This document shows positions 1 through 64,000 of a stretch of 64,000 nt of DNA, piece after piece. The position numbers were made by a program, and so were the translations under genes. Within the stretch, counting starts at the first letter, position 1. Each line of letters starts with the position of its first letter. The stretch comes from an uncultured Poribacteria bacterium (lineage in GTDB: Bacteria > Poribacteria > WGA-4E > WGA-3G). The notes under the pieces were generated by a model, which was not told the origin of the DNA, did not search any database, and worked only from the letters and a program-made list of their open reading frames with translations. The DNA lies in contig OX639973.1 in NCBI GenBank assembly GCA_951828385.1, forward strand, positions 2,843,200 to 2,907,199. Direction: 5' to 3'.

Positions 1-1
1 A

Positions 2-100
2 TGTGTCGCGAGTGAGCGACCCGCCACGAAGGTTCAACTCAAAATCCGCAGAAACGGCACCGAGCAACATCGAACGGTAATATTAGGCGAAAAAGAGTAG
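2..100 (+). CDS. C-terminal end of a PDZ-domain protein (5' end outside window)
   Basis: Frame 2 is open from the window edge to a TAG stop at 98-100 and encodes 32 residues. They include TKVQLKIRRNG and end RTVILGEKE, which resembles the last strands of a PDZ domain as found at the end of HtrA/DegP-type proteases or carboxyl-terminal processing proteases. The gene converges on the minus-strand phospholipase D-like gene, whose stop lies 5 bp further on. Only the tail is visible, so the catalytic family is unknown. This could also be a chance open frame, although the pattern of hydrophobic residues is PDZ-like. Confidence 0.45.
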   Translation, partial: CVASERPATKVQLKIRRNGTEQHRTVILGEKE

Positions 101-105
101 AACAT

Positions 106-1191
106 CTAACGCGCTATTCTCTCAAACTCAGCGAGATATGCCGCCGCAATCTCACGATTCCCCTTAATAATCAACAGATTCTCACTATTATTTTTCTCTG
201 CGTTTTTTGAGAAGTTGTAGGACCCCGTAATCACCGTATCCGCATCAACAACGATCACCTTGTGGTGCATAGTCCCTTTGTTTTTATCCAGAACAACAGA
301 CAAACCCGCCGCTTGCATCGCCTTATATTCGGCGTATGGATTATCCGTCTGCCGCGCTTCAAACACACCCCGGACTTCAATACCGGACGCGAATCTGTCC
401 CGCATCGCTGTGCCGAGTGTATCGTGTGTAAACGAAAACGCCATAAAATGAATTGACTTCTCAGCAGACCGGATCTCCTTCAAAAGTGGCGGGATCGTGT
501 CACTTTTCGGTGAGAAATAGGTAAAAATCTGTGTGCCATCATTCAGCGTTACCTTCGGATACGCAACAAACGCGCCAGAGGGTTTTCCAACCTGTGCATC
601 CAGAAACAACTCCCGAAACTCCTGTGTGAAGTTATACGCCATCGGGACCGAATCGATGAGTATGACGTTATTGCTGTTCTTGTACGCCCCGTTATAAGTC
701 GTGTTATAAGAACCTGTCCAGACGTATCGCTCATCAATCACGATAAACTTGTGATGCATCAGACTGCCAGGATCCTTATCGTCCGAAACAGGGATCCCGA
801 TGTCCTGCAATCGTCCAATTTCCGAGTCATCCATATTGTCTGTCTCCGTGACAACTCGTACTTGCACCCCACGCTTGTGTGCCGCAATTAAAGCATCGGC
901 GACTGGCGCGGCATCTAAATCATAGAGTGCCGCATCAACTCGCACCGCAGCCGTCCCAATTCTATCAACAAGCCGTTTTTCTAACGAATAAGCACTACCA
1001 ACCGCATTGACTTCACTAAAATAGACCTCCCACGCGCCCGCAGTCGTCGCGCCGGGTCTGCCCTTGTAATATTTTATACCGAAGCCGATCGCGATAGCAG
1101 AAAACAAAATAAGAAGGAAGGGTACGAATAATTTCGGTTTACTGACCTCCGGTGCCGCGTCAGTGCTGGGTGTGCTCACATCGCTATCCAT
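106..1191 (-). CDS. Membrane-anchored phospholipase D-like protein, two HKD motifs
   Basis: Two phospholipase D/transphosphatidylase half-sites are visible: HHKFIVIDERYVWTGSYN in the first half and HHKVIVVDADTVITGSYN in the second, each followed by Asn/Glu-containing tails. This fits the PLDc_2-type bilobed fold that hydrolyses phosphodiester bonds in lipids or nucleic acids. A single transmembrane segment (LFVPFLLILFSAIAIGF) lies near the N-terminus, so the enzyme is probably anchored in the membrane with the catalytic part outside or in the periplasm. I chose the ATG at 1191 (361 aa, beginning MDSDVSTP), which has a GGAG 12 nt upstream. An upstream start at 1239 would overlap the end of the preceding gene. 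It is the third gene of the minus-strand operon that begins at 4149. Substrate unknown. Confidence 0.85.
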   Translation of the reverse strand: MDSDVSTPSTDAAPEVSKPKLFVPFLLILFSAIAIGFGIKYYKGRPGATTAGAWEVYFSEVNAVGSAYSLEKRLVDRIGTAAVRVDAALYDLDAAPVADALIAAHKRGVQVRVVTETDNMDDSEIGRLQDIGIPVSDDKDPGSLMHHKFIVIDERYVWTGSYNTTYNGAYKNSNNVILIDSVPMAYNFTQEFRELFLDAQVGKPSGAFVAYPKVTLNDGTQIFTYFSPKSDTIPPLLKEIRSAEKSIHFMAFSFTHDTLGTAMRDRFASGIEVRGVFEARQTDNPYAEYKAMQAAGLSVVLDKNKGTMHHKVIVVDADTVITGSYNFSKNAEKNNSENLLIIKGNREIAAAYLAEFERIAR

Positions 1192-1226
1192 ATTTTTTTC
1201 TATCTCCGTAATAGCAGCACAAAACG

Positions 1227-2117
1227 TTAGACTCCCCACCTTTGCCGTGATTCCTCCAACGACTCAATCTTGGCATCCTGCTGCTTCCACGCGTAATGTC
1301 CTTTCGGTTTCTCACCAACCCATCTTTCATCAATCGGTTCCGATGCCAGCTGATAGCGCGTATCCGCCGTTATCCGAATTTTATTAGATGTGTTAACCAA
1401 AGAAGCGTGCATGAGGAACATATTGAAAATGATAAGATCCCCCGCCGAAAACGTTGTTGTCGCCCAATGTCCGCCAAATTTCTCAACGATTTCGAGTGGA
1501 TTGTCGCTAAAATGTCCTTCAATCATATCCCGGTCAACATCTGCCTTCCCATAAGTGGCGCGAACCTTCTCAAATCGATTGGAACCGAGACAGAAGACAA
1601 TAGGTCCCATATCAAGCGACACATCGCCAAAGGGTGTCCAGCAAGAGTAGAGTTCTTGCGTGCCTCTCCCCATAAAGACGATATCGTAATGAATTGGAGA
1701 GCCTGACCCGGGGCCTGCCGTGCGAAGCCATTTGAAATCGAACGTCCGTGCATCGCCGCCGAGGAATCGCTTGAAAAAGTCCATCACCGGTGCACCTTCA
1801 ACGACGGCTTTAAATGCTGGCAGCTGCGCTAACACCTTATTCCCCATTGAACCCGTTGACGTGGGTTCGGGATACGCCGGGTTGAAGATCCCGTCCATTA
1901 AGGGTGTATCCGGTGCAAGCATGCCTTTCGCTGCGAGTCTTTCCAGAATCTGTTGACGCGCCGTGAGGACAGCATCCTTGTCATGTAGTCCACGAATCAG
2001 GAGGTACCCGTCCGCTGCTATCCGTTCTTTCAGGGCATCGGGATTGTCAAGGATGTCATTACTATCCCGTAAATCCGTGCTGACTTCTACTTCCTGATGT
2101 AAAAAAGGTAACTTCAT
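1227..2117 (-). CDS. Phytanoyl-CoA dioxygenase (PhyH) family protein
   Basis: This 296-aa protein has the features of Fe(II)/2-oxoglutarate dioxygenases of the PhyH family. A metal-binding H-x-D occurs in SPIHYDIVFMGRG, and the distal His with the downstream 2-oxoglutarate-binding Arg occurs in FLMHASLVNTSNKIRI. The length matches the family. No signal peptide is visible, so it probably acts in the cytoplasm, hydroxylating an unknown substrate. PhyH families are strongly expanded in Poribacteria and marine bacteria, and their substrates are mostly unknown. Its start lies one base after the stop of the SUMF1-sialidase gene, so it is almost certainly co-translated with it. Confidence 0.88.
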   Translation of the reverse strand: MKLPFLHQEVEVSTDLRDSNDILDNPDALKERIAADGYLLIRGLHDKDAVLTARQQILERLAAKGMLAPDTPLMDGIFNPAYPEPTSTGSMGNKVLAQLPAFKAVVEGAPVMDFFKRFLGGDARTFDFKWLRTAGPGSGSPIHYDIVFMGRGTQELYSCWTPFGDVSLDMGPIVFCLGSNRFEKVRATYGKADVDRDMIEGHFSDNPLEIVEKFGGHWATTTFSAGDLIIFNMFLMHASLVNTSNKIRITADTRYQLASEPIDERWVGEKPKGHYAWKQQDAKIESLEESRQRWGV

Positions 2118-2118
2118 C

Positions 2119-4149
2119 TCAATTCCTCACTTCTGATGGAGGTGTCTCTTTCAACCACGCCACATTAAATCGATAATGCTGACGACTGCTAATCAGATGG
2201 ATGATTCCATTCTGCCCTTGGCAAACGCCGAGGTAGCCACCCGGTTCAGCACTGTTCAACCCCATCTTAAAGGGGCGTCCATCCATTGTTTCAATGTCCC
2301 TGTCCTCGCCATCATCTGTAATCAGGCGGGTATATTCCCACGTTTCACCGTCGTCGTAGGACAGCGCACCAAAGAGTCCGGTAACGAGCCGTTCATTTCC
2401 TGAAGCATCAACAATCGGCATCGGGGTCAGTTCCCTCCGATCACCTGTGAAGGATGCGAGGAAAATCGGTCCCTCTTGGAGCCGTAGCAGCACGCACCGC
2501 TGCCCACCCGAAACAGGCGGAAATTGACTCGCACTGTAATGCCACGTCTTGCCACCATCTGAAGAAACGCTTTTCGGCATCCGTTCATCAATCGTATCAC
2601 CGCGTCCGTATGCCATCAGCCTGCCATCCGTGAGCTCGACCACAGCAGCGTGAATACCAGCGATCCACCCACCCTGTTCGCCATCGGCAAATTCGGGGAT
2701 CGGTTGTCCAGCACCGGGATCGTACCACGTCTCTCCATCATCATCGCTGAGCCATATCGCGGTGCCGCCGTTGCCACCACTCACAGCATCACAGGCGAGG
2801 AGGATAGAACCGTCCTGCCGTCGAAAAACGGAGGCGATCGGCATGTGTCGGAGACGATGTTCTGGGGAAATAAAACGCGGTTTCGACCACGTCGCGCCGT
2901 TATCGTCAGAATAACGCATCACTAACGCCAAGGGACCCCACGTTGCAGCAGCTGAAAGTCCATTGAAATGATACATCCGCCCGTTCTCGTTCCGCCACAG
3001 AGACGTGGCGTGATTGTTCCGATCCGGGGGTCCCCAAAACGGTTCAGCTGGTTCCCATTCCGTTCCACCAAAGCGCAACCGACTTGCGGCAACCGTCAAC
3101 TCACGTCCGCGCTCCGTAACGCACGAATACCACGCCGCAAACATATCTCCGTTCGGGCATTCTGTTATCGCCGGAACGTGGTTATGCGCGGAAAAAAGCG
3201 GACCGTTTGAACCGTCTGGAATTTTAACGAACGTCAACGGTTCCGCAAAGTAGGATGCCTCCGGCGCGGGTGAACTTGCGGGTTCCTGCTTGACATCACG
3301 TCCCCATAACGCTACTTTGGGAACAGGCGTAGGCGATGTCTGCGGTATTTCACCACACACAACCCGAAATCCTATATACCAGTGTTTATCTTCCGGCACT
3401 GCCCCCATCCGATTCGCAGAACGTAAGTAACAAAGCAACGTCGAATGACTGCCACCCCGTGTAACGCGATACAGTCCATCTTCCTTACCCACCGGATCCA
3501 CCTGCTGATGCGGTGCGTAGGGGCCATACCAATCCTGACACCACTCCTCCACGTTCCCGTGCATATCGTATACACCCCACACGTTCGGCGCAGTTTGCCC
3601 GACATGCAACGGCACAATCTCTTCCGCACCGCGCCCGCGTCCGCCATCCGGGTACCAACTCTCCCCAACATTTTTATGAAATTCAGGCGGCAAGGTATCA
3701 CCGGTATGAAAATGCGTCGTTGTACCTGCACGGCACACATATTCCCACTCCGCCTCAGTCGGCAACCGGTAGGGGAGCCCTTCTTTTTCGGAGAGCCATT
3801 CGCAAAAGCGTGTCGCATCGTGCCAATCGACAAATACCACTGCTTCATCATCGTCCCGTGAAAAACCGACGTTCTGAAGACTCGGCAGCGCACGATGTGT
3901 CGGATCAAACGCCGCATACTGTGCATTGGTAACCTGATAAACACCGATGTAAAACGGTGTGCTGAGCGTCACCTCATGCACCGGATGTTCATCCCAATCG
4001 CCATCGCGGAGATACGCCTTGCCTGCCGTCAACTCATCTGACAGCGATGCGTTTTCTGAACCCATCATAAAAGTACCCGGTTCAATTCCAACAAATTGCA
4101 TACCGAGTGAATTCGTCTGTGTCTGTTCTTCAAAGGCTAATTTCTGCAT
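2119..4149 (-). CDS. SUMF1/FGE-fold domain fused to a sialidase-like beta-propeller
   Basis: The 676-aa protein joins two domains. Residues about 8-270 form a formylglycine-generating-enzyme/SUMF1-type domain (FMMGSENA, YRLPTEAEWEYVCRAGT, MHGNVEEWCQDWYG, YIGFRVVCGE). Residues about 300-676 form a BNR/sialidase-like propeller with four Asp-box motifs (SDDNGATW, SDDDGETW, SSDGGKTW, SYDDGETW). The SUMF1 part has only one Cys near the place where true FGEs have a Cys pair (RGGSHSTLLCYLRSANR), so it is probably a structural or ligand-binding module rather than a sulfatase-activating enzyme. No signal peptide is evident. The start has GAGGAAAGGG just upstream, and a GTGACA-N17-TATAAT promoter lies at 4217-4245. 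It is the first gene of a three-gene operon. Confidence 0.85.
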   Translation of the reverse strand: MQKLAFEEQTQTNSLGMQFVGIEPGTFMMGSENASLSDELTAGKAYLRDGDWDEHPVHEVTLSTPFYIGVYQVTNAQYAAFDPTHRALPSLQNVGFSRDDDEAVVFVDWHDATRFCEWLSEKEGLPYRLPTEAEWEYVCRAGTTTHFHTGDTLPPEFHKNVGESWYPDGGRGRGAEEIVPLHVGQTAPNVWGVYDMHGNVEEWCQDWYGPYAPHQQVDPVGKEDGLYRVTRGGSHSTLLCYLRSANRMGAVPEDKHWYIGFRVVCGEIPQTSPTPVPKVALWGRDVKQEPASSPAPEASYFAEPLTFVKIPDGSNGPLFSAHNHVPAITECPNGDMFAAWYSCVTERGRELTVAASRLRFGGTEWEPAEPFWGPPDRNNHATSLWRNENGRMYHFNGLSAAATWGPLALVMRYSDDNGATWSKPRFISPEHRLRHMPIASVFRRQDGSILLACDAVSGGNGGTAIWLSDDDGETWYDPGAGQPIPEFADGEQGGWIAGIHAAVVELTDGRLMAYGRGDTIDERMPKSVSSDGGKTWHYSASQFPPVSGGQRCVLLRLQEGPIFLASFTGDRRELTPMPIVDASGNERLVTGLFGALSYDDGETWEYTRLITDDGEDRDIETMDGRPFKMGLNSAEPGGYLGVCQGQNGIIHLISSRQHYRFNVAWLKETPPSEVRN

Positions 4150-4216
4150 AATTCCCTTTCCTCTTCGGGCAATGCCTTAGGTTGTACACTTTCATCTTCA
4201 CATCTACCGCGGTCAT

Positions 4217-4245
4217 TATACCAATTCACACCGAATTTGTCACGA
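4217..4245 (-). promoter_or_regulatory. Sigma70-type promoter for the SUMF1-sialidase/PhyH/PLD operon
   Basis: On the minus strand GTGACA (4240-4245) and TATAAT (4217-4222) are separated by exactly 17 bp, about 70 bp upstream of the ATG at 4149. The -10 box is perfect and the -35 box differs from consensus only at its first base. Confidence 0.65.
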
Positions 4246-4265
4246 AAAATTTTGGCATGAAACAC

Positions 4266-5001
4266 CTATTGCTTTATCAAGTTTGAGTTTATAAGTGATC
4301 CTGTTCGTAGTAGGGCAATTCATTGCCCGTTATTGACGTGCGATAATAGGTGATCCTGTTCGTAGTAGGGCAATTCATTGCCCGTTATTGACGTGCGATA
4401 ATAGGTGATCCTGTTCGTAGTAGGGCAATTCATTGCCCGTTATTGACGTGCGATAATAGGTGATCCTGTTCGTAGTAGGGCAATTCATTGCCCGTTATTG
4501 ACGTGCGATAATAGGTGATCCTGCTCGTAGTAGGGCAATTCATTGCCCGTTATTGACGTGCGATAATAGGTGATCCTGTTCGTAGTAGGGCAATTCATTG
4601 CCCGTTATTGACGTGCGATAATAAGTGATCCTGTTCGTAGTAGGGCAATTCATTGCCCGTTATTGACGTGCGATAATAGGTGATCCTGTTCGTAGTAGGG
4701 CAATTCATTGCCCGTTATTGACGTGCGATAATAGGTGATCCTGTTCGTAGTAGGGCAATTCATTGCCCGTTATTGACGTGCGATAATAGGTGATCCTGTT
4801 CGTAGTAGGGCAATTCATTGCCCGTTATTGACGTGCGATAATAGGTGATCCTGTTCGTAGTAGGGCAATTCATTGCCCGTTATTGACGTGCGATAATAGG
4901 TGATCCTGTTCGTAGTAGGGCAATTCATTGCCCGTTATTGACGTGCGATAAATCGCACTACTACGAACCTTCCCTCAAAGTCAAACTTGAAACACTAATA
5001 G
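4266..5001. repeat. MITE-like palindromic element with internal tandem expansion
   Basis: The outer ends are related inverted sequences: CTATTGCTTTATCAAGTTTG at 4266-4285, and the reverse complement of CTATTAGTGTTTCAAGTTTG at the right end (4982-5001). Inside them GTTCGTAGTAG is matched by CTACTACGAAC near 4965, enclosing two small palindromes (GGGCAATTCATTGCCC and GTGCGATAAATCGCAC). The same architecture, unexpanded, occurs in opposite orientation at 23772-23902. No transposase is encoded, so the element would move in trans, if at all. Confidence 0.75.
4297..4951. repeat. Tandem array, 12 copies of a 55-bp unit
   Basis: Unit starts (GATCCTGTTCGTAG) recur every 55 bp from 4297 to 4902, giving twelve almost identical copies. 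I noted only single-base variants, for example ataagt for ataggt before copies 1 and 7, and CTGCTC for CTGTTC near 4517. Each unit contains the perfect inverted repeat GGGCAAT-TC-ATTGCCC, so a transcript would fold into a row of identical hairpins. Every unit except the last stops at GTGCGATAA; the last continues into the full right end of the parent element. Confidence 0.92.
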
Positions 5002-5209
5002 TTGTTATAGGTTGTTGTGTGTGAGAAAGTCAATAGGTTGCTAAACATGTATCGCCTCTGCATCGACAGTCTTCAAGAGATGTCAGGAGTGCTTCAGAAG
5101 TCGAGGTATTTTATCACAACACCTCTAACTTTCCTATACCTTTCCTATCAAGACCGTTTCAACACAACCCTTAAAAAGAAAATGGGGTAAATGAACTAAT
5201 TCTTTTAAT

Positions 5210-5238
5210 TTGACATATTTCCAAATTTCCAGTATAAT
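5210..5238 (+). promoter_or_regulatory. Perfect consensus sigma70 promoter
   Basis: TTGACA (5210-5215), a 17-bp spacer and TATAAT (5233-5238) match the sigma70 consensus exactly within an A+T-rich stretch. It points at the truncated lipoprotein gene at 5440, roughly 195 bp downstream of the expected start site. Confidence 0.75.
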
Positions 5239-5439
5239 TCAACATATTAGGTCAATAATATAAAAATTTTGAAAATATAAAAATTTTTGACTTAAAATGT
5301 AGTAAAATATAAACTGGCGTTTTGCCGCAGGCATCGCTCATCGGAGATGTCAATGGTGATAGGACTGTGAATCTGAAGCCGTCATCATGAGATGTCAAAT
5401 GCCTGCCTTCTTTCTCAGAAGTCAGGAGGTAAACGATTT

Positions 5440-5640
5440 ATGTTTCGCGGCACTGCAGTTGCGTCGGTTATTTTCGGGTTCATGCTGTGTTTACTGTTTT
5501 TAGGCTGTGAGCGGATACAACAGATCGTCGCGCCGAAGCGATGCGATGAATCGCATCACTACAAACAGATGCACCTTCAAAGGGTGTCCGTTCTCAAAAG
5601 TAGCCTGGTTCGTAGTCGCGCAATTCTGCGGTGTACTTGA
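5440..5640 (+). pseudogene. Truncated lipoprotein gene (signal peptide only)
   Basis: An ATG at 5440 is preceded by AGGAGGT (5424-5430) at ideal spacing. It encodes a classic lipoprotein leader, GFMLCLLFLGCERIQQIVAP, with the lipobox Cys at LGC. After about 30 residues the frame runs into a palindromic repeat (GCGATGCGATGAATCGCATC, near 5536) and stays open only to 5640, with no recognisable mature domain. This looks like the 5' end of a lipoprotein gene whose body has been replaced by repeat sequence. It could still express a short lipopeptide. A short in-frame DVNGDRTVN fragment at 5343-5369 may be a dockerin relic. Confidence 0.6.
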
Positions 5641-6213
5641 AGAAATCCGCAGAAATACCCAAGCAATACGCAGAAACGCCCAAGCAAAAACACACCCAGC
5701 AAAAACCCCAAATGCGATGTGCATTATTGCGCCTCGCGTAAACCCTGTGGAAATTGGGGTCTGTTTTCTGGAGCATTCTAATTTTTCGCAATGTTTTAAA
5801 CACAAATAGGACTTACGCATGCTGCTCTTTTGTAGCATAACCTGTTAGGTTGTGCCACCAGAACGTCTCTGTTTTTTACGACGCTCTATCTCACAGAGCG
5901 GCATACGGGTCAAAATTGCGTCCGTCCTACTCAAGGGTAAAATTGTCCAAAATTTAGTATTCATTTAAAGGAGAAGCACTTATATCCTATGTATCGTATC
6001 CTAAAATCGTATGAGTTCGAAAACTTAAGAAGAATGAAAACCTTCATGGCAATCGTATTCAACCCGATATTTTTCTCATGCTTGTAGCACGATCTGTATA
6101 AATTGTTAATCTCCATTTAGATTGTGCTATTGTGCTATTGCATAAATTGTCCGTTCCCGCGACGAGTACCGAACTCACGTTAGGTAAGAACTGGGTATTA
6201 CGTGCAACGATAG
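5641..6213. other. Non-coding stretch before the giant gene
   Basis: No convincing gene is visible. It holds two tandem copies of a 21-bp unit (CGCAGAAA..CCCAAGCA, about 5649-5690). The 13-bp word TAGGACTTACGCA at 5807-5819 recurs at 48450-48462 and may be the end of a mobile element. A possible 32-codon open frame at 5989-6087 has AAGGAG about 14 nt upstream, but no family is recognisable and I do not call it as a gene. Confidence 0.5.
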
Positions 6214-9200
6214 ATGAAAACGAATCATATCAAATCTATGTTGTTAGCAGGGTGCCTAATCGCCGCCAGTGTCCTACTCATGTTCCCCGCAGAGACCGCA
6301 GCACTGAGTGTAGATAGTGTTTCGTTTGGGAGCCCGCCGGCGAACCAGAATAATACGTATAAAAAGGGCGATACCATTAGTATTGAAGTCGTGTTCTCGG
6401 AAGCGGTGACTGTGACAGGTGCCCCGTCTCTGGACTTCTTTATCTACCATACGGATGCGGGCGGACCAGGCGGACCAAGTTTTATCCCCAATAGGGTAGC
6501 CACCTATTCCACCGGTAGCGGTACCAACACGCTTACTTTCACCTATACTGTTGGGAACGATGAGGCCACCGGCATGAGACTCAGAAGAAACGATGCACTA
6601 AAACTTAATGGCGGTCGCATTCACGCCGGGGACGATGATATTCGTGGACTGGGGGACGGTCACGTCATTGACAATACACCGGTAGATGGCCGACTTCCAC
6701 AGCCACAGGCTCCAAAATGGCTGTTAACTGCCACAAATCTTGGTGCGTCAGGTGCCCAGCGTACTATTTTCACGGTAGAATTTGACTTTGGTGAGCCGGT
6801 GTCTGGCTTTGACGAGGCAGACATCCTGCTTGAAAACACGGCGGCACAAGTCGAAGTCGGCTCCTTAGCGGTCGTCGATGCGACGAATCCCAGAAAGTAC
6901 ACAGCTAAAATCAGAGCACTTGCGATGGGTATAGTGCATATAAGTGTACCCGCAAACCGCGTGACAGATCTAGCAGGTAACGGGAACGCTAGCTCAACTG
7001 CAATGACAGATGCAGAGAGAGAGAAATTCAACGCGATGTTTGTCAGAACGCCAACGGTGGGGACAATCACGTTTGACACCAGAGGCCCCTATACGCTGGG
7101 GGATACGATTACAGTTTCCGTGCCAATTCTGCACGCAACTCAGTTCAGCGGTTCACCGACGCTGAAGTTAGATGTCGGGGGCGTGGAGAAGACGTTGACA
7201 GCACCCAATGTCACCGGGACCCCTCTCGTTTTCAGTTATACGGTAGTGGCGGGGGATGAGGATACCGATGGTGTAGATGTCAAAGCCAACAGTCTCACCG
7301 TTGCCGCCAACACTATTAAAGATGAGCTTGACAACCCCTTAGTGGCGACTTTCGCCACTGTTAACGGTGGCTCCGACCAGATGGTGAACGCCGCGGGGCC
7401 AACGGTCGGGACGATTAGTTTTACGAGCACCGGTCCGTATAAAGCCGGGGATGCGATTACAGTTTCCGTGCCAATTGTAGGCGCAACGGAGTTCAGCGGT
7501 TCACCGACGCTGAAGTTAGATGTCGGGGGAGTGGAGAAGACGTTGACAGCAACGGATGTCATGGCATCGCCCCTGGTTTTCAGTTATACCGTAGCGGAGG
7601 GGGATACGGATACCGATGGTGTGTCCGTGAAAGCCAACAGTCTCAACGTTGCCGCCAATACGATTGAAGATGCTGCAGGTAACGACTTAATAACAATTTT
7701 CACGGCTGTCGATGGCGGGGCTTCGCACGTGGTGGACACCACTGCGCCAACAGTAGGGACAATTGCATTTACGAGCACGGGACCGTATACTGTGGGGAAT
7801 ACGATTACAATCTCCGTCCCGATAACAGACACCTCGGCTGTCACGTTAGCCACAGGCACCGGCGGTTCACCAACGCTTGTGCTGACAGTCGGCACAACAG
7901 ATAAAACGTTGATATCGAGCACAAGTGCGGGGACGATAACGGCGTTAGCATTCTCATACACGGTAGCAGCGGGGGATGCGGATGCCGATGGTGTGGTGGT
8001 CAAAGCCAACAGTCTGACGTTGCCGAGTGGTACAACTGTCCGAGATGCCGCGGGTAACGATTTGGCGACGACTTTCACGGCTGTTAGCGGTGGCACCACG
8101 CAGACGGTGGACACTGGCGCACCGACGGTAGGAACGATCGCATTTACGAGCACGGGACCGTATACTGAGGGCGATACGATCACACTCTCCGTGCCGATAA
8201 CGGACACCTCGGCTGTCACATTAGCCGGCACTGGGGGCGCACCAACGCTCACACTCGTTGTCGGCACAACAGAAAAAACTTTGACATCCAGCACAAGTGC
8301 AGGGACAATAACAGCGTTAGCGTTCTCCTATACCGTGCAAGCCGGCGATACAGATACAGATGGCGTATCTGTCAAAGCCAATAGCTTAACGTTACCAAGT
8401 GGCACAACTATCCGCGACGCCCTCAGCAACGACTTGGTGACAACCTTCACGGCTGTTAATGGGGGCACATCACATGCAGTTGACAACACCGCTCCAACCG
8501 TCGGGACAATCGCATTTACCACCACAGGACCCTATAAAACCGGAGATACCATTACAATCTCCGTCCCGATAACGGATGCTTCGGCTGTCACATTAGCCAC
8601 GGGCACCGGCGGGGCACCAACACTCACACTCGTTGTCGACACAACGGAAAAAACCTTGACATCCAGCACAAGTGCCGGCACCATAACGGCATTAGCGTTT
8701 TCATACACCGTGGTAGCCGGCGATACGGATACCGATGGCGTATCTGTCAAAGCCAATAGCTTGACTTTACCGAGTGGCACAACCGTCCGAGATGCCGTAG
8801 ACCTCGACTTGGTAACAACCTTCACGGCTGTTAATGGCGGCGCATCACAGGCGATTGATAACGCCCCACCCACCGTAGGAACGATCACATTTACAAGCAC
8901 CGGTCCCTATACTACGGAAGATTCGATTACAATTTCCGTGCCGATAACAGACACCTCGGCTGTCACGTTAGCCACAGGCACCGGGGGCGCACCAACGCTC
9001 ACACTCGTTGTCGGAACAACAGAAAGAACCTTGACGACAACTACGGCTGCCGGCACCATAACGGCGTTAGCGTTCTCATACACCGTAGTAGCAGCGGATA
9101 CAGATACCGATGGCGTGGTTGTCAAAGCCAACAGCTTGACTTTACCGAGTGGCACGACTATCCGAGACACCACAAACATGGACTTGGTAACGACCTTCAC

Positions 9201-12200
9201 GGCTGTTAATGGGGGCGCATCACAGACAGTTGACAACACCCCACCCACCGTTGGGACAATCGCGTTTACCACCACAGGACCCTATAAAACCGGAGATTCG
9301 ATTACAATTTCCGTGCCGATAACGGATGCCTCGGCTGTCACGTTAGCCACGGGCACCGGGGGCGCACCAACGCTCGTTCTGACGGTAGGCACCACAGATA
9401 AGACGTTGACAGCAAGCACAAGTACAGGGACAATAACGGCATTAGCGTTTTCATACACCGTGGTAGCCGGCGATACAGATACCGATGGTGTGTCTGTAAA
9501 AGCCAATAGCTTGACTTTACCGAGTGGCACAACTGTCCGAGATGCCGTAGACCTCGACTTAGTGACGACCTTCACGGCTGTTAATGGCGGTGCATCGCAG
9601 GCGATTGATAACGCCGCACCCACCGTAGGAACGATCGCATTTACAAGCACCGGTCCGTATACTGCGGGCGATATGATCACACTCTCCATGCCGATAACTG
9701 ATGCCTCGGATGTCACATTAGTCACAGGCACCGGGGGCGCACCAGCGCTCACACTCGTTGTTGGGACAACGGAAAGAACTTTGACGACGACTACGACTGC
9801 CGGCACGATAACGGCATTAACGTTCTCCTACCTGGTCGTGGCGGCGGATACAGATACAGATGGTGTATCTGTCAAAGCCAATAGCCTCACACTTCCAACC
9901 GGCACAACTATCCAAGACACCACAAACATGGACTTGGTAACGACCTTCACGGCTGTTAATGGAGGCACCTCACATGCAGTTGACAACACCCCACCAACCG
10001 TCGGGACAATTGCGTTTACCACCACAGGACCGTATACTGCGGGGAATACGATTACAATTTCCGTGCCGATAACGGATGCTTCGGCTGTCACGTTAGCCGG
10101 CACTGGGGGTGCACCAACGCTCACACTCGTTGTCGGGACGACAGAAAGAACCTTGACATCCAGCACAACCGCCGGCACCATAACGGCATTAGCGTTCTCT
10201 TACACAGTCGTGGCCGGCGATACAGATACAGATGGTGTATCTGTGAAAGCCAATAGTTTGACTTTACCGAGTGGGACGACCGTCCGAGACGCTGTAGATC
10301 TCGACTTAGTGACGACCTTCACGGCTGTTAATGGCGGCGCATCACAAACTGTGGGCACCGCAGCCCCGACAGTCGGGGCGATTAGTTTTACGACCACGGG
10401 TCCCTATACTGCGGGGGATACGATTACAATTTCCGTGCCGATTGTTGGCGCGACACAGTTCAGCGGTTCACCAACGCTTGTGCTGACAGTCGGCACAACA
10501 GAGAAGACCTTGACAGCGACGAATGTCACCGCCTCTCCAATCGTGTTCTCTTACACGGTGGTAGCCGGTGATACAGATACCGATGGCGTGGTTGTCAAAG
10601 CCAATAGCCTCACCGTTGCCGCCAATACCATTGAAGATGCTGGCGGCAACGACTTGGTAGCAACTTTCACGGCTGTTAATGGAGGCACATCACAGACAGT
10701 TGACAACACCGCACCCACCGTTGGAACAATCGCATTTACAAGCACCGGTCCCTATACTACAGGGGATTCGATTACGATATCGGTTCCGATCACAGATGCC
10801 TCGGCCGTCACATTAGCCACGGGGGCTGGTGGGGCACCAACGCTCGTGCTGACAGTAGGGACGACGGAAAGAACTTTGACATCGAGCACAACCGCTGGCA
10901 CGATAACAGCGTTAGCGTTTTCATACCCGGTCGTGGCGGCGGATATGGATGCGGATGGTGTATCTGTCAAAGCCAATAGCTTGACTTTACCAAGCGGCAC
11001 GACTGTCCGAGATGCCGTAGACCTCAACTTAGTGACGACCTTCACGGCTGTTAACGGGGGCGCATCACAGGCGATTGACAACACCGGCCCAACCGTTGGG
11101 GCAATTAGTTTTACCACCACGGGACCGTATACTGCGGGCGATACGATCACGATCTCCGTCCCGATTGTTGGCGCGACACAGTTCAGCGGTTCACCAACGC
11201 TGAAGTTAGATGTCGGGGGAGTGGAGAAGACGTTAACAGCAACGAATATCACCGCCTCCCCGATCGTGTTCTCTTATACCGTAGCAGCCGGCGATACGGA
11301 TACCGACGGCGTGACAGTCGTTGCGAACAGCTTAACGGTTGCTGCGAACACCATTGAAGATGCCCTCGGCAACGACTTAGTAACGACTTTCACAGCAGTC
11401 GCTGGAGGCACATCGCAGACGGTGGACAACACCGCACCCACCGTTGGGACAATCGCATTTACGAGCACCGGTCCCTATACTACAGGGGATTCGATTACAA
11501 TATCGGTTCCGATAACGGATGCCTCGGATATCACATTGGCCACGGGTGCTGGTGGGGCACCAACGCTCGTGCTGACAGTCGGCACCACAGATAAGACATT
11601 GACATCAACCACAACCGCCGGCACGATAACAGCGTTAGCGTTCTCCTATACCGTGCAAGCCGGCGATGAGGATACCGATGGCGTGGCTGTCAAAGCCAAT
11701 AGTTTGACTTTACCGAGTGGCACGACTGTCCGAGATGCCGTAGACCTCAACTTGGTGACAACCTTCACCGCTGTTAATGGGGGCACATCACATGCAGTTG
11801 ACACCGCATCCCCGACAGTCGGGGCGATTAGTTTTACGACCACGGGACCGTATACTGCGGGAGATACGATTACAATTTCCGTCCCGATTGTTGGCGCGAC
11901 GCAGTTCAGCGGTTCACCGACACTTGTGCTGACGGTAGGCACAACAGAGAAGACATTGACAGCAACGAATATCACCGCCTCTCCAATCGTGTTCTCTTAC
12001 ACAGTGGTAGCCAGTGATACAGATACCGATGGCGTGGTTGTCAAAGCCGATAGCCTCACCGTTGCCGCCAATACCATTGAAGATGCTGCCGGAAACGACT
12101 TGGTGACGACCTTCACGGCTGTTAATGGAGGCACATCACAGACAGTTGACAACACCGCACCCACCGTAGGAACAATCGCATTTACAAGCACCGGTCCCTA

Positions 12201-15200
12201 TACTACAGGGGATTCGATTACGATATCGGTTCCGATAACGGATGCCTCGGCTATCACATTAGCCACGGGTGCTGCTGGGGCACCAACGCTCACACTCGTT
12301 GTCGGGACGACAGAAAAAACTTTGACATCCAGCACAACCGCTGGCACAATAACGGCATTAGCGTTCTCTTACACAGTCGTGGCCGGCGATACCGATACCG
12401 ATGGTGTATCTGTGAAAGCGAATAGCTTGACTTTACCGAGTGGCACAACCGTCCGAGATGCCGTAGACCTCGACTTAGTGACGAACTTCACGGCTGTTAA
12501 TGGCGGTGCATCGCAGGCGATTGACAACACCGCACCAACCGTTGGGACAATCGCATTTACCACCACAGGACCGTATACAGAGGGGGATACGATCACGATC
12601 TCCGTGCCGATTGTTGGCGCGACACAGTTCAGCGGTTCACCAACACTTGTCCTGACTGTCGGCACAACAGAGAAGACATTGACAGCAACAGATATCACAG
12701 CATCGCCTCTGGTTTTCACATATACCGTGGTGGCGGGGGATACAGATACCGATGGCGTGGTTGTTAAAGCCGATAGCCTCACTGTTGCCGCCAATACCAT
12801 TGAAGATGCCGCAGGAAACGACTTGGTGACAACCTTCACGGCTGTTAATGGAGGCACATCACAGACAGTTGACAACACCGCACCAATCGTTGGGACAATC
12901 GCATTTACGAGCACCGGTCCCTATACTGCAGGGAATACAATTGCAATTTCCGTGCCGATAACGGATGCTTCAGATATCACATTAGCCACGGGCACCGGAG
13001 GCGCACCAACCCTCACACTCGTTGTCGGAACAACAGAAAAAACCTTGACAACGACTACGACTGCCGGCACCATAACGGCATTAGCGTTTTCATACACGGT
13101 CGTGGCGGCGGATATGGATGCGGATGGCGTATCTGTCAAAGCCAATAGTTTGACTTTACCGAGTGGCACAACTGTCCGAGATGCCGTAGACCTCGACTTA
13201 GTGACGAGCTTTACGGCTGTTAACGGGGGCACATCACAGGCGATTGACAACACCGGCCCAACCGTAGGGGCAATTAGTTTTACGGGCACGGGACCGTATA
13301 CTGCGGGCGATACGATCACGATCTCCGTGCCGATTGTTGGCGCGACAGAGTTCAGCGGTTCGCCAACGCTGAAGTTAGATGTCGGTGGCGTGGAGAAGAC
13401 CTTGACAGCAATGAACATCACCGCCTCCCCGATCGTGTTCACTTATACCGTGGTAGCCGGCGATACCGATACCGACGGCGTGACAGTCGTTGCGAACAGC
13501 TTAACGGTTGCTGCGAACACCATTGAAGATGCCCTCGGCAACGACTTAGTAACGACTTTCACAGCAGTCGCTGGCGGCACATCGCAGACGGTGGACAACA
13601 CCGCACCAACGGTCGGAACGATCACATTTACGAGCACCGGTCCCTATACTACAGGGGATTCGATTACAATATCGGTTCCGATAACGGATGCCTCGGCTAT
13701 CACATTAGCCACGGGAGCCGGCGGGGCACCAACGCTCGTTCTGACAGTCGGCACAACGGAGAAGACATTGACATCGAGCACAACCGCCGGCACCATAACG
13801 GCGTTAGCGTTTTCCTATACCGTGCAAGCCGGCGATACGGATACCGATGGTGTATCTGTCAAAGCCAATAGCTTGACTTTACCGAGTGGCACAACTGTCC
13901 GGGATGCCGTAGACCTCGACTTGGTGACAACCTTCACGGCTGTTAATGGAGGCACATCGCATGCAGTTGACAACACCGCACCAACGGTCGGGACAATTGC
14001 GTTTACGAGCACCGGTCCCTATACTGCAGGGAATACGATTACAATTTCCGTCCCGATAACAGATGCTTCAGATATCACATTAGCCACGGGTGCTGGTGGG
14101 GCACCAACGCTTGTGCTGACAGTCGGCACAACGGAGAAGACATTGACATCCAGCACAAGCGCGGGCACGATAACGGCGTTAGCGTTTTCATACACAGTAG
14201 TGACAGGCGATACGGATACCGATGGTGTATCTGTGAAAGCCAACAGCTTGACTTTACCGAGTGACACAACCGTCCGAGATGCCGTAGACCTCGACTTGGT
14301 AACGACCTTCACAACTGTTAATGGGGGCACATCACAGGCGATTGACAACGCCGCACCCACCGTAGGAACAATCGCATTTACAAGCACCGGTCCCTATACT
14401 GCAGGAGATATGATTACGCTCTCCATGCCGATAACGGATGCTTCAGATATCACATTAGCCACGGGAGCCGGAGGCGCGCCAACGCTCACACTCGTTGTCG
14501 GAACAACGGAAAGAACCTTGACAACGACGACAACCGCCGGCACCATAACGGCATTAGCGTTTTCATACACCGTAGTAGCAGCGGATACGGATACCGATGG
14601 TGTATCTGTGAAAGCCAATAGCTTGACTTTACCGAGTGGCACGACTATCCGAGATGCCACAGACCAGGACCTGGTGACGACCTTCACCGCTGTTAATGGG
14701 GGCACATCACAGACGGTGGACAACACCGCACCAACCGTAGGAACAATCGCGTTTACCTCGACAGGACCGTATACTGTGGGGAATACGATTACAATTTCCG
14801 TCCCGATCACAGATGCCTCGGCTGTCACGCTAGCCGGCACTGGAGATGCGCCGACGCTCACACTCGTTGTAGGGACAACGGAAAGAACTTTGACATCCAG
14901 CACAAGTGCCGGCACGATAACGGCATTGGCGTTCTCATACACCGTGCAAGCAGGCGATGCCGATGCGGATGGCGTATCTGTAAAAGCCAACAGCCTCACA
15001 CTTCCAACCGGCACAACTATCCGGGATGCCGTAGACCTCAACTTGGTAACGACCTTCACGGCTGTTGATGGAGGCACATCACAAGTGGTGGACACCGCAG
15101 CCCCAGGGGTAGGGGCAATTCGTTTTACGACCACGGGGCCGTATACTGCGGGCGATACGATCACAATTTCCGTCCCGATTGTTGGCGCGACGCAGTTCAG

Positions 15201-18200
15201 CGGTTCTCCAACACTTGTGCTGACTGTCGGCACAACAGATAAGACATTGACAGCAACGAATATCACCGCCTCCCCGATCGTGTTCTCTTACACGGTGGTA
15301 GCCGGTGATACCGATACCGATGGCGTGGTTGTCAAAGCCAATAGCCTCACCGTTGCCGCCAATACGATTGAAGATGCTGGGGGTAACGACTTGGTGACAA
15401 CTTTCACCGCTGTTAATGGGGGCGCATCACAGACGGTGGACAACACCGCACCCACCGTAGGAACAATTGCGTTTACCACCACAGGTCCCTATAAAACCGG
15501 AGATACCATTACAATCTCCGTCCCGATAACGGATGCCTCGGATACCACATTAGCCACGGGGGCTAGTGGTTCCCCGACGCTCACACTTGTTGTCGGGACG
15601 ACAGAAAGAACCTTGACGACGACCACCGCTGCCGGCACAATAACAACTTTAGCGTTCTCATACACAGTCGTGGCAGCGGATACAGATACAGATGGCGTGG
15701 CTGTCAAAGCCAACAGCTTGACGTTACCGAGTGGCACGACTGTCCGAGATGCCGTAGACCTCGACTTGGGGACAACCTTCACCACCGTGGCTGGGGGCGC
15801 ATCACAGGCGGTGGACAACACTGCACCAACGGTAGGAACAATTGCGTTTACCACCACAGGCCCCTATAAAACCGGAGATACCATTACAATCTCCGTGCCG
15901 ATAACGGACACCTCGGCTGTTACATTAACCACGGGCACCGGGGGCGCGCCAACGCTTGTCCTGACAGTCGGCACAACAGATAAGACGTTGACATCGAGCA
16001 CAAGTGCTGGCACCATAACGGCGTTAGCGTTTTCATACACTGTGGTAGCCGGCGATACGGATACGGATGGCGTGGTTGTCAAAGCCAACAGCCTCACACT
16101 GCCGAGTGGCACAACTGTCCAAGATGCCGCGGATAACGATTTGGCGACGACTTTCACCGCTGCTAACGGTGGCACCTCACAGAGGGTAGACACCACCGCT
16201 CCAACCGTAGGAACAATTGCGTTTACGAGTACCGGTCCCTATACTACAGGGGATTCGATTACAATATCGGTTCCGATAACGGATGCCTCGGCTGTCACAT
16301 TAGCCGGCGGAGCACCAACGCTCACACTCGTTGTCGGAACGAGAGAAAAAACCTTGACGACAACTACAACCGCCGGCACAATAACGGCATTAGCGTTCTC
16401 TTACACAGTCGTGGCCGGCGATACCGATACCGATGGTGTATCTGTAAAAGCGAATAGCTTGACTTTACCGAGTGGCACAACCGTCCGAGATGCCGTAGAC
16501 CTCGACTTAGTGACGACCTTCACGGCTGTTAATGGCGGCGCATCACAAACTGTGGGCACCGCAGCCCCGACAGTCGGGGCGATTAGTTTTACGACCACGG
16601 GTCCCTATACTGCGGGCGATACGATTACAATTTCCGTCCCGATTGTTGGCGCGACGCAGTTCAGCGGTTCACCAACGCTGAAGTTAGATGTCGGTGGCGT
16701 GGAGAAGACGTTAACAGCAACAAATATCACCGCTTCTCCAATCGTGTTCTCTTACACAGTGGTAGCCAGTGATACAGATACCGATGGCGTGGTTGTCAAA
16801 GCCAATAGCCTCACCGTTGCCGCCAATACGATTGAAGATGCTGGGGGTAACGATTTGGTGACAACTTTCACCGCTGTTAATGGGGGTGCATCACAGACGG
16901 TGGACAACACCGCACCAACCGTAGGAACGATCGCATTTACGAGCACGGGGCCGTATACCGTGGGAAATACGATTACGCTCTCCGTCCCGATCACAGATGC
17001 CTCGGCTATCACGTTAGCCACGGGGGCTGGTGGGGCACCAACGCTCGTGCTGACTGTCGGCAACACAGATAAGACATTGACATCCAGCACAAGTGCAGGG
17101 ACAATAACGGCATTAGCGTTTTCATACACGGTGGTAGCCGGTGATACAGATACCGATGGCGTGGTTGTCAAAGAGAATAGCCTGACGTTACCGAGTGGCA
17201 CGACTATCCGGGATGCCGTAGACCTCGACTTGGTAACGACTTTCACGGCTGTTAATGGAGGCACTTCACAAGTGGTGGACACCGCAGCCCCAGGGGTAGG
17301 GGCAATTAGTTTTACGACCACGGGACCGTATACTGCGGGCGATACGATTACAATTTCCGTCCCGATTGTTGGCGCGACGCAGTTCAGCGGTTCACCGACA
17401 CTTGTGCTGACTGTCGGCACAACAGAGAAGACATTGACAGCAACGAATATCACCGCTTCTCCAATCGTGTTCTCTTACACAGTGGTAGCCAGTGATACAG
17501 ATACCGATGGCGTGGTTGTCAAAGCCAATAGCCTCACCGTTGCCGCCAATACCATTGAAGATGCTGGTGGCAACGATTTGGTGACAACTTTCACGGCTGT
17601 TAATGGGGGCGCATCACAGACGGTGGACACCACCGCACCAACCGTAGGGACAATTGCGTTTACGAGCACCGGTCCCTATACTGCGGGAGATACCATTACA
17701 ATTTCCGTCCCGATAACGGATGCCTCGGATGTCACGTTAACCACGGGTGCTGCTGGGGCACCAACGCTCGTGCTGACGGTCGGCACCACGGATAAGACAC
17801 TGACCTCCAGCACAAGCGCGGGGACAATAACGGCGTTAGCGTTCTCTTACACAGTCCTGGCAGGCGATATGGATGCGGATGGCGTATCTGTCAAAGCCAA
17901 TAGCTTGACTTTACCGAGTGGCACAACCGTCCGAGATGCTGTAGATCTCGACTTAGTGACGACCTTTACGGCTGTTAACGGGGGCGCATCACAGGCGGTG
18001 AACACCACCCCACCAGCAGTAGACACCACCGCTCCAACCGTAGGGACAATCGCGTTTACCAGCACGGGTCCGTATACTGCAGGAGATACGATTACAATTT
18101 CCGTGCCGATAACGGACACCTCAACTGTCACATTAACCACAGGCACCGGCGGGGCACCAACGCTTGTGCTGACAGTCGGCAACACGGATAAGACACTGAC

Positions 18201-21200
18201 ATCCAGCACAACCGCGGGGACAATAACGGCGTTAACGTTCTCATACACAGTCGTGGCAGGCGATACCGATACAGATGGTGTATCTGTCAAAGCCAACAGC
18301 CTCACACTGCCGAGTGGCACAACTGTCCAAGATGCCGCGGATAACGATTTGGCGACGACTTTCACCGCTGTTAATGGCGGCACTTCACATGCAGTTGACA
18401 ACACCCCACCAACCGTAGGGACAATCGCGTTTACGAGTACCGGTCCGTATACTGCGGGAGATACGATTACAATTTCCGTGCCAATAACGGATGCTTCAGA
18501 TATCACATTAGCCACAGGCACCGGCGGGGCACCAACGCTCACCCTCGTTGTCGGGACAACAGAAAAAACTTTGACAACGAGCACAAGCGCGGGGACAATA
18601 ACGGCGTTAGCGTTCTCTTACACAGTCCTGGCAGGCGATATGGATGCGGATGGCGTATCTGTCAAAGCCAATAGCTTGACTTTACCGAGTGGCACGACTG
18701 TCCGAGATGCTGTAGATCTCGACTTAGTGACGACCTTTACGGCTGTTAACGGGGGCGCATCACAGGCGGTGAACACCACCCCACCAGCAGTAGACACCAC
18801 CGCTCCAACCGTAGGGACAATCGCGTTTACCAGCACAGGACCCTATAAAGCCGGGGATACAATTACAATTTCCGTGCCGATTGTTGGCGCGACACAGTTC
18901 AGCGGTTCACCAACGCTTGTGCTGATAGTCGGCACAACAGAGAAGACATTGACAGCAACGGATGTCACAGCATCGCCCCTGGTTTTCACGTATACCGTGG
19001 TGGCGGGGGATACAGATACCGATGGCGTGGTTGTCAAAGCCGATAGCCTCACCGTTGCCGCCAATACCATTGAAGATGCTGCCGGAAACGACTTGGTGAC
19101 AACTTTCACCGCTGTTAATGGAGGCACATCGCAGGCGGTGGACACCACCGCACCCACCGTAGGGACAATCGCGTTTGCGAGCACAGGTCCCTATACTGCG
19201 GCGGATACGATTACAATTTCCGTGCCGATAACGGATGCCTCGGCTATCACATTAGCCACGGGCACCGGCGGGGCACCAACGCTTGTGCTGACTGTCGGCA
19301 CAACGGAGAAGACATTGACGACGACGACCGCTGCCGGCACGATAACGACCTTAGCGTTCTCCTATACCGTGCAAACCGGCGATGAGGATACAGATGGCGT
19401 GGCTGTCAAAGCCAATAGCTTAACGTTACCCAGTGGCACGACTATCCGAGATGCTGCCGGAAATGACCTCGTGACAACGTTCGCCACTGTCCCAGGCGGC
19501 CCAGTGAATGCTGTGAAGACCACGGCACCGATGGTAGGAGATATTACCTTTACGAGCACGGGGCCGTATAAAGCGACACCCCCCAATAATACGATCACAC
19601 TCTCCGTGCCGATAACGGATGCCTCGGCTGTTGCATTAGCCATAGGCACCGGGGGCGCGCCAACGCTCGTGCTCATCGTAGGCACAACGGAAAGAACGTT
19701 GACCACCACTACGACTGCTGGTACGATAACCGCATTAGCGTTCTCCTATACCGTGGCAGCCGGCGATACAGATACAGATGGCGTGGCTGTCAAAGCCAAC
19801 AGCCTCACACTTCCAACCGGCACGACTATCCAAGATACTATCGGAAATGACCTCGTGACAACGTTCGCCACTGTCCCAGGCGGCACGACGCAGACCGTGG
19901 ACACCACCCCCCCGAGAACGAGCGGAATTGGGTTTACCTCAACCGGTCCCTACACACTAAACTCGTCGATTGACATCACGGTGACATTCAACGAACCCGT
20001 TAAGGTCGTCGATGATGGCGATACCACACAGGTACCAACGGTGACGCTGAAGGTCGCCGATGCCAACCGGGAGGCAGCATACCACAGCAATACCACGAAT
20101 GGCCTCATCTTCCGGTATGTGATAGCAACTACGGATGCCAATGATGCCGATGGCCTGGAAGTCAAGGCAGGAAGTATTGCCCTCAACGGTGATAGCATCC
20201 AAGATACTGCCGGCAACCCCGCCACACACCTGCAGTATTCGTCCATCCCACCAGATACCGCCCATCGCGTGGATCTGAACCTGCCCATTGTGAACGAGGT
20301 CGCTATCACTTCACACGGCTACTATAAAGCCGGGGACACGATTGTCATTGAAGTCACGCTAAACAAACCGACGACTATCACAGGCACACAACGCATAGGG
20401 CTCCTGCTTGGACAGAATGATGCCACGCCCCCTGAAGTGGCAGTGAACGCCGCGAATACATCGGACACGCTCACGACGGACCCACTGGTGTTTCGCTACA
20501 CGGTGCAAGCCGGCGATACCGACTCCGATGGTGTACAGGTCAAAGCTAACAGTCTCCAACTCCTGACAGGGACGATTGTCGACGAATTCAGCAATCCACT
20601 GGCACCCGGCTTTACAGATTTTACTATTCCCCCCAACTCGAATCAAATCGTGGATACCACGGCACCAACACCAGTGATTACCGCACAAGATGGCGACACA
20701 CTCGTAGGGGCGGATGGTGTGACGGTGACGATCGACTTCGGGGAACCGGTGACTGACTTCGCGCAAGACGACATCGCTGCCACTAATGGTGCAACCCTTC
20801 GGAACTTTCGGACCCTCTCAGCCGCGCACTATACGATAGAGGTTCTGCCGAGTGGGAGTGGGGCGATAACTGTCAGCGTAGCCGCAGGGGCAGCAACGGA
20901 CCTGGCAGGGAACAGCAGCAACGCTGCCACCCCACTTACCATCACCCCAAATTTTGTTGACGTGCCAAAGGGGGCAGATCCCCCATCCGTGGTGGATAAT
21001 TTAAAACCGCCCCTATGTCCCGTGCCAAGCGGGGCAAATCCGCCATCCGTGGCGGATAATTTAGAACCGCCCCTGTGTGAGGTAGACCCAGACGCTGAAT
21101 CGGTTACTTCATCGCAGATCGTCTTCAACGAACTTCTAAACGCGGACGACGACAAAAATGATTGGATAGAGCTCAAAAACGTCAGCGACGAAACTATCGC

Positions 21201-23421
21201 GCTCGCCGAATGGGAAATTAGCATTATTGAGCCGGAGGGCGAAAATGCTGATAAGGATGTGGATCTAGTCGTATTTCCTGAATACACGCTGCCAGCCGGT
21301 GGTATCCTGCTAATTGTCAACACCGATCCGAGTGAGACACGGCTCGCAGGTGGTATAAATATCGAAACAGGCGAGGCAAAGAAAGGCGCACGCCACCTTT
21401 ATCTCGTCGCAGCAGATTTCAAATTGCCAGAGACCCCTTATCTCCTCATCCTGCGACGAGCCCGAGATAAAAATGGACACCCGGAGGCGATTGAGGATGT
21501 CACCGGCACTTATTCCCACTTATTTCCGAAACTCCTACCACTATCGGACGCAGGTGTGGCCCTCCAAGACACGCAGCAACCGCGGCCCCCTGCCTTGCTT
21601 ACACAAGGGATCGTGTGGCGACGGACCGCGATCGGCAAACCCGGTTATCTTGCCGAAGCATGGTGCATAAGTGAATATCAGGCAGGGCTCGGATATGACA
21701 GAAAGGCAGATGAAGCATACAGTTTCGGAACACCCGGATACGCCAACGATGCCATTGTACATCAAACACCCGCAGAAGCCTTACAACAACTCGCCGAGAC
21801 ACCAACCTTTAGCGAGATTATGTTTACCACCAAAGGCAGAATCCATTCTTTGCCACAGTGGATAGAAGTCTATAATCCCTCTCACACCGAAACGGTGGAT
21901 TTAGAGGGATGGCAGCTTGAAGTAGAAGCACGCCATGCAGGAACGCATCGCCATGACATGATAACCTTTCAGCCCTTGGCCATCTTGCCAAATCAAACTG
22001 TGCTTTTAGTGACCGCGTTAGGGCAAACGCCAGCGGATTTACTTACGGACGATCAGGTCTACAACCTCTACGACTCCCATCGAAAAGCTTTCGGGCAACA
22101 CCAGCGGCGGAATAGCGTCTTAAGTGATGAAGGATTCAGCCTGAAATTAACAGACCCGGCTGGCACCGTCATAGACCAGGTAGGCAATTTAGACGGCATG
22201 TCCGACACCGATGACGAACCCACCTGGACGCTGCCTCGCGGAGAAACCGACACACGCACACGGACCTCTATCCTCCGCCGCTATCAAGCCGGTGAAGCCC
22301 TTGATGGCACAGCCCAAACCAGTTGGCACCGCGCCGCAGAAGTACCCCTAACAGCACACACCTATTACGGATGGCGGACAGACATCGGAACCCCAGGCGT
22401 AACGGACCACTTAGAGCAGATTCCAACGCGACAGCTCAGCTTCAGTGAGCTCATGTTTACAACGAAAGGTGGACTCCATTCCTTACCGCAGTGGATAGAA
22501 ATCTATAATCCATCCTACACCGAAGCGGTGAATTTAGAGGGATGGCATCTTGAAGTGGAGGCGCGCCACGCCGGTGAACATCGCTATGGCGAGATCAACT
22601 TTGAGCCGTTGGACATCTTACCAAACCGGACGGTACTTTTGGTGACCGGGCAAGGGCGAAACTCCAAACATTTCCCGGAAAATATGATCTACAACCTCTG
22701 CACGTATCACAGGACTTTTTTGAACCAAAACAGACATCCGAACAGTGTGTTGAGCGCAGACGGGTTCTACCTGAAACTGTCGGACCGGACAGGCATGGTC
22801 GTTGATGTCATCGGCAATTTGGATGGCGATAGCCGAACGAAAGATGATCCCACATGGACATGGCCCTCCGGGAAAACAGAAGACGGTGCCCGCAGCGCTC
22901 TGGTCCGGTGCTATGAAAATCGCGTGCCCTTGGACGGAACCCAGGCAGCAAATTGGCAGCGCGCAGCGGAAGTAAAATTAAAGGTCAGTACCTATTGGGG
23001 ATACAAGACAGACATCGGCACGCCCGGATATAAAAGCGGCGGCCCCCTGCCCGTTACCTTGTCGCATTTCCGGGCAGAACGCACTGAAGCAGGGAGCGTT
23101 GCGATCAAGTGGGTCACCGAATCGGCTTTGGACAACGCCGGCTTCTATCTCCTGCGAAGCCAAACAAAGCAAGGACCGTTCCGAATCGTCAACCCAACCC
23201 TGATCCACGGAGCGGGGACCACAAGCGAACGCCGCACCTATACCTGGACAGATAAGACAACGAAACCGAATGCCGTCTACTATTACCGGTTAGAGGAGGT
23301 GTCTCACGCCGGAGATAAGCAGACGTTAGCGACAGTCCGCTTGCGCGGGCATGTCTCGCCAGCAGGTAAGGTGGCAACGCAGTGGGGCACCTTGAAAACG
23401 GACATGCAGAATCCTTTCTAA
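6214..23421 (+). CDS. Giant secreted repeat protein: Ig-like repeats plus lamin-tail domains
   Basis: This 5735-aa protein starts with a signal peptide (MLLAGCLIAASVLLMFP then AETAALS). Residues about 30-280 hold diverged Ig-like domains. From about residue 280 there are 35 closely related units of about 117-125 aa built on FTSTGPYTAGDTITISVPI, YTVVAGDTDTDGV and VKANSL, then two diverged units and one more Ig-like domain. Each unit carries an acidic D-x-D-x-D-G loop that could bind calcium (inference). Three lamin-tail-type domains follow at about 4965, 5198 and 5408, the last two being near duplicates (PQWIEVYNPSHTETVDLEGW and PQWIEIYNPSYTEAVNLEGW). A fibronectin-like domain starts near 5612, and the end reads WGTLKTDMQNPF. 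The likely role is a surface fibre or adhesin. The start lacks a strong ribosome binding site. No sortase or T9SS-type tail is visible. Confidence 0.9.
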   Translation: MKTNHIKSMLLAGCLIAASVLLMFPAETAALSVDSVSFGSPPANQNNTYKKGDTISIEVVFSEAVTVTGAPSLDFFIYHTDAGGPGGPSFIPNRVATYSTGSGTNTLTFTYTVGNDEATGMRLRRNDALKLNGGRIHAGDDDIRGLGDGHVIDNTPVDGRLPQPQAPKWLLTATNLGASGAQRTIFTVEFDFGEPVSGFDEADILLENTAAQVEVGSLAVVDATNPRKYTAKIRALAMGIVHISVPANRVTDLAGNGNASSTAMTDAEREKFNAMFVRTPTVGTITFDTRGPYTLGDTITVSVPILHATQFSGSPTLKLDVGGVEKTLTAPNVTGTPLVFSYTVVAGDEDTDGVDVKANSLTVAANTIKDELDNPLVATFATVNGGSDQMVNAAGPTVGTISFTSTGPYKAGDAITVSVPIVGATEFSGSPTLKLDVGGVEKTLTATDVMASPLVFSYTVAEGDTDTDGVSVKANSLNVAANTIEDAAGNDLITIFTAVDGGASHVVDTTAPTVGTIAFTSTGPYTVGNTITISVPITDTSAVTLATGTGGSPTLVLTVGTTDKTLISSTSAGTITALAFSYTVAAGDADADGVVVKANSLTLPSGTTVRDAAGNDLATTFTAVSGGTTQTVDTGAPTVGTIAFTSTGPYTEGDTITLSVPITDTSAVTLAGTGGAPTLTLVVGTTEKTLTSSTSAGTITALAFSYTVQAGDTDTDGVSVKANSLTLPSGTTIRDALSNDLVTTFTAVNGGTSHAVDNTAPTVGTIAFTTTGPYKTGDTITISVPITDASAVTLATGTGGAPTLTLVVDTTEKTLTSSTSAGTITALAFSYTVVAGDTDTDGVSVKANSLTLPSGTTVRDAVDLDLVTTFTAVNGGASQAIDNAPPTVGTITFTSTGPYTTEDSITISVPITDTSAVTLATGTGGAPTLTLVVGTTERTLTTTTAAGTITALAFSYTVVAADTDTDGVVVKANSLTLPSGTTIRDTTNMDLVTTFTAVNGGASQTVDNTPPTVGTIAFTTTGPYKTGDSITISVPITDASAVTLATGTGGAPTLVLTVGTTDKTLTASTSTGTITALAFSYTVVAGDTDTDGVSVKANSLTLPSGTTVRDAVDLDLVTTFTAVNGGASQAIDNAAPTVGTIAFTSTGPYTAGDMITLSMPITDASDVTLVTGTGGAPALTLVVGTTERTLTTTTTAGTITALTFSYLVVAADTDTDGVSVKANSLTLPTGTTIQDTTNMDLVTTFTAVNGGTSHAVDNTPPTVGTIAFTTTGPYTAGNTITISVPITDASAVTLAGTGGAPTLTLVVGTTERTLTSSTTAGTITALAFSYTVVAGDTDTDGVSVKANSLTLPSGTTVRDAVDLDLVTTFTAVNGGASQTVGTAAPTVGAISFTTTGPYTAGDTITISVPIVGATQFSGSPTLVLTVGTTEKTLTATNVTASPIVFSYTVVAGDTDTDGVVVKANSLTVAANTIEDAGGNDLVATFTAVNGGTSQTVDNTAPTVGTIAFTSTGPYTTGDSITISVPITDASAVTLATGAGGAPTLVLTVGTTERTLTSSTTAGTITALAFSYPVVAADMDADGVSVKANSLTLPSGTTVRDAVDLNLVTTFTAVNGGASQAIDNTGPTVGAISFTTTGPYTAGDTITISVPIVGATQFSGSPTLKLDVGGVEKTLTATNITASPIVFSYTVAAGDTDTDGVTVVANSLTVAANTIEDALGNDLVTTFTAVAGGTSQTVDNTAPTVGTIAFTSTGPYTTGDSITISVPITDASDITLATGAGGAPTLVLTVGTTDKTLTSTTTAGTITALAFSYTVQAGDEDTDGVAVKANSLTLPSGTTVRDAVDLNLVTTFTAVNGGTSHAVDTASPTVGAISFTTTGPYTAGDTITISVPIVGATQFSGSPTLVLTVGTTEKTLTATNITASPIVFSYTVVASDTDTDGVVVKADSLTVAANTIEDAAGNDLVTTFTAVNGGTSQTVDNTAPTVGTIAFTSTGPYTTGDSITISVPITDASAITLATGAAGAPTLTLVVGTTEKTLTSSTTAGTITALAFSYTVVAGDTDTDGVSVKANSLTLPSGTTVRDAVDLDLVTNFTAVNGGASQAIDNTAPTVGTIAFTTTGPYTEGDTITISVPIVGATQFSGSPTLVLTVGTTEKTLTATDITASPLVFTYTVVAGDTDTDGVVVKADSLTVAANTIEDAAGNDLVTTFTAVNGGTSQTVDNTAPIVGTIAFTSTGPYTAGNTIAISVPITDASDITLATGTGGAPTLTLVVGTTEKTLTTTTTAGTITALAFSYTVVAADMDADGVSVKANSLTLPSGTTVRDAVDLDLVTSFTAVNGGTSQAIDNTGPTVGAISFTGTGPYTAGDTITISVPIVGATEFSGSPTLKLDVGGVEKTLTAMNITASPIVFTYTVVAGDTDTDGVTVVANSLTVAANTIEDALGNDLVTTFTAVAGGTSQTVDNTAPTVGTITFTSTGPYTTGDSITISVPITDASAITLATGAGGAPTLVLTVGTTEKTLTSSTTAGTITALAFSYTVQAGDTDTDGVSVKANSLTLPSGTTVRDAVDLDLVTTFTAVNGGTSHAVDNTAPTVGTIAFTSTGPYTAGNTITISVPITDASDITLATGAGGAPTLVLTVGTTEKTLTSSTSAGTITALAFSYTVVTGDTDTDGVSVKANSLTLPSDTTVRDAVDLDLVTTFTTVNGGTSQAIDNAAPTVGTIAFTSTGPYTAGDMITLSMPITDASDITLATGAGGAPTLTLVVGTTERTLTTTTTAGTITALAFSYTVVAADTDTDGVSVKANSLTLPSGTTIRDATDQDLVTTFTAVNGGTSQTVDNTAPTVGTIAFTSTGPYTVGNTITISVPITDASAVTLAGTGDAPTLTLVVGTTERTLTSSTSAGTITALAFSYTVQAGDADADGVSVKANSLTLPTGTTIRDAVDLNLVTTFTAVDGGTSQVVDTAAPGVGAIRFTTTGPYTAGDTITISVPIVGATQFSGSPTLVLTVGTTDKTLTATNITASPIVFSYTVVAGDTDTDGVVVKANSLTVAANTIEDAGGNDLVTTFTAVNGGASQTVDNTAPTVGTIAFTTTGPYKTGDTITISVPITDASDTTLATGASGSPTLTLVVGTTERTLTTTTAAGTITTLAFSYTVVAADTDTDGVAVKANSLTLPSGTTVRDAVDLDLGTTFTTVAGGASQAVDNTAPTVGTIAFTTTGPYKTGDTITISVPITDTSAVTLTTGTGGAPTLVLTVGTTDKTLTSSTSAGTITALAFSYTVVAGDTDTDGVVVKANSLTLPSGTTVQDAADNDLATTFTAANGGTSQRVDTTAPTVGTIAFTSTGPYTTGDSITISVPITDASAVTLAGGAPTLTLVVGTREKTLTTTTTAGTITALAFSYTVVAGDTDTDGVSVKANSLTLPSGTTVRDAVDLDLVTTFTAVNGGASQTVGTAAPTVGAISFTTTGPYTAGDTITISVPIVGATQFSGSPTLKLDVGGVEKTLTATNITASPIVFSYTVVASDTDTDGVVVKANSLTVAANTIEDAGGNDLVTTFTAVNGGASQTVDNTAPTVGTIAFTSTGPYTVGNTITLSVPITDASAITLATGAGGAPTLVLTVGNTDKTLTSSTSAGTITALAFSYTVVAGDTDTDGVVVKENSLTLPSGTTIRDAVDLDLVTTFTAVNGGTSQVVDTAAPGVGAISFTTTGPYTAGDTITISVPIVGATQFSGSPTLVLTVGTTEKTLTATNITASPIVFSYTVVASDTDTDGVVVKANSLTVAANTIEDAGGNDLVTTFTAVNGGASQTVDTTAPTVGTIAFTSTGPYTAGDTITISVPITDASDVTLTTGAAGAPTLVLTVGTTDKTLTSSTSAGTITALAFSYTVLAGDMDADGVSVKANSLTLPSGTTVRDAVDLDLVTTFTAVNGGASQAVNTTPPAVDTTAPTVGTIAFTSTGPYTAGDTITISVPITDTSTVTLTTGTGGAPTLVLTVGNTDKTLTSSTTAGTITALTFSYTVVAGDTDTDGVSVKANSLTLPSGTTVQDAADNDLATTFTAVNGGTSHAVDNTPPTVGTIAFTSTGPYTAGDTITISVPITDASDITLATGTGGAPTLTLVVGTTEKTLTTSTSAGTITALAFSYTVLAGDMDADGVSVKANSLTLPSGTTVRDAVDLDLVTTFTAVNGGASQAVNTTPPAVDTTAPTVGTIAFTSTGPYKAGDTITISVPIVGATQFSGSPTLVLIVGTTEKTLTATDVTASPLVFTYTVVAGDTDTDGVVVKADSLTVAANTIEDAAGNDLVTTFTAVNGGTSQAVDTTAPTVGTIAFASTGPYTAADTITISVPITDASAITLATGTGGAPTLVLTVGTTEKTLTTTTAAGTITTLAFSYTVQTGDEDTDGVAVKANSLTLPSGTTIRDAAGNDLVTTFATVPGGPVNAVKTTAPMVGDITFTSTGPYKATPPNNTITLSVPITDASAVALAIGTGGAPTLVLIVGTTERTLTTTTTAGTITALAFSYTVAAGDTDTDGVAVKANSLTLPTGTTIQDTIGNDLVTTFATVPGGTTQTVDTTPPRTSGIGFTSTGPYTLNSSIDITVTFNEPVKVVDDGDTTQVPTVTLKVADANREAAYHSNTTNGLIFRYVIATTDANDADGLEVKAGSIALNGDSIQDTAGNPATHLQYSSIPPDTAHRVDLNLPIVNEVAITSHGYYKAGDTIVIEVTLNKPTTITGTQRIGLLLGQNDATPPEVAVNAANTSDTLTTDPLVFRYTVQAGDTDSDGVQVKANSLQLLTGTIVDEFSNPLAPGFTDFTIPPNSNQIVDTTAPTPVITAQDGDTLVGADGVTVTIDFGEPVTDFAQDDIAATNGATLRNFRTLSAAHYTIEVLPSGSGAITVSVAAGAATDLAGNSSNAATPLTITPNFVDVPKGADPPSVVDNLKPPLCPVPSGANPPSVADNLEPPLCEVDPDAESVTSSQIVFNELLNADDDKNDWIELKNVSDETIALAEWEISIIEPEGENADKDVDLVVFPEYTLPAGGILLIVNTDPSETRLAGGINIETGEAKKGARHLYLVAADFKLPETPYLLILRRARDKNGHPEAIEDVTGTYSHLFPKLLPLSDAGVALQDTQQPRPPALLTQGIVWRRTAIGKPGYLAEAWCISEYQAGLGYDRKADEAYSFGTPGYANDAIVHQTPAEALQQLAETPTFSEIMFTTKGRIHSLPQWIEVYNPSHTETVDLEGWQLEVEARHAGTHRHDMITFQPLAILPNQTVLLVTALGQTPADLLTDDQVYNLYDSHRKAFGQHQRRNSVLSDEGFSLKLTDPAGTVIDQVGNLDGMSDTDDEPTWTLPRGETDTRTRTSILRRYQAGEALDGTAQTSWHRAAEVPLTAHTYYGWRTDIGTPGVTDHLEQIPTRQLSFSELMFTTKGGLHSLPQWIEIYNPSYTEAVNLEGWHLEVEARHAGEHRYGEINFEPLDILPNRTVLLVTGQGRNSKHFPENMIYNLCTYHRTFLNQNRHPNSVLSADGFYLKLSDRTGMVVDVIGNLDGDSRTKDDPTWTWPSGKTEDGARSALVRCYENRVPLDGTQAANWQRAAEVKLKVSTYWGYKTDIGTPGYKSGGPLPVTLSHFRAERTEAGSVAIKWVTESALDNAGFYLLRSQTKQGPFRIVNPTLIHGAGTTSERRTYTWTDKTTKPNAVYYYRLEEVSHAGDKQTLATVRLRGHVSPAGKVATQWGTLKTDMQNPF
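7051..19908 (+). repeat. 35 tandem coding repeats of about 350-375 bp
   Basis: I located 35 GPYT/GPYK landmarks between 7085 and 19560. Two unit types occur: a short one (about 348 bp, VGATQFSGSPTL, 11 copies) and a long one (about 375 bp, ITDASAVTLATG, 24 copies). Units 10 to 19 alternate short-long strictly, giving a higher-order period of about 723 bp (landmarks 10396, 11120, 11842, 12565, 13288). A separate duplication of about 771 bp near 18001 and 18772 carries the phrase VNTTPPAVDTTAPTVG. Identity at DNA level is high, so gene conversion or slippage looks recent. Two further diverged units have landmarks near 19945 and 20319. Confidence 0.92.
20962..21081 (+). repeat. Two in-frame tandem copies of a 60-bp sequence
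   Basis: GTGCCAAAGGGGGCAGATCC at 20962 recurs with few changes at 21022, exactly 60 bp later. The encoded linkers read PPSVVDNLKPPLC and PPSVADNLEPPLC. They separate the Ig-like part from the lamin-tail part and bring rare Cys residues into the protein. The ATCCG-TGG-CGGAT inverted repeat suggests an intergenic-type palindrome that entered the reading frame. Confidence 0.75.
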
Positions 23422-23634
23422 GAGTAGTCCTGAAAATCCTGATTCCAACAGAGCCGCCAAAATATTTACATACCCAAAAATCGAGAAATATTCAGCACTA
23501 TTTATAGTGAATCCCAAAAATAAAGAGACATATTCGTAGCATAAACTTCATGTAGCGGTGGTGGTGTATCCGCTATAGATTGCCTTTTCCGTTCTTTCTG
23601 ACAGAATTTTTCCATTTTATCAAAAACATTTCCT

Positions 23635-23663
23635 TTGACTTTTTTCGGAACTTCTGCTATATT
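23635..23663 (+). promoter_or_regulatory. Sigma70-type promoter upstream of the LamG gene
   Basis: TTGACT (23635-23640), 17 bp, TATATT (23658-23663). It is the nearest good promoter to the gene at 23966, but a 131-bp palindromic element (23772-23902) lies between them. Confidence 0.5.
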
Positions 23664-23771
23664 ACTTATAACTTGTAGCCGGTTCTTGTCCTTTTTTCCT
23701 TAAAGCATATAAATTTAACCTTGGATAGTTACGGGTTACCATCGGTTTTCAAACCGGTAAGCTGCGATATA

Positions 23772-23902
23772 CTAGTAGTCTTTCAACTTTGAACTTGAGG
23801 GCAGGTTCGTAGTAGTGCGATTTATCGCACGTCAGCAACGGGCAATGAATTGCCCTACTACGAACAGGATTACCTATAAACTCAACATTGAAGCACTACT
23901 AG
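23772..23902. repeat. Unexpanded 131-bp MITE-like element
   Basis: The ends are perfect inverted repeats, CTAGTAGT (23772-23779) and ACTACTAG (23895-23902). Inside, GTTCGTAGTAG and CTACTACGAAC flank two palindromes (TGCGATTTATCGCA and GGGCAATGAATTGCCC). It is the reverse-orientation relative of the expanded element at 4266-5001. Any target-site duplication is unclear. Confidence 0.75.
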
Positions 23903-23965
23903 GCAAGAACCTCACAAAACGATTGCTTAGAGATCACGCAAATATCTATTGTTAGGAGCAAAACT

Positions 23966-24718
23966 TTGAAACAGTCTGTCATCTTAGGTTTACTTTTCCT
24001 CGCTTTAATAAGCATCGCAACGATTTGCAACGCACAAGACCTTGTCCTACACCTCTCCTTTGATGAATTAGCAGGGGACGTTGTAAAAGACCAATCCGAA
24101 TTTGGTAATGATGCAACCTTTAATAAGGGTAATCCAAAATTAATTGAGGGTGTTTTTGGGCAAGCGATGGAATTTGACGGAAAAACGGCAGGCGAAATTG
24201 ACGACAGTCCGAGCCTCGATATTGTTGATGGGGTTACCATTGAGTTCTGGGCACTTGTCAAAGGTGGAGAGGCAATCCAGAGCGGTATTGAGAAAGGAGC
24301 CGCTTGGGTCTCTGGTTTGTATAATCTCGCGGCACTTTACAACGGCGGGACGATCCTTCAATTCTTTGACCTTCCAGAACCGTGTAACGACGATAATATC
24401 GGTCCCACTATTCAAGACGGCGAATGGCACTTTCTCGCCGGGACATGGGACGGTGATGACATTCGACTTTACATTGATGGCGAACTCGAAGCAGAAATGC
24501 CGTGTAAGGGTGAACTGAAACCGAACGACGAGTCGCTTTATATCGGTGCACGCGGTGGGAGCCAGCGATTCCTTACCGGTGCCCTCGATGAAATCAAAAT
24601 GTATAACTACGCTTTAACCAAAGAGGAATTGCTCAAAGATATGGCGGAGCCTGTCACGCTGCACGTTGATGCGCGAGACAAGTTAGCAATCGTCTGGGCA
24701 CGCCTCAAAACCGACTAA
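23966..24718 (+). CDS. Secreted LamG/concanavalin A-like domain protein
   Basis: A TTG start at 23966 has AGGAG (23954-23958) at 7-nt spacing. The protein (250 aa) opens with a signal peptide (LGLLFLALISIATICNAQ). It then carries one LamG-like jelly-roll domain, from HLSFDEL and DQSEFGNDATF to TWDGDDIRLYIDGELEA and FTGALDEIKMYNYALT-type motifs (here FLTGALDEIKMYNYAL). Such domains bind carbohydrate or act as adhesive modules. The C-terminus ends WARLKTD, resembling the WGTLKTD near the end of the giant protein upstream. It is followed 25 bp later by two cyclophilin-like genes and is probably co-transcribed with them. Confidence 0.85.
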   Translation: MKQSVILGLLFLALISIATICNAQDLVLHLSFDELAGDVVKDQSEFGNDATFNKGNPKLIEGVFGQAMEFDGKTAGEIDDSPSLDIVDGVTIEFWALVKGGEAIQSGIEKGAAWVSGLYNLAALYNGGTILQFFDLPEPCNDDNIGPTIQDGEWHFLAGTWDGDDIRLYIDGELEAEMPCKGELKPNDESLYIGARGGSQRFLTGALDEIKMYNYALTKEELLKDMAEPVTLHVDARDKLAIVWARLKTD

Positions 24719-24743
24719 CCCCTACAACAATCAAGGAGAGTTG

Positions 24744-25343
24744 ATGAGAACAACTCGTTATCTTTTTGCACAACTGGCAAGTCAAAACTTGCTATACAAA
24801 AGTCCAACGTTTCTTCTTTTACTATTAACCCTCACTATTGGCTGCGCGCTGCCCTTCGGTCAAAACCTAACACCTGAAGAGCAGGTCGCTGTCGTTACAA
24901 CCGATAAAGGCATATTCGTAATTGAACTCTATCCCGATGCCGCCCCCGTGGCAGTGGATAATTTCATCAAATTGATCAACCAGAAATTTTACGACGGCTT
25001 AACATTTCACCGCAGAGTTGACGAATTCGTCGTTCAGGGTGGGTGCCCGAACGGCGATGGAACAGGTGGCCCCGGTTGGAATATCGCTGACGAATACACG
25101 CATCCGAACCAGCGTCCACACCTTAGAGGTACAGTGGCGATGGCTCGGACACCCGCACCCAACTCATCCGGGAGCCAATTCTACATTTGCTTCAAACCCC
25201 AACCCTCTCTTGACGGCAATTACACCACTTTCGGGGGTGTAATTCAAGGCATGGATGTCGTCGATCGCTTACAGATAGGCGATGTCATGACAAAAATCCA
25301 ATTGGAGGCGAAGTCAAAATATGTTAAGGCAACAGCAGAATAA
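24744..25343 (+). CDS. Peptidyl-prolyl cis-trans isomerase, cyclophilin type, lipoprotein
   Basis: The protein (199 aa from the ATG at 24744; AAGGAG lies 5-6 nt upstream, making the adjacent TTG at 24741 less likely) has a lipoprotein leader ending LTIGCALP. Its mature part is a compact bacterial cyclophilin: FHRRVDEFVVQGG carries the catalytic FHR and the downstream F and Q, GSQFYICFKPQPSLDG matches the substrate groove, and FGGVIQGMDVVDRL ends the barrel. It should isomerise proline bonds in exported proteins at the cell envelope. The usual groove Trp is replaced by Ser, which is common in bacterial forms. It overlaps the next gene by 23 bp. Confidence 0.92.
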   Translation: MRTTRYLFAQLASQNLLYKSPTFLLLLLTLTIGCALPFGQNLTPEEQVAVVTTDKGIFVIELYPDAAPVAVDNFIKLINQKFYDGLTFHRRVDEFVVQGGCPNGDGTGGPGWNIADEYTHPNQRPHLRGTVAMARTPAPNSSGSQFYICFKPQPSLDGNYTTFGGVIQGMDVVDRLQIGDVMTKIQLEAKSKYVKATAE

Positions 25344-25923
25344 GCAACATCAGCAGTTCGCATTCGCAGCACTATTGGTCCTGGCGACGCTATTTGCCAC
25401 CTTTGTGCTGAGTTGCGCACAAGAGGAGAAGAAGGCACCTGCCCCGCGGGCACGCCGCACCGGCACAGGGTCAACAATAACCGCTGCAAAACCACAGATT
25501 GATCCCGCAACAGCCGTAGCCGTTATTGAAACGGCAAAAGGCACCATCGAATTTGAATTTCTCGCAACCGAAGCACCAGAGACTTCCAAGAATTTCATCA
25601 AAAACGCGCAGGTGATGTATTACAAAGGTGAAAAGTTTAATCGCGCAGAAGAGCTGCTCATCCAAGCAGGTTCAAAACTTGCCGCTGGCGAAACACTTCC
25701 CATTGAGAACGGCGCGAAAGAGATGTCCCGCGGCGTTGTCGCTATGGCAAAGGAAGAGGGTGCCAGCGTTTCGTTTGCATCTGAATTCTTTATCTGCCGA
25801 GATAGCACAATTCTCGATAGCGATTACACCATCTTCGGAAACGTCATCAGCGGGATGGATGTCGTTGACAACATCGCTGTAGACGACGTAATTACGAACA
25901 TCACCATCCGAAACAAGGAATAA
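25321..25923 (+). CDS. Degenerate cyclophilin-like lipoprotein
   Basis: This 200-aa protein has a lipobox (TFVLSCAQ), a basic linker, and a domain that follows the cyclophilin outline: AVIETAKGTIEFEF, FASEFFICRDSTILDSDY, and FGNVISGMDVVDNI. The catalytic FHR is replaced by FNR, and the QGG segment reads QAGSKLAAG, so isomerase activity is doubtful. It probably arose by duplication of the preceding gene and may now bind rather than isomerise. GGAGG lies 12 nt upstream of the ATG, and the overlap with the preceding gene suggests translational coupling. Confidence 0.82.
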   Translation: MLRQQQNKQHQQFAFAALLVLATLFATFVLSCAQEEKKAPAPRARRTGTGSTITAAKPQIDPATAVAVIETAKGTIEFEFLATEAPETSKNFIKNAQVMYYKGEKFNRAEELLIQAGSKLAAGETLPIENGAKEMSRGVVAMAKEEGASVSFASEFFICRDSTILDSDYTIFGNVISGMDVVDNIAVDDVITNITIRNKE

Positions 25924-26070
25924 CTATAAGTTATAAGTTATAAGTTACCTTCGGATGTTATCAACGCATCCTTGTACCTGCCATTACTAAATTGAGGGCG
26001 TGGTATCCACAAGAAACCGTTGATAAAGCACAAGCCAGACTTATAACTTATAACCAACAACTTATAACGA
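25922..26070. repeat. Dispersed TTATAAGT/ACTTATAA repeat element
   Basis: ATAAGTTATAAGTTATAAG directly follows the stop of the cyclophilin-like gene, and the inverted ACTTATAACTTATAAC plus CAACAACTTATAAC ends just before the next gene. Related elements based on CAGTTATCAG occur at 32181-32234 and 61637-61737. Confidence 0.6.
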
Positions 26071-26089
26071 CTAAAATGGAGGCATATAT

Positions 26090-26461
26090 ATGGCATTAAC
26101 CGTTATCCGCACGGCTCGCCCAAGTCCCGTCTGGCAGGAGAGCTACGTGCGCGTGAAAAAAGGACAACGCCTCGTTATTGACGGAGAAGGTGCCTGGTCA
26201 CCAGATTTGCAGAATCGGACGGGATGGTGCGGTGCTGATGGCATCCCGAAGACCCCAGGCTCCAACGATTACCTACTCCCGGGTACGAATATCGGTGCCC
26301 TCATTGCTAAGATCGGAAATACCGTCTTTGCTGTCGGCTCACGCTACGACAATCCAGCACCCGCTGATGGTGTCATCTTTCTCGCCATGAACGAAAGTCC
26401 ACACAACAATAATCAAGCGGGAAGTTTATTGGCACAAATCATTATCTTTGACGACGAATAA
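26090..26461 (+). CDS. LecA (PA-IL)-like lectin domain protein
   Basis: This 123-aa protein resembles the Pseudomonas galactophilic lectin LecA over its whole length: an early YVRVKKGQRLVIDGEG strand (compare the Y-x-PGD start of the calcium site), GWCGADGIP, then IGALIAKIGNTVFAVG, and NESPHNNNQAGSL in place of the calcium/galactose loop (D...T..NN in LecA, here E...NNN). It has no signal peptide, like LecA. It probably binds galactose-type sugars with calcium, though the first acidic ligand is Glu rather than Asp. A good TGGAGG lies upstream. It is a single gene between repeats, and the next gene starts 39 bp later. Confidence 0.78.
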   Translation: MALTVIRTARPSPVWQESYVRVKKGQRLVIDGEGAWSPDLQNRTGWCGADGIPKTPGSNDYLLPGTNIGALIAKIGNTVFAVGSRYDNPAPADGVIFLAMNESPHNNNQAGSLLAQIIIFDDE

Positions 26462-26500
26462 CAGGCGCTGTATATACTCAGATGAATCAGGAGTTGATAT

Positions 26501-26905
26501 ATGGAAGAAACTATAGACCAGGAAGAAGCACAACAACTTCCGCCTGTCGATTTTATTAGCTATCTCGCGAACCTCGTAGAAACTGGACGGCTCTACTTAG
26601 ACGGAATCCCTAACCCCGAAACAGAGGAGGTGGTTATAAACCTCCCGCTTGTGAAACATATTATTGATACGATTGAGATGCTTGAGGTGAAGACTCAAGG
26701 GAACCTCACCGCACCAGAAGCCAACTTTCTGTCAAATACGCTCTACGAACTCAGAATGGGCTACATCCGTGTTGTCAGTAGCCAAGAAGCAGCCGCACAA
26801 GAGGAAACCCAAGAGGAATCCACGGCTGAAGCACCTGAAGTAGAGCCATCAGATAACGAAACCGAAGCAGAGGCACCCGCTGACAAAACCGATGAAGCCT
26901 CCTAA
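26501..26905 (+). CDS. DUF1844 domain protein
   Basis: The 134-aa protein matches the DUF1844 pattern: FISYLANLVETGRLYLDGIP, NLPLVKHIIDTIEMLEVKT, GNLTAPEANFLSNTLYELR. The family is small, predicted cytoplasmic and of unknown function. The last 40 residues form a very acidic Glu/Ala-rich tail (EETQEESTAEAPEVE). A putative tiny frame starts 3 bp after its stop. Confidence 0.85.
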   Translation: MEETIDQEEAQQLPPVDFISYLANLVETGRLYLDGIPNPETEEVVINLPLVKHIIDTIEMLEVKTQGNLTAPEANFLSNTLYELRMGYIRVVSSQEAAAQEETQEESTAEAPEVEPSDNETEAEAPADKTDEAS

Positions 26906-26908
26906 CGG

Positions 26909-27061
26909 GTGACCCAGCAAAAACTGGGACACAACAATCGCGCACCGCAAGTCGCAAAACTTTTGCCCACGCTCGATAGACCCGAGTATCAGACTCTTTT
27001 TGACATTGCACGACACGATCCGAATCCTGCTGTCAAACGCTGCACTAAAAAGCGGCATTAG
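26909..27061 (+). CDS. Possible small protein (50 aa)
   Basis: A GTG at 26909 opens a 50-codon frame that ends at 27061. It encodes a basic, helix-friendly peptide (PTLDRPEYQTLFDIARHD, then NPAVKRCTKKRH). The start lies 3 bp after the stop of the DUF1844 gene, which would allow coupled translation. There is no separate ribosome binding site and no family I recognise. The composition looks coding, but this is tentative. Confidence 0.4.
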   Translation: MTQQKLGHNNRAPQVAKLLPTLDRPEYQTLFDIARHDPNPAVKRCTKKRH

Positions 27062-27135
27062 ATTCAGCAGGATCAAAGGAGTTTCTCAGTAGACACGCTT
27101 CAGAAATGTGAAGCACACTGTCATAAAACTGGAGA

Positions 27136-28155
27136 ATGAATTATCAACGCAAGATTCTTTTCGCCCTCGTAATGCTCTTTGGTTTACTCGTGATCGGGAC
27201 CGTCGGTTACATGGTACTTGAAAAGGATAATCCGCAGCACGGGTGGCAGCTCCTCGATGCAATCTACATGACTGTCATTACCTTGACAACTGCCGGTCAT
27301 GATGACCTCGAAATGAGCGATAGCGGGCGCATTTTCACGATTCTGCTACTCATCGTCGGGATTGTCGTGTTCACCTATAGTGTCACTATTGCTACTGCAT
27401 TTCTGATTGAAGGACAACTACAAAGTTTTTTCCGACAACAAAAAATGATCCGAACAGTCCATAAATTATCAGACCACTATATCATTTGCGGGCTCGGCGA
27501 TACCGGGGTGCATGTCCTCGACGAAATGCTGAAGGCAGAAGTAGATTTTGTCGGCATCGAAGCCGAGGAAGAACGATTAATCCATCTCACCGATACACGA
27601 AATTTCCCATATCTCCACGGTGATGCAACCGATGATGAATTACTTATGCGTGCAGGTATCGAGCGCGCACGAGGTCTTGTCACATGCCTCAGCCGTGACC
27701 AAGACAACCTATTTATCGTCATCTCCGCGAGGAAACTGAACCCACACCTCCGCATAGCTTCCAAAGCCGTTGAAGACAATTCCGCCGGAAAACTTATCAT
27801 CGCAGGCGCAGATGAGGTCGTCTTACCGGATCATATTGGTGGGCTCCGCCTCGCATCCGGCATACTCCAACCACATCTCGTCGGGTTTTTGGACAATATC
27901 ACACAAAATCAAGACGGTGCCCAGTTTACCGAATCCGTTATTCAAAGAGAAGCCCCTTTAGATGGAATTTCACTTAAAGCCGGAAACATTCGAGAACAAA
28001 CTGGATTGGTTGTCATCGCAATCCGAGATAACGACGGAACGTTCCTCTATAATCCGCCCGGAGATAAGAAAATGATAGCCGGTGATGCTTTATTAGTCAT
28101 AGCGAATCGGAAACAGTTACAAATATTACACAAACTTACAGGAGATCTAAGTTAG
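27136..28155 (+). CDS. RCK-type ion channel: two-TM pore, TrkA-N and TrkA-C domains
   Basis: The 339-aa protein has TM1 (ILFALVMLFGLLVIGTVGYM), a pore loop, TM2 (ILLLIVGIVVFTYSVTIAT), an RCK/TrkA-N Rossmann domain (DHYIICGLGDTGVHVL, with the G-x-G-x-x-G NAD-binding motif) and a C-terminal TrkA-C domain from about residue 260. This is the layout of MthK-like potassium channels gated by ligand binding to the RCK ring. The filter, normally T-x-G-Y/F-G, reads TTAGHDD at residues 51-57, so selectivity may differ. The start ATG sits unusually close to its GGAG. Confidence 0.85.
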   Translation: MNYQRKILFALVMLFGLLVIGTVGYMVLEKDNPQHGWQLLDAIYMTVITLTTAGHDDLEMSDSGRIFTILLLIVGIVVFTYSVTIATAFLIEGQLQSFFRQQKMIRTVHKLSDHYIICGLGDTGVHVLDEMLKAEVDFVGIEAEEERLIHLTDTRNFPYLHGDATDDELLMRAGIERARGLVTCLSRDQDNLFIVISARKLNPHLRIASKAVEDNSAGKLIIAGADEVVLPDHIGGLRLASGILQPHLVGFLDNITQNQDGAQFTESVIQREAPLDGISLKAGNIREQTGLVVIAIRDNDGTFLYNPPGDKKMIAGDALLVIANRKQLQILHKLTGDLS

Positions 28156-28226
28156 CCGGAGCCATTCAGCTTCCGATTTTGCTGATTGCTGGCTGCCGAA
28201 AACTTAAAACTCTGAGTGGAAATGCG

Positions 28227-28256
28227 TTGACCTGTTAATTTAATTTGTGATATGAT
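28227..28256 (+). promoter_or_regulatory. Sigma70-type promoter for the YifB/ComM gene
   Basis: TTGACC (28227-28232), an 18-bp spacer, TATGAT (28251-28256), 79 bp upstream of the start codon at 28335. Confidence 0.55.
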
Positions 28257-28334
28257 AGTGCCGAAGTTTACTACACCTACAATACGAACCGGTAGAACTA
28301 TTCAAATTAGCGTAAATCGGAAGGAAACACCTGT

Positions 28335-29873
28335 ATGCTCGCAACAGTCCTAAGCAGTGCGTTGCTGGGAATTGATGCCTATATTGTAAAAGTTGAAGTG
28401 GATGTCGCTGGCGGACTTCCTTCCTTCAGCACCGTCGGTTTACCCGATAGCGCAATCAAAGAGAGCCGGGATCGGGTTACGGCAGCCATTAAGAACTCGG
28501 GTTTCTACTTCCCGCAGACCCGAATCACGGCAAATTTAGCACCGGCGGACATCCGAAAAGCGGGCTCAGCGTTTGATCTTCCCATCGCAATCGGTGTTAT
28601 GGCGGCTACCAATCAGGTAAATCCCGTAAAACTCGAAAATGCAATGATTTTGGGTGAACTTGCCCTTGATGGAAATATCCGAGGCATACAAGGCGGACTT
28701 CCGATAGCCATCGCCGCAAAAGAGAACGGCATCGCAGATCTTATCTTACCCGCTGAAAACGCCAAAGAAGCGGCAATTGTCGATGGTGTCAACGTCTATC
28801 CGATTGAGAGCCTATCGGAGGCTGCCGCATTTCTTAATTCAGAGAAGGAAATAGCACCAAAACTACACACACACGACACTGACGCACACACCGCGCATCC
28901 AGAAATGCCCATCGACCTACTTGACGTGAAAGGGCAAGAACACGTTAAACGCGCCATTGAAGTCGCTGCTGCAGGGGGACACAACCTCATTATGATCGGA
29001 CCCCCCGGCTCCGGAAAGACGATGATCGCGAAGCGAATTCCGTCGATTCTCCCGAGACTTTCAATGGACGAATCCCTTGAAACAACCAAAATTCAGAGTA
29101 TTATCGGTGTTCTGCCAAGCGATACGCCTTTAGTTGTGACGCGTCCGTACCGTTCACCACACCATACCATTTCAGATGCCGGCTTAATCGGTGGTGGAAA
29201 TGTGCCGCGCCCTGGCGAGGTGAGCCTTGCGCATAACGGTGTGCTCTTTTTAGACGAACTCCCTGAATTCCGACGGAACGTCCTTGAGGTTATGCGACAA
29301 CCGCTTGAGGACCGGCAGGTGACGATCTCTCGTGCAGCAGCATCGCTCACTTATCCCGCAAATTTCATGCTCGTCGCAGCCATGAACCCTTGTCCCTGTG
29401 GGTTTTTCAGCGATCCAAGCCGAGATTGTAAGTGCACGCCGAACCAGATACAGAACTATGTCTCCCGAATTTCGGGGCCGTTATTGGATAGAATCGACAT
29501 CCAAGTTGAAGTGCCAGCGGTGAAATACGCCGAACTCGCCGCCGAAACAACCGGCGAACCGTCGGCACGTGTCCAAGAACGGGTCGAGGCGGCACGCCAA
29601 ATTCAACACGCACGTTTCGCAAACACAACAATACACGCCAACGCAAGTATGCAATCAAAACAGATACGAGAATACTGTAAAATTGACGATCAGGCACAAG
29701 ATTTACTCCGGGTTGCGATTAACCAATTAGGATTGAGTGCGCGCGCCTATGACCGAATTTTGAAGGTCGCACGCACCATCGCAGACCTTGAGCAAAACCC
29801 GAATATAGAGGCAGTTCATGTCTCTGAAGCCATACAATATCGGAGCTTAGACCGGAGTTTCTGGAAAGATTAA
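28335..29873 (+). CDS. comM: YifB/ComM family Mg-chelatase-like AAA ATPase
   Basis: This 512-aa protein has full family length. It has an N-terminal Lon-protease-like fold ([19 protein letters not shown]), a Walker A ([13 protein letters not shown]), a Walker B ([11 protein letters not shown]), the family signature [19 protein letters not shown] and a C-terminal Mg-chelatase lid ([18 protein letters not shown]). ComM is a hexameric helicase that drives branch migration during integration of transformed DNA. AAGGAA precedes the ATG. It is followed 20 bp later by a sulfatase gene. Confidence 0.95.
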
Positions 29874-29893
29874 CACGATGGAGAAGTCGAAGC

Positions 29894-31246
29894 ATGCAAC
29901 CTAATTTTATTATCTTTCTAACAGACGACCAAGGGTACGGCGACCTATCCTGTATGGGCGCGACCGACTTCAAAACGCCACACCTCGATAGAATGGCAGC
30001 TGAAGGGGCCCGCTTCACAGATTGGTACTCGAATTCACCCGTCTGTTCGCCTTCACGTGCAGCATTACTGACAGGACGCTACCCGTGCCATGCAGGGGTC
30101 CGCTCTATTTTATCAGGACACCGCACCGCGACAGGACTGCCACCTTCCGTTCCGACACTTGCAACCGCACTTAAGGAACACGGCTACTACACCGCAATGT
30201 CCGGGAAATGGCATCTCGGACTCGCCGAAGGCTCACGCCCTGAACACCACGGGTTTGACGATTGGTTCGGATTCATGGCAGGCTGTATCGACTTCTTTTC
30301 GCACATCTTTTACTGGGGTATGGCGCAACGCGGGATTGACCAGACACACGATCTCTGGGAAAACGGCGAAGAGATTTACCGCAACGGCGAATACTTCACC
30401 GAACTCATCACGGAATATGCCATCAAATATATCCGTAAGTCTGTTGAACTCGGAAAGCCGTTTTGCCTCTACGTGCCTTACAACGCACCACATTACCCGA
30501 TGCACGCGCCAGAAAAATACGTCGAGCGGTTCCCAAATCTACCCTGGGACAGACAGATCATGGCGGCGATGCTCAGCGCGGTTGACGATAGCGTCGGCGA
30601 AATTTTCGCGGAGCTCGAGAGACTCGGACTCGCAGAGAACACGTTCTCCTATTTCCAGAGCGACAACGGCCCCTCGCGTGAGACACGAAACTGGTTAGAC
30701 GGCACCCAGGACCCGTATTACGGCGGCACCGCCGGGAAACTCAAAGGACATAAATTCAGTCTCTACGAAGGCGGCATCCGTTCACCCGGCATTATGAATT
30801 GGCCACAGCAGATCCCTGCAGGACAGGTCATCAGCGAAGTCGGCGCAGCTATGGATGTGTTTCCGACGTTCCTTGCGGCGGCAGGCGGTGATCCTTCCGA
30901 ATACACACTCGATGGACGGGATGTCTTACCCATGGTGGCAAACGGTGAACCCACACCGCATAGCGAACTCTATTGGGAGATGGGTAAACAGACTGCTGTG
31001 CGTCGTGACAATTGGAAACTTGTACTTAACGGCCAATTGGTAGAGGGCGCACCTCCAGAAGACGATGTGCATCTCGCGAATCTCGAAACAGATATGGGTG
31101 AAACGGAGAACCTGAAAGATTCACACCCGGAAATTACCGCTGAATTAACAGACGCAGCGCAGGCATGGCGCGAGGGCATTGAAACACACTGGGAAACCGA
31201 ATGGGTTAATCCGAACGGAACAACCGGCTACGTCAAGAAAAAGTAA
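29894..31246 (+). CDS. Sulfatase (arylsulfatase A family)
   Basis: The 450-aa protein starts with the metal-binding NFIIFLTDDQGYGDL. It carries the formylglycine motif VCSPSRAALLTGR, with Cys51 as the residue to be oxidised, then SGKWHLG and a second metal site in FQSDNGPSRE. It should hydrolyse sulfate esters, probably from polysaccharides. No signal peptide is visible, so it may act inside the cell on imported oligosaccharides. Activation needs an FGE or a radical-SAM maturase; none of the three SUMF1-fold proteins in this window has the catalytic Cys pair. Confidence 0.93.
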   Translation: MQPNFIIFLTDDQGYGDLSCMGATDFKTPHLDRMAAEGARFTDWYSNSPVCSPSRAALLTGRYPCHAGVRSILSGHRTATGLPPSVPTLATALKEHGYYTAMSGKWHLGLAEGSRPEHHGFDDWFGFMAGCIDFFSHIFYWGMAQRGIDQTHDLWENGEEIYRNGEYFTELITEYAIKYIRKSVELGKPFCLYVPYNAPHYPMHAPEKYVERFPNLPWDRQIMAAMLSAVDDSVGEIFAELERLGLAENTFSYFQSDNGPSRETRNWLDGTQDPYYGGTAGKLKGHKFSLYEGGIRSPGIMNWPQQIPAGQVISEVGAAMDVFPTFLAAAGGDPSEYTLDGRDVLPMVANGEPTPHSELYWEMGKQTAVRRDNWKLVLNGQLVEGAPPEDDVHLANLETDMGETENLKDSHPEITAELTDAAQAWREGIETHWETEWVNPNGTTGYVKKK

Positions 31247-31262
31247 TGTGACGAGATATACT

Positions 31263-32150
31263 ATGATACTTTTTAAATTCGCATTTATTACGGACACACA
31301 TCTCTATCTAAACGCACCGAGGAACTTCGCGGGCGGGCTACAGCAACAAAAAAACAGCCTCGCGCTCTATGAAAAATTGGTTGAACAACTCAACGCGTTT
31401 GATCCAGCATTTGTGATTCACGGTGGGGATATCGTCTGTGGTGGCAAAAGTTTCGATATGTCGGCGGAAGAATACGAGGCGACACTTGCTGCAGCACAAC
31501 AGCTCGGGCAACGTATCAATGCACCGTGCTATTACATCCCCGGCAACCACGATTTGCATCCGGAAACCGGCACTAAAGATGCCTACTTAGCACACTTCGG
31601 TATCAACGGCATGGGATCCGTCTGTTTTGTTCATGAAAATATTCGGTTTATCCTCCTTGATTCACAAGAAGTACCGGAAGATCTGACGCACGGGTATATT
31701 AGCACGAACCAGTTGGCGTGGGCAGAACGTGAATTGAAAAGAGCACGAGATTACGATGAAGAGGTCTTCATCTTCTCGCACCAACTCCCGTTTCCAAACG
31801 TAGAATTTCAGGGGATCGGTTCAAGGGTGGCTAACTCCGCGGAAGTACTCGAAGTCATTTCACCTTTTGACAAACAGGTTTTGGCATTCTTTTGTGGACA
31901 TCTACATCTCAACCGCGTTTTCAGGGAACAAGGTATGTTGTGTATCGTCTCCGCTGGTATTATCTGTTATCCGATGATGTGGAAGCAAGTTATCGTCTAC
32001 CCGGATAGAGTTGAGGTGAATTCCATGACAGTCGATCTGATAGATGCCTTTGCCGAATCGGAAGCCGTCCAACCCGATAACAATCCGTATCTATTAGGGA
32101 GAGAGCGGGACCTAAATTTCAGCATCCCACGGAACCCTCAACCGGGTTAG
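31263..32150 (+). CDS. Calcineurin-like metallophosphoesterase
   Basis: All metallophosphoesterase motifs are present in the 295-aa protein: ITDTHLY (D-x-H), HGGDIV, PGNHD, FSHQLPFP and FCGHLHLN. The family hydrolyses phosphomonoesters or diesters with two metal ions. The start at 31263, 17 bp after the sulfatase stop, gives a natural N-terminus (MILFKFAFITDTHL). An upstream in-frame start would lie inside the sulfatase gene. No signal peptide. Together with the sulfatase it could process substituted glycans or phosphodiesters, but the substrate is unknown. Confidence 0.9.
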   Translation: MILFKFAFITDTHLYLNAPRNFAGGLQQQKNSLALYEKLVEQLNAFDPAFVIHGGDIVCGGKSFDMSAEEYEATLAAAQQLGQRINAPCYYIPGNHDLHPETGTKDAYLAHFGINGMGSVCFVHENIRFILLDSQEVPEDLTHGYISTNQLAWAERELKRARDYDEEVFIFSHQLPFPNVEFQGIGSRVANSAEVLEVISPFDKQVLAFFCGHLHLNRVFREQGMLCIVSAGIICYPMMWKQVIVYPDRVEVNSMTVDLIDAFAESEAVQPDNNPYLLGRERDLNFSIPRNPQPG

Positions 32151-32180
32151 TGGTTATCAAGCGCGGGCTTTTCACACTTT

Positions 32181-32234
32181 CAGTTATCAGATACCTCTTT
32201 AACTGATAACCGATAACTGACAACTAACAACTAT
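32181..32234. repeat. Dispersed CAGTTATCAG inverted repeat element
   Basis: CAGTTATCAG (32181-32190) is matched by inverted CTGATAACCGATAACTG (32203-32219), followed by ACAACTAACAACTATT up to the ATG of the ABC ATPase gene. No Shine-Dalgarno is left between the element and the start codon. The same family occurs at 61637-61737. Confidence 0.65.
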
Positions 32235-32238
32235 TAAA

Positions 32239-33201
32239 ATGATTGAAGTCCAAAATATCACCAAAAACTATGGTCCCTTCCAAGCACTCAAAGACATCTC
32301 CTTTCAGGTAGACAAGGGACAAATCGTTGGATTCTTAGGTCCAAACGGTGCGGGGAAAACCACAACGATGCGCATCCTCACCTGCTTCATGCCGGCGAGT
32401 AGCGGACGCGTTACTATCGCTGGATATGATGTTTTCAAAGAATCGAGAGAGGTTCGCAAACGCATCGGGTATCTCCCAGAAAACGTGCCACTCTACCCAG
32501 AAATGACGGTGACGAAATACCTCAAGTATATGGCAAAAATCCGTAGCGTGCCGCGCGGTAACATCAAAGCGCAGTTGGACAACGCTATAGAGGCGTGTGG
32601 ACTCACCGAACGCAGGCATCAAATTATAGGTCAATTATCTCGCGGGTTCCGGCAACGCGTAGGTTTAGCACAGGCTCTTATCCATGAACCGGATGTTCTA
32701 ATCCTCGACGAGCCCACCTCTGGACTGGACCCACGGCAAATTGTTGAAATCCGTGAATTAATCAAGGCACTCGGCAAAGAGCGCACAATCCTATTCAGCA
32801 CCCACATCCTACCGGAAGCGAGTATGACCTGTGAACGGTTGATTATCATTAGCAGTGGTGAAATTACGGGGGATATCCAGTTAGAAGACGGCCGCGCTGT
32901 ACCCCAGCAAAACGATGCTTCTGTCAGCGATCCGGAAAGCACATCACGAGCCCCCTTAACGCTCTCTCTTGAGATAGCAGGCGCGCCAGCCGACGACATC
33001 TTGGCTGCGCTTACGGACATTCCAAACGTGGTTCAGGTCGAACAGACCGATGACACCACAATGTTCCGTCTTCACTATACACCCACAACCGATATTCGGG
33101 CAGAAGTCGCAGAAACCATCGTTGGACGCGGGTGGCGATTGCTTGAAATGCACACAACTGAAATGTCTTTGGAAGAGTTGTTCCTATCTTTAACGGTGTA
33201 G
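32239..33201 (+). CDS. ABC transporter ATP-binding protein (GldA/ABC-2 type)
   Basis: The 320-aa protein has Walker A (GPNGAGKTTTMR), a signature LSRGFRQRVGLAQAL of the LSRGF type seen in GldA/CcmA-like ABC-2 exporters, and Walker B with D-loop (VLILDEPTSGLDPRQ). The H-loop His is in FSTHILPEA. A C-terminal regulatory extension of about 90 residues follows. The usual membrane partner is not encoded next to it: the following gene is on the other strand. The ATG directly follows a repeat and lacks an obvious ribosome binding site. Confidence 0.9.
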   Translation: MIEVQNITKNYGPFQALKDISFQVDKGQIVGFLGPNGAGKTTTMRILTCFMPASSGRVTIAGYDVFKESREVRKRIGYLPENVPLYPEMTVTKYLKYMAKIRSVPRGNIKAQLDNAIEACGLTERRHQIIGQLSRGFRQRVGLAQALIHEPDVLILDEPTSGLDPRQIVEIRELIKALGKERTILFSTHILPEASMTCERLIIISSGEITGDIQLEDGRAVPQQNDASVSDPESTSRAPLTLSLEIAGAPADDILAALTDIPNVVQVEQTDDTTMFRLHYTPTTDIRAEVAETIVGRGWRLLEMHTTEMSLEELFLSLTV

Positions 33202-33247
33202 GCTATATTTTCGGTGATGACAATTATCTCGGTTATAGTCATCGGAA

Positions 33248-33994
33248 TTACGAGGATTCAAGCGGTAGTTTCAATTGCTCGCGAACTGATCGCCGAACCT
33301 TATCACAAATACGCATCGCGTGTGCTGTTTCGTCCGCAGTCGCGAATTTCCCAGGATAACGCGGATCAACGGCGTGTTCCGACAACTTTGAAAAATCTTC
33401 CCCCCACGCATCCCAAGCAGGAAGAGTCGGGACAATCAGGTTCAATAACTCTTGTAAATCGTGGGGCCTTGGAAAAGGGATGTTTGCCTCTTGAAGCCAC
33501 GCCTTTAGATATTTTTCAACACACTGCTGAGCCAGGAAGCAGATAACATCATTTACCGGATTTTGTCCTTGCTCGGATTGCTGTGCGACAGTATAATCGC
33601 CTTCAGCTTTCTGCACCCATTCTAACGTCAACGGATTCATAGCGCACTGTTCCTTCTTTACGGGTTTCAAGAAAAAATTAGGAGTTTCATAAAGCACCTC
33701 GCCTTTTTCAGTAATCTCTCGGAGAAACCAATCGTTATACCCAAGGCGATACGCCAGGTCTTCAGGCGAATGCACAAGCACATGCAGGCGGAAAGGACGC
33801 GCGAGACGCTCCCGAATCTCTATCTCTTGCTGGCGGGTTTCCGATTTCGCCACCGGCATAACGACCAGCAAATCAACATCGGAGTATTCCGTCGGCGTAC
33901 CATACGCATAAGAACCGAAAAGAACAACCTGTAACGGCGCGAACTCGCGTACGATGTCATCACATGTCGTTTGAATCTCTTGACGGGTAACCAT
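33248..33994 (-). CDS. MNT-HEPN fused toxin-antitoxin-like protein
   Basis: The N-terminal half is a minimal nucleotidyltransferase: GSYAYGTPTEYSDVDLLVV contains the G-S...D-x-D catalytic motif. The C-terminal half is a HEPN domain of about 130 aa (FLAQQCVEKYLKAWLQEA and RPHDLQELL). MNT and HEPN are normally separate, adjacent genes in which the MNT protein AMPylates or neutralises the HEPN RNase; here they form one open frame of 248 aa. I chose the ATG at 33994, 8 nt from AAGGGA; an ATG at 34000 is also possible. An internal ATG at 33640 with its own ribosome binding site could also yield HEPN alone. The gene converges with the ABC ATPase gene. Confidence 0.82.
   Translation of the reverse strand: MVTRQEIQTTCDDIVREFAPLQVVLFGSYAYGTPTEYSDVDLLVVMPVAKSETRQQEIEIRERLARPFRLHVLVHSPEDLAYRLGYNDWFLREITEKGEVLYETPNFFLKPVKKEQCAMNPLTLEWVQKAEGDYTVAQQSEQGQNPVNDVICFLAQQCVEKYLKAWLQEANIPFPRPHDLQELLNLIVPTLPAWDAWGEDFSKLSEHAVDPRYPGKFATADETAHAMRICDKVRRSVREQLKLPLESS
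33638..33657 (-). promoter_or_regulatory. Internal ribosome binding site and start for a free HEPN product
   Basis: Within the fused frame, AGAAGGA (33651-33657, minus strand) lies 10 nt before an in-frame ATG (33638-33640). The product from there (MNPLTLEWVQKAEGDY onward, 130 aa) matches the usual length of a stand-alone HEPN protein. Confidence 0.5.
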
Positions 33995-34203
33995 ATTCAT
34001 TCCCTTTTTTGTTTCGGTGTGTTTATAACAGGAGCGCACAGCGATACAGGCAAACGTATAGGTCAATTATGCCACATCTCCCTCACACACGCAAGAAAAT
34101 TTTAAAATTTAAAAAAGAATTGATTTCTAAATGTATCTATTGTATAATCAACGCCACGCAATCACTTAAACAAGGAGCCGCGATCGCCTTAAAAATAACC
34201 GCT

Positions 34204-35127
34204 ATGAAACTCGTTACCTTTCAAACCCAATCAGCAGACGCAACACCAAAACTCGGCGCATGGACGACTGACGACCAAATTGTTGACCTCACGGCAGTCG
34301 CCTCAGACATGTACGAATTCTTTGAAAAGAATTGCATCGCTGACGCACAAAAACATATTGACCAGACGGCTAATAGCAGCTTCCCTGTTGCTGACGTGCA
34401 ACTGCTCGCACCGTTTCCACGTCCAGCAAGCCTTCGGGATTTCGGCGTATTTAAGACCCACATGGATGCTGCCTCACGTATCACAGGTAAAGAAATCTCC
34501 CAGGAGTGGTTCAAACTGCCCAACTATTACCGCGGCAGTACCAGTCCGTCCTCTATTGCCGGGCACGAAGCCGTTGTTACATGGCCCAACTACACCGAAA
34601 GACTCGACTTTGAACTCGAATGGGGGATCTACATCGGGAAAACCGGAAAAAATATCTCCATAGAAGAAGCCCCCGAGTACATCGCCGGTTATACCATTTA
34701 CAACGACATCAGCGCACGCGACATCCAGTTCCGCCACATGACGCTGGCACTCGGTCCCGCCAAAGGAAAGGACTTTGACAACAGCAATATCATGGGACCC
34801 TGTCTCGTAACGCCAGATGAAATCCGTGATCCGTATAACCTCCGAATGATTGCCAGAATCAACGGCGAAGTCTGGTCAGACGGCAATACATCGGATATGT
34901 ATTACTCCTTCGCTGAGATGATCTCGTTCGTCTCACAATCAGAAACGCTGCATCCCGGTGAATTTTTAGGGTCCGGCACCGTCGGAAATGGGTGCGGATG
35001 GGAACTCGACCGCTGGATTCAACCGGGGGACATCGTTGAACTTGAAATCGAGAATATCGGTGTACTCAGAAACCAAATCGGTGAACCAGAAGTGAACCCC
35101 GCAGAATGGACAGAAAAGGGACTTTAG
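34204..35127 (+). CDS. Fumarylacetoacetate hydrolase family protein
   Basis: This is a 307-aa FAH-fold protein. The metal and catalytic region is visible in FELEWGIYIGKTGKNIS, AGYTIYNDISARDIQFR and GPAKGKDFDNSNIMGP, and the C-terminal barrel ends with GSGTVGNGCGWELDRW. Family members hydrolyse or decarboxylate 2,4-diketo acids and related compounds. The start at 34204 gives a standard N-terminus (MKLVTFQT); AAGGAG is 20-30 nt upstream, further than ideal. The SDR gene starts 34 bp after the stop, suggesting a joint catabolic step such as deoxy-sugar acid breakdown (inference). Confidence 0.9.
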   Translation: MKLVTFQTQSADATPKLGAWTTDDQIVDLTAVASDMYEFFEKNCIADAQKHIDQTANSSFPVADVQLLAPFPRPASLRDFGVFKTHMDAASRITGKEISQEWFKLPNYYRGSTSPSSIAGHEAVVTWPNYTERLDFELEWGIYIGKTGKNISIEEAPEYIAGYTIYNDISARDIQFRHMTLALGPAKGKDFDNSNIMGPCLVTPDEIRDPYNLRMIARINGEVWSDGNTSDMYYSFAEMISFVSQSETLHPGEFLGSGTVGNGCGWELDRWIQPGDIVELEIENIGVLRNQIGEPEVNPAEWTEKGL

Positions 35128-35161
35128 ACACAATCAATCAGAAAAAAATGAACGGTAAAAA

Positions 35162-35911
35162 ATGCGACTTAAAGACAAAGTAGCCATTACAACAGGTGCC
35201 GCATCCGGCATTGGCAAAGCCACAGCGATCCTGTTTGCCGAACAGGGTGCAAAGGTCGTCGTTGCGGACATTGATGAAAGTGGGGCGAACCAGACCCTTG
35301 CCACCATCCGAGACGCAGGCAACGAAGCAACCTACGTCGAAACCGATGTGACAATCTCAGACAACACCGAGCGGATGGTCCAGGAAGCCGTCAGCAGATA
35401 CGGGAAACTGGATATTCTGGTGAGCAGTGCCGGCATCGCAATGCGACTCCCTGTCGGTGACTTACCAGAAGCAGACTGGCATCGCTGTTTAGATGTCAAC
35501 CTCACCGGTGTCTATCTCTCTGCCAAAGCAGCGATCCCCGCTATGCAGAAAAACGGCGGCGGCTCCATTATCAACCTATCCTCTATCTATGGAATTGTCG
35601 GCGCGGACGTACGGGCAGCGTATGTCGCCTCTAAAGGCGGTGTGACGAACCTCACCCGCGGGATGGCACTCGACTATGCCGAAGATAACATCCGAGTCAA
35701 CTGTATCTGTCCCGGTTTCGTTGAGACACCGTTAGTTGCTGGTGTCATCAAAACACCAGAGGAGTATCAGGTCCTTGCGGACAAGCACCCGATGCGCCGA
35801 CTCGCGCAGCCCGAAGAGATCGCCTACGGCGCATTATACCTCGCCTCCGATGAATCCGCCTTCGTCACAGGCATCGCCTTACCGATTGATGGCGGTTACA
35901 CCGCAGGATAA
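35162..35911 (+). CDS. Short-chain dehydrogenase/reductase
   Basis: The 249-aa protein is a classical SDR: cofactor motif [10 protein letters not shown], NxAG-type strand [11 protein letters not shown], catalytic Ser in [11 protein letters not shown] and Tyr-Lys in AAYVASKGG, then [14 protein letters not shown] and a C-terminus [13 protein letters not shown]. The Asp after the second strand (VVADIDES) suggests NAD(H) preference. It is paired with the upstream FAH-family gene, as in oxidative L-fucose or L-rhamnose pathways, where an SDR makes the 2,4-diketo acid that an FAH enzyme cleaves. That substrate assignment is inference. Confidence 0.92.
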
Positions 35912-36006
35912 GTTATAAGTAGATTCTAACTGCCTGTTACACCTTAGATCCTGTCCGCCACACCGTTATTCATACAACAGTCTTCAATTCTTAGATTAAA
36001 TCTTCC

Positions 36007-36042
36007 AAAATTATGCACCTTTTCCGCCCGCAAATTGTGTCA
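36007..36042 (+). promoter_or_regulatory. Bipartite ECF-like promoter motif, copy 1
   Basis: AAAATTATGCAC, TTTTCCGC and AAATTGTGTC are laid out as in the copy at 36811-36845. TGCAC and GTGTC are 18 bp apart, as expected for -35 and -10 elements of an extracytoplasmic-function sigma factor. It lies about 195 bp upstream of the lipoprotein gene at 36237. The rest of 35912-36236 holds no gene I can support. Confidence 0.5.
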
Positions 36043-36236
36043 CTATAGTAAAGCTCATAATTATTGAAACACATCACATCGAAGCGATTCCGATCTGATT
36101 CCACCCTGATAAGGGCGGTGTTTTTGCTCGGGTGTTTCTTCTAGGCGGTTATCTTCTTTCAAGTGTTCACTTATTTCGGATTTTACTATAAAACCGTCAT
36201 TACCAACAGAAATATGTCGCAGATGGAGGGAAAAAA

Positions 36237-36623
36237 ATGAATAGACTTTATGGGATTCTACTGATATGCGCCTTCTCAATCGGGTGCGCAGCATTGATGA
36301 CAGAGCAGACATATCTTCGCGTTGAAGCACCGGTCACAGAAAAGTTCATCCCCACTGGACTCGTTTACTCTATTCCAGAACCAAAAGAGATTCGGAAGAT
36401 TCTTATCCTTGGCGAAGGAACGGTTGAAAATATAGATATCTACGCGCGGGACGGTGAGTTCAATTGGAAGGTGGTTAAAAGAATCAAAAACAAAGTCACC
36501 TTCCCGATTGAAACGACTATGGTCGCGAACACTGATGCCATTCGGATTCTGCAAAAATCCGTGACAGGCAAAGGGCAGATACATACCGTTGAATTTTACA
36601 CGGTCACCTCAGAAAACCAGTAA
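36237..36623 (+). CDS. Small lipoprotein of unknown function
   Basis: TGGAGG precedes the ATG. The 128-aa product has a lipoprotein signal (LLICAFSIGCAAL). The mature part is mostly beta-strand (YLRVEAPVTEKFIPTG, ILILGEGTVENIDIYARDG), with a final EFYTVTSENQ. The pattern recalls a small jelly-roll, but I recognise no family. It may belong to the sigma-factor regulon of the next gene because both share the upstream bipartite motif. Confidence 0.75.
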   Translation: MNRLYGILLICAFSIGCAALMTEQTYLRVEAPVTEKFIPTGLVYSIPEPKEIRKILILGEGTVENIDIYARDGEFNWKVVKRIKNKVTFPIETTMVANTDAIRILQKSVTGKGQIHTVEFYTVTSENQ

Positions 36624-36810
36624 TTTTCCTCATATCTTCGTCCCTCTTAACTGGAACCCGAAGATGCGATTTGATAAGGAATCCCTCTCTAACGTAAAAT
36701 CTTCTATGTCTTATACCAAATTTAGGTATACCCATCAAATTTCTCATTTCAACAATTGCACCAATTTTGCCAGTTTTTAGACAAAAATCCGGTTTTTTTC
36801 GCTTTTTCTA

Positions 36811-36845
36811 AAAATTATGCACGTTTTCCGCACCAAAATTGTATC
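36811..36845 (+). promoter_or_regulatory. Bipartite ECF-like promoter motif, copy 2 (upstream of the sigma gene)
   Basis: AAAATTATGCAC, TTTTCCGC and AAAATTGTATC match the copy at 36007-36042 with the same 18-bp separation. It lies about 120 bp upstream of the sigma-factor gene, consistent with autoregulation. Apart from this and a T-rich run near 36793, the gap 36624-36962 shows nothing I can name. Confidence 0.55.
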
Positions 36846-36962
36846 TTTAACAATTGAAAGGCATGTTTGCGCAATTTGTATGGGAGTCATGTATCTGTTG
36901 CAAGAACCGGTGCCTATTTTTAATTCAAAAACCTGCTGAATACGCTCTGATGGAGAACCCTG

Positions 36963-38285
36963 ATGGAAAAAGATGATGTTCAACTGATTCATAGTATTTT
37001 GTCAGGCGACAACGAGGCATTCACTGCCTTAGTCGGAAAGTATCAAAAGAGCGTTCACGCGCTTGCGTGGCGCAAAATTGGTGATTTCCACTTCGCCGAA
37101 GAAATTACCCAAGATACTTTTCTTCAGGCATATAAGAAACTCGCGACCTTGAGAAACCCCAATCAGTTTGCAGGGTGGCTCTATGTCATTGCGACGAATC
37201 TTTGCAACAGGTGGCTCCAAAAGAAGAAACTTTCCACGCAATCACTGGAGGGCACATCCGTGGTAGAGATAGAGAACGCTTCTTACAAACGTTATGTATC
37301 AGAGCAACGGGAGACAGAAACCACCGCGCATCGCCATGAAACCGTCAAAAAACTTCTGCAAAGACTACCCGAGAGTGAACGCACAGTCGTAACCCTCCAC
37401 TATCTCGGTGAAATGACCGCGAAGGAAATCGGCAGATTTTTAGGCGTGTCGGTCAATACAATTAACAGTCGGCTGCGCCGAGCGCGAAAGCGGTTACAAA
37501 AGAGAGAAGAACTCCTGATTCAGGAGATGCTCGGTAGCGTCCAATTACCTGTTACCCTCATGGAGAACATCGCCCGACAAGTTGCCAACATAAAACCGAC
37601 ACCCCCAACATCCGTTGGGAAACCCTTGGCACCATGGGCGGCTCTCGGCACAGCCGCTGTCCTAATTATATTCGGACTCGGCATCGGTAATCAATACCTC
37701 GCTCACTATCAGAAACCGTATAGTTTCGAGGCAGAATTTGAACCAACGATTGAAATCGTTGATGCACCTATTGTCCTTGATATTGATGCGAAATCGGCAC
37801 TGCGAAATCAGTTCGGAAGGACCGTTATCCCCAATAAGAACAACCTTACAAACACGTCTGTTGACGCTGAAACCCCAAGCATCCCACAATCCGAGAAACG
37901 GTTCTTTGGGTTAACGCTTGCTGAAATTGAAGCGGAAATCCCCGATCTTGAGAAAGAAATCCGAACCAATCTCATCAAGGCTTCGGCACTCTATACCGAA
38001 CTACTAAACACTGATGGAACAGCAGCGACATCACCCCGGATTGCCACATGGCGCGACGAAACTTGGAAAGAGGTGCAACGACTCTTCCACGATGTCGCTA
38101 CCACGGGAAAAATTCTGAGATATAGATCCTATTTGAGAGTGACAGGTGTGGAGAAAGATCCGATACTCCCCGGCGGATGGATCTATGCACTGATGGAACC
38201 CCTCCCAATGCGGGTTACCCCCAGGAGCACATTCAATGAATCCGCTGAGCAAGACAGTGCTAAGAGTTCCCTCAATGAAAACTAA
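36963..38285 (+). CDS. ECF sigma factor fused to a transmembrane helix and an extracytoplasmic domain
   Basis: This 440-aa protein combines three parts. Residues about 5-185 are a sigma-70 ECF factor: region 2 (EEITQDTFLQAYKKLATLRN, FAGWLYVIATNLCNRW) and region 4 (LPESERTVVTLHYLGEMT and KEIGRFLGVSVNTINSRLRR). A hydrophobic helix at about 222-244 (AALGTAAVLIIFGLGIG) follows. An acidic linker then leads to an extracytoplasmic domain at about 312-422 (FFGLTLAEIEAEIPDLEKEI, WRDETWKEVQRLFHDV, LPGGWIYALMEPLPMRV). That domain recurs in the protein at 39376. The layout suggests a membrane-tethered sigma factor controlled by an external signal. Release might need proteolysis. The preceding bipartite motif may be its own promoter. 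Confidence 0.88.
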   Translation: MEKDDVQLIHSILSGDNEAFTALVGKYQKSVHALAWRKIGDFHFAEEITQDTFLQAYKKLATLRNPNQFAGWLYVIATNLCNRWLQKKKLSTQSLEGTSVVEIENASYKRYVSEQRETETTAHRHETVKKLLQRLPESERTVVTLHYLGEMTAKEIGRFLGVSVNTINSRLRRARKRLQKREELLIQEMLGSVQLPVTLMENIARQVANIKPTPPTSVGKPLAPWAALGTAAVLIIFGLGIGNQYLAHYQKPYSFEAEFEPTIEIVDAPIVLDIDAKSALRNQFGRTVIPNKNNLTNTSVDAETPSIPQSEKRFFGLTLAEIEAEIPDLEKEIRTNLIKASALYTELLNTDGTAATSPRIATWRDETWKEVQRLFHDVATTGKILRYRSYLRVTGVEKDPILPGGWIYALMEPLPMRVTPRSTFNESAEQDSAKSSLNEN

Positions 38286-38300
38286 ATATAGGAGCAAATA

Positions 38301-39254
38301 ATGTCTCTTTTAGATATAAAAATGAACCGTTTCCTACTTTCCTGCCTTGTCCTTTTCGCGTGTTTAACAACAGCACTCGCACAGGAAACACCACAAGATG
38401 CCGCAAAAACAGACCTTGATTTCAATGCACTTTTAGCAGCGATTAAACAGCATGACGCACTGCTCAAATCCGGTGAAGGCGAAATTGTTTATACACTTGG
38501 GGTTCCCCCATTCGTTGACACTGACACCCGTATTGTTACTGGCACCATCGCCTTTAATAAGGAGAAAACACGTTTCGATTCGGAGGAGAGCCTTTTCCAT
38601 TCACAAGGAAAAACCACTATCCTTACACCCAACGGATCGTGGGAAATTATTCCTCACAAACACAGAAAATCCGACTACTCCTTTAATAACACAGAAGAAT
38701 CTCGTCGCATCAACCCTTTTCATGATGTGGATCCGAGACGATGGCTCACATTGAGAAGCAAAGATTTGGCAACCTATCTGAGAAGCAAGAACTTCCAGAT
38801 CGTAGGACGCGAGGGATTCAAAAATAGTCTCTGTTATGTTTTGGAAGCAAAAGACGGAGACAGATCCGAAAAGATTTGGATCGCACCCGAGCGAGGATTC
38901 CGATACCTAAAACGTGAGAGCCAATTCCTTACCCCAGTAGATGCTCTGGACAGCGATGTTCCGATGGAGGCACCCACCGTCTTTCGCACGACAATCTCTT
39001 ATCAGCAACACGGAGAGGTATGGTTCCCTAAAACAGTTTTTCAAGAATACGCTTGGGTCGACTTTAAGATAGAGGATCCTATAATTTCGGGACAGAAACT
39101 GGAAATAAAGAATTTCAAAATCAATCACGACATACCACCAGAAACGTTTACCGTTGATATTCCTGACGATGCGATGATTAGGGTAAATCAAGAAAAACAG
39201 AAATTGTCCAAAGCAGAATTCCTCAAACGCTACGGACAACAGACTGATAACTGA
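38301..39254 (+). CDS. Secreted LolA/RseB-like protein A
   Basis: AGGAG lies 7 nt before the ATG, 15 bp after the sigma gene stop. The 317-aa protein has a signal peptide (FLLSCLVLFACLTTALAQ) and an all-beta mature part that resembles LolA/RseB-type outer-membrane lipoprotein-sorting folds. Shared blocks with the protein at 40096 include DPRRWL, CYVLEAK, IPPETFTVDIPDDA and LSKAEFLKRYG. RseB has a LolA-like fold and senses envelope stress by binding the anti-sigma factor RseA. By analogy this protein may bind the external domain of the neighbouring sigma fusion. This is inference; the family assignment is by fold impression. Confidence 0.68.
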   Translation: MSLLDIKMNRFLLSCLVLFACLTTALAQETPQDAAKTDLDFNALLAAIKQHDALLKSGEGEIVYTLGVPPFVDTDTRIVTGTIAFNKEKTRFDSEESLFHSQGKTTILTPNGSWEIIPHKHRKSDYSFNNTEESRRINPFHDVDPRRWLTLRSKDLATYLRSKNFQIVGREGFKNSLCYVLEAKDGDRSEKIWIAPERGFRYLKRESQFLTPVDALDSDVPMEAPTVFRTTISYQQHGEVWFPKTVFQEYAWVDFKIEDPIISGQKLEIKNFKINHDIPPETFTVDIPDDAMIRVNQEKQKLSKAEFLKRYGQQTDN

Positions 39255-39261
39255 AAACGAC

Positions 39262-39290
39262 TTGACTTTGCCGGAGTTGTTTCGTAAAAT
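39262..39290 (+). promoter_or_regulatory. Sigma70-type promoter between the two sensor pairs
   Basis: TTGACT (39262-39267), 17 bp, TAAAAT (39285-39290), beginning 7 bp after the stop of the LolA-like gene A and 86 bp before the next start codon. It would let the second pair be expressed independently. Confidence 0.6.
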
Positions 39291-39375
39291 AGCTGCAGCT
39301 CCTATCCAGACATAAATCCTACTATCAACACAGAATTTATTTATGTCATCTCTACAACGCTAAGGAGCGTTTATC

Positions 39376-40065
39376 ATGTTCAAGTCAAAACTATTTTGGG
39401 GCGGTGTATCACTCTGCAGTGTGGTGATACTCTTTAGTATCCTGATTCACAACGCAAATCAACCGCAAGAAACAATAACGACTTACAAAACCGTTATACC
39501 GGAACCACGCGTTAAATCCGAGGCTTCAGAAAAACCGACGGATCAGATAAACAACGAGGTAGACAAAACAGAACTCGCTTCTACATCTATAGATGCCGAT
39601 GCATCAACAGATGCTGAAGACTTTTCCTCGGAAGCAGCACAATTTTTCGCGACGGAAGCACAAACCGAGGAGAACACTCCGTCCGCCAAAACTGAAACCG
39701 AAAGCGTCACTGAACCTGAAGAGGAACGTTTCTTCGGGTTAACACTCGCTGAAATCGAAGCAAAAATTCCTGTGCTTGAGGAGGAAATCCGAACCAATCT
39801 CACCAAAGCTGTAGAACTCTATGCCGATTTGACAAGCACCGATGGAATGGGACGGAAGTCCCCTGAGATTGCCGCTTGGCGAGACGAAACGTGGAAAGAA
39901 GTAAAGCGACTCTTCCACGATGTCTCTCATACCGGAAAAATTATGAGATATACGTCCTATCTGAAGGTGACAGGCGGAGTTAACCCGCTACTTCCGGGTG
40001 GATGGATCTCTGAACTCACGGAACCGCTACCGATGCGAGTCACCTACAACGGAACCTTTCAATAA
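39376..40065 (+). CDS. Membrane-anchored sensor-domain protein (sigma-less paralog)
   Basis: This 229-aa protein starts with a single membrane helix (LFWGGVSLCSVVILFSILI) after a very short cytoplasmic end. An acidic Ser/Thr/Glu-rich linker follows, then at about 117-222 the same extracytoplasmic domain as in the sigma fusion (FFGLTLAEIEAKIPVLEEEI, WRDETWKEVKRLFHDV, LPGGWISELTEPLPMRV). It has no cytoplasmic output domain. It could compete for the same ligand or LolA-like partner, acting as a decoy or second sensor. AAGGAG precedes the ATG. Confidence 0.8.
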   Translation: MFKSKLFWGGVSLCSVVILFSILIHNANQPQETITTYKTVIPEPRVKSEASEKPTDQINNEVDKTELASTSIDADASTDAEDFSSEAAQFFATEAQTEENTPSAKTETESVTEPEEERFFGLTLAEIEAKIPVLEEEIRTNLTKAVELYADLTSTDGMGRKSPEIAAWRDETWKEVKRLFHDVSHTGKIMRYTSYLKVTGGVNPLLPGGWISELTEPLPMRVTYNGTFQ

Positions 40066-40095
40066 CCTCTTTTAACAGGAGATAGGAGAACAACA

Positions 40096-41151
40096 ATGTT
40101 TCTTTTAAACATGAAGGCGATCCGTCTTGTAATTCCCAGTCTCTTTTTCTTTCTGTGCTTCACGACGGTATTCGCACAACAAAAAGACTCTCTACCTGTC
40201 CTACCACAGAACGCTGTAGACGCTGAGAACGATCTCAATATGATTCTACTCGGCATGCGGAATTATGACGGAGCCGCTCTATCCGGCGAAGGGGAATGTC
40301 TATATGTCTTTAGACAACCCGGAACGCCTGATGCCTATCGCACTTGGAAGGCGCGTCTCACGTTCGACCCATGGCATACACGTATGGACTTTAAAGAAGG
40401 CTTTTCCAACAATACGCAAACGCCGAGAGTAACGCTCATTTCATCGCCAAGCGGCACTTTGGAGATAATATTCCATACAACTGGAGAACAGAGTTACCAT
40501 TTTCGACGTAACTCACAGGTTTCCGAAAACTTGCCATTAAAAAGCCAAACAGAGATCAAATTAGATGCTTCAAGAGACTGGGTGGATCCGAGGCGATGGC
40601 TCCACAGTATTGATGGACAGGCCTTACCGACTTATCTGAAAGCACAAAATTTCCGTATCTCAAAATCCGAGTTTTTCAACGGTTTCCCGTGTTATGTCCT
40701 CGAAGCAAAACAGCCGGATCAACAAGGAGATAGTTTTGAAAGAATTTGGGTTTCGCCTGAGTTGGGGCTGCGCTATCTGCAATATGAAAGCCGATTTTTA
40801 AGTGCAGTAGATTCCGCAGATGGGCAAATCAAGAAAGGCACACCCGCTGTCAGACGCATTAGACTCTCTTACGGACTATATGGTGAGGACGCATGGTTTC
40901 TCACAAATGGAATCGCAGAAACGCTCTGGATCGATGCCGATGGCGAGGAACATCTTATCAATCGGGCTATTATAGAAACGCAGAACTTCATAGTGAATCA
41001 CGAGATTCCACCTGAGGTGTTCACCGTCGACCTCCCTGACAACGCCACAATTCAGGTAGAAGCGGAAAACAAGAAATTGTCCCAAGAAGAATTTCGCCAA
41101 TGGTACGATGAAATACACTTCAAAGGTATAAGACTCATCAAAGACCGATAA
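40096..41151 (+). CDS. Secreted LolA/RseB-like protein B
   Basis: The 351-aa paralog of the protein at 38301 has a signal peptide (IRLVIPSLFFFLCFTTVFAQ) and matching blocks: DPRRWLHSI, NGFPCYVLEAKQ, ERIWVSPELGLRYLQYES, NHEIPPEVFTVDLPDNA and LSQEEFRQWY. TAGGAG lies 7 nt before the ATG, 30 bp after the preceding stop. The N-terminal words MFLLNMKAIRL and MSLLDIKMNRF align, so the two LolA-like genes and their membrane partners look like a duplicated two-gene block. Confidence 0.7.
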   Translation: MFLLNMKAIRLVIPSLFFFLCFTTVFAQQKDSLPVLPQNAVDAENDLNMILLGMRNYDGAALSGEGECLYVFRQPGTPDAYRTWKARLTFDPWHTRMDFKEGFSNNTQTPRVTLISSPSGTLEIIFHTTGEQSYHFRRNSQVSENLPLKSQTEIKLDASRDWVDPRRWLHSIDGQALPTYLKAQNFRISKSEFFNGFPCYVLEAKQPDQQGDSFERIWVSPELGLRYLQYESRFLSAVDSADGQIKKGTPAVRRIRLSYGLYGEDAWFLTNGIAETLWIDADGEEHLINRAIIETQNFIVNHEIPPEVFTVDLPDNATIQVEAENKKLSQEEFRQWYDEIHFKGIRLIKDR

Positions 41152-41183
41152 CTGATCCAACAAGTGTCAATTTTAAAAATAAC

Positions 41184-41362
41184 AACCGAACTCACTCCCA
41201 GGTCCGGTAGGTTCGGTTTTTGCGGCGGACTCGCCCAAATGCGACCTGCATTCCTAACCGAACTCACCCCCAGGGCCGGTAGGTTCGGTTTTGCGGTGTA
41301 CTCGCCCAAATGCGACCTGCATTCCTAACCGAACTCACCCCAGGTCCGGTAGGTTCGTAGTA
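41184..41362. repeat. About 2.5 tandem copies of a 71-72-bp repeat containing the terminator hairpin
   Basis: AACCGAACTCAC recurs at 41184, 41256 and 41327, each followed by AGGTTCGGTT or a truncated form and, in the first two copies, CTCGCCCAAATGCGACCTGC. The third copy breaks into the CGTAGTAG palindrome family. Confidence 0.8.
41185..41221 (+). terminator. Rho-independent terminator after the sensor operon
   Basis: ACCGAAC (41185-41191) pairs with GTTCGGT (41211-41217) and is followed by a run of T. It lies 33 bp after the stop at 41151. Confidence 0.6.
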
Positions 41363-41430
41363 GTGCGATTCATCGCACGTTCCAACATTTAGGTTCGTAG
41401 TAGTGCGATTCATCGCACGTTCCAACATTA
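41351..41430. repeat. Two tandem copies of a 40-bp GTTCGTAGTAG palindrome unit
   Basis: AGGTTCGTAGTAGTGCGATT starts at 41351 and again at 41391. Each copy includes TGCGATTCATCGCA and ends TTCCAACATT. It shares its core with the elements at 4266-5001 and 23772-23902. Confidence 0.8.
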
Positions 41431-41584
41431 CCGAATTAAAAAATTAATCTTCATCAACCGAACCGGATCCTGAAAAAAGGACGAGAAACTCTATAATTTC
41501 TTAAAACTAAATGCCGCTGCATAATACATAGCAGTTCATAAAAAAATATGATACAATATAAAAAGGTGTAGACATCCCCTGGTA

Positions 41585-41605
41585 GGCGCGCTTTGCAAGC
41601 GCGCC
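41585..41605. repeat. Dispersed palindrome GGCGCGCTT-TGC-AAGCGCGCC
   Basis: A perfect 9-bp inverted repeat with a 3-nt loop, 47 bp upstream of the cytochrome gene. A near-identical copy (one mismatch) lies at 62838-62858. The stretch 41431-41584 is A+T-rich and holds no gene. Confidence 0.7.
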
Positions 41606-41651
41606 CATTGAATATGCATTATGAATCTTCCAATTCACTAACAGTCTAAAA

Positions 41652-44351
41652 ATGCGGAAACTCTCTTTAGCTGCCTTTCTTATTCTACTGCTCAACAGCG
41701 CGTACCTGTTCAGCTTCGGTGAACCGACGCTCTTTTATATCTTCAACGTCCTACTCCACATTGGACTCGGTATCGTCCTGATACTCCCGTTCTGCGTCTA
41801 TGCCTATAAGCATTTAGGGCACCGTTTGCAAGCCCATATTCAGAAGCAAAGCACCTCAACGCTCGGACAATTAGGCGTTATCGGGATAACCGTGGGTATC
41901 ATCACTGGTGTCTATCTGATGATTGTCGGTGCGACAACCCCTTATCGGTGGCTTCTCATCACACACATCGTCAGTGTGAGTGCGGGGTGCCTCCTTTTCT
42001 GCATTTACCTACTGAGAAGTGCTGAACTTCTTACGCCACTGTTGCGGAAAATAACAGTAGGCGTATTGGCTATCGTCGTTATTTTCCCCATTGGTGCGAA
42101 ACTCGCGCAACACTACCTGCCGAATGAAATGTATCTCGTCAAAAATCCCACACTGCCTCCTACAAGCATGTACGAAGAAGGCGGTGGCACAACTGGTCAC
42201 TTTTTCCCCGCATCCGTCGAAACAGAAACAGGCACCTTAATCCCGACCGATTTCTTTCTCACATCAGAAACCTGTGCTGCAAAAGGGTGCCACCCAGATA
42301 TCTATCGGCAGTGGAACGAATCCGCCCATCATTTCTCCTCTTTCAACAACCAATGGTATCGTAAATCAATTATCTATATGCAAGAAGTCAACGGCATTGA
42401 ACCTTCCAAGTGGTGCGGCGGCTGCCACGACCCAGCGATTCTACTCAACGGCGTGATGGACAAACCCATCCGTGAGAATCTTCATACACCCGCCGCACAA
42501 GCCGGACTCGCCTGCACGGCGTGCCACTCGATTGAACGCGTCAAGGATACGATGGGAAACAGTGGATACGTGATTAAATATCCGCCACTTCACGACATCG
42601 CCGCCAGCGATAACCCGATCATTCGGAATCTGCACAACTACCTCATCCGACTCGACCCGGAACCGCACAAAAAAAGTTTCCTCAAACCGTTCCATCGTCA
42701 AAATACCGCCGAATTCTGTTCAACCTGCCACAAGGTACACCTCGATGAACCGGTCAACAATTTCCGTTGGGTGCGCGGCTTCAACGACTACGACCAGTGG
42801 CAGAAAAGTGGGATCTCCCACCAAGGCGCGTTGTCTTTCTACTATCCTGAAACGGCGAAGAAGTGTGTCGATTGCCACATGCCGCTCGTCGATTCCACAG
42901 ATGCCGCAAATATCAACGGCAAGGTTCATAACCACCGTTTCCCCGCCGCGAACACGGCACTCCCATTTGTCAACCAACATCCAGACCAACTCAAAGCCGT
43001 GATAGATTTTTTGCAGGATGAAGTCGTAACGTTAGACCTATTCGCAGACGGTGCTCCGATCCCAAGCGATGGCGTTGAAGTCACGCGAAACGAAGACACA
43101 CGGATCGATGTTGTGGTGCGCACACGCGGTGTCGGACACCGGTTCCCTGCTGGCACGATTGACGCGTTCGACATCTGGTTGGAGGTGAAAGCCACCGATG
43201 AAAACGGAAAGATCGTCTTCTGGAACGGTAGAATCGCTGCACCCGATGGAAATGGACCGGTCGATTCGAGCGCGCATTTTTACCGTGCCTATATGCTTGA
43301 TGCACACGGTAACCTGATTAATAAACGGAACGCTTGGGCACTACGAACAGTCCTCTATTCAAACACGATCCCGCCGGGTGCTGCCGACACTGCACGCTAT
43401 CGACTCGAAATCCCACCTGATTGCGGAGATATTCTCACCATAGAGGCGAAACTCAACTACCGCAAATTCAACTGGTGGCACACACAATGGGCTTATGCCG
43501 GCGTGCGCGACCCAGAAGATACCGACTTCCAAGTAGATAAAGACTACGATAATGGCAAATGGATATGGACGGGTGATACCTCAGATGTCGCCGGAAAGAT
43601 TAAAGCGATCCCCAATCTACCGATTACAGAGATGGCAGCGGCTACAGCAACCTTAAAAGTAGTAGGCACAGTCCCTGGGTTTCCGTCCACTGAAGTAGCA
43701 GAGAACACACGCGAACGGTGGAACGACTACGGCATCGGACTCCTCCTACAAGGCGACCTGAAAGCCGCAGAAACCGCATTTCTGAAGGTAACGGAGATAG
43801 AACCGGGATACCTCGACGGGTGGGTCAATGTGGCGAGAGTCAGAATTGAAGAAGGTGATATGCAGGGTGCCGAAGCGATGCTTGAAAAAGCGTTTGAAAT
43901 CCAGAAGACACTGCCACCAGAAAACCCGCATCGTGCGAAGGTGCACTACTTTTACGCACTCGTTCAAGAGGCACACGGTAATTACGACATAGCGATTGAG
44001 CATCTCCAGCGCGCCGCCGCGCAATTCCCACGCGATACCCGTGTCCGCAATAGACTCGGACGTATGCACTTCCTAAAACGCGACTATCAAACTGCGCTCA
44101 CTGAATTTCAGAAAACGCTCACAGTTGATCCGGAAGATTTGGATGCACATTACAATATGATGCGGTGTTACCGCGCTCTCAAGAATCCTTCGCTCGCTGC
44201 GAAATCGCAGAAACTCTATCTACGGTTTAAGGCAGACGAATCCGTCGATGCAATCACCGGCATCCCCCGCCGCGCCGACCCGAACGTCAACCGCGAACGC
44301 CAACCGATTCACGAACACACCAACAGTTATGAACCACTATCTAACCCGTAA
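41652..44351 (+). CDS. Membrane-bound multiheme cytochrome c with TPR domain
   Basis: The 899-aa protein has four hydrophobic segments in the first 160 residues (for example FNVLLHIGLGIVLILPFCVY and LGVIGITVGIITGVYLMIVG). The extracytoplasmic cytochrome region has CAAKGCH (C-x4-C-H) and four C-x-x-C-H sites (CGGCH, CTACH, CSTCH, CVDCH), giving about five hemes. A beta-rich stretch with a VRTRGVGHRFPAG core follows. From about residue 690 it has tetratricopeptide repeats (GIGLLLQGDLKAAETAFLKV, GYLDGWVNVARVRIEEGDMQ). The heme region recalls c554/NrfA-like multiheme proteins that pass electrons to an external acceptor; the real partner is unknown. The gene stands alone. Confidence 0.87.
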   Translation: MRKLSLAAFLILLLNSAYLFSFGEPTLFYIFNVLLHIGLGIVLILPFCVYAYKHLGHRLQAHIQKQSTSTLGQLGVIGITVGIITGVYLMIVGATTPYRWLLITHIVSVSAGCLLFCIYLLRSAELLTPLLRKITVGVLAIVVIFPIGAKLAQHYLPNEMYLVKNPTLPPTSMYEEGGGTTGHFFPASVETETGTLIPTDFFLTSETCAAKGCHPDIYRQWNESAHHFSSFNNQWYRKSIIYMQEVNGIEPSKWCGGCHDPAILLNGVMDKPIRENLHTPAAQAGLACTACHSIERVKDTMGNSGYVIKYPPLHDIAASDNPIIRNLHNYLIRLDPEPHKKSFLKPFHRQNTAEFCSTCHKVHLDEPVNNFRWVRGFNDYDQWQKSGISHQGALSFYYPETAKKCVDCHMPLVDSTDAANINGKVHNHRFPAANTALPFVNQHPDQLKAVIDFLQDEVVTLDLFADGAPIPSDGVEVTRNEDTRIDVVVRTRGVGHRFPAGTIDAFDIWLEVKATDENGKIVFWNGRIAAPDGNGPVDSSAHFYRAYMLDAHGNLINKRNAWALRTVLYSNTIPPGAADTARYRLEIPPDCGDILTIEAKLNYRKFNWWHTQWAYAGVRDPEDTDFQVDKDYDNGKWIWTGDTSDVAGKIKAIPNLPITEMAAATATLKVVGTVPGFPSTEVAENTRERWNDYGIGLLLQGDLKAAETAFLKVTEIEPGYLDGWVNVARVRIEEGDMQGAEAMLEKAFEIQKTLPPENPHRAKVHYFYALVQEAHGNYDIAIEHLQRAAAQFPRDTRVRNRLGRMHFLKRDYQTALTEFQKTLTVDPEDLDAHYNMMRCYRALKNPSLAAKSQKLYLRFKADESVDAITGIPRRADPNVNRERQPIHEHTNSYEPLSNP

Positions 44352-44456
44352 GCATCAGAGCGTAGATTGAACGGAACTTCTAAAAATCCAATACAAAGTT
44401 TTTTGAGGTGAGTGTAAATCCATGGGTTTGGAAAGCGCGGTATTGTATCGAGAAAA

Positions 44457-44687
44457 TTAAACTTCTGAGAGCAGTCGAAAGTATTCTTCTCTGCTCATGT
44501 TAACAGTTCGCATATTATTGGTGATGATGGCAACTGGAACTTCATCATGGCGCGGAATAACTACAGCGCGTCTCGCATCCGGGTGGTGATAGATGAGATG
44601 CGACCCTTTTTGCCGAATATAACGACACCCGAATTTTTCAAAAATCCTAACTTGGGTTCGCCAGTCTGTTGGCGAAAGTTTTGGCAT
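44457..44687 (-). CDS. hicA: HicA-like mRNA interferase toxin
   Basis: The 76-aa protein has the HicA pattern: FEKFGCRYIRQKGSHLIYHH, with the catalytic His after KGS, then VVIPRHDEVPVAIITNNMR and a C-terminal helix SREEYFRLLSE. HicA is a small dsRBD-like ribonuclease that cleaves mRNA. Its start overlaps the hicB stop as TAATG. Confidence 0.85.
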   Translation of the reverse strand: MPKLSPTDWRTQVRIFEKFGCRYIRQKGSHLIYHHPDARRAVVIPRHDEVPVAIITNNMRTVNMSREEYFRLLSEV

Positions 44688-44971
44688 TAGAGGGCACCAA
44701 GAGTTATGGTACGTTGGTTAAAGGCTACTACCTGTTTATCAAGCTGAAGGGTCGGTTGTGAAGTATTCAAATCGTAACCCGCTTCTTCCAAAAACGTCTC
44801 GAGCGTACCAAGCCGAGCGGTTTCTTCTAACTGAATCTCAATAACTTCAAGAAGATTTTTCCCTGCTTCTTCAACGCTCTTACCGCAACTGACAACGTCT
44901 AACTCTGGGCAGTAAGCGATATACACATTGCCCTCTTTCCAAATTTCTTCCGTTATCACAAGATTTTTCAT
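44687..44971 (-). CDS. hicB: HicB-like antitoxin
   Basis: The 94-aa protein has a HicB-type N-terminal domain (YIAYCPELDVVSCGKSVEEA, then NLLEVIEIQLEE). This neutralises HicA and, in many systems, represses the operon through a C-terminal DNA-binding part. No clear helix-turn-helix is visible here, so DNA binding may be weak or use the short C-terminus. It precedes hicA and the two overlap by one base. Confidence 0.85.
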   Translation of the reverse strand: MKNLVITEEIWKEGNVYIAYCPELDVVSCGKSVEEAGKNLLEVIEIQLEETARLGTLETFLEEAGYDLNTSQPTLQLDKQVVAFNQRTITLGAL

Positions 44972-45020
44972 GGAACCCTCACATTTACAATGTTAAAATT
45001 GCTTCAAGTGTTGATACAGT

Positions 45021-45066
45021 GTGTACACGAGAAGTATAGTTTACCCTATTTTGTCCACTAAGTCAA
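45021..45066 (-). promoter_or_regulatory. hicBA promoter with a palindromic operator candidate
   Basis: On the minus strand TTGACT (45061-45066), 17 bp and TAAACT (45038-45043) form a promoter. The perfect palindrome GTGTACAC (45021-45028) lies at the expected transcription start, a good place for HicB repression. Confidence 0.5.
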
Positions 45067-45330
45067 GAATTTAAAGTATACCTTGAATTTCGTCAGGATG
45101 TCGCGCATAACAAAAATATCCACATCTTCATCACTTGGCATCTTCAACTTTGAAAACGACACGCGAACATTTCAACAGAATTTGATCTGTTCTAACTTAA
45201 GGGGGTGGCGTTTGTCTTTTTCTCGCGGGGATCCGGCACGTCTGCTCATATATCAAACAACTGGCAAGAACTTAGTTTTGTCATACTTCACCTGAAAAAT
45301 ATAGTAATTTTTTACAGTGAAGTATAGCAG

Positions 45331-45356
45331 ATGCGGTGTGAAAAGTCACGCCGCAT
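45331..45356. terminator. Strong hairpin, possible terminator
   Basis: ATGCGGTGTGA pairs with TCACGCCGCAT (one G-U pair) around a 4-nt loop. T-richness downstream is modest. Its role is uncertain because no gene on the plus strand ends just before it. Confidence 0.35.
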
Positions 45357-45424
45357 TTGCTTCTCTGAAAATATCAACAGAAATACCGAAAATTAAATAG
45401 CCCTGTCAGACATCGCGAAAAAAT

Positions 45425-45453
45425 TTGACTTTATTCCCATGTTTGTGTATAAT
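45425..45453 (+). promoter_or_regulatory. Sigma70-type promoter of the TonB-barrel gene leader
   Basis: TTGACT (45425-45430), 17 bp, TATAAT (45448-45453). The first good gene downstream starts at 45812, so the leader would be about 350 nt long. Confidence 0.65.
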
Positions 45454-45613
45454 TTTAACAAATATTATGGATCACTGAACGATCACATCGTTTTGAGGTA
45501 ATACACATGAAGAGGCACGCTGGGAGTTTCCTATTTCAAATTTCAGTTTGCGCGTCGGGTATTTCCCCGGTTGTGTGTATTTCTAATTGTTTAGTCTGCC
45601 AAGATAAGATTTA

Positions 45614-45626
45614 CCCCCCCCCCCCC
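45614..45626. repeat. 13-C homopolymer tract
   Basis: Thirteen consecutive C lie in the leader, within a possible 49-codon frame that starts MKRHAGSFLF near 45507. Such tracts are prone to slippage and assembly errors. Confidence 0.85.
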
Positions 45627-45698
45627 ACTTATTTTAAGTTAAGCATTTTGCCATAGATGGTTCTTTCTCGCTATTAACCGGCGGATGGGATGGCTTGG

Positions 45699-45749
45699 TG
45701 CCCGCTCGCGCGCTGCTCTGCCCTGTGCAGCGTGTTGCGGGCATTTTTT
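45699..45749 (+). terminator. Long hairpin plus T-run inside the leader
   Basis: TGCCCGC (45699-45705) pairs with GCGGGCA (45737-45743); an inner CGCTGC/GCAGCG stem adds to it, and TTTTTT follows (45744-45749). This is a textbook intrinsic terminator placed between the promoter at 45425 and the gene at 45812. It would stop most transcripts unless antitermination occurs. Confidence 0.75.
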
Positions 45750-45811
45750 GTTGCATTGGGGTATTTCCGAATTTGCGTCTGTTATGATTGTTATGAAAGG
45801 AAAACACACTA

Positions 45812-46894
45812 TTGAATAAGCGAATGCTTGTTATACCTTTTTTCGTACTTGTAATGTCTTCTATATCCGTGTCCGCGCAAACAGGATTTTATAGGTCACC
45901 GGTAGGGAAGATGGGGATCGGCATGGGGTACCAACACTACAGACCGCCGACGCACACGGAGGCACCTTTCCGTTTTAATGCACAGACGATATTAGGCAAT
46001 CTTGATTATACATTCAACAGCAATTTAAAAATGTCGTTTCTACCAGGTATCTCTTTTTTTCAAGCCGACACCGAAATTCCCTACGAGATCGCCCCAAGTC
46101 CGTCCATCGACATTCGATTTCTAAATGTCAATGACATGAACATGACAGGGTTGCAATTTTTTATACTCGGTGGTTTCCGAACCCAGTATACGAATATTGC
46201 CCGGATCTCGGACTTGCCGCTGCACGCCGTAAATATGAATCTCCGGGGCGGTGTGGGTTTGTTACATACGCTTGAAAGCGGTTATACGTGGCGTCTGAAG
46301 CCTTTTTTCGGTATGTTCTATACCCAAGCATGGAACAACGTCTCAACAACCGAGAAAATCCACGTGAATACGACCCATAATTTTTTTACCGGCGAAGCAG
46401 GGTTAGAGGTTGAGTTGTCGCCGACGATGAGCGCGATGGGGAGTCTTGAATTCTCTTTTCAAAGCGCGGAATTACTGTATCGTTTCGGATTAAACTTTCA
46501 TCAGGCACCCCGTCTTGACATACTGAATGACCGAACACGACAACCCCGCAGAACTGACACTTCATCATCACCACTTGCCACCAGATTAGCCGGTATTGAC
46601 TCCGAACCTGAACCTGGAGTCACAGCTCCCGAATACAAATTCAGAGTAGAACCCTTATATCCAGTCATAGCCAAGAATGTGAAAATGGAGGGTGAGGTTG
46701 CTTTAGAAGCAACCATTAATGAACAGGGAACCCCGTTAGACATTGTGGCACGCACCAACCTCGGGTTCGGACTTGAAGAAGCAGCAATGGAAGCATTGAA
46801 GAAGACAACTTTCTATCCCGCTATGAAGGATGGAAAGATGATCAGCAAACGGGTTACGCTACGCTATAGGTTTACCCTAAAAAACACCAATTAA
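45812..46894 (+). CDS. Outer-membrane barrel-like protein fused to a TonB C-terminal domain
   Basis: The start is TTG at 45812, preceded by GAAAGGA. The 360-aa protein has a signal peptide (LVIPFFVLVMSSISVSAQ) and about 230 residues of alternating aromatic/polar strands typical of a small outer-membrane barrel (MGIGMGYQHYRPP, LRGGVGLLHTLESGYTW, MSAMGSLEFSFQSAELLYRF). A linker precedes a TonB C-terminal domain at about 275-360 (YPVIAKNVKMEGEVALEATI, FGLEEAAMEALKKTTFYPA). TonB domains are usually on inner-membrane proteins, so joining one to a barrel is unusual. Two lipoprotein genes follow directly. Confidence 0.75.
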   Translation: MNKRMLVIPFFVLVMSSISVSAQTGFYRSPVGKMGIGMGYQHYRPPTHTEAPFRFNAQTILGNLDYTFNSNLKMSFLPGISFFQADTEIPYEIAPSPSIDIRFLNVNDMNMTGLQFFILGGFRTQYTNIARISDLPLHAVNMNLRGGVGLLHTLESGYTWRLKPFFGMFYTQAWNNVSTTEKIHVNTTHNFFTGEAGLEVELSPTMSAMGSLEFSFQSAELLYRFGLNFHQAPRLDILNDRTRQPRRTDTSSSPLATRLAGIDSEPEPGVTAPEYKFRVEPLYPVIAKNVKMEGEVALEATINEQGTPLDIVARTNLGFGLEEAAMEALKKTTFYPAMKDGKMISKRVTLRYRFTLKNTN

Positions 46895-47007
46895 TAGGAG
46901 CTTATATGCTATACAACTCTCTATGTGTGTGTCTATTGGTCCTTTGCGTTATTGGATGTTCTATGGACAGTACAGATGACGAATCGATATTCCCCGTACC
47001 GCCGACA
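46895..47007 (+). repeat. Duplicated 5' gene segment, copy 1
   Basis: About 113 bp, from TAGGAG through the start codon, lipoprotein leader and IFPVPP, recur with few changes at 47423-47535, 528 bp away. Sequence beyond the copies is unrelated. Confidence 0.85.
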
Positions 47008-47400
47008 ATAGATGAGGCAGATGATAACCCAAATAACAATGCGTTAGCCGATCTGCCTGACCCCGTTAGTGAACCGGTTAGTGAACATTTGCCTGTACCT
47101 GATTTTCACGGTGAGCATATTAGCGGTAAATTGGATAAATCCAAATCCGATTATAGGCACAAAAGTATTAATGGAAAAGGTTTCGGATACTACTACACAT
47201 TGGCATTAGAAATTGAGGACTCACTTCTTATTCGGATAATTCTTTCTGAACCTGCTCCAGGTATAACCCCGGACCTTGGAAAGGTCATAACCGATGAAGA
47301 TATTTTGCTTGTTAAGCTGGACCAGTTAAGAGAACCTGGTATATGGGACGGGGTTTTGGTGAAAAATTTAACGACAAACTACTCGTTTGGCAAACGATGA
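46906..47400 (+). CDS. Lipoprotein of unknown function, duplicated leader
   Basis: The 164-aa protein opens with the lipoprotein leader LCVCLLVLCVIGCSMDSTDD and an acidic Pro/Asn-rich linker. A compact mature part (GFGYYYTLALEIEDSLLIRI, LVKLDQLREPGIWDGV) resembles no family I know. TAGGAG precedes the ATG, 11 bp after the upstream gene, so it is likely co-transcribed with the barrel-TonB gene. Confidence 0.78.
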   Translation: MLYNSLCVCLLVLCVIGCSMDSTDDESIFPVPPTIDEADDNPNNNALADLPDPVSEPVSEHLPVPDFHGEHISGKLDKSKSDYRHKSINGKGFGYYYTLALEIEDSLLIRIILSEPAPGITPDLGKVITDEDILLVKLDQLREPGIWDGVLVKNLTTNYSFGKR

Positions 47401-47422
47401 AGTTTTGCCAGTAAAGTTTTGA

Positions 47423-47535
47423 TAGGAGATTATATGCTATACAACTCTCTATGTGTGTGTCTATTGGTACTTTGCGTTATCGGATGTTCTACGGATAGCA
47501 CAGATGACGAATCGATATTCCCCGTACCGCCAATA
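47423..47535 (+). repeat. Duplicated 5' gene segment, copy 2
   Basis: Second copy of the segment at 46895-47007, again covering ribosome binding site, start codon and lipoprotein signal. Confidence 0.85.
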
Positions 47536-48264
47536 ATTTCTGAGGAAGAACAAGAAGTAACGCCTCCAGGAATCCCCGTCGAGATAGTACCACCACCAAT
47601 TCCACAACCTATCGTAAAAGATTTGACTGCACCTAAACTTTTAGAAAGTACTGTAGATTCTGGCAGAGTTGACCCAAATACGGATGTGATAAGTTTACGC
47701 TTTAATGAAAATATTATAGAAATTGATATAAAGTTAGTAAATGATTCAGATGTGAGCCTGAGATGGATACCGTCCATCGATATAATTACCGGTCGTAGAA
47801 TATTTCTTACCAAGATGAATGGAAGAAATTTGGGATCAGATCGCAAATATTATATAAAAGGTTTTGTAGAAGATAAGGACGGAAATAAAACATCCATTGA
47901 TATAGAATTTAGAGCCGTTGAAGAAAATAGAGATAGAACAGCCCCGTCCATTTTAACCAGTTCTGTAAATCACGGAGAAAGTAACGTAAGTATAAAGATC
48001 GATCAGTTTGTCTTTACTTTTAGCGAAGAGATTGATGAAGCCGAATTAAGCCTTGTTAGAGGTAAATGGAATACTGGAACTGATATGAGATGGACCCGAT
48101 TTATAGATAAAAAGAAAGTCGTTTTAGTAAAAACAACAGGCAAGTCACTCAGCCTTAGAAACAATGAAACTTATAATTTAGTACTAAAAGCAAGAGATGC
48201 ATCTGGAAATTGGACTCCTGCCGGTAATCGTGTATGGGTTTATGAATTTACAACACAGAGATAG
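47434..48264 (+). CDS. Lipoprotein with two Ig-like domains
   Basis: The 276-aa protein shares its leader with the preceding gene (LCVCLLVLCVIGCSTDSTDD). After a Pro-rich linker it has two Ig-like domains of the SbsA/Big_5 type: TAPKLLESTVDSGRVDPNTD with LRFNENI, and TAPSILTSSVNHGESNVSI with FTFSEEID. The final strand reads WVYEFTTQR. It is likely anchored in the outer membrane as a surface or structural lipoprotein. The ATG at 47434 has AGGAG at good spacing. Confidence 0.82.
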   Translation: MLYNSLCVCLLVLCVIGCSTDSTDDESIFPVPPIISEEEQEVTPPGIPVEIVPPPIPQPIVKDLTAPKLLESTVDSGRVDPNTDVISLRFNENIIEIDIKLVNDSDVSLRWIPSIDIITGRRIFLTKMNGRNLGSDRKYYIKGFVEDKDGNKTSIDIEFRAVEENRDRTAPSILTSSVNHGESNVSIKIDQFVFTFSEEIDEAELSLVRGKWNTGTDMRWTRFIDKKKVVLVKTTGKSLSLRNNETYNLVLKARDASGNWTPAGNRVWVYEFTTQR

Positions 48265-48268
48265 TTAG

Positions 48269-48449
48269 GGCGTTTTTCCTGCGGATCCGAAAACGCGAGT
48301 TACATTTGATCTCAGAGATAAAAACCCTTACAGTCAAACGCTTGAGGGAAAGCCCGTTATTGACTGAATAGAACAAGCCGACGGAACACGCATACTCAAT
48401 GAAATTGTCATACGGGTTACTTCTGAAAGGATCCAAATGATTGTATATA
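48269..48449 (+). pseudogene. Remnant of a coding sequence with an in-frame TGA
   Basis: One frame reads FPADPKTRVTFDLRDKNPY, then GKPVID, TGA, then IEQADGTRILNEIVIRVTSE. The coding look continues on both sides of the TGA, and a TGG to TGA change would explain it. No start codon or ribosome binding site is present. The frame then runs into the repeat word TAGGACTTACGCA at 48450-48462. From there to 48740 I see no gene. Confidence 0.5.
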
Positions 48450-48740
48450 TAGGACTTACGCAAAATCCATTTTTATAGAAGGCGTTTTCAGTTGTTGACG
48501 TAGATATTCAGAAAACATCCCATATTTGACTTGATAAAGGGTTTGACCGGTTTCGTATGCTTGACGCATCAGCCGAATCTACACTGAAAAGGTACATGCA
48601 ATGTGATTCCGAACAATCCGAGGGAGACGACATTGTCATTTCTCAAGTCCCGTTAACTGTTTGGTCTCCCGGTGAAATTGTTCAATCTTCCAACGCTAAG
48701 CACACGCTGTTTGTGCGGCAGACATATCCGAGGGAACACG

Positions 48741-50885
48741 ATGAAAACGACATCTTTTTTTCTACTCACATGCTTATTGTTCGCAACACTTCTATGGCTA
48801 CCAGAGAGTCTTGCGCAAATTAACATCCCCGATGCGAACTTGCGTGCGGTGATTGCTGAAACACTCGACAAGCAACCTAATGTGCCGCTTACGCGAGCAG
48901 ATATGGCACGTTTACAGGGTCTGAACGCACATAACAGGGACATCGGCGATTTGACAGGTCTCGAATCGGCGACGAACCTTCAAGAAATACGCGCAAACAA
49001 CAATTTGATAGCCGATTTATCACCCCTTGCAGGATTATCTCGACTCGAGGTCGTTGAGTTTCGGGAGAATGTGATCCGCGATTTATCCCCGCTTTCGGGG
49101 TTAATCAATTTGCGTGAATTAATCGTCAACGGTAATCTTATATCAGACGTATCGCCTGTCTCGGATTTACGGCGCTTAGTGATATTAGAGATTTCAGGGA
49201 ACGCTATATCCGATTTCTCTGCGCTTACGGGTTTACCCAAGCTCCAACAGATTTATTTCAGCAATAATCCCCTCGCGGATTTCTCGGATTTCGCGGCGTT
49301 ACCGAGTCTGCGAATATTACGCACTTGGGGCACGCCCGTGATAAATCTCGAAGGGGTACGGGCATTTCCGAAACTGCAACAGCTCGACATCTGTGGCGGT
49401 GAAATATCGGATCTCACCCCATTAGACGGATTAACAAACTTGACGGAACTGGAACTGGCTGGCAACGAGATCACAGACATCACCGATTTAGCAAGCCTGA
49501 CGGGGTTAAAACGTCTGAATCTTCGACATAATCAGATCACCGATGTATCGCCGCTTGCCGCTTTAGTGAATCTGCAATCCATAGATCTCCACGATAATGA
49601 GATATTGGACTTTTCGCCATTGGATGTTTTCCCTGAGAATGTTTCCATCGTTCGGAGTGAGAACCCGGGTAGCATCACGCTGCGTGCTGCCCCGAAAATC
49701 GAGGGACCGTGGTTGTGGGTTATTCTGCCGACAGAGGGTGCATTGGGTTCAGCGGCGGCTGCATCTGGGCATGACTATCTCTCGGAAGTCAGTGACGGTC
49801 AGGTCACAGAACAGCAGATTGCGACCGAAGGTGCCAAGACAGCTGCCCGCGTCGGCGATAAGGTCTGGTCTGTCGGTGAACTTTCGCGAAGGGGCCCGAA
49901 TAATATCAATGACATGGTAAACGCGATCGGCTTAGGCACAGACAACATAGATTTTCATGTGGCTTACGGGTCGATCGTCTTGGATGTCACGACCGCGCAG
50001 GAGTCGCGTTTCTTCGTCGGTAGTGGCGATGCTGTGAAGGTTTGGCTGAATGGCAAACAGGTTCATAATAACGCCGTTGATAGAGACGCTGAAGACTACC
50101 AAGAGGATTTCCCTGTCACGTTAAAAGCGGGAAGAAACATCCTGCTGGTGGCTGTTTACGAAGGTGAAGGCTGGTGGAGCGGCTTTTTTGGACTCGATAG
50201 AAACACGGAATATACAACTGCCTTGCCAAATTATTCTCATCCTGCGGGAACTCGCCGTCCTGCCGATATAGATGGTGATGGCACGGTAGGTATTCTTGAT
50301 ATGATTTTGGTTGCGCGCCGTTTTGGTACGCTTTTAGCCTCGAAACCCGGGGGCGGCCGTGTATATGAGGATATAAACGGCGATGGGGTCGTCAATATAC
50401 AGGATCTTATCCTTGTCGCACAAGATATAACTGCGCCCGTTGATAACGACCCTGCTGCCCCCATCTCGCCCGAATTGATACAGCACTGGATAGACCTGGC
50501 ATGGACAGAATACGATGGGTCCCTCGCATTCCAAAAAGGCATCACAACCCTTGAAAATATCTTGATGGCTTTGCAGTCAGAGAAAACAGAATCGAAAACA
50601 GCACTGTTCGCAAACTACCCGAATCCGTTTAATCCTGAAACGTGGATACCTTACCAGTTAGCTGTGCCAACCGAAGTTGTCTTAACGATACGGACGACAA
50701 CAGGCAGCATCGTGCGAACCTTGCCGTTAGGACATCAGTCCGCGGGCGTGTATAAAACGTCGAACCGCGCCGCATACTTCGACGGAAAAAACGATCTCGG
50801 TGAACCCGTCACAAGCGGAATTTATTTCTATACGCTCACCGCAGGCGACTTCACTGCCACCCGTAAAATGCTCATTCGCAAGTAG
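48741..50885 (+). CDS. Secreted LRR protein with dockerin repeats and C-terminal sorting-type module
   Basis: The ATG at 48741 follows CGAGGGA. The 714-aa protein has a signal peptide (FFLLTCLLFATLLWLPESLAQ region) and about ten leucine-rich repeats of the internalin type (NLQEIRANNNLIADLSPLAG and similar). A post-LRR domain follows (GPWLWVILP, FFVGSGDAVKVWLNGKQVH). Two dockerin-like calcium loops come next at about 508-565 (DIDGDGTVGILDMILVARRF and DINGDGVVNIQDLILVAQD). The C-terminal module begins NYPNPFNPETWIPYQ and ends ATRKMLIRK, resembling FlgD-like or T9SS-type tails. It is the first gene of an operon whose second protein carries a cohesin domain. Confidence 0.9.
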   Translation: MKTTSFFLLTCLLFATLLWLPESLAQINIPDANLRAVIAETLDKQPNVPLTRADMARLQGLNAHNRDIGDLTGLESATNLQEIRANNNLIADLSPLAGLSRLEVVEFRENVIRDLSPLSGLINLRELIVNGNLISDVSPVSDLRRLVILEISGNAISDFSALTGLPKLQQIYFSNNPLADFSDFAALPSLRILRTWGTPVINLEGVRAFPKLQQLDICGGEISDLTPLDGLTNLTELELAGNEITDITDLASLTGLKRLNLRHNQITDVSPLAALVNLQSIDLHDNEILDFSPLDVFPENVSIVRSENPGSITLRAAPKIEGPWLWVILPTEGALGSAAAASGHDYLSEVSDGQVTEQQIATEGAKTAARVGDKVWSVGELSRRGPNNINDMVNAIGLGTDNIDFHVAYGSIVLDVTTAQESRFFVGSGDAVKVWLNGKQVHNNAVDRDAEDYQEDFPVTLKAGRNILLVAVYEGEGWWSGFFGLDRNTEYTTALPNYSHPAGTRRPADIDGDGTVGILDMILVARRFGTLLASKPGGGRVYEDINGDGVVNIQDLILVAQDITAPVDNDPAAPISPELIQHWIDLAWTEYDGSLAFQKGITTLENILMALQSEKTESKTALFANYPNPFNPETWIPYQLAVPTEVVLTIRTTTGSIVRTLPLGHQSAGVYKTSNRAAYFDGKNDLGEPVTSGIYFYTLTAGDFTATRKMLIRK

Positions 50886-50906
50886 AGACACAAAAGGAGA
50901 TTACCA

Positions 50907-53900
50907 ATGAAAGACCTCAGAATCCTTTACTTCATTCTCATCGGTGTCATAATTTTCAGCCAGAATCCCGCTGATGCTCAAGAGAACATCGCAGAACAGG
51001 CATATAACATCTTTCAACAGAACTGTTTCACCTGCCACGGTCCCTCTGGCTCATATCGCGAAGCCCTACTCATTGACCACGCCTCACTCATAGACTCAGG
51101 CGTAGTAATCCCAGGAAACCCGCTTGCCTCTGAGTTCTATAAACGCCTGGTCGAAGGCACACTTGAAAAACCGAAGATGCCCTTGGGACAACCTGCCCTC
51201 TCACCGCAGGCACTGCTAACAATAGCAGCTTGGATTTCTCAAGGTGCCCCAGAGTGGCAGACGCAGCGGGATGTCACCTTTATTACGCCCACGGCGATGC
51301 TAACGACCATCGAGAGACATCTATCAACCCTACCTGAGTTTGACCGACCTTTCGCGCGCTATTTTACAATCACACACCTCTATAACGCCGGTGATAGCCA
51401 AGAAACCTTGAGTGCCTATAAGATCGCACTCTCGAAACTCATCAACTCTCTGTCTTGGGGCTTCCAAGTGATCAATCCCGAACCTATTGACCTCGCTGAG
51501 ACGATCTTCTACATTGACCTGCGGGACTATGAATGGGATGTCCGAGGCGATGCATGGACACAGATCGAAAATGTGTATCCATATAACATCGAATTTGATG
51601 CCGAAACACAAGCCGTCCCACATCGTAAATTGGCGAATCTTCGCCAGCAAATGAACTGCAAAGTGCCGTATGTGTATGCCGATTGGTTTATCGCGACGGC
51701 TTCACTGCCACCACTATATCACGACATTTTGGATCTCCCGACAACCGATAGCGCGTTGGAATCTCAACTCGGTGTGGATGTCGCAAGAAATATTCAATCT
51801 GCCCCAGGGCGGCGCATCTGGCGTGCGGGATTCAACGATTCGGGGGTCTCGGAGAATAACCGTGTCGTTGAACGCCACACGTCTCGGCACGGCGCGTATT
51901 GGAAAAGTTACGACTTCGCTGGGAATATCGGGGCACAGAATGTCTTTACGCATCCCTTGTCTTTCAGGCAGGATGGCGGTGAAATGATCTTCAATCTGCC
52001 CAACGGCTTACAGGCGTATATGATCGTCGATGCCTCGGGGAACCGTATTGATGTCGCCCCCACGGACATCGTGGCGAACAACGCGGCAAGCGATCCAGCC
52101 GTCCGCAACGGTTTATCGTGTTTCGGGTGTCATACCGAAGGCATGAAGGCCGTTGAAGACGAGGTGCGTTCGGCTATACAAAGTGCCAATAACCCGGCTT
52201 TCGATAAAGAGCAGGCATTGCGATTGTATGTCGAGCACGCAGAAATGGAGGGTTACGTCCTACAAGATACCGAGCGTTACAAGGTAGCACTTGAAGCCAC
52301 AGGAGATACTTTTGGCGGACTCGTTGAACCGGTGCATCGTTTTCATGAAGTCTACCGAAGTCCCCTTGGAGCCCCTGAAGCCGCAGCCGCAGTCGGCTTA
52401 GAAACCAATGCCTTTCTTTCAGAGATCGGAGAGAAACCGAATCTACAAAATCTCGGACTCACAGGGCTGCTCAGTGGCGGTAATGTCCAACGTGATACAT
52501 GGACCGATATATTCCAACCTGTGATTGCCGCGGTGAATGAAGAATATATTCCGCCGATACTGCCATCCGCCCCGACGATTACCGGTATCATTGAAGGCGA
52601 TACGCAGCTGACGATCAACTATAACGCGCCAATAAACATCGGAAATGGCGGACCGATACAACGTTATGAGTATAGTCTGAACAATGGCATCTGGCTAACG
52701 CTACCGAACAACCGAATCATTATAGGGTTAACCAACGGCACGACTTATGGTGTGCGACTGCGTGCTGTGAGTGAATCGGGCTACGGAATACCCTCAGCAC
52801 CTGTGAACGCTACACCTATATCGACACCGACGCTCGATCCCGACAATAATGACTATAGCTTTACTTTCCCTGTCCCTGATGTGAACCTCGGCGTCGCGAT
52901 TGCTGAAACACTCGGTAAAGCCTCCGGTGCGTCGATTACTGAGGCAGATATGCAGCGGTTGCGGACGCTTCGTGCCGATGAACGAGGTATCCGCGATTTG
53001 ACGGGGCTTGAGCATGCGACAAACTTGGAACGTATCGAATTGCGTCGCAATGAGATTTCTGACCTGACACCAATCACAGAATTAACGCGACTGAATAATA
53101 TCAAATTGCGCGGGAATCGCATCCGCGATGTCTCGCCACTTGCCAACCTCACCAACGTCGATTGGCTCGGTCTTGAGGAAAACGCTATCACCGATCTCTC
53201 GCCACTCAACAAGTTAATAAAACTCGATGGGATCGGCATCTCAGGCAACCCTATAACGAATCTGGCACCACTAGCGAGTCTCGTTAGCCTCGAAAGAATA
53301 GATGCTTGGCGGACACCGATTACAGACTTTACCCCGTTGGCAGAACTGCCGAGACTGTCATGGATAGAATTTGGCAACGACGGGGCTCTTAAAACGATCC
53401 CGACCCTAAAGGGATTAAAAGCACTCCGCCGATTGCAAATCGACGATACCAATATCTCAGACCTCTCCGCGTTAGCAGAATTAACACAACTCGAATGGCT
53501 ACGTCTGGTGAATAACACGATTTCCGATCTCTCGCCATTGGCAGATCTGAAAAGGTTGAAACACCTGAATCTCGATGCAAATATCATTTCCGATGTCTCG
53601 TCGCTCGCTGAGTTAAGTCGCCTCGAAGTCCTCTACCTCGAAAACAATGCCATCTCGGATCCCGCGCCACTCGCAGCATTGAAAAACTTGGATCGACTTG
53701 ATCTTCGGAATAACGTCATTTCCGATTTTTCGGCGTTAGTAGAATTACCCGATACGACTTTTCTTCGGCTTGAAGGCAATCCGGGGGTGCCGTCTGGGGG
53801 TCCGAAAATAACGGGTCCCTGGTTATGGGCGATCGTCCCAGGCACAGCGTTGAATTCCAACACCGACTTCCTCGCACGCGCCACTCGCAACGCAACGACG

Positions 53901-55079
53901 GAACTGAAAGTCGCGACGCATGGCGCGAAGGAAGGCAAAGCCGTCGGTGAGGGTAAATGGCGGCTCCATAGACTTGATGCCAGCGGTGGGGACAACATCA
54001 ATCGAATGACAGAGGCACTCGGGTGGGGATCGGGTTCGGAGATCTATGACCATATCGTTTACGGCTCCGTTATCTTAGATGCCCCCAAAGAACAGCCGAC
54101 GACCATGTTCGTCGGCTCTGATGATGCCTGTAAAGTCTGGCTCAATGGTGAGTTGATTCATTCGGCATTCGTTGCCCGCGGTGCTGACGATTACCAAGAT
54201 TTTTTTCCTGTCACCTTGAAAGCCGGTCAAAATGTCTTGTTAGTCGCACTTGATAACCGCGGGCATGGCGGGTTTAGCGGTTTCTTTGGGTTCGCGCCCG
54301 ATGCGAAATACACCGTCTTCCATCCGAGCATGAATTTCGTCTTTCAGACAGATACACCCCAAGAAGAAGTGGCAGTGGGAGACGCGTTGACCCTGCATCT
54401 GAATGTCGAAAATGTCAGCGATTTCGGCGGATGGCAAGCCGACCTGACGTTTGATCCGAAGGTGCTAAAAGCCGTGAGCGTCGCTGAGGGCGATTTTCTG
54501 AAGCAGGAGGACGGGGACACCTTTTTCCAGAAAGGCAGTATCAAGAATCAACCCGGTAAAATCATAGGGATAAAATCACTACAGTTAGACGGAAAAGCTG
54601 CGAAAGGACAAGGCAGACTTCTGTCGGTTACATTCACAGTGATCGCAAATGGGACCTCTCAAGTAACACTTGATAACTTTCTCGCGGGGACGCGTCGGGG
54701 CGAGAAAACACGATCCATCCCACCAGAGATTACCATTACTGTTGGCACAACACCCGCAGCTCCGGTAACACAACAACATCTACCGGAGCAGACAGCACTC
54801 CTGATGAACTATCCAAATCCGTTCAACCCAGAGACGTGGATACCGTATCAGTTGACAAAAGCCGCAGATGTGACGGTGACGATTTATGATGTTCGCGGTG
54901 TCATCGTTCGGCGAGTGGCGGTGGGACATCAACCGGCAGGATTCTATACAGATAGCAGTCGTGCTGCATACTGGGATGGCAGAAATGAGATCGGTGAGTC
55001 CGTAGCGAGCGGCGTGTATTTCTATACGCTCACGGCAAGCGATTTTACAGCAACGCGGAAAATGTTGATAAGGAAATAG
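50907..55079 (+). CDS. Secreted diheme-FN3-LRR-cohesin protein
   Basis: The 1390-aa protein starts with a signal peptide and a planctomycete-type cytochrome motif (QNCFTCHGPSGSY), with a second heme site at about residue 407 (GLSCFGCHTEGM). A fibronectin III domain is at about 560-640. Leucine-rich repeats cover about 655-960, followed by the same post-LRR domain as in the preceding gene (GPWLWAIVP, MFVGSDDACKVWLNGELIH). A cohesin domain lies at about 1141-1281 (DALTLHLNVENVSDFGGWQA, LTFDPKVLKAVSV). The C-terminal module matches the upstream protein (NYPNPFNPETWIPYQ to ATRKMLIRK). It starts 21 bp after the dockerin gene, so a cohesin-dockerin pair may hold the two together. Confidence 0.9.
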   Translation: MKDLRILYFILIGVIIFSQNPADAQENIAEQAYNIFQQNCFTCHGPSGSYREALLIDHASLIDSGVVIPGNPLASEFYKRLVEGTLEKPKMPLGQPALSPQALLTIAAWISQGAPEWQTQRDVTFITPTAMLTTIERHLSTLPEFDRPFARYFTITHLYNAGDSQETLSAYKIALSKLINSLSWGFQVINPEPIDLAETIFYIDLRDYEWDVRGDAWTQIENVYPYNIEFDAETQAVPHRKLANLRQQMNCKVPYVYADWFIATASLPPLYHDILDLPTTDSALESQLGVDVARNIQSAPGRRIWRAGFNDSGVSENNRVVERHTSRHGAYWKSYDFAGNIGAQNVFTHPLSFRQDGGEMIFNLPNGLQAYMIVDASGNRIDVAPTDIVANNAASDPAVRNGLSCFGCHTEGMKAVEDEVRSAIQSANNPAFDKEQALRLYVEHAEMEGYVLQDTERYKVALEATGDTFGGLVEPVHRFHEVYRSPLGAPEAAAAVGLETNAFLSEIGEKPNLQNLGLTGLLSGGNVQRDTWTDIFQPVIAAVNEEYIPPILPSAPTITGIIEGDTQLTINYNAPINIGNGGPIQRYEYSLNNGIWLTLPNNRIIIGLTNGTTYGVRLRAVSESGYGIPSAPVNATPISTPTLDPDNNDYSFTFPVPDVNLGVAIAETLGKASGASITEADMQRLRTLRADERGIRDLTGLEHATNLERIELRRNEISDLTPITELTRLNNIKLRGNRIRDVSPLANLTNVDWLGLEENAITDLSPLNKLIKLDGIGISGNPITNLAPLASLVSLERIDAWRTPITDFTPLAELPRLSWIEFGNDGALKTIPTLKGLKALRRLQIDDTNISDLSALAELTQLEWLRLVNNTISDLSPLADLKRLKHLNLDANIISDVSSLAELSRLEVLYLENNAISDPAPLAALKNLDRLDLRNNVISDFSALVELPDTTFLRLEGNPGVPSGGPKITGPWLWAIVPGTALNSNTDFLARATRNATTELKVATHGAKEGKAVGEGKWRLHRLDASGGDNINRMTEALGWGSGSEIYDHIVYGSVILDAPKEQPTTMFVGSDDACKVWLNGELIHSAFVARGADDYQDFFPVTLKAGQNVLLVALDNRGHGGFSGFFGFAPDAKYTVFHPSMNFVFQTDTPQEEVAVGDALTLHLNVENVSDFGGWQADLTFDPKVLKAVSVAEGDFLKQEDGDTFFQKGSIKNQPGKIIGIKSLQLDGKAAKGQGRLLSVTFTVIANGTSQVTLDNFLAGTRRGEKTRSIPPEITITVGTTPAAPVTQQHLPEQTALLMNYPNPFNPETWIPYQLTKAADVTVTIYDVRGVIVRRVAVGHQPAGFYTDSSRAAYWDGRNEIGESVASGVYFYTLTASDFTATRKMLIRK

Positions 55080-55085
55080 TATCAA

Positions 55086-57179
55086 ATGAAAATGCTGACG
55101 GTATCTCCAGGGAAAATACTTTTACTTCTATTTTTGGGACTCTTTTCTGTTACGATTCAGTTTATTGCTGTTCCCGAAGTGTCCACCCAACGCGGTATTA
55201 AAATCAGCGTTCACACGGAAGATGGCACAGAACTTGATCTCTATAACGATTCCTACGCCCTCGTTATTGGAAATGGGGATTACCCCGCCAAAAACGGGTG
55301 GAAGCTCTTGCCTGGGGCAGTCAACGATGCCAAAGAAGTGGCGGAGGTCCTCAACCACCAAGGGTTCGATGTGACCTTGAAAATAGATCTGACGAAAGCA
55401 GAATTCAACAAGGCGTTTACGGATTTCATCTACACATCTGGTAAAGACACAGATAACCGACTCCTCTTTTACTATGCCGGACACGGATACACAACGAAAT
55501 CGGCAATCGGTGAGGACCTCGGTTATCTGGTGATGTTAGATACACCGAATCCAGAGAACGCGGGTGAGTTTGATCTCTATAGCATTGATATGGTCAAATT
55601 CGTTGCAGATTCAAAGAAGATTCATGCCAGACATGTGTTGTTTATGTTTGACAGCCATTTCTCAGGGACGATCCTCAATCTGCAGAATCAGGTTACACCC
55701 TTACATATCACAGAACGGATTAGAAATCCTGTGCGCCAATTCATCACCTCTGGTCGTGCAGATGAACCCGTTTCAGATAGGAGTGCGTTTAAGGAAGGGT
55801 TTCTGGATCTGCTTGAAGGACGTGTTGAGGAACCGATGCCAGACGGTTATCTAACTGGCGTTGAGTTAGCAGATTATCTGTACAGGACAGTACCAAAGCT
55901 TTCTGCAGGACAACACCCACAACACGGGAAAATCCACGATCAACAACTGAACACTGGGGATTTTGTGTTTGTGCTCCCTCAAGACAGACATCAGGAGAGG
56001 AATGCCGTTGAATTGGAGACCCTAGCGACGTTGCGGATAACGAGTGTTCCCGATGGAGCGACAGTCTACATTGATGGTGTTGCTGTTGGCACGACCCCAC
56101 TCCAGAATTATCAGATTGATACAGGTATCCGTCTTGAAAAATCGGTGAATGTCGGACTGGCACTTTCAGGTTATAAAAGTCGTGTTCAAAAAGTAAGCCT
56201 ACAGGGTGGGCAACAGTTTGCCTGGGACGCGCATTTGGAGCAGATAGTAGAACAATCAGCCCCTCTAAAATCAGAACCCGATCCCCTGCAACCTGAAATT
56301 AGAGATGATGTTCAGATTGAAAGTGACATCATTCCAAATGAGAAAGTGCAATCACTTTCGCCAAATGTGTCTCATACCATTCTCGGTGCAGACACTGCCC
56401 CGATGGTACTGATTCCCGCTGGCGACTTTCAGATGGGAAGTGATTACAATACTATAGGGAATGCCGCCACCAGACCGATGCATCCGGTCTATATTGATGC
56501 GTTCTATATTGATAAATACGAAGTCACCGTTGGGCAATACAATCAATTTGTTCGTGCCACTAATTATCACCCGTTACCGAGTTGGATATATCAGTATGCT
56601 CCGACGGATGCCCATCCTGTTGTAGGGGTCAGTTGGCACGATGCTAAGGCGTATGCGAAATGGGCCGGCAAGCGGCTCCCAACAGAAGCGGAATGGGAGA
56701 AAGCAGCAAGGGGCGGTTTGATACAAAAAAATCACTCGTGGGGGGACGCTGCAGTGGATGGCACACAATGTAACTTCGCAGATAAACGCCTGAGAACAAT
56801 CTGGAACAAGGAAAGAGAACCCGACGATAATTGGGCAGATGAAAATCTTGATGATGGCTATGCATACACAGCACCTGTCGGCAGCTATCCACCCAACGGA
56901 TACGGCCTACATGACATGGTAGGTAATGTGTGGGAATGGTGTTTTGATGCTTATGATGAAAATTTCTATGCGAATTCTCCCTACCAGAATCCGATTGCTG
57001 AGATCCTTATAAAAGATGGAGCAAATAATATAGTTGCTGTTAATAAATTGCGCGTAGTCCGTGGAACTTCCTGGCACGATGGAGTCTCGAGTGTATGGAT
57101 CGCGAGCCGCGTTGGCCAATCTCCAGAAGGTGAAGTCACCAACATTGGCTTCCGTTGTGTGAAGTCCGTAACGCCTTAA
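55086..57179 (+). CDS. Caspase-like (C14) domain, PEGA and SUMF1 fusion, catalytic Cys lost
   Basis: The 697-aa protein has a signal-like N-terminus and then a caspase/metacaspase p20-like domain at about 55-300 (SYALVIGNGDY, LPGAVNDAKEVAEVL, LLFYYAGHGY with His133). Where active members read D-S/A-C-x-S-G it reads FDSHFSG: His191 (CAT codon) replaces the catalytic Cys. A PEGA-type domain follows at about 318-390 (LRITSVPDGATVYIDGVAVG). A SUMF1/C-type-lectin-fold domain occupies about 440-697 (LIPAGDFQMGS, RLPTEAEWEKAARGG, MVGNVWEWCFDAYD). Protease activity is unlikely. The start lies 7 bp after the cohesin gene, completing the operon. Confidence 0.9.
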   Translation: MKMLTVSPGKILLLLFLGLFSVTIQFIAVPEVSTQRGIKISVHTEDGTELDLYNDSYALVIGNGDYPAKNGWKLLPGAVNDAKEVAEVLNHQGFDVTLKIDLTKAEFNKAFTDFIYTSGKDTDNRLLFYYAGHGYTTKSAIGEDLGYLVMLDTPNPENAGEFDLYSIDMVKFVADSKKIHARHVLFMFDSHFSGTILNLQNQVTPLHITERIRNPVRQFITSGRADEPVSDRSAFKEGFLDLLEGRVEEPMPDGYLTGVELADYLYRTVPKLSAGQHPQHGKIHDQQLNTGDFVFVLPQDRHQERNAVELETLATLRITSVPDGATVYIDGVAVGTTPLQNYQIDTGIRLEKSVNVGLALSGYKSRVQKVSLQGGQQFAWDAHLEQIVEQSAPLKSEPDPLQPEIRDDVQIESDIIPNEKVQSLSPNVSHTILGADTAPMVLIPAGDFQMGSDYNTIGNAATRPMHPVYIDAFYIDKYEVTVGQYNQFVRATNYHPLPSWIYQYAPTDAHPVVGVSWHDAKAYAKWAGKRLPTEAEWEKAARGGLIQKNHSWGDAAVDGTQCNFADKRLRTIWNKEREPDDNWADENLDDGYAYTAPVGSYPPNGYGLHDMVGNVWEWCFDAYDENFYANSPYQNPIAEILIKDGANNIVAVNKLRVVRGTSWHDGVSSVWIASRVGQSPEGEVTNIGFRCVKSVTP

Positions 57180-57285
57180 ATCATAAAACTTTTATCCAAA
57201 TGCCGACCTTACCGGACTAAAACCATTCAACTAACCGTCCCTTCTCCTGAAAATCCTAAAATCCTATAAATCCTGATTCTGACAA

Positions 57286-57525
57286 TTACTCTTCACTTTT
57301 GCTATAGATACTGTGTTGCTCCCAAGTCATTATATCTTCCGTGGTATGCTCAAGACGTGCTTCGTCTAAGACTTCCGAATCTATACCGATGGACGCTGCC
57401 CAAACGTACATCTGTTCGGCGATCTGTTCTTCCAGAAAAGACAAATCACGCGATAATTCTTTCCGCGCCACGGTTTTCCTCCTCGCTTTATCCTCGTAAG
57501 TCTTTGATGTTCCCAAGAACGCCAA
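57286..57525 (-). CDS. Small hypothetical protein
   Basis: The frame encodes 79 aa, strongly charged and helical (ARRKTVARKELSRDLSFLEE, QIAEQMYVWAASIGIDSEVL), ending WEQHSIYSKSEE. The composition looks like a real protein, but the start would be TTG with no visible ribosome binding site, and I recognise no family. It could be the remnant of a longer gene. It lies in the gap between the caspase operon and the TnpB element; nothing else is seen from 57180 to 57650. Confidence 0.4.
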   Translation of the reverse strand: MAFLGTSKTYEDKARRKTVARKELSRDLSFLEEQIAEQMYVWAASIGIDSEVLDEARLEHTTEDIMTWEQHSIYSKSEE

Positions 57526-57650
57526 TAATACAAAAAATGATGGATGTCACATTTATTTTCAACACTATTAAATAAAAATATCATAAAAAACTGCAGAATT
57601 CAAATCATTTGGAATCTTCAACTTTGAAAACGATATCCTCCCAAATGTCT

Positions 57651-57679
57651 TTGACAACATTCCGACAATATGCTATAGT
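57651..57679 (+). promoter_or_regulatory. Sigma70-type promoter pointing into the TnpB element
   Basis: TTGACA (57651-57656), 17 bp, TATAGT (57674-57679). It lies just outside the element's right end and reads antisense to tnpB and its presumed omegaRNA. Confidence 0.55.
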
Positions 57680-57685
57680 CATAGG

Positions 57686-57900
57686 TACCCACTACCTAAA
57701 GGTAGGGGCTTGTGCTTCCTCGCGACTGCGGTTTTCTCAGAGAGTCCACCGTCTGACTGTCGCTCCACTTTAGGCGGCCAAGCCCGCCCGTTTGATATTG
57801 ATAGCAGCGTTGATGTCTCGGTCGTGGTGTGAACCACATCTTGGACATGTCCACTGTCTATCTGAAAGAGAGAGGTCTTGATTAGGGTATCCACAATCAC
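57686..57900 (-). ncRNA. Candidate omegaRNA region at the 3' end of tnpB
   Basis: In characterised TnpB systems the guide RNA scaffold spans the 3' end of tnpB and the right end, and the guide follows the last hairpin. Here the equivalent region runs from the last codons of tnpB to the CTACC-TTTA-GGTAG hairpin near 57690 (minus strand). Its 5' limit is not visible. The guide would start around 57685 and read toward lower coordinates. Confidence 0.4.
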
Positions 57901-58882
57901 TGCAAGGTTTTGTTGTTGCTGTCCATTGACTGATTTTCACAAGTTTTTTACCATGTTTGGCACACTTCTGTTCCAATATCTGCAGAAATTGGTAGAAGGC
58001 ATGGTCAGAAATTTTGCGTCCCCAAAGCCGTTTCATGCCGTCAAGGTTCAGTGTTTCAAAACAGAGTATATCAAACTCCGTGCAAAGTTTGGTGGCAAGT
58101 TTCCACTGCCAATCCTCTCTTTGTCGGGCGACTTTTCTGTGGTGCCTCGCCAAAGCACGACACGCACGATAATAGTTGTTAGAACCTTTGACTTTACGAC
58201 TCAGTGCTTTACTCAGGGATCGCAACGTTTTCAGGGATTGCTTGAAAAACTGCGGAGATTCTATCTCAGTGCCTTCGTCGCTTGTCAGGAATGTTTTATT
58301 TCCGTAATCAAACCCTGCGCTCTTACCCGTCTTGAGTTTCGGTTCCGAATCGTCAACATTCTCGCACGAAAAGCATAGCCAATAGTCACCGCACTTATCA
58401 CGTTTGAGTGTGATTGTCTTGATTAGACCTTTGATTTCACGGTGTTTGTGAAAGGAAAACCATGTATCTATACAGTTGATTTTGATACGATTATCTTCAA
58501 GTTTGTAACCCGCTTGTGTGAAGGTCATAGAGTTATACTTATGACGCGGTTTGATTTTCGGTCTACCCACTTTACGGGTCGTCAAACCTGCTTTGCGGTC
58601 TTCTATATTTTCAAAGAAAGCGTCCTGTGATTTACCGTAACGTAATACAACGTCTTGCACAACTTGACTCGGCAAGTCCGCCCAATGCGGTTTTGTCCGC
58701 TTTTTGAGTTTCGCAATATGTGCTTTTATTCGATATGCGGACAGGTTTTTTCCGAATATACGGTAATACCTACGAGCCAATAACAGGATATGCACGTGTA
58801 TCTGCCACATATCGTCAAGCATGTTGCCTATTTTGACTGTGTTTGATTGATTTTGAATCTTGAACTTGTATGACTTTCTCAC
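57770..58882 (-). CDS. tnpB: TnpB, RNA-guided nuclease of the IS200/IS605 family
   Basis: This 370-aa protein is a full-length TnpB. The RuvC residues are all present: Asp in SAGFDYGNKTF, Glu in DILCFETLNLDGM, and the last Asp in HHDRDINAAINI. A four-Cys zinc ribbon sits between the last two (CSDCGYPN and CPRCGSHH). The N-terminal helix-turn-helix region is present as well (MLDDMWQIHVHILLLARRYY). TnpB cuts DNA guided by an RNA made from its own element's right end. There is no sign of a frameshift or lost catalytic residue, so it may be active. Confidence 0.95.
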   Translation of the reverse strand: MRKSYKFKIQNQSNTVKIGNMLDDMWQIHVHILLLARRYYRIFGKNLSAYRIKAHIAKLKKRTKPHWADLPSQVVQDVVLRYGKSQDAFFENIEDRKAGLTTRKVGRPKIKPRHKYNSMTFTQAGYKLEDNRIKINCIDTWFSFHKHREIKGLIKTITLKRDKCGDYWLCFSCENVDDSEPKLKTGKSAGFDYGNKTFLTSDEGTEIESPQFFKQSLKTLRSLSKALSRKVKGSNNYYRACRALARHHRKVARQREDWQWKLATKLCTEFDILCFETLNLDGMKRLWGRKISDHAFYQFLQILEQKCAKHGKKLVKISQWTATTKPCSDCGYPNQDLSLSDRQWTCPRCGSHHDRDINAAINIKRAGLAA

Positions 58883-59128
58883 CGGATACCAAGTATCAAG
58901 TCTTTAACCCCTGTGAAGTGGGTAGGCAGACACACAACCAAGCAGTTGTGCTTTACATGTCTGCCAACTTAATGCTATAATTATACAACATTTCTGTGTG
59001 AATACCAAGGTTATTTTAGGTTTTCACACCCTACGCCGTCTACATCCCCTACCTAAAGGCAGGGGGTTTGACGGGGGAGTGCTAACATAGGAAATCCAGA
59101 AACCTAAGACTTGGATAGGAGGACATCT

Positions 59129-59335
59129 ATGCTTAATATCAACCCGCAATATCTTGTCAACCATAAAGGTGAAAAAACCGCCGCCGTCCTGTCGATGCCG
59201 GAGTACCGCCTTCTCATGCAGCACCTTGAAGATTTAGAAGACATTTTAGACATGGACACTGCAGCAAAAGGCGAGACCCACTTTCGGGACTACCGTGAGA
59301 TTCAAGCCGAATTGAAAAAAGAAGGCAAACTTTGA
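59129..59335 (+). CDS. Orphan antitoxin-like protein (Phd/RelB type)
   Basis: The ATG at 59129 has AGGAGG (59117-59122) at good spacing. The 68-aa protein resembles small type II antitoxins: a beta-start (YLVNHKGEKTAAVLSMPEY), a helical middle (LLMQHLEDLEDILDMD) and a charged end (REIQAELKKEGKL). No toxin gene follows: only a 13-codon frame remains before selA. The TnpB element ends just upstream. Confidence 0.65.
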   Translation: MLNINPQYLVNHKGEKTAAVLSMPEYRLLMQHLEDLEDILDMDTAAKGETHFRDYREIQAELKKEGKL

Positions 59336-59412
59336 ACTCACCGACGCTTTACATTGCTATAACGACACAGTGAAAAAAACGAAATTCAGAGACCTGTTTA
59401 TGGAGACAGAGA

Positions 59413-60825
59413 TTGAGCACAAATACAGATAAAACCCTCCTCCGGCAATTGCCTGCCATCGAAAAACTCCTGAACACACAGGAGATGCTCGAATTGCAAG
59501 CCACCTACGCGCGTCCGCTTGTTATAGAAACACTACGTGCCGTCGTTGCTGACATCCGAAGCGAAATCCTAAGCGGAAATCAGACACAACTCCCAGAACA
59601 CGCGGAATACGCAGGACGGACACGCCAGAAAATTGCGGCGAAAACAGCACCCCGCATGCGTCCCGTCGTCAATGCAACAGGCACAGTCACACATACCAAC
59701 TTAGGCAGATCTCTGCTCAGCAACGATGCCTGCAAAGCCATCCAGCAAGCCGCGCAAAACTACGTCAATCTCGAATACGACATCGAAACAGGCAGACGGG
59801 GACATCGGGATAGAATCACCGAACCGCTCCTACAGCAGTTAACAGGCTGTGAGGCTTCCACAGTCGTCAATAACAACGCCGCCGCGGTGCTACTCGCGCT
59901 TCAGACCGTGGCACGTGGTAAAGAGGTCATCGTCTCACGTGGGGAACTCATCGAAATCGGTGGGGCATTCCGTGTTCCAGATGTCATGGCGGCAAGTGGT
60001 GCGATACTCCGAGAAGTCGGGACCACCAACCGAACGCACCTTCGAGATTACGCCGAAGCTATCAACGAGAATACTGGACTATTGCTCAAGGTGCATCCGA
60101 GCAACTACAAAATCCTCGGTTTCACTTCAACTCCGACAATGGAAGAAATAACCGAACTCGGGGCACAGCAGGGCATTCCGACAATGGAAGACCTCGGCAG
60201 CGGCGCGCTCATTGATATGGAAGCTTATGGGCTTCCGCATGAACCACTTGTCGGCGAACGCATCGCCAGCGGTGTTGATATTGTCACTTTTAGCGGGGAT
60301 AAACTGCTCGGTGGACCGCAGGCGGGGATCATCGTCGGTAAATCGGAATGGATCGAAAAAATGCGTAAAAACCCGATGATGCGGGCACTCCGAGTCGACA
60401 AGCTCATTATCGCCGGGTTGTCAGCAACATTGCAGCGTTATCTCATCGACAGCACCACCGCCGCTGAACAGTTTCCGATGCTCAACCGCTATACCCGCTC
60501 AATAGAGACACTCTACACTGTCGCCGAAAAACTCAAAGTGCAACTCCAAGACCGCTTCGCCGAAAAAGTCAACATTCAGATCTCGGAAACCTACGGGCAG
60601 ATAGGAAGTGGCGCACTCCCTGTCGAGACATTGCCGAGCATCGCACTTGTGCTTGAACCTTCAGAGATATCCGCTGAAACGCTTGCCGCACAGTTCCGAA
60701 ACGCTACAATCCCTGTCATCGGTAGAATCAAGGACAGACGTTTTTGGCTGGATCTCCGAACAGTTTATGAGAGAGAACAAGCGTGGATCGTCGAAGCCGC
60801 CGCGCAAATAGCAAAAACGCTATGA
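59413..60825 (+). CDS. selA: L-seryl-tRNA(Sec) selenium transferase
   Basis: The 470-aa protein has the full SelA length and layout: LRQLPAIEKLL at the N-terminus, RPVVNATGTVTHTNLGRSLL, VVNNNAAAVLLAL, HPSNYKILGFT and the PLP-binding Lys297 in FSGDKLLGGPQAG. SelA converts seryl-tRNA(Sec) into selenocysteyl-tRNA(Sec) using selenophosphate. The start is TTG at 59413 with GGAG upstream. It ends in an ATGA overlap with a SUMF1 lipoprotein gene. No selB, selC, selD or clear selenoprotein gene is visible in the window. Confidence 0.95.
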   Translation: MSTNTDKTLLRQLPAIEKLLNTQEMLELQATYARPLVIETLRAVVADIRSEILSGNQTQLPEHAEYAGRTRQKIAAKTAPRMRPVVNATGTVTHTNLGRSLLSNDACKAIQQAAQNYVNLEYDIETGRRGHRDRITEPLLQQLTGCEASTVVNNNAAAVLLALQTVARGKEVIVSRGELIEIGGAFRVPDVMAASGAILREVGTTNRTHLRDYAEAINENTGLLLKVHPSNYKILGFTSTPTMEEITELGAQQGIPTMEDLGSGALIDMEAYGLPHEPLVGERIASGVDIVTFSGDKLLGGPQAGIIVGKSEWIEKMRKNPMMRALRVDKLIIAGLSATLQRYLIDSTTAAEQFPMLNRYTRSIETLYTVAEKLKVQLQDRFAEKVNIQISETYGQIGSGALPVETLPSIALVLEPSEISAETLAAQFRNATIPVIGRIKDRRFWLDLRTVYEREQAWIVEAAAQIAKTL

Positions 60826-61637
60826 AGATTACCGGAATCCTTCTCATTAGCATCATCAGCGTTATCACGTCCGCCGCCTGCACCCGGAGCGATGAACGTT
60901 CACCCGCCACTGAACACACCGCTGAAATCGTTTCTGAGATTGACGGTGCCACAATGATTTTGATTCCGGCAGGGACATTTCAGATGGGGGCCACAACCGG
61001 GGATAGCGACGAACAACCCGTGCATACTGTTACCCTCAACGCATTTTACATGGACCAGTATGAAGTAACCAATGCGCGCTACCAAAAATTCGTCGAAAGT
61101 ACAGGCTACCCGCAGCCACCCTTGTCGCATAACTCGCGGTTCAACGCCCCGGATGCACCTGTCGTCCGAGTGAACTGGCGCGACGCTGCCGCATACGCCG
61201 CATGGGCAAACAAACGGTTACCGACTGAAGCCGAATGGGAATACGCTGCACGCGGAAATCTGACTGGAAAATTATATCCCAATGGTGATATAATTACACA
61301 TACAGATGCCAATTTCGGCAGCACAGGTGAAACAGATCAATGGAAGTGGACGGCACCCGTCGGCAGTTTCCCGCCTAACGGCTATAACTTATACGACATG
61401 GCAGGGAACGCATGGGAATGGTGTTTCGACGAATACAACGCCGAATTCTATAGCATAAGTCCACAAAATAACCCGCGCTTCGGTAGAGACATCGCACCTG
61501 ATAACGAAAATTTCCGGATCCTACGCGGTGGCGGCTGGGGCGGGAGTCCTGAAGACCTTCGCGTCGCTGATCGGTGGTACCATCTCTCATCTGGCAGTAC
61601 CATCGGATTTCGCTGCGTCAAAGATTTAGAAGAATAG
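60822..61637 (+). CDS. SUMF1/FGE-fold lipoprotein
   Basis: The ATG at 60822 overlaps the selA stop (ATGA). The 271-aa protein has a lipoprotein leader (SIISVITSAACTRSD) and one SUMF1-type domain: MILIPAGTFQMGATTGDSDE, FYMDQYEVTNARYQKFVEST, RLPTEAEWEYAARGN, YDMAGNAWEWCFDEYN and STIGFRCVKDLEE. The place of the FGE Cys pair reads RGGGWGGSPEDLRVADR and has no Cys. It is therefore probably not a formylglycine enzyme but an envelope protein using the same fold, perhaps for binding or oxidation of another kind. A dispersed repeat follows. Confidence 0.88.
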   Translation: MKITGILLISIISVITSAACTRSDERSPATEHTAEIVSEIDGATMILIPAGTFQMGATTGDSDEQPVHTVTLNAFYMDQYEVTNARYQKFVESTGYPQPPLSHNSRFNAPDAPVVRVNWRDAAAYAAWANKRLPTEAEWEYAARGNLTGKLYPNGDIITHTDANFGSTGETDQWKWTAPVGSFPPNGYNLYDMAGNAWEWCFDEYNAEFYSISPQNNPRFGRDIAPDNENFRILRGGGWGGSPEDLRVADRWYHLSSGSTIGFRCVKDLEE

Positions 61638-61737
61638 TTGTCAGTTATCGGTTATCAGTGGAGAGACATCAGGAATTCTTGATGTATATCAGAAACCTCT
61701 TGTAACCGACAACCAACAACCAACAACCAACAACCAT
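61637..61737. repeat. Dispersed CAGTTATCGGTTATCAG element with ACCAACA repeats
   Basis: CAGTTATCGGTTATCAG directly follows the SUMF1 stop. After about 50 bp, ACCGACAACCAACAACCAAC runs as a short tandem repeat up to the ABC gene start at 61739. It is the same family as 32181-32234 and leaves no ribosome binding site for the ABC gene. Confidence 0.65.
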
Positions 61738-61738
61738 T

Positions 61739-62818
61739 ATGGCAGTTTCAGTTCAATTAACCCACGTTACAAAAGCATTTGACACAACGCTCGCCGTCAA
61801 CGACGTAAGTCTGAATATTGAGAAAGGTGAATTCTTCTTTCTCCTCGGGCCGTCCGGATGCGGTAAATCGACCTTTCTGCGGATTGTCGCTGGGTTCTAC
61901 AAACCCGATACCGGCGAATTACGGTTCGACGATACCGTTATGAACAATGTGCCGCCGCATCAACGCAATACCGGGATGGTATTCCAAAACTATGCCCTCT
62001 GGCCCCACATGTCCGTCGCCGAAAACATTGAATACGGACTCACACTTCGCAAACTCGGCAAATCAGAACGAGACGAAAAGATCACGCGCGCCTTAGAGAT
62101 GGTACAGATGGTAGACTATCGCGACCGCGCAGTCAACACACTTTCCGGTGGACAACAGCAGCGCATCGCACTCGCCCGTGCCCTTGTCATTGAACCGAGC
62201 GTTCTCCTTCTTGACGAACCAATTAGCAACCTTGATGCCGCTCTCCGACAACAGATGCGCGACGAAATCAAACAGATCCATGACCGAACAAATATTACAA
62301 TGTTCTACGTCACACACGATCAAGTAGATGCCCTGTCTATGGCGGATCGGATGGCAATCATGCAGGACGGTGTCATTATTCAGGTCGGCACCCCGCGCGA
62401 GGTATATCAGTTCCCAAAGAACGCCTTTGTGGCAAGTTTCGTCGGGGAAACCAACTTTATCTCCGGTAAAGTCCAGCACACATCAAACGGAAGTGCTACA
62501 ATCGAGACCCCCGTCGGAACACTCCACTCCGAAACTGTTTATCGCGACTTAAGCGACGGAACACCCGTGCAGTGCTCAATTCGACCTGAGGCACTCATCG
62601 TCAACAACAACCAGAACGATGGTAACCACGCCGAAAACACAATAACGGCAAAGATTACCGCAGTCAACTACTTGGGCAGGATAGAAGAATACCAGTTGGT
62701 AGCCGCAGACGTACCGCTCAAAGCCGTGCATTACAATCCCGGTATCGAAACGAAAAAGCCCGGAGACACCGTGCAACTTGTAATAGCAGCAGCGGCAATT
62801 ATTCCACTACCCGATTAG
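61739..62818 (+). CDS. ABC importer ATP-binding protein (MalK/UgpC/PotA type)
   Basis: The 359-aa protein carries Walker A (GPSGCGKSTFLR), signature (LSGGQQQRIALARAL), Walker B (VLLLDEPISNLDA) and the H-loop VTHDQVDALSMADR. A C-terminal TOBE domain follows, including CSIRPEALIV and ITAVNYLGRIEEYQLV. This is the usual layout for ATPases of sugar, polyamine or iron importers. No permease or binding protein lies next to it, so the substrate cannot be assigned. The start codon abuts a repeat. Confidence 0.92.
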   Translation: MAVSVQLTHVTKAFDTTLAVNDVSLNIEKGEFFFLLGPSGCGKSTFLRIVAGFYKPDTGELRFDDTVMNNVPPHQRNTGMVFQNYALWPHMSVAENIEYGLTLRKLGKSERDEKITRALEMVQMVDYRDRAVNTLSGGQQQRIALARALVIEPSVLLLDEPISNLDAALRQQMRDEIKQIHDRTNITMFYVTHDQVDALSMADRMAIMQDGVIIQVGTPREVYQFPKNAFVASFVGETNFISGKVQHTSNGSATIETPVGTLHSETVYRDLSDGTPVQCSIRPEALIVNNNQNDGNHAENTITAKITAVNYLGRIEEYQLVAADVPLKAVHYNPGIETKKPGDTVQLVIAAAAIIPLPD

Positions 62819-62837
62819 ATATTGTTCTATTATCGCA

Positions 62838-62858
62838 GGTGCGCTTTGCAAGCGCGCC
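62838..62858. repeat. Dispersed palindrome, second copy
   Basis: GCGCTT-TGC-AAGCGC with flanks matching 41585-41605, 20 bp after the ABC ATPase stop and 20 bp before the helicase start. It could act as a terminator-like or REP-like element. Confidence 0.7.
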
Positions 62859-62877
62859 GGACAAGGAAATAGACAAA

Positions 62878-64000
62878 ATGCGATTGACCCGGAGTCAACA
62901 AGAAGCCCTTAATATAGAAAAACACGTCTGCGTAACCGCCGGTGCCGGATCCGGAAAAACCACCGTGTTGGTTGAACGGTACCTCAAAATTTTGCGTGAA
63001 GGCAACGCCACGCCGCGGGAAATTGTTGCTATTACCTTCACAAATAAAGCTGCCGCTGAAATGAAGGATCGCGTCATCAAACAGTTGTCCCCTCAACAAG
63101 GAGCGCAAGACCTAAAACAGGGCAATTCCTTTCAACGCTTTCGCAACGAGATGAATTCGGCACACATCTCAACTATCCACAGTTTCTGCGCAAGTATCCT
63201 GAGGGAATTCCCCTTTCAAGCGGGTGTACCAGCCAACTTCAGCATTATACAAGGCATCGACCAGAAACTCCTACTACAGAAAACCCTTAAGGAAACCCTC
63301 AGAGACATCGCGACAAATCCTGACCATCCGCGCCGCGCAGAACTCACCCGCCTACTACAACGCTACGGTGGACAGCAAAAACTGGCGGATTTCTTCTCCG
63401 ATATGATAAATCAACGTGATGTAATTGAACATCTCATGCAAGAAATTTATAGCAATTCAAACGACAAGGGAATACATGAAGCCCTACAGCAGCGGATTCT
63501 CGAACAATTGATGTCAACAATTGACATCCCCGAATTTATCCGATGTCTAAATGCTGTTATGCAAGTCGCGACCGGCAAAAGTGTAAAGGTCGTTAGAGAT
63601 TTGACCCAAGAATTAGAAACTGTATATTCGGAAAATCCAAATTCCCCTGAAGCACCGGAACTACTCAAACATATTGCTGTCCCAATTACAATCAAAAACG
63701 GTAACATTGCAAAATCCGCTTTTATCGGTACAAAAACTGATACAACGGACATTAACACCGAAATCAATTTTTTGGTATCGGCCGCGAAAAAAATTAAAAT
63801 CCTCCCAGAAACAGGTGACAATGAAACAGACGATGTTGAAACCGATGATGATTTTCTGCTCAGCACGACCTGTGACCTATTTACACTATACACCCGAATC
63901 CTCAACGACTATGACACCGCCAAACTCTCCCAAGGCACACTCGATAATGATGACCTGCAGCTGAAAACCCGCAATCTACTACGCAACAACGAGCAAATCC
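62878..64000 (+). CDS. UvrD/AddA-type ATP-dependent helicase, 3' end outside window
   Basis: The open frame from the ATG at 62878 (AAGGAA upstream) continues to the window edge, giving at least 374 residues. Early superfamily 1 motifs are clear: Q motif MRLTRSQQEALN, Walker A VTAGAGSGKTTVLVERYL, motif Ia VAITFTNKAAAEMKDRV and HISTIHSFCASILREFP. This matches AddA/RecB-like helicases in recombinational repair. The long insertion after about residue 130 fits AddA. Whether a nuclease domain is present cannot be seen here. Confidence 0.9.
   Translation, partial: MRLTRSQQEALNIEKHVCVTAGAGSGKTTVLVERYLKILREGNATPREIVAITFTNKAAAEMKDRVIKQLSPQQGAQDLKQGNSFQRFRNEMNSAHISTIHSFCASILREFPFQAGVPANFSIIQGIDQKLLLQKTLKETLRDIATNPDHPRRAELTRLLQRYGGQQKLADFFSDMINQRDVIEHLMQEIYSNSNDKGIHEALQQRILEQLMSTIDIPEFIRCLNAVMQVATGKSVKVVRDLTQELETVYSENPNSPEAPELLKHIAVPITIKNGNIAKSAFIGTKTDTTDINTEINFLVSAAKKIKILPETGDNETDDVETDDDFLLSTTCDLFTLYTRILNDYDTAKLSQGTLDNDDLQLKTRNLLRNNEQI

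Follow-up and report, generated by a model that had tools for sequence, protein, structure and literature searches.

Pairs of a minimal nucleotidyltransferase (MNT) and a HEPN protein are one of the most abundant types of toxin-antitoxin module. In the HepT/MntA system, the RX4HXY motif of HepT is the site of RNase activity and of AMPylation, and residues D39, D41, and D71 of S. oneidensis MntA bind Mg (PMC7641770). The complexes formed by two-gene systems contain HEPN in excess, with HEPN:MNT ratios of 6:2 or 4:1 (PMC7641770, PMC11586414). Fusion of MNT and HEPN (PF05168) domains was already described in 2013 (PMC3710099), and the gene family analyzed here is already known as such a domain fusion. 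The copy under study lies in a 64,000-nucleotide stretch of Poribacteria DNA, the whole of which is called the window below. An initial annotation had described MNT and HEPN fused in one frame, with AGAAGGA and an in-frame ATG located where a separate HEPN gene would begin. Both observations held: the 248-codon frame from 33994 to 33248 is uninterrupted by stops, and the motif and ATG (M119, 33640-33638) are present exactly at that position. The strand, which the initial annotation did not give, is minus; a plus-strand reading of 33248-34000 was rejected after 8 stops were found in it. The features of the gene are as follows.

33248 to 33994, minus strand: fused MNT-HEPN gene of 248 amino acids, open from the ATG at 33994 to the TAA at 33248, with 142 fused homologues.
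33686 to 33994, minus strand: MNT domain, residues 1-103, from Pfam and conservation.
33688 to 33717, minus strand: first copy of the MNT tail, codons EKGEVLY, from comparison with two-gene relatives.
33641 to 33685, minus strand: linker, residues 104-118, coil in the predicted model (pLDDT about 77-82).
33638 to 33667, minus strand: putative repeat of the MNT tail (second copy), which runs in the HEPN frame and carries the inner ribosome binding site (RBS) and ATG, from register identity to the first copy.
33651 to 33658, minus strand: inner Shine-Dalgarno (SD) sequence AAGAAGGA, 10 nt upstream of the inner ATG.
33638 to 33640, minus strand: inner start codon ATG (M119), in frame with the fused gene.
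33251 to 33640, minus strand: HEPN domain (PF05168), residues 119-248, from Pfam, conservation, and the predicted model.

The fused gene stands alone between its two neighbors, an ABC transporter gene ending at 33201 and a plus-strand frame with a likely start near 34205. A sigma-70 promoter scan found no minus-strand site above threshold. Both domains scored above the Pfam cut-offs (NTP_transf_2, PF01909, residues 15-77, E 1.2e-11; HEPN, PF05168, residues 125-239, E 2.7e-19), and both were matched in 66 of 66 homologues (Pfam, E <= 0.001).

We identified 142 distinct uninterrupted fused homologues, designated family A, from 98 related genomes. Five fused copies are present in the genome of the window, the four further ones at 63-67% identity, and single genomes gave as many as 15 matches to the query. 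Genomes of genus g2 had 13-15 matches each. At L079, L091, G038:C2:2276571-2278974, and G041:C206, fused MNT-HEPN genes lie in tandem arrays of three, all pointing the same way. The initial annotation had named a stop at the junction in relatives as a sign of assembly error. No such stop was found in intact same-family relatives when the full match lists of 21 genomes were searched again. Of these genomes, 20 belong to that family and carry fused copies; the exceptions encountered were partial or broken copies. One same-family locus with a stop-start overlap (L046) was treated as degraded and left out because its HEPN is truncated. Removal of a stop by assembly or sequencing error is already refuted by these relatives, with 142 distinct uninterrupted homologues and five in a single genome, and we regard it as practically out of the question.

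In sister families of the Poribacteria order, the closest relatives consist of two overlapping genes. The same is true of the closest relatives in Kiritimatiellota, Verrucomicrobiota, Chloroflexota, Thermodesulfobacteriota, Myxococcota, and Planctomycetota. In this two-gene form, HEPN starts at an ATG that lies within the MNT codons for LYE, LHE, or similar but in another frame, and the MNT codons directly upstream of it contain a purine-rich SD. The fused genes instead carry the MNT tail EKGEVLYE in its normal frame, followed by a variable linker and then by a related stretch, in the HEPN frame, before the HEPN ATG. In the window, the first copy (TATGAA, ATG at 33690) marks the position of the out-of-frame HEPN start of the two-gene relatives. 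When the first copy was compared with the linker end in family A, identity was 52% at the register predicted from the two-gene form (n = 142) and averaged 25% at other registers (z 6.7); in the HEPN frame, the residues read KKDTCF-MNPLTLEW in the two-gene form and KKEQCA-MNPLTLEW in the fused form. A repeat of the overlap is therefore the best reading of the linker end. While the initial annotation correctly noted that no stop lies at the junction, its supposition that a stop separates the genes in two-gene relatives was not borne out, as they are parted by a frame shift with overlap; partial duplication is for this reason preferred over stop loss. The sequences thus give good support to partial tandem duplication across the overlap as the apparent origin of the fusion, which would have joined the frames.

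A second fused family, family B (L006 type), is approximately 35% identical to family A and usually occurs once per genome. Its two-gene and fused forms read PNKKDTSF-MQITDRLADTARW and PNKEVQAA-MQTADRLEDTARW, respectively, and its first copy was 58% identical to the linker end at the predicted register (n = 29, z 6.3). Trp or Cys replaces the Tyr codon holding the nested ATG in the first copy of at least 29 of the 31 fused genes, which therefore leaves only the second start there. The two-gene form of family B persists within the same genus as the fused form. In a tree built from MNT and HEPN with the linker left out, families A and B were apart on starred branches, two-gene forms occurred in both, and the fused/split character required at least three changes. 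The two-gene pair L041/L042 was placed inside the family A fused group with 84% support, which may mean repeated fusion within family A, or reversion. From these comparisons, Poribacteria, which are sponge symbionts, appear to have joined the overlapping pair in one gene at least twice. MNT-only remnants were found as well; one example from family B lies in the genome of the window (L007, G000:C1:5031775-5032128), and in it HEPN is truncated after about 30 codons and the nested start has changed from ATG to ATC.

We then considered whether the inner start is kept. In family A, it is ATG in 123 and GTG in 10 homologues (133 of 142), confirming that relatives keep it, and in family B it is ATG or GTG in 27 of 31. 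The possibility raised in the initial annotation of a linker conserved without the inner start was the opposite of what we observed: the linker varies (16-32 aa in family A, 14-25 aa in family B) and the start is kept. An SD core (GGAG, AGGA, GAGG, or AAGG) was present in the SD window at the inner site of 100 of 142 homologues (70%), compared to 11.7% at other codon positions of these genes and 129 of 141 real gene starts. Despite the varying linker, the spacing from SD to ATG was mostly constant where a core was found (9-10 nt in family A). Mean anti-SD energy was -5.7 kcal/mol at the inner site, -1.9 at other in-frame Met codons, and -7.9 at true starts; no SD-like window of the family B gene is stronger than its inner SD (mean -8.0 kcal/mol). 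A conserved inner RBS and start at the domain boundary were thus found, the pattern sought for a dual-product gene using internal initiation.

These results could also be explained if the inner RBS and ATG are a relic, inherited from the two-gene ancestor and little or not used, with the fused protein alone being functional. A duplication of this kind copies the RBS in any case, and finding it at the origin of the fusion is therefore no sign of selection. Because M119 lies directly before the first HEPN helix, a constraint at the protein level is possible. The inner start was lost in 13 of 173 genes (families A and B); the tree calls for at least 8 such losses, in which the gene itself was kept, and the SD was weak in 39 of the 160 fused genes that have the start; free HEPN is therefore not essential everywhere. 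The family A inner SD is also weaker than the gene's own start. When synonymous changes were used for a generic test of SD strength in family A, z was -2.8; this seemed strong in isolation but was not extreme, as other windows of the gene, taken as controls, gave comparable values, and the test was dropped as proof. Joint loss of start and SD differed significantly in the raw counts but not when independent pairs on the tree were used. The observation that replacement of Met by Val always yields GTG was likewise dropped as an argument for start selection because a single base change in ATG can give Val only as GTG.

Other features speak against a relic. The family A nucleotide profile, with a conserved AAAAAGGA at -18 to -11 and low information at -7 to -1 before the ATG, resembles an RBS logo with a neutral spacer. 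Lys codon -5, whose AAG forms the AAGGA core, is AAG in 77% of sequences compared to 40% in the genes overall. It showed 5 AAA/AAG changes in 117 sequences, the fewest of all Lys columns, and ranked 5 of 78 two-fold columns by synonymous change; neighboring codons, where synonymous changes are harmless to AAGGA, changed at ordinary rates. Codon -5 is thus slow, and only there do synonymous changes break the core. Retention of the start in two independent fusions argues in the same direction, and we think it unlikely that the inner start is simply a leftover.

Natural deletions were also found. At the syntenic site in one relative (L196), a 337-nt deletion corresponding to window 33995-33659 removed MNT and the linker up to the first SD base, leaving a stand-alone HEPN gene (L196:2990-3411) with its frame intact and its RBS and ATG retained. 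Three fused paralogues remain in that genome. A HEPN-only gene of the same kind, also with RBS and ATG, is present in family B (L272). Production of free HEPN from the inner start is plausible, given that the start is kept, that SD spacing is mostly constant, and that HEPN with its RBS survives loss of MNT.

The residues of both domains bear on what the protein does. The GSX10DXD motif of MNT is intact (G27, S28, D39, and D41 in 142 of 142). Residue 71 (33784-33782) is Asp in 112 of 142 and His in the window copy and 29 relatives (30 of 142); His at 71 is found in the window's orthologue clade, in which R75 is mostly His. Residue 71 was equated with MntA D71 on the basis of equal numbering and its place in the same strand, with no superposition, and on that basis the third metal-binding Asp may be missing and MNT inactive in the window's clade. 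For HEPN, the initial annotation had proposed a check of the active-site residues. The canonical RNase motif Rx4-6H is absent from the conserved columns of the 142 homologues, but H178 (33463) is kept in 142 of 142 and Y213 in 141 of 142, and R212 is conserved. These residues may form an alternative site like the one put forward for AF0298-like HEPN-T proteins (PMC3710099). The predicted model (pLDDT 91) places the linker in coil and begins a HEPN helix at residue 121, and its HEPN domain matches 1wol and 1ufb (TM about 0.78 by target length). A toxin role for HEPN is uncertain, because Rx4-6H is absent and the window's clade lacks the MNT ligand D71, and the label of HEPN toxin given initially is consequently not established.

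Alternatively, the fusion could be a domesticated single enzyme in which HEPN is an inactive substrate-binding half and some other target is modified, as in aminoglycoside nucleotidyltransferases or HalB; this could hold whether or not the inner start is used. HEPNs fused to MNT are typically devoid of RNase residues (Anantharaman 2013, PMC3710099), as is the case here for Rx4-6H, and HalB and AadA were the best whole-chain folds, although the resemblance is loose. The class II conserved HEPN residues are nevertheless retained, and 30 of 142 copies lack ligand D71 yet are conserved, a misfit with nucleotidyl transfer as the job of the protein. We consider this explanation rather doubtful.

The explanation that we favor is as follows. 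In the ancestor, an overlapping MNT-HEPN pair, the MNT tail would have contained the RBS and start of HEPN in a different frame. Partial tandem duplication across the overlap would have inserted another MNT tail between the domains, read in the HEPN frame, and joined the frames, so retaining the HEPN start inside the fused gene. One transcript would then most likely yield two products, the full-length MNT-HEPN and a free HEPN of 130 aa initiated internally at 33640. Free HEPN would join the HEPN half of the fused protein and supply the HEPN excess known from 6:2 or 4:1 complexes, and mixed assemblies would all keep a tethered MNT. Taken as a whole, with duplication origin, retained start, and fused and free products, this explanation is probable, if moderately so. 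The interpretation in the initial annotation is therefore partly supported; its ratio control by fused and free HEPN is something that we infer from sequence comparison.

These findings describe a concrete route, seen twice in parallel, by which translationally overlapping genes fuse and separate production of the second is not lost, with split, fused, and MNT-deleted alleles found in related genomes. Provided that free HEPN is produced, one gene would determine the HEPN:MNT ratio by itself, a form of dose control. More broadly, and tentatively, since we judge it somewhat short of an even chance, overlapping toxin-antitoxin pairs may become single dual-product genes by duplication of the overlap, with a fusion that guards itself and free toxin at an adjustable dose as the two products; Poribacteria would have done so at least twice, with one family then reaching more than 10 copies in some genomes. 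The origin by a duplicated overlap with the HEPN start retained appears to be new, and a literature search, mostly outside subscription papers, found no earlier fused toxin-antitoxin with an internal start.

Among known systems, the single-chain nucleotidyltransferases HalB (Hailong) and AadA are alike in combining a nucleotidyltransferase with a helical bundle (Foldseek E about 1e-5), but identity is 14-19%, overall TM is about 0.4, and no curated sequence cut-off was reached. Cas8/Cas11 of type I CRISPR, where internal in-frame translation was shown by experiment (PMC11899642), likewise obtains from one gene a large protein and, as an additional free subunit, the C-terminal part of that protein; the proteins are unrelated, and the dual product is experimental there whereas here we infer it. 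HepT/MntA, a type VII toxin-antitoxin of class I, shares the MNT fold and the identically numbered metal-site residues G27, S28, D39, and D41. It differs in its HEPN family, which is PF01934 with RX4HXY compared to PF05168 without RX4HXY here, and in its three-Asp MNT site (D39, D41, D71), which the window copy with H at 71 lacks; the window copy scored 33 bits against the MntA_antitoxin profile (cut-off 60). The nearest system is MNT-HEPN class II (PF01909 + PF05168), which has the same two domains with MNT upstream, GSX10DXD, the conserved Tyr, and no RX4HXY. Class II consists of two adjacent genes, whereas here there is one frame and the two-gene form occurs only in relatives, and the fused gene differs further in keeping the inner HEPN start and in having a duplicated MNT tail as its linker.

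Follow-up and report, generated by a model that had tools for sequence, protein, structure and literature searches.

What does a bacterial caspase-like domain do when the position of its nucleophile is held by a histidine? The question is raised by an ORF at positions 55086 to 57179 (+ strand) of the window, the 64,000-nucleotide stretch of DNA analyzed here, which belongs to the genome (6.66 Mb, a single contig) of an uncultured Poribacteria bacterium.

Domain layout and catalytic site

The ORF encodes a protein of 697 amino acids with an N-terminal hydrophobic helix, a C14 caspase-like domain, a PEGA domain, and an FGE/SUMF1-like domain. The helix (residues 8 to 33; 55107 to 55184, + strand) was predicted from the sequence and the AF2 model of the whole protein, which was weak (pLDDT 57.7, pTM 0.37) and served for this helix only. 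It lacks a lipobox Cys and may be a signal peptide or membrane anchor, in which case the protein would be exported. The caspase-like domain was modeled as residues 39 to 297 (55200 to 55976, + strand), with a Peptidase_C14 (PF00656) match at residues 57 to 192 (63.9 bits versus a Pfam cut-off of 21.4). The Pfam matches to PEGA (residues 314 to 386; 56025 to 56243, + strand) and FGE-sulfatase (residues 438 to 693; domain at 56397 to 57176, + strand) follow. Elsewhere in the window, positions 6214 to 23421 (+ strand) form one ORF of 5,735 amino acids.

A sequence-only reading of this locus had claimed that the D-x-C-x-S-G motif of active C14 peptidases is replaced by DSHFSG. Direct reading of positions 55650 to 55667 (+ strand) gave GAC AGC CAT TTC TCA GGG, or D S H F S G at residues 189 to 194, with the S1-type acid Asp189 kept, and alignment with 35 relatives placed residue 191 in the catalytic Cys column; both results bear out the claim. 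His191 (CAT; 55656 to 55658, + strand) occupies the position of the nucleophilic Cys of C14 peptidases. The dyad histidine of YYAGHGY, described in that reading as retained, is intact as His133 (CAC; 55482 to 55484, + strand). The protein, with His133 present and Cys replaced by His191, does not have the His-Cys dyad of active orthocaspases and has the p20 domain with a substituted dyad that defines pseudo-orthocaspases. A scan of the protein found zero cysteines in the caspase domain, the sole cysteines (562, 619, and 691) all lying within the FGE-like domain. Thus, no Cys inside the caspase domain can replace the lost nucleophile, and takeover by a Cys elsewhere, which the earlier reading had named as evidence that would count against it, is excluded for this domain.

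The caspase fold is kept and the FGE-like domain lacks copper cysteines

The AF2 model of the caspase domain was of high confidence (pLDDT 89.9, pTM 0.90). Its best structural match was MALT1 (4i1r; Z 22.6, rmsd 2.3, 195 residues aligned, 23% identity), followed by caspase-9 (Z 20.4) and metacaspase-4 (Z 20.1), so that Pfam score and predicted fold both place the protein in the C14/caspase-fold superfamily. In the MALT1 alignment, Asp81 (55326 to 55328, + strand) is the kept equivalent of an S1-pocket aspartate, which, counting back from the GHG His, we take to be Asp365. By analogy with MALT1 and the metacaspase literature, Asp189 and Glu227 would also play an S1 role. All six members of the clade described below retain Asp81, His133, Asp189, and Glu227; the acidic pocket expected of a pseudo-orthocaspase is therefore present in 6/6 as Asp81 and Asp189, with its pocket role assigned by analogy with MALT1 and metacaspase. 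Acidic pockets are reported to be conserved in cyanobacterial pseudo-orthocaspases too (PMC6426788).

The C-terminal domain matched formylglycine-generating enzymes in the PDB (E 4e-39). True FGE (SUMF1) has two copper-binding, catalytic cysteines (GGSYxC...C). The copper-cysteine stretch SYLCHDSYCN of FGE 6muj aligned to SWHDGVSS in the 697-amino-acid protein, which lacks both. The match to the NCBIfam GldK model TIGR03525 (145.9 bits) was below the cut-off of 350, which does not place the protein in PorK/GldK. With the caspase Cys lost and the FGE copper cysteines missing, neither recognizable domain looks catalytic, judging from sequence. In Cys-bearing paralogs (L116:7016-15908, L117, L119, and L125), the FGE-like domain has a highly variable C-terminal loop (GGSWTPHPQNV, GGSWYYSQGTV, and others), a variety that could reflect different ligands. 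Targeting of the FGE-like domain by a diversity-generating retroelement was considered and dropped as unsupported; the genome yielded a single reverse transcriptase gene, 2.4 Mb away.

Cys replacement is shared within a Poribacteria clade

Relatives of the gene were present in 22 of 84 Poribacteria genomes. In a site-masked tree, the window gene clustered with single genes of G082, G066, G052, G053, and G049 (support 99/98), and nucleotide trees recovered the same six-gene clade (support 98 to 100), which spans six Poribacteria species. The sister group consists of genes with DSCFSG and with Cys at the site in every member; it includes three paralogs of the window's genome, clustered about 480 kb away and 77 to 79% identical over the domain. 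Within the clade, the site reads His CAT in the window gene, Arg CGT in G082 and G053, Arg CGC in G052, Arg CGG in G066, and Cys TGT in G049, where it lies within a damaged motif, DNCFSST (S190N and G194S). Alignment with relatives, proposed in the earlier reading as a check, thus revealed that Cys loss is common to four sister genomes. Relatives with Cys, which together with poor read support had been put forward as a possible refutation, do exist as paralogs, but the clade members mostly have Arg.

The codons suggest an order of changes. CAT is indeed two steps from TGT, as previously counted, but a single transition separates TGT from CGT and a further one separates CGT from CAT, so that the two-change distance is explicable by an Arg intermediate; the His of the window gene probably came through Arg rather than directly from Cys. 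The three distinct third bases among the four Arg codons suggest that Arg at this position is old. All five genes without Cys spell the Asp before the site GAC, and G049 shares GAT with the sister clade, a hint that the Cys of G049 is the ancestral one. The AU test did not separate ancestral from reverted Cys in G049, and the trees gave no firm branching order within the clade. Because one clade member, G049, has Cys, whether kept or regained, loss of the nucleophile may not be single.

In a tree of rpoB plus rpoC, the window's genome was placed with G062 and G071, outside a five-species group holding the other clade members, indicating that transfer or differential loss occurred. The AU test rejected a gene tree strictly matching this species tree (p about 1e-34), and the gene therefore has its own history of transfer, recombination, or duplication and loss. 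The rpoB of the window's genus (G000:C1:5318888-5324086) encodes about 1,770 amino acids, with an insertion of roughly 330 near model position 925 to 935 that is absent in G041 and G045 (rpoB of 1,355 to 1,369 amino acids); a second, divergent rpoC-like ORF of 1,076 amino acids lies on the same contig (G000:C1:6380816-6383803).

Several clade loci are alike in having SelA downstream, TonB-C, Big_5, or LRR genes upstream, or both. The SelA gene is downstream in G082, G066, and G049, and an FGE gene adjoins it in G066 and G049. In G080, a similar locus is occupied by a Cys-bearing copy from outside the clade. In the window, an IS200/IS605-type TnpB (RNA-guided endonuclease family; 57770 to 58882, - strand) lies directly downstream of the caspase gene, before selA.

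C14 domains across the phylum

Poribacteria were sampled, non-exhaustively, for C14 domains. Of 136 distinct ones, 121 had Cys at the catalytic position and 119 had an intact dyad, close to the 84% published for bacteria in a 2012 survey, in which Ser was the most frequent Cys replacement (PMC3501461). Arg (4 domains) and His (1 domain) at this position were confined to the clade of the window gene among the 136 domains, and Asp189 was found in all 135 that have a letter at that column. The four Arg-bearing genomes had no further C14 protein at E <= 0.01.

Other departures from the Cys were seen. Three further C14-like genes of the window's genome (G000:C1:1113000-1126000 and 1474000-1490000; L136 and L135) are without the catalytic Cys; their motifs are DTFSF, DSESH, DTVSF, DSGSQ, and DSGSF, two of the three are double-domained, and His is changed to Asp or Asn in three of the four domains of these two. 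A separate family lineage in G018 and G020 (L134:4842-6521 and L120:2002-3666) carries Ser in place of the Cys (DSSFSD) and is an independent nucleophile loss. Assignment of the window gene to a defense system was rejected, the sole match being a generic PADLOC caspase model at 48 bits.

Selection on the two domains

Selection was estimated with a codon model (MG94, F3x4, kappa; own script) over 259 caspase codons and 241 FGE codons. For the caspase domain, omega was 0.073 in the Cys clade versus 0.181 in the clade of the window gene, estimates that include weakly supported branches among tandem copies, where the model has no gene conversion. The two-omega model raised lnL from -7205.4 to -7178.5 (2 delta lnL 53.7, one parameter). 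Caspase-domain constraint in the clade is thus 2.5-fold relaxed, yet strong, with no additional shift in omega on the window branch. For the FGE-like domain, omega was 0.198 in the Cys clade versus 0.142 in the clade of the window gene (2 delta lnL 8.2), showing no relaxation. The caspase domain shifted its selective regime while the whole gene stayed constrained. No frameshift, stop, or internal deletion was found in the clade genes of the six genomes.

A probable pseudo-orthocaspase working without cysteine proteolysis

Together, these results make it probable that the protein is a pseudo-orthocaspase, likely exported or membrane anchored, whose C14 nucleophile was lost within a Poribacteria clade and which works without cysteine proteolysis. 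Loss would have proceeded from Cys TGT to Arg CGT and then, in the window's genome, to His CAT. The caspase fold may then serve as a structural or ligand-binding module, whose acidic pocket might still bind a basic peptide and leave it uncut; the conserved FGE/PorK-like domain would be the main functional part, and the whole protein could act as a cell-envelope scaffold or receptor. The sequence-only reading had proposed a binding or scaffold module joined to SUMF1. Shared Cys loss, the kept fold and pocket, and purifying selection on both domains support that proposal, with a binding role for the caspase-like domain as its putative part, and two points are added to it: the SUMF1/FGE-like part also lacks its copper cysteines, and the His probably arose via Arg.

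It is rather unlikely that the caspase domain is instead decaying, its activity gone and the domain carried as a passenger kept for folding or spacing beside a functional FGE-like domain. The relaxed but nonzero constraint could represent slow decay: omega rose 2.5-fold in the caspase domain and not in the FGE-like domain, substitutions are scattered at otherwise invariant positions, and S190N and G194S surround the Cys of G049. However, an omega of 0.18 is far under 1, the genes of all six genomes are undisrupted, nothing of the acidic pocket or the dyad His has been lost, and the caspase-domain model is of high confidence.

A more specific arrangement, which we regard as doubtful, is that Arg or His at the catalytic position sits beside or inside the protein's own acidic S1 pocket and holds the fold in a state resembling the substrate-bound one, or that the intact pocket reads basic peptides uncut. 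Were this true of a self-occluded or receptor caspase, four species would have kept their only caspase homolog solely for nonproteolytic work.

Inactive mammalian caspase homologs can be negative regulators (PMC3501461), and a c-FLIP-like protein that dimerizes with or competes against active paralogs might be imagined in the window's genome, given its three active-looking paralogs of 77 to 79% identity. This is very unlikely: the paralogs lie about 480 kb off, and the Arg-bearing genomes yielded no second C14 protein at the threshold above, so that inhibition of an active caspase cannot be general in the clade, which argues against it as the ancestral role.

A rebuilt active site is still harder to credit, whether with Ser190 or Ser193 as nucleophile or with His133 and His191 as a metal site. 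Both serines flank the position and are kept, but the Cys clade has them just the same, so they are not new; the two histidines occupy the former dyad positions, but in the sister proteins the residue is Arg, which does not point to metal binding. A sequencing or assembly error at 55656 to 55658 in an otherwise active gene can be practically dismissed, for although His is seen in the window's genome alone, four independent sister-species assemblies have Arg (three codons) and not Cys at this column, CAT is one step from CGT, and two base errors precisely at the site are improbable.

Comparison with known systems

The probable pseudo-orthocaspase resembles several described proteins. MALT1 paracaspase (PDB 4i1r and 3uo8) is the closest solved fold and shares the GHGY motif and the S1 Asp365 equivalent, but it is an active eukaryotic protease with a catalytic Cys. 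The C-terminal domain matches both PorK/GldK and formylglycine-generating enzyme (PF03781), which form one superfamily, whereas the protein falls under the GldK cut-off and lacks the FGE copper cysteines. A Trichodesmium erythraeum metacaspase homolog (113475804; PMC3501461) is likewise a fusion of caspase-like and FGE-sulfatase domains with its dyad scored negative; it comes from another phylum, and the likeness is one of domain fusion and dyad score alone.

Bacterial pseudo-orthocaspases, as presented in the part of the account used here (PMC6426788), share the p20 caspase fold, substituted dyad, acidic specificity pocket, and optional C-terminal domains. Their dyads are mainly YS, YA, FS, YN, YG, HA, HG, and QC, in Cyanobacteria and Alphaproteobacteria, whereas in the Poribacteria protein Cys is changed to Arg or His and the dyad His is kept. 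The group is common in bacteria, though no established function for it was found in those parts of the published accounts. Pseudo-orthocaspases, including C14-FGE ones, are therefore already described, and what the Poribacteria clade adds is an unusually clear evolutionary setting. It is a clean natural comparison: relatives with Arg, His, and Cys are matched, active-looking paralogs accompany the gene in the window's genome, constraint is relaxed in one domain and not in the other, and four genomes yielded no C14 protein besides the inactive form. In those four, this argues against the usual explanation that an inactive caspase inhibits active siblings, and the clade makes a nonproteolytic role for the bacterial caspase fold testable.
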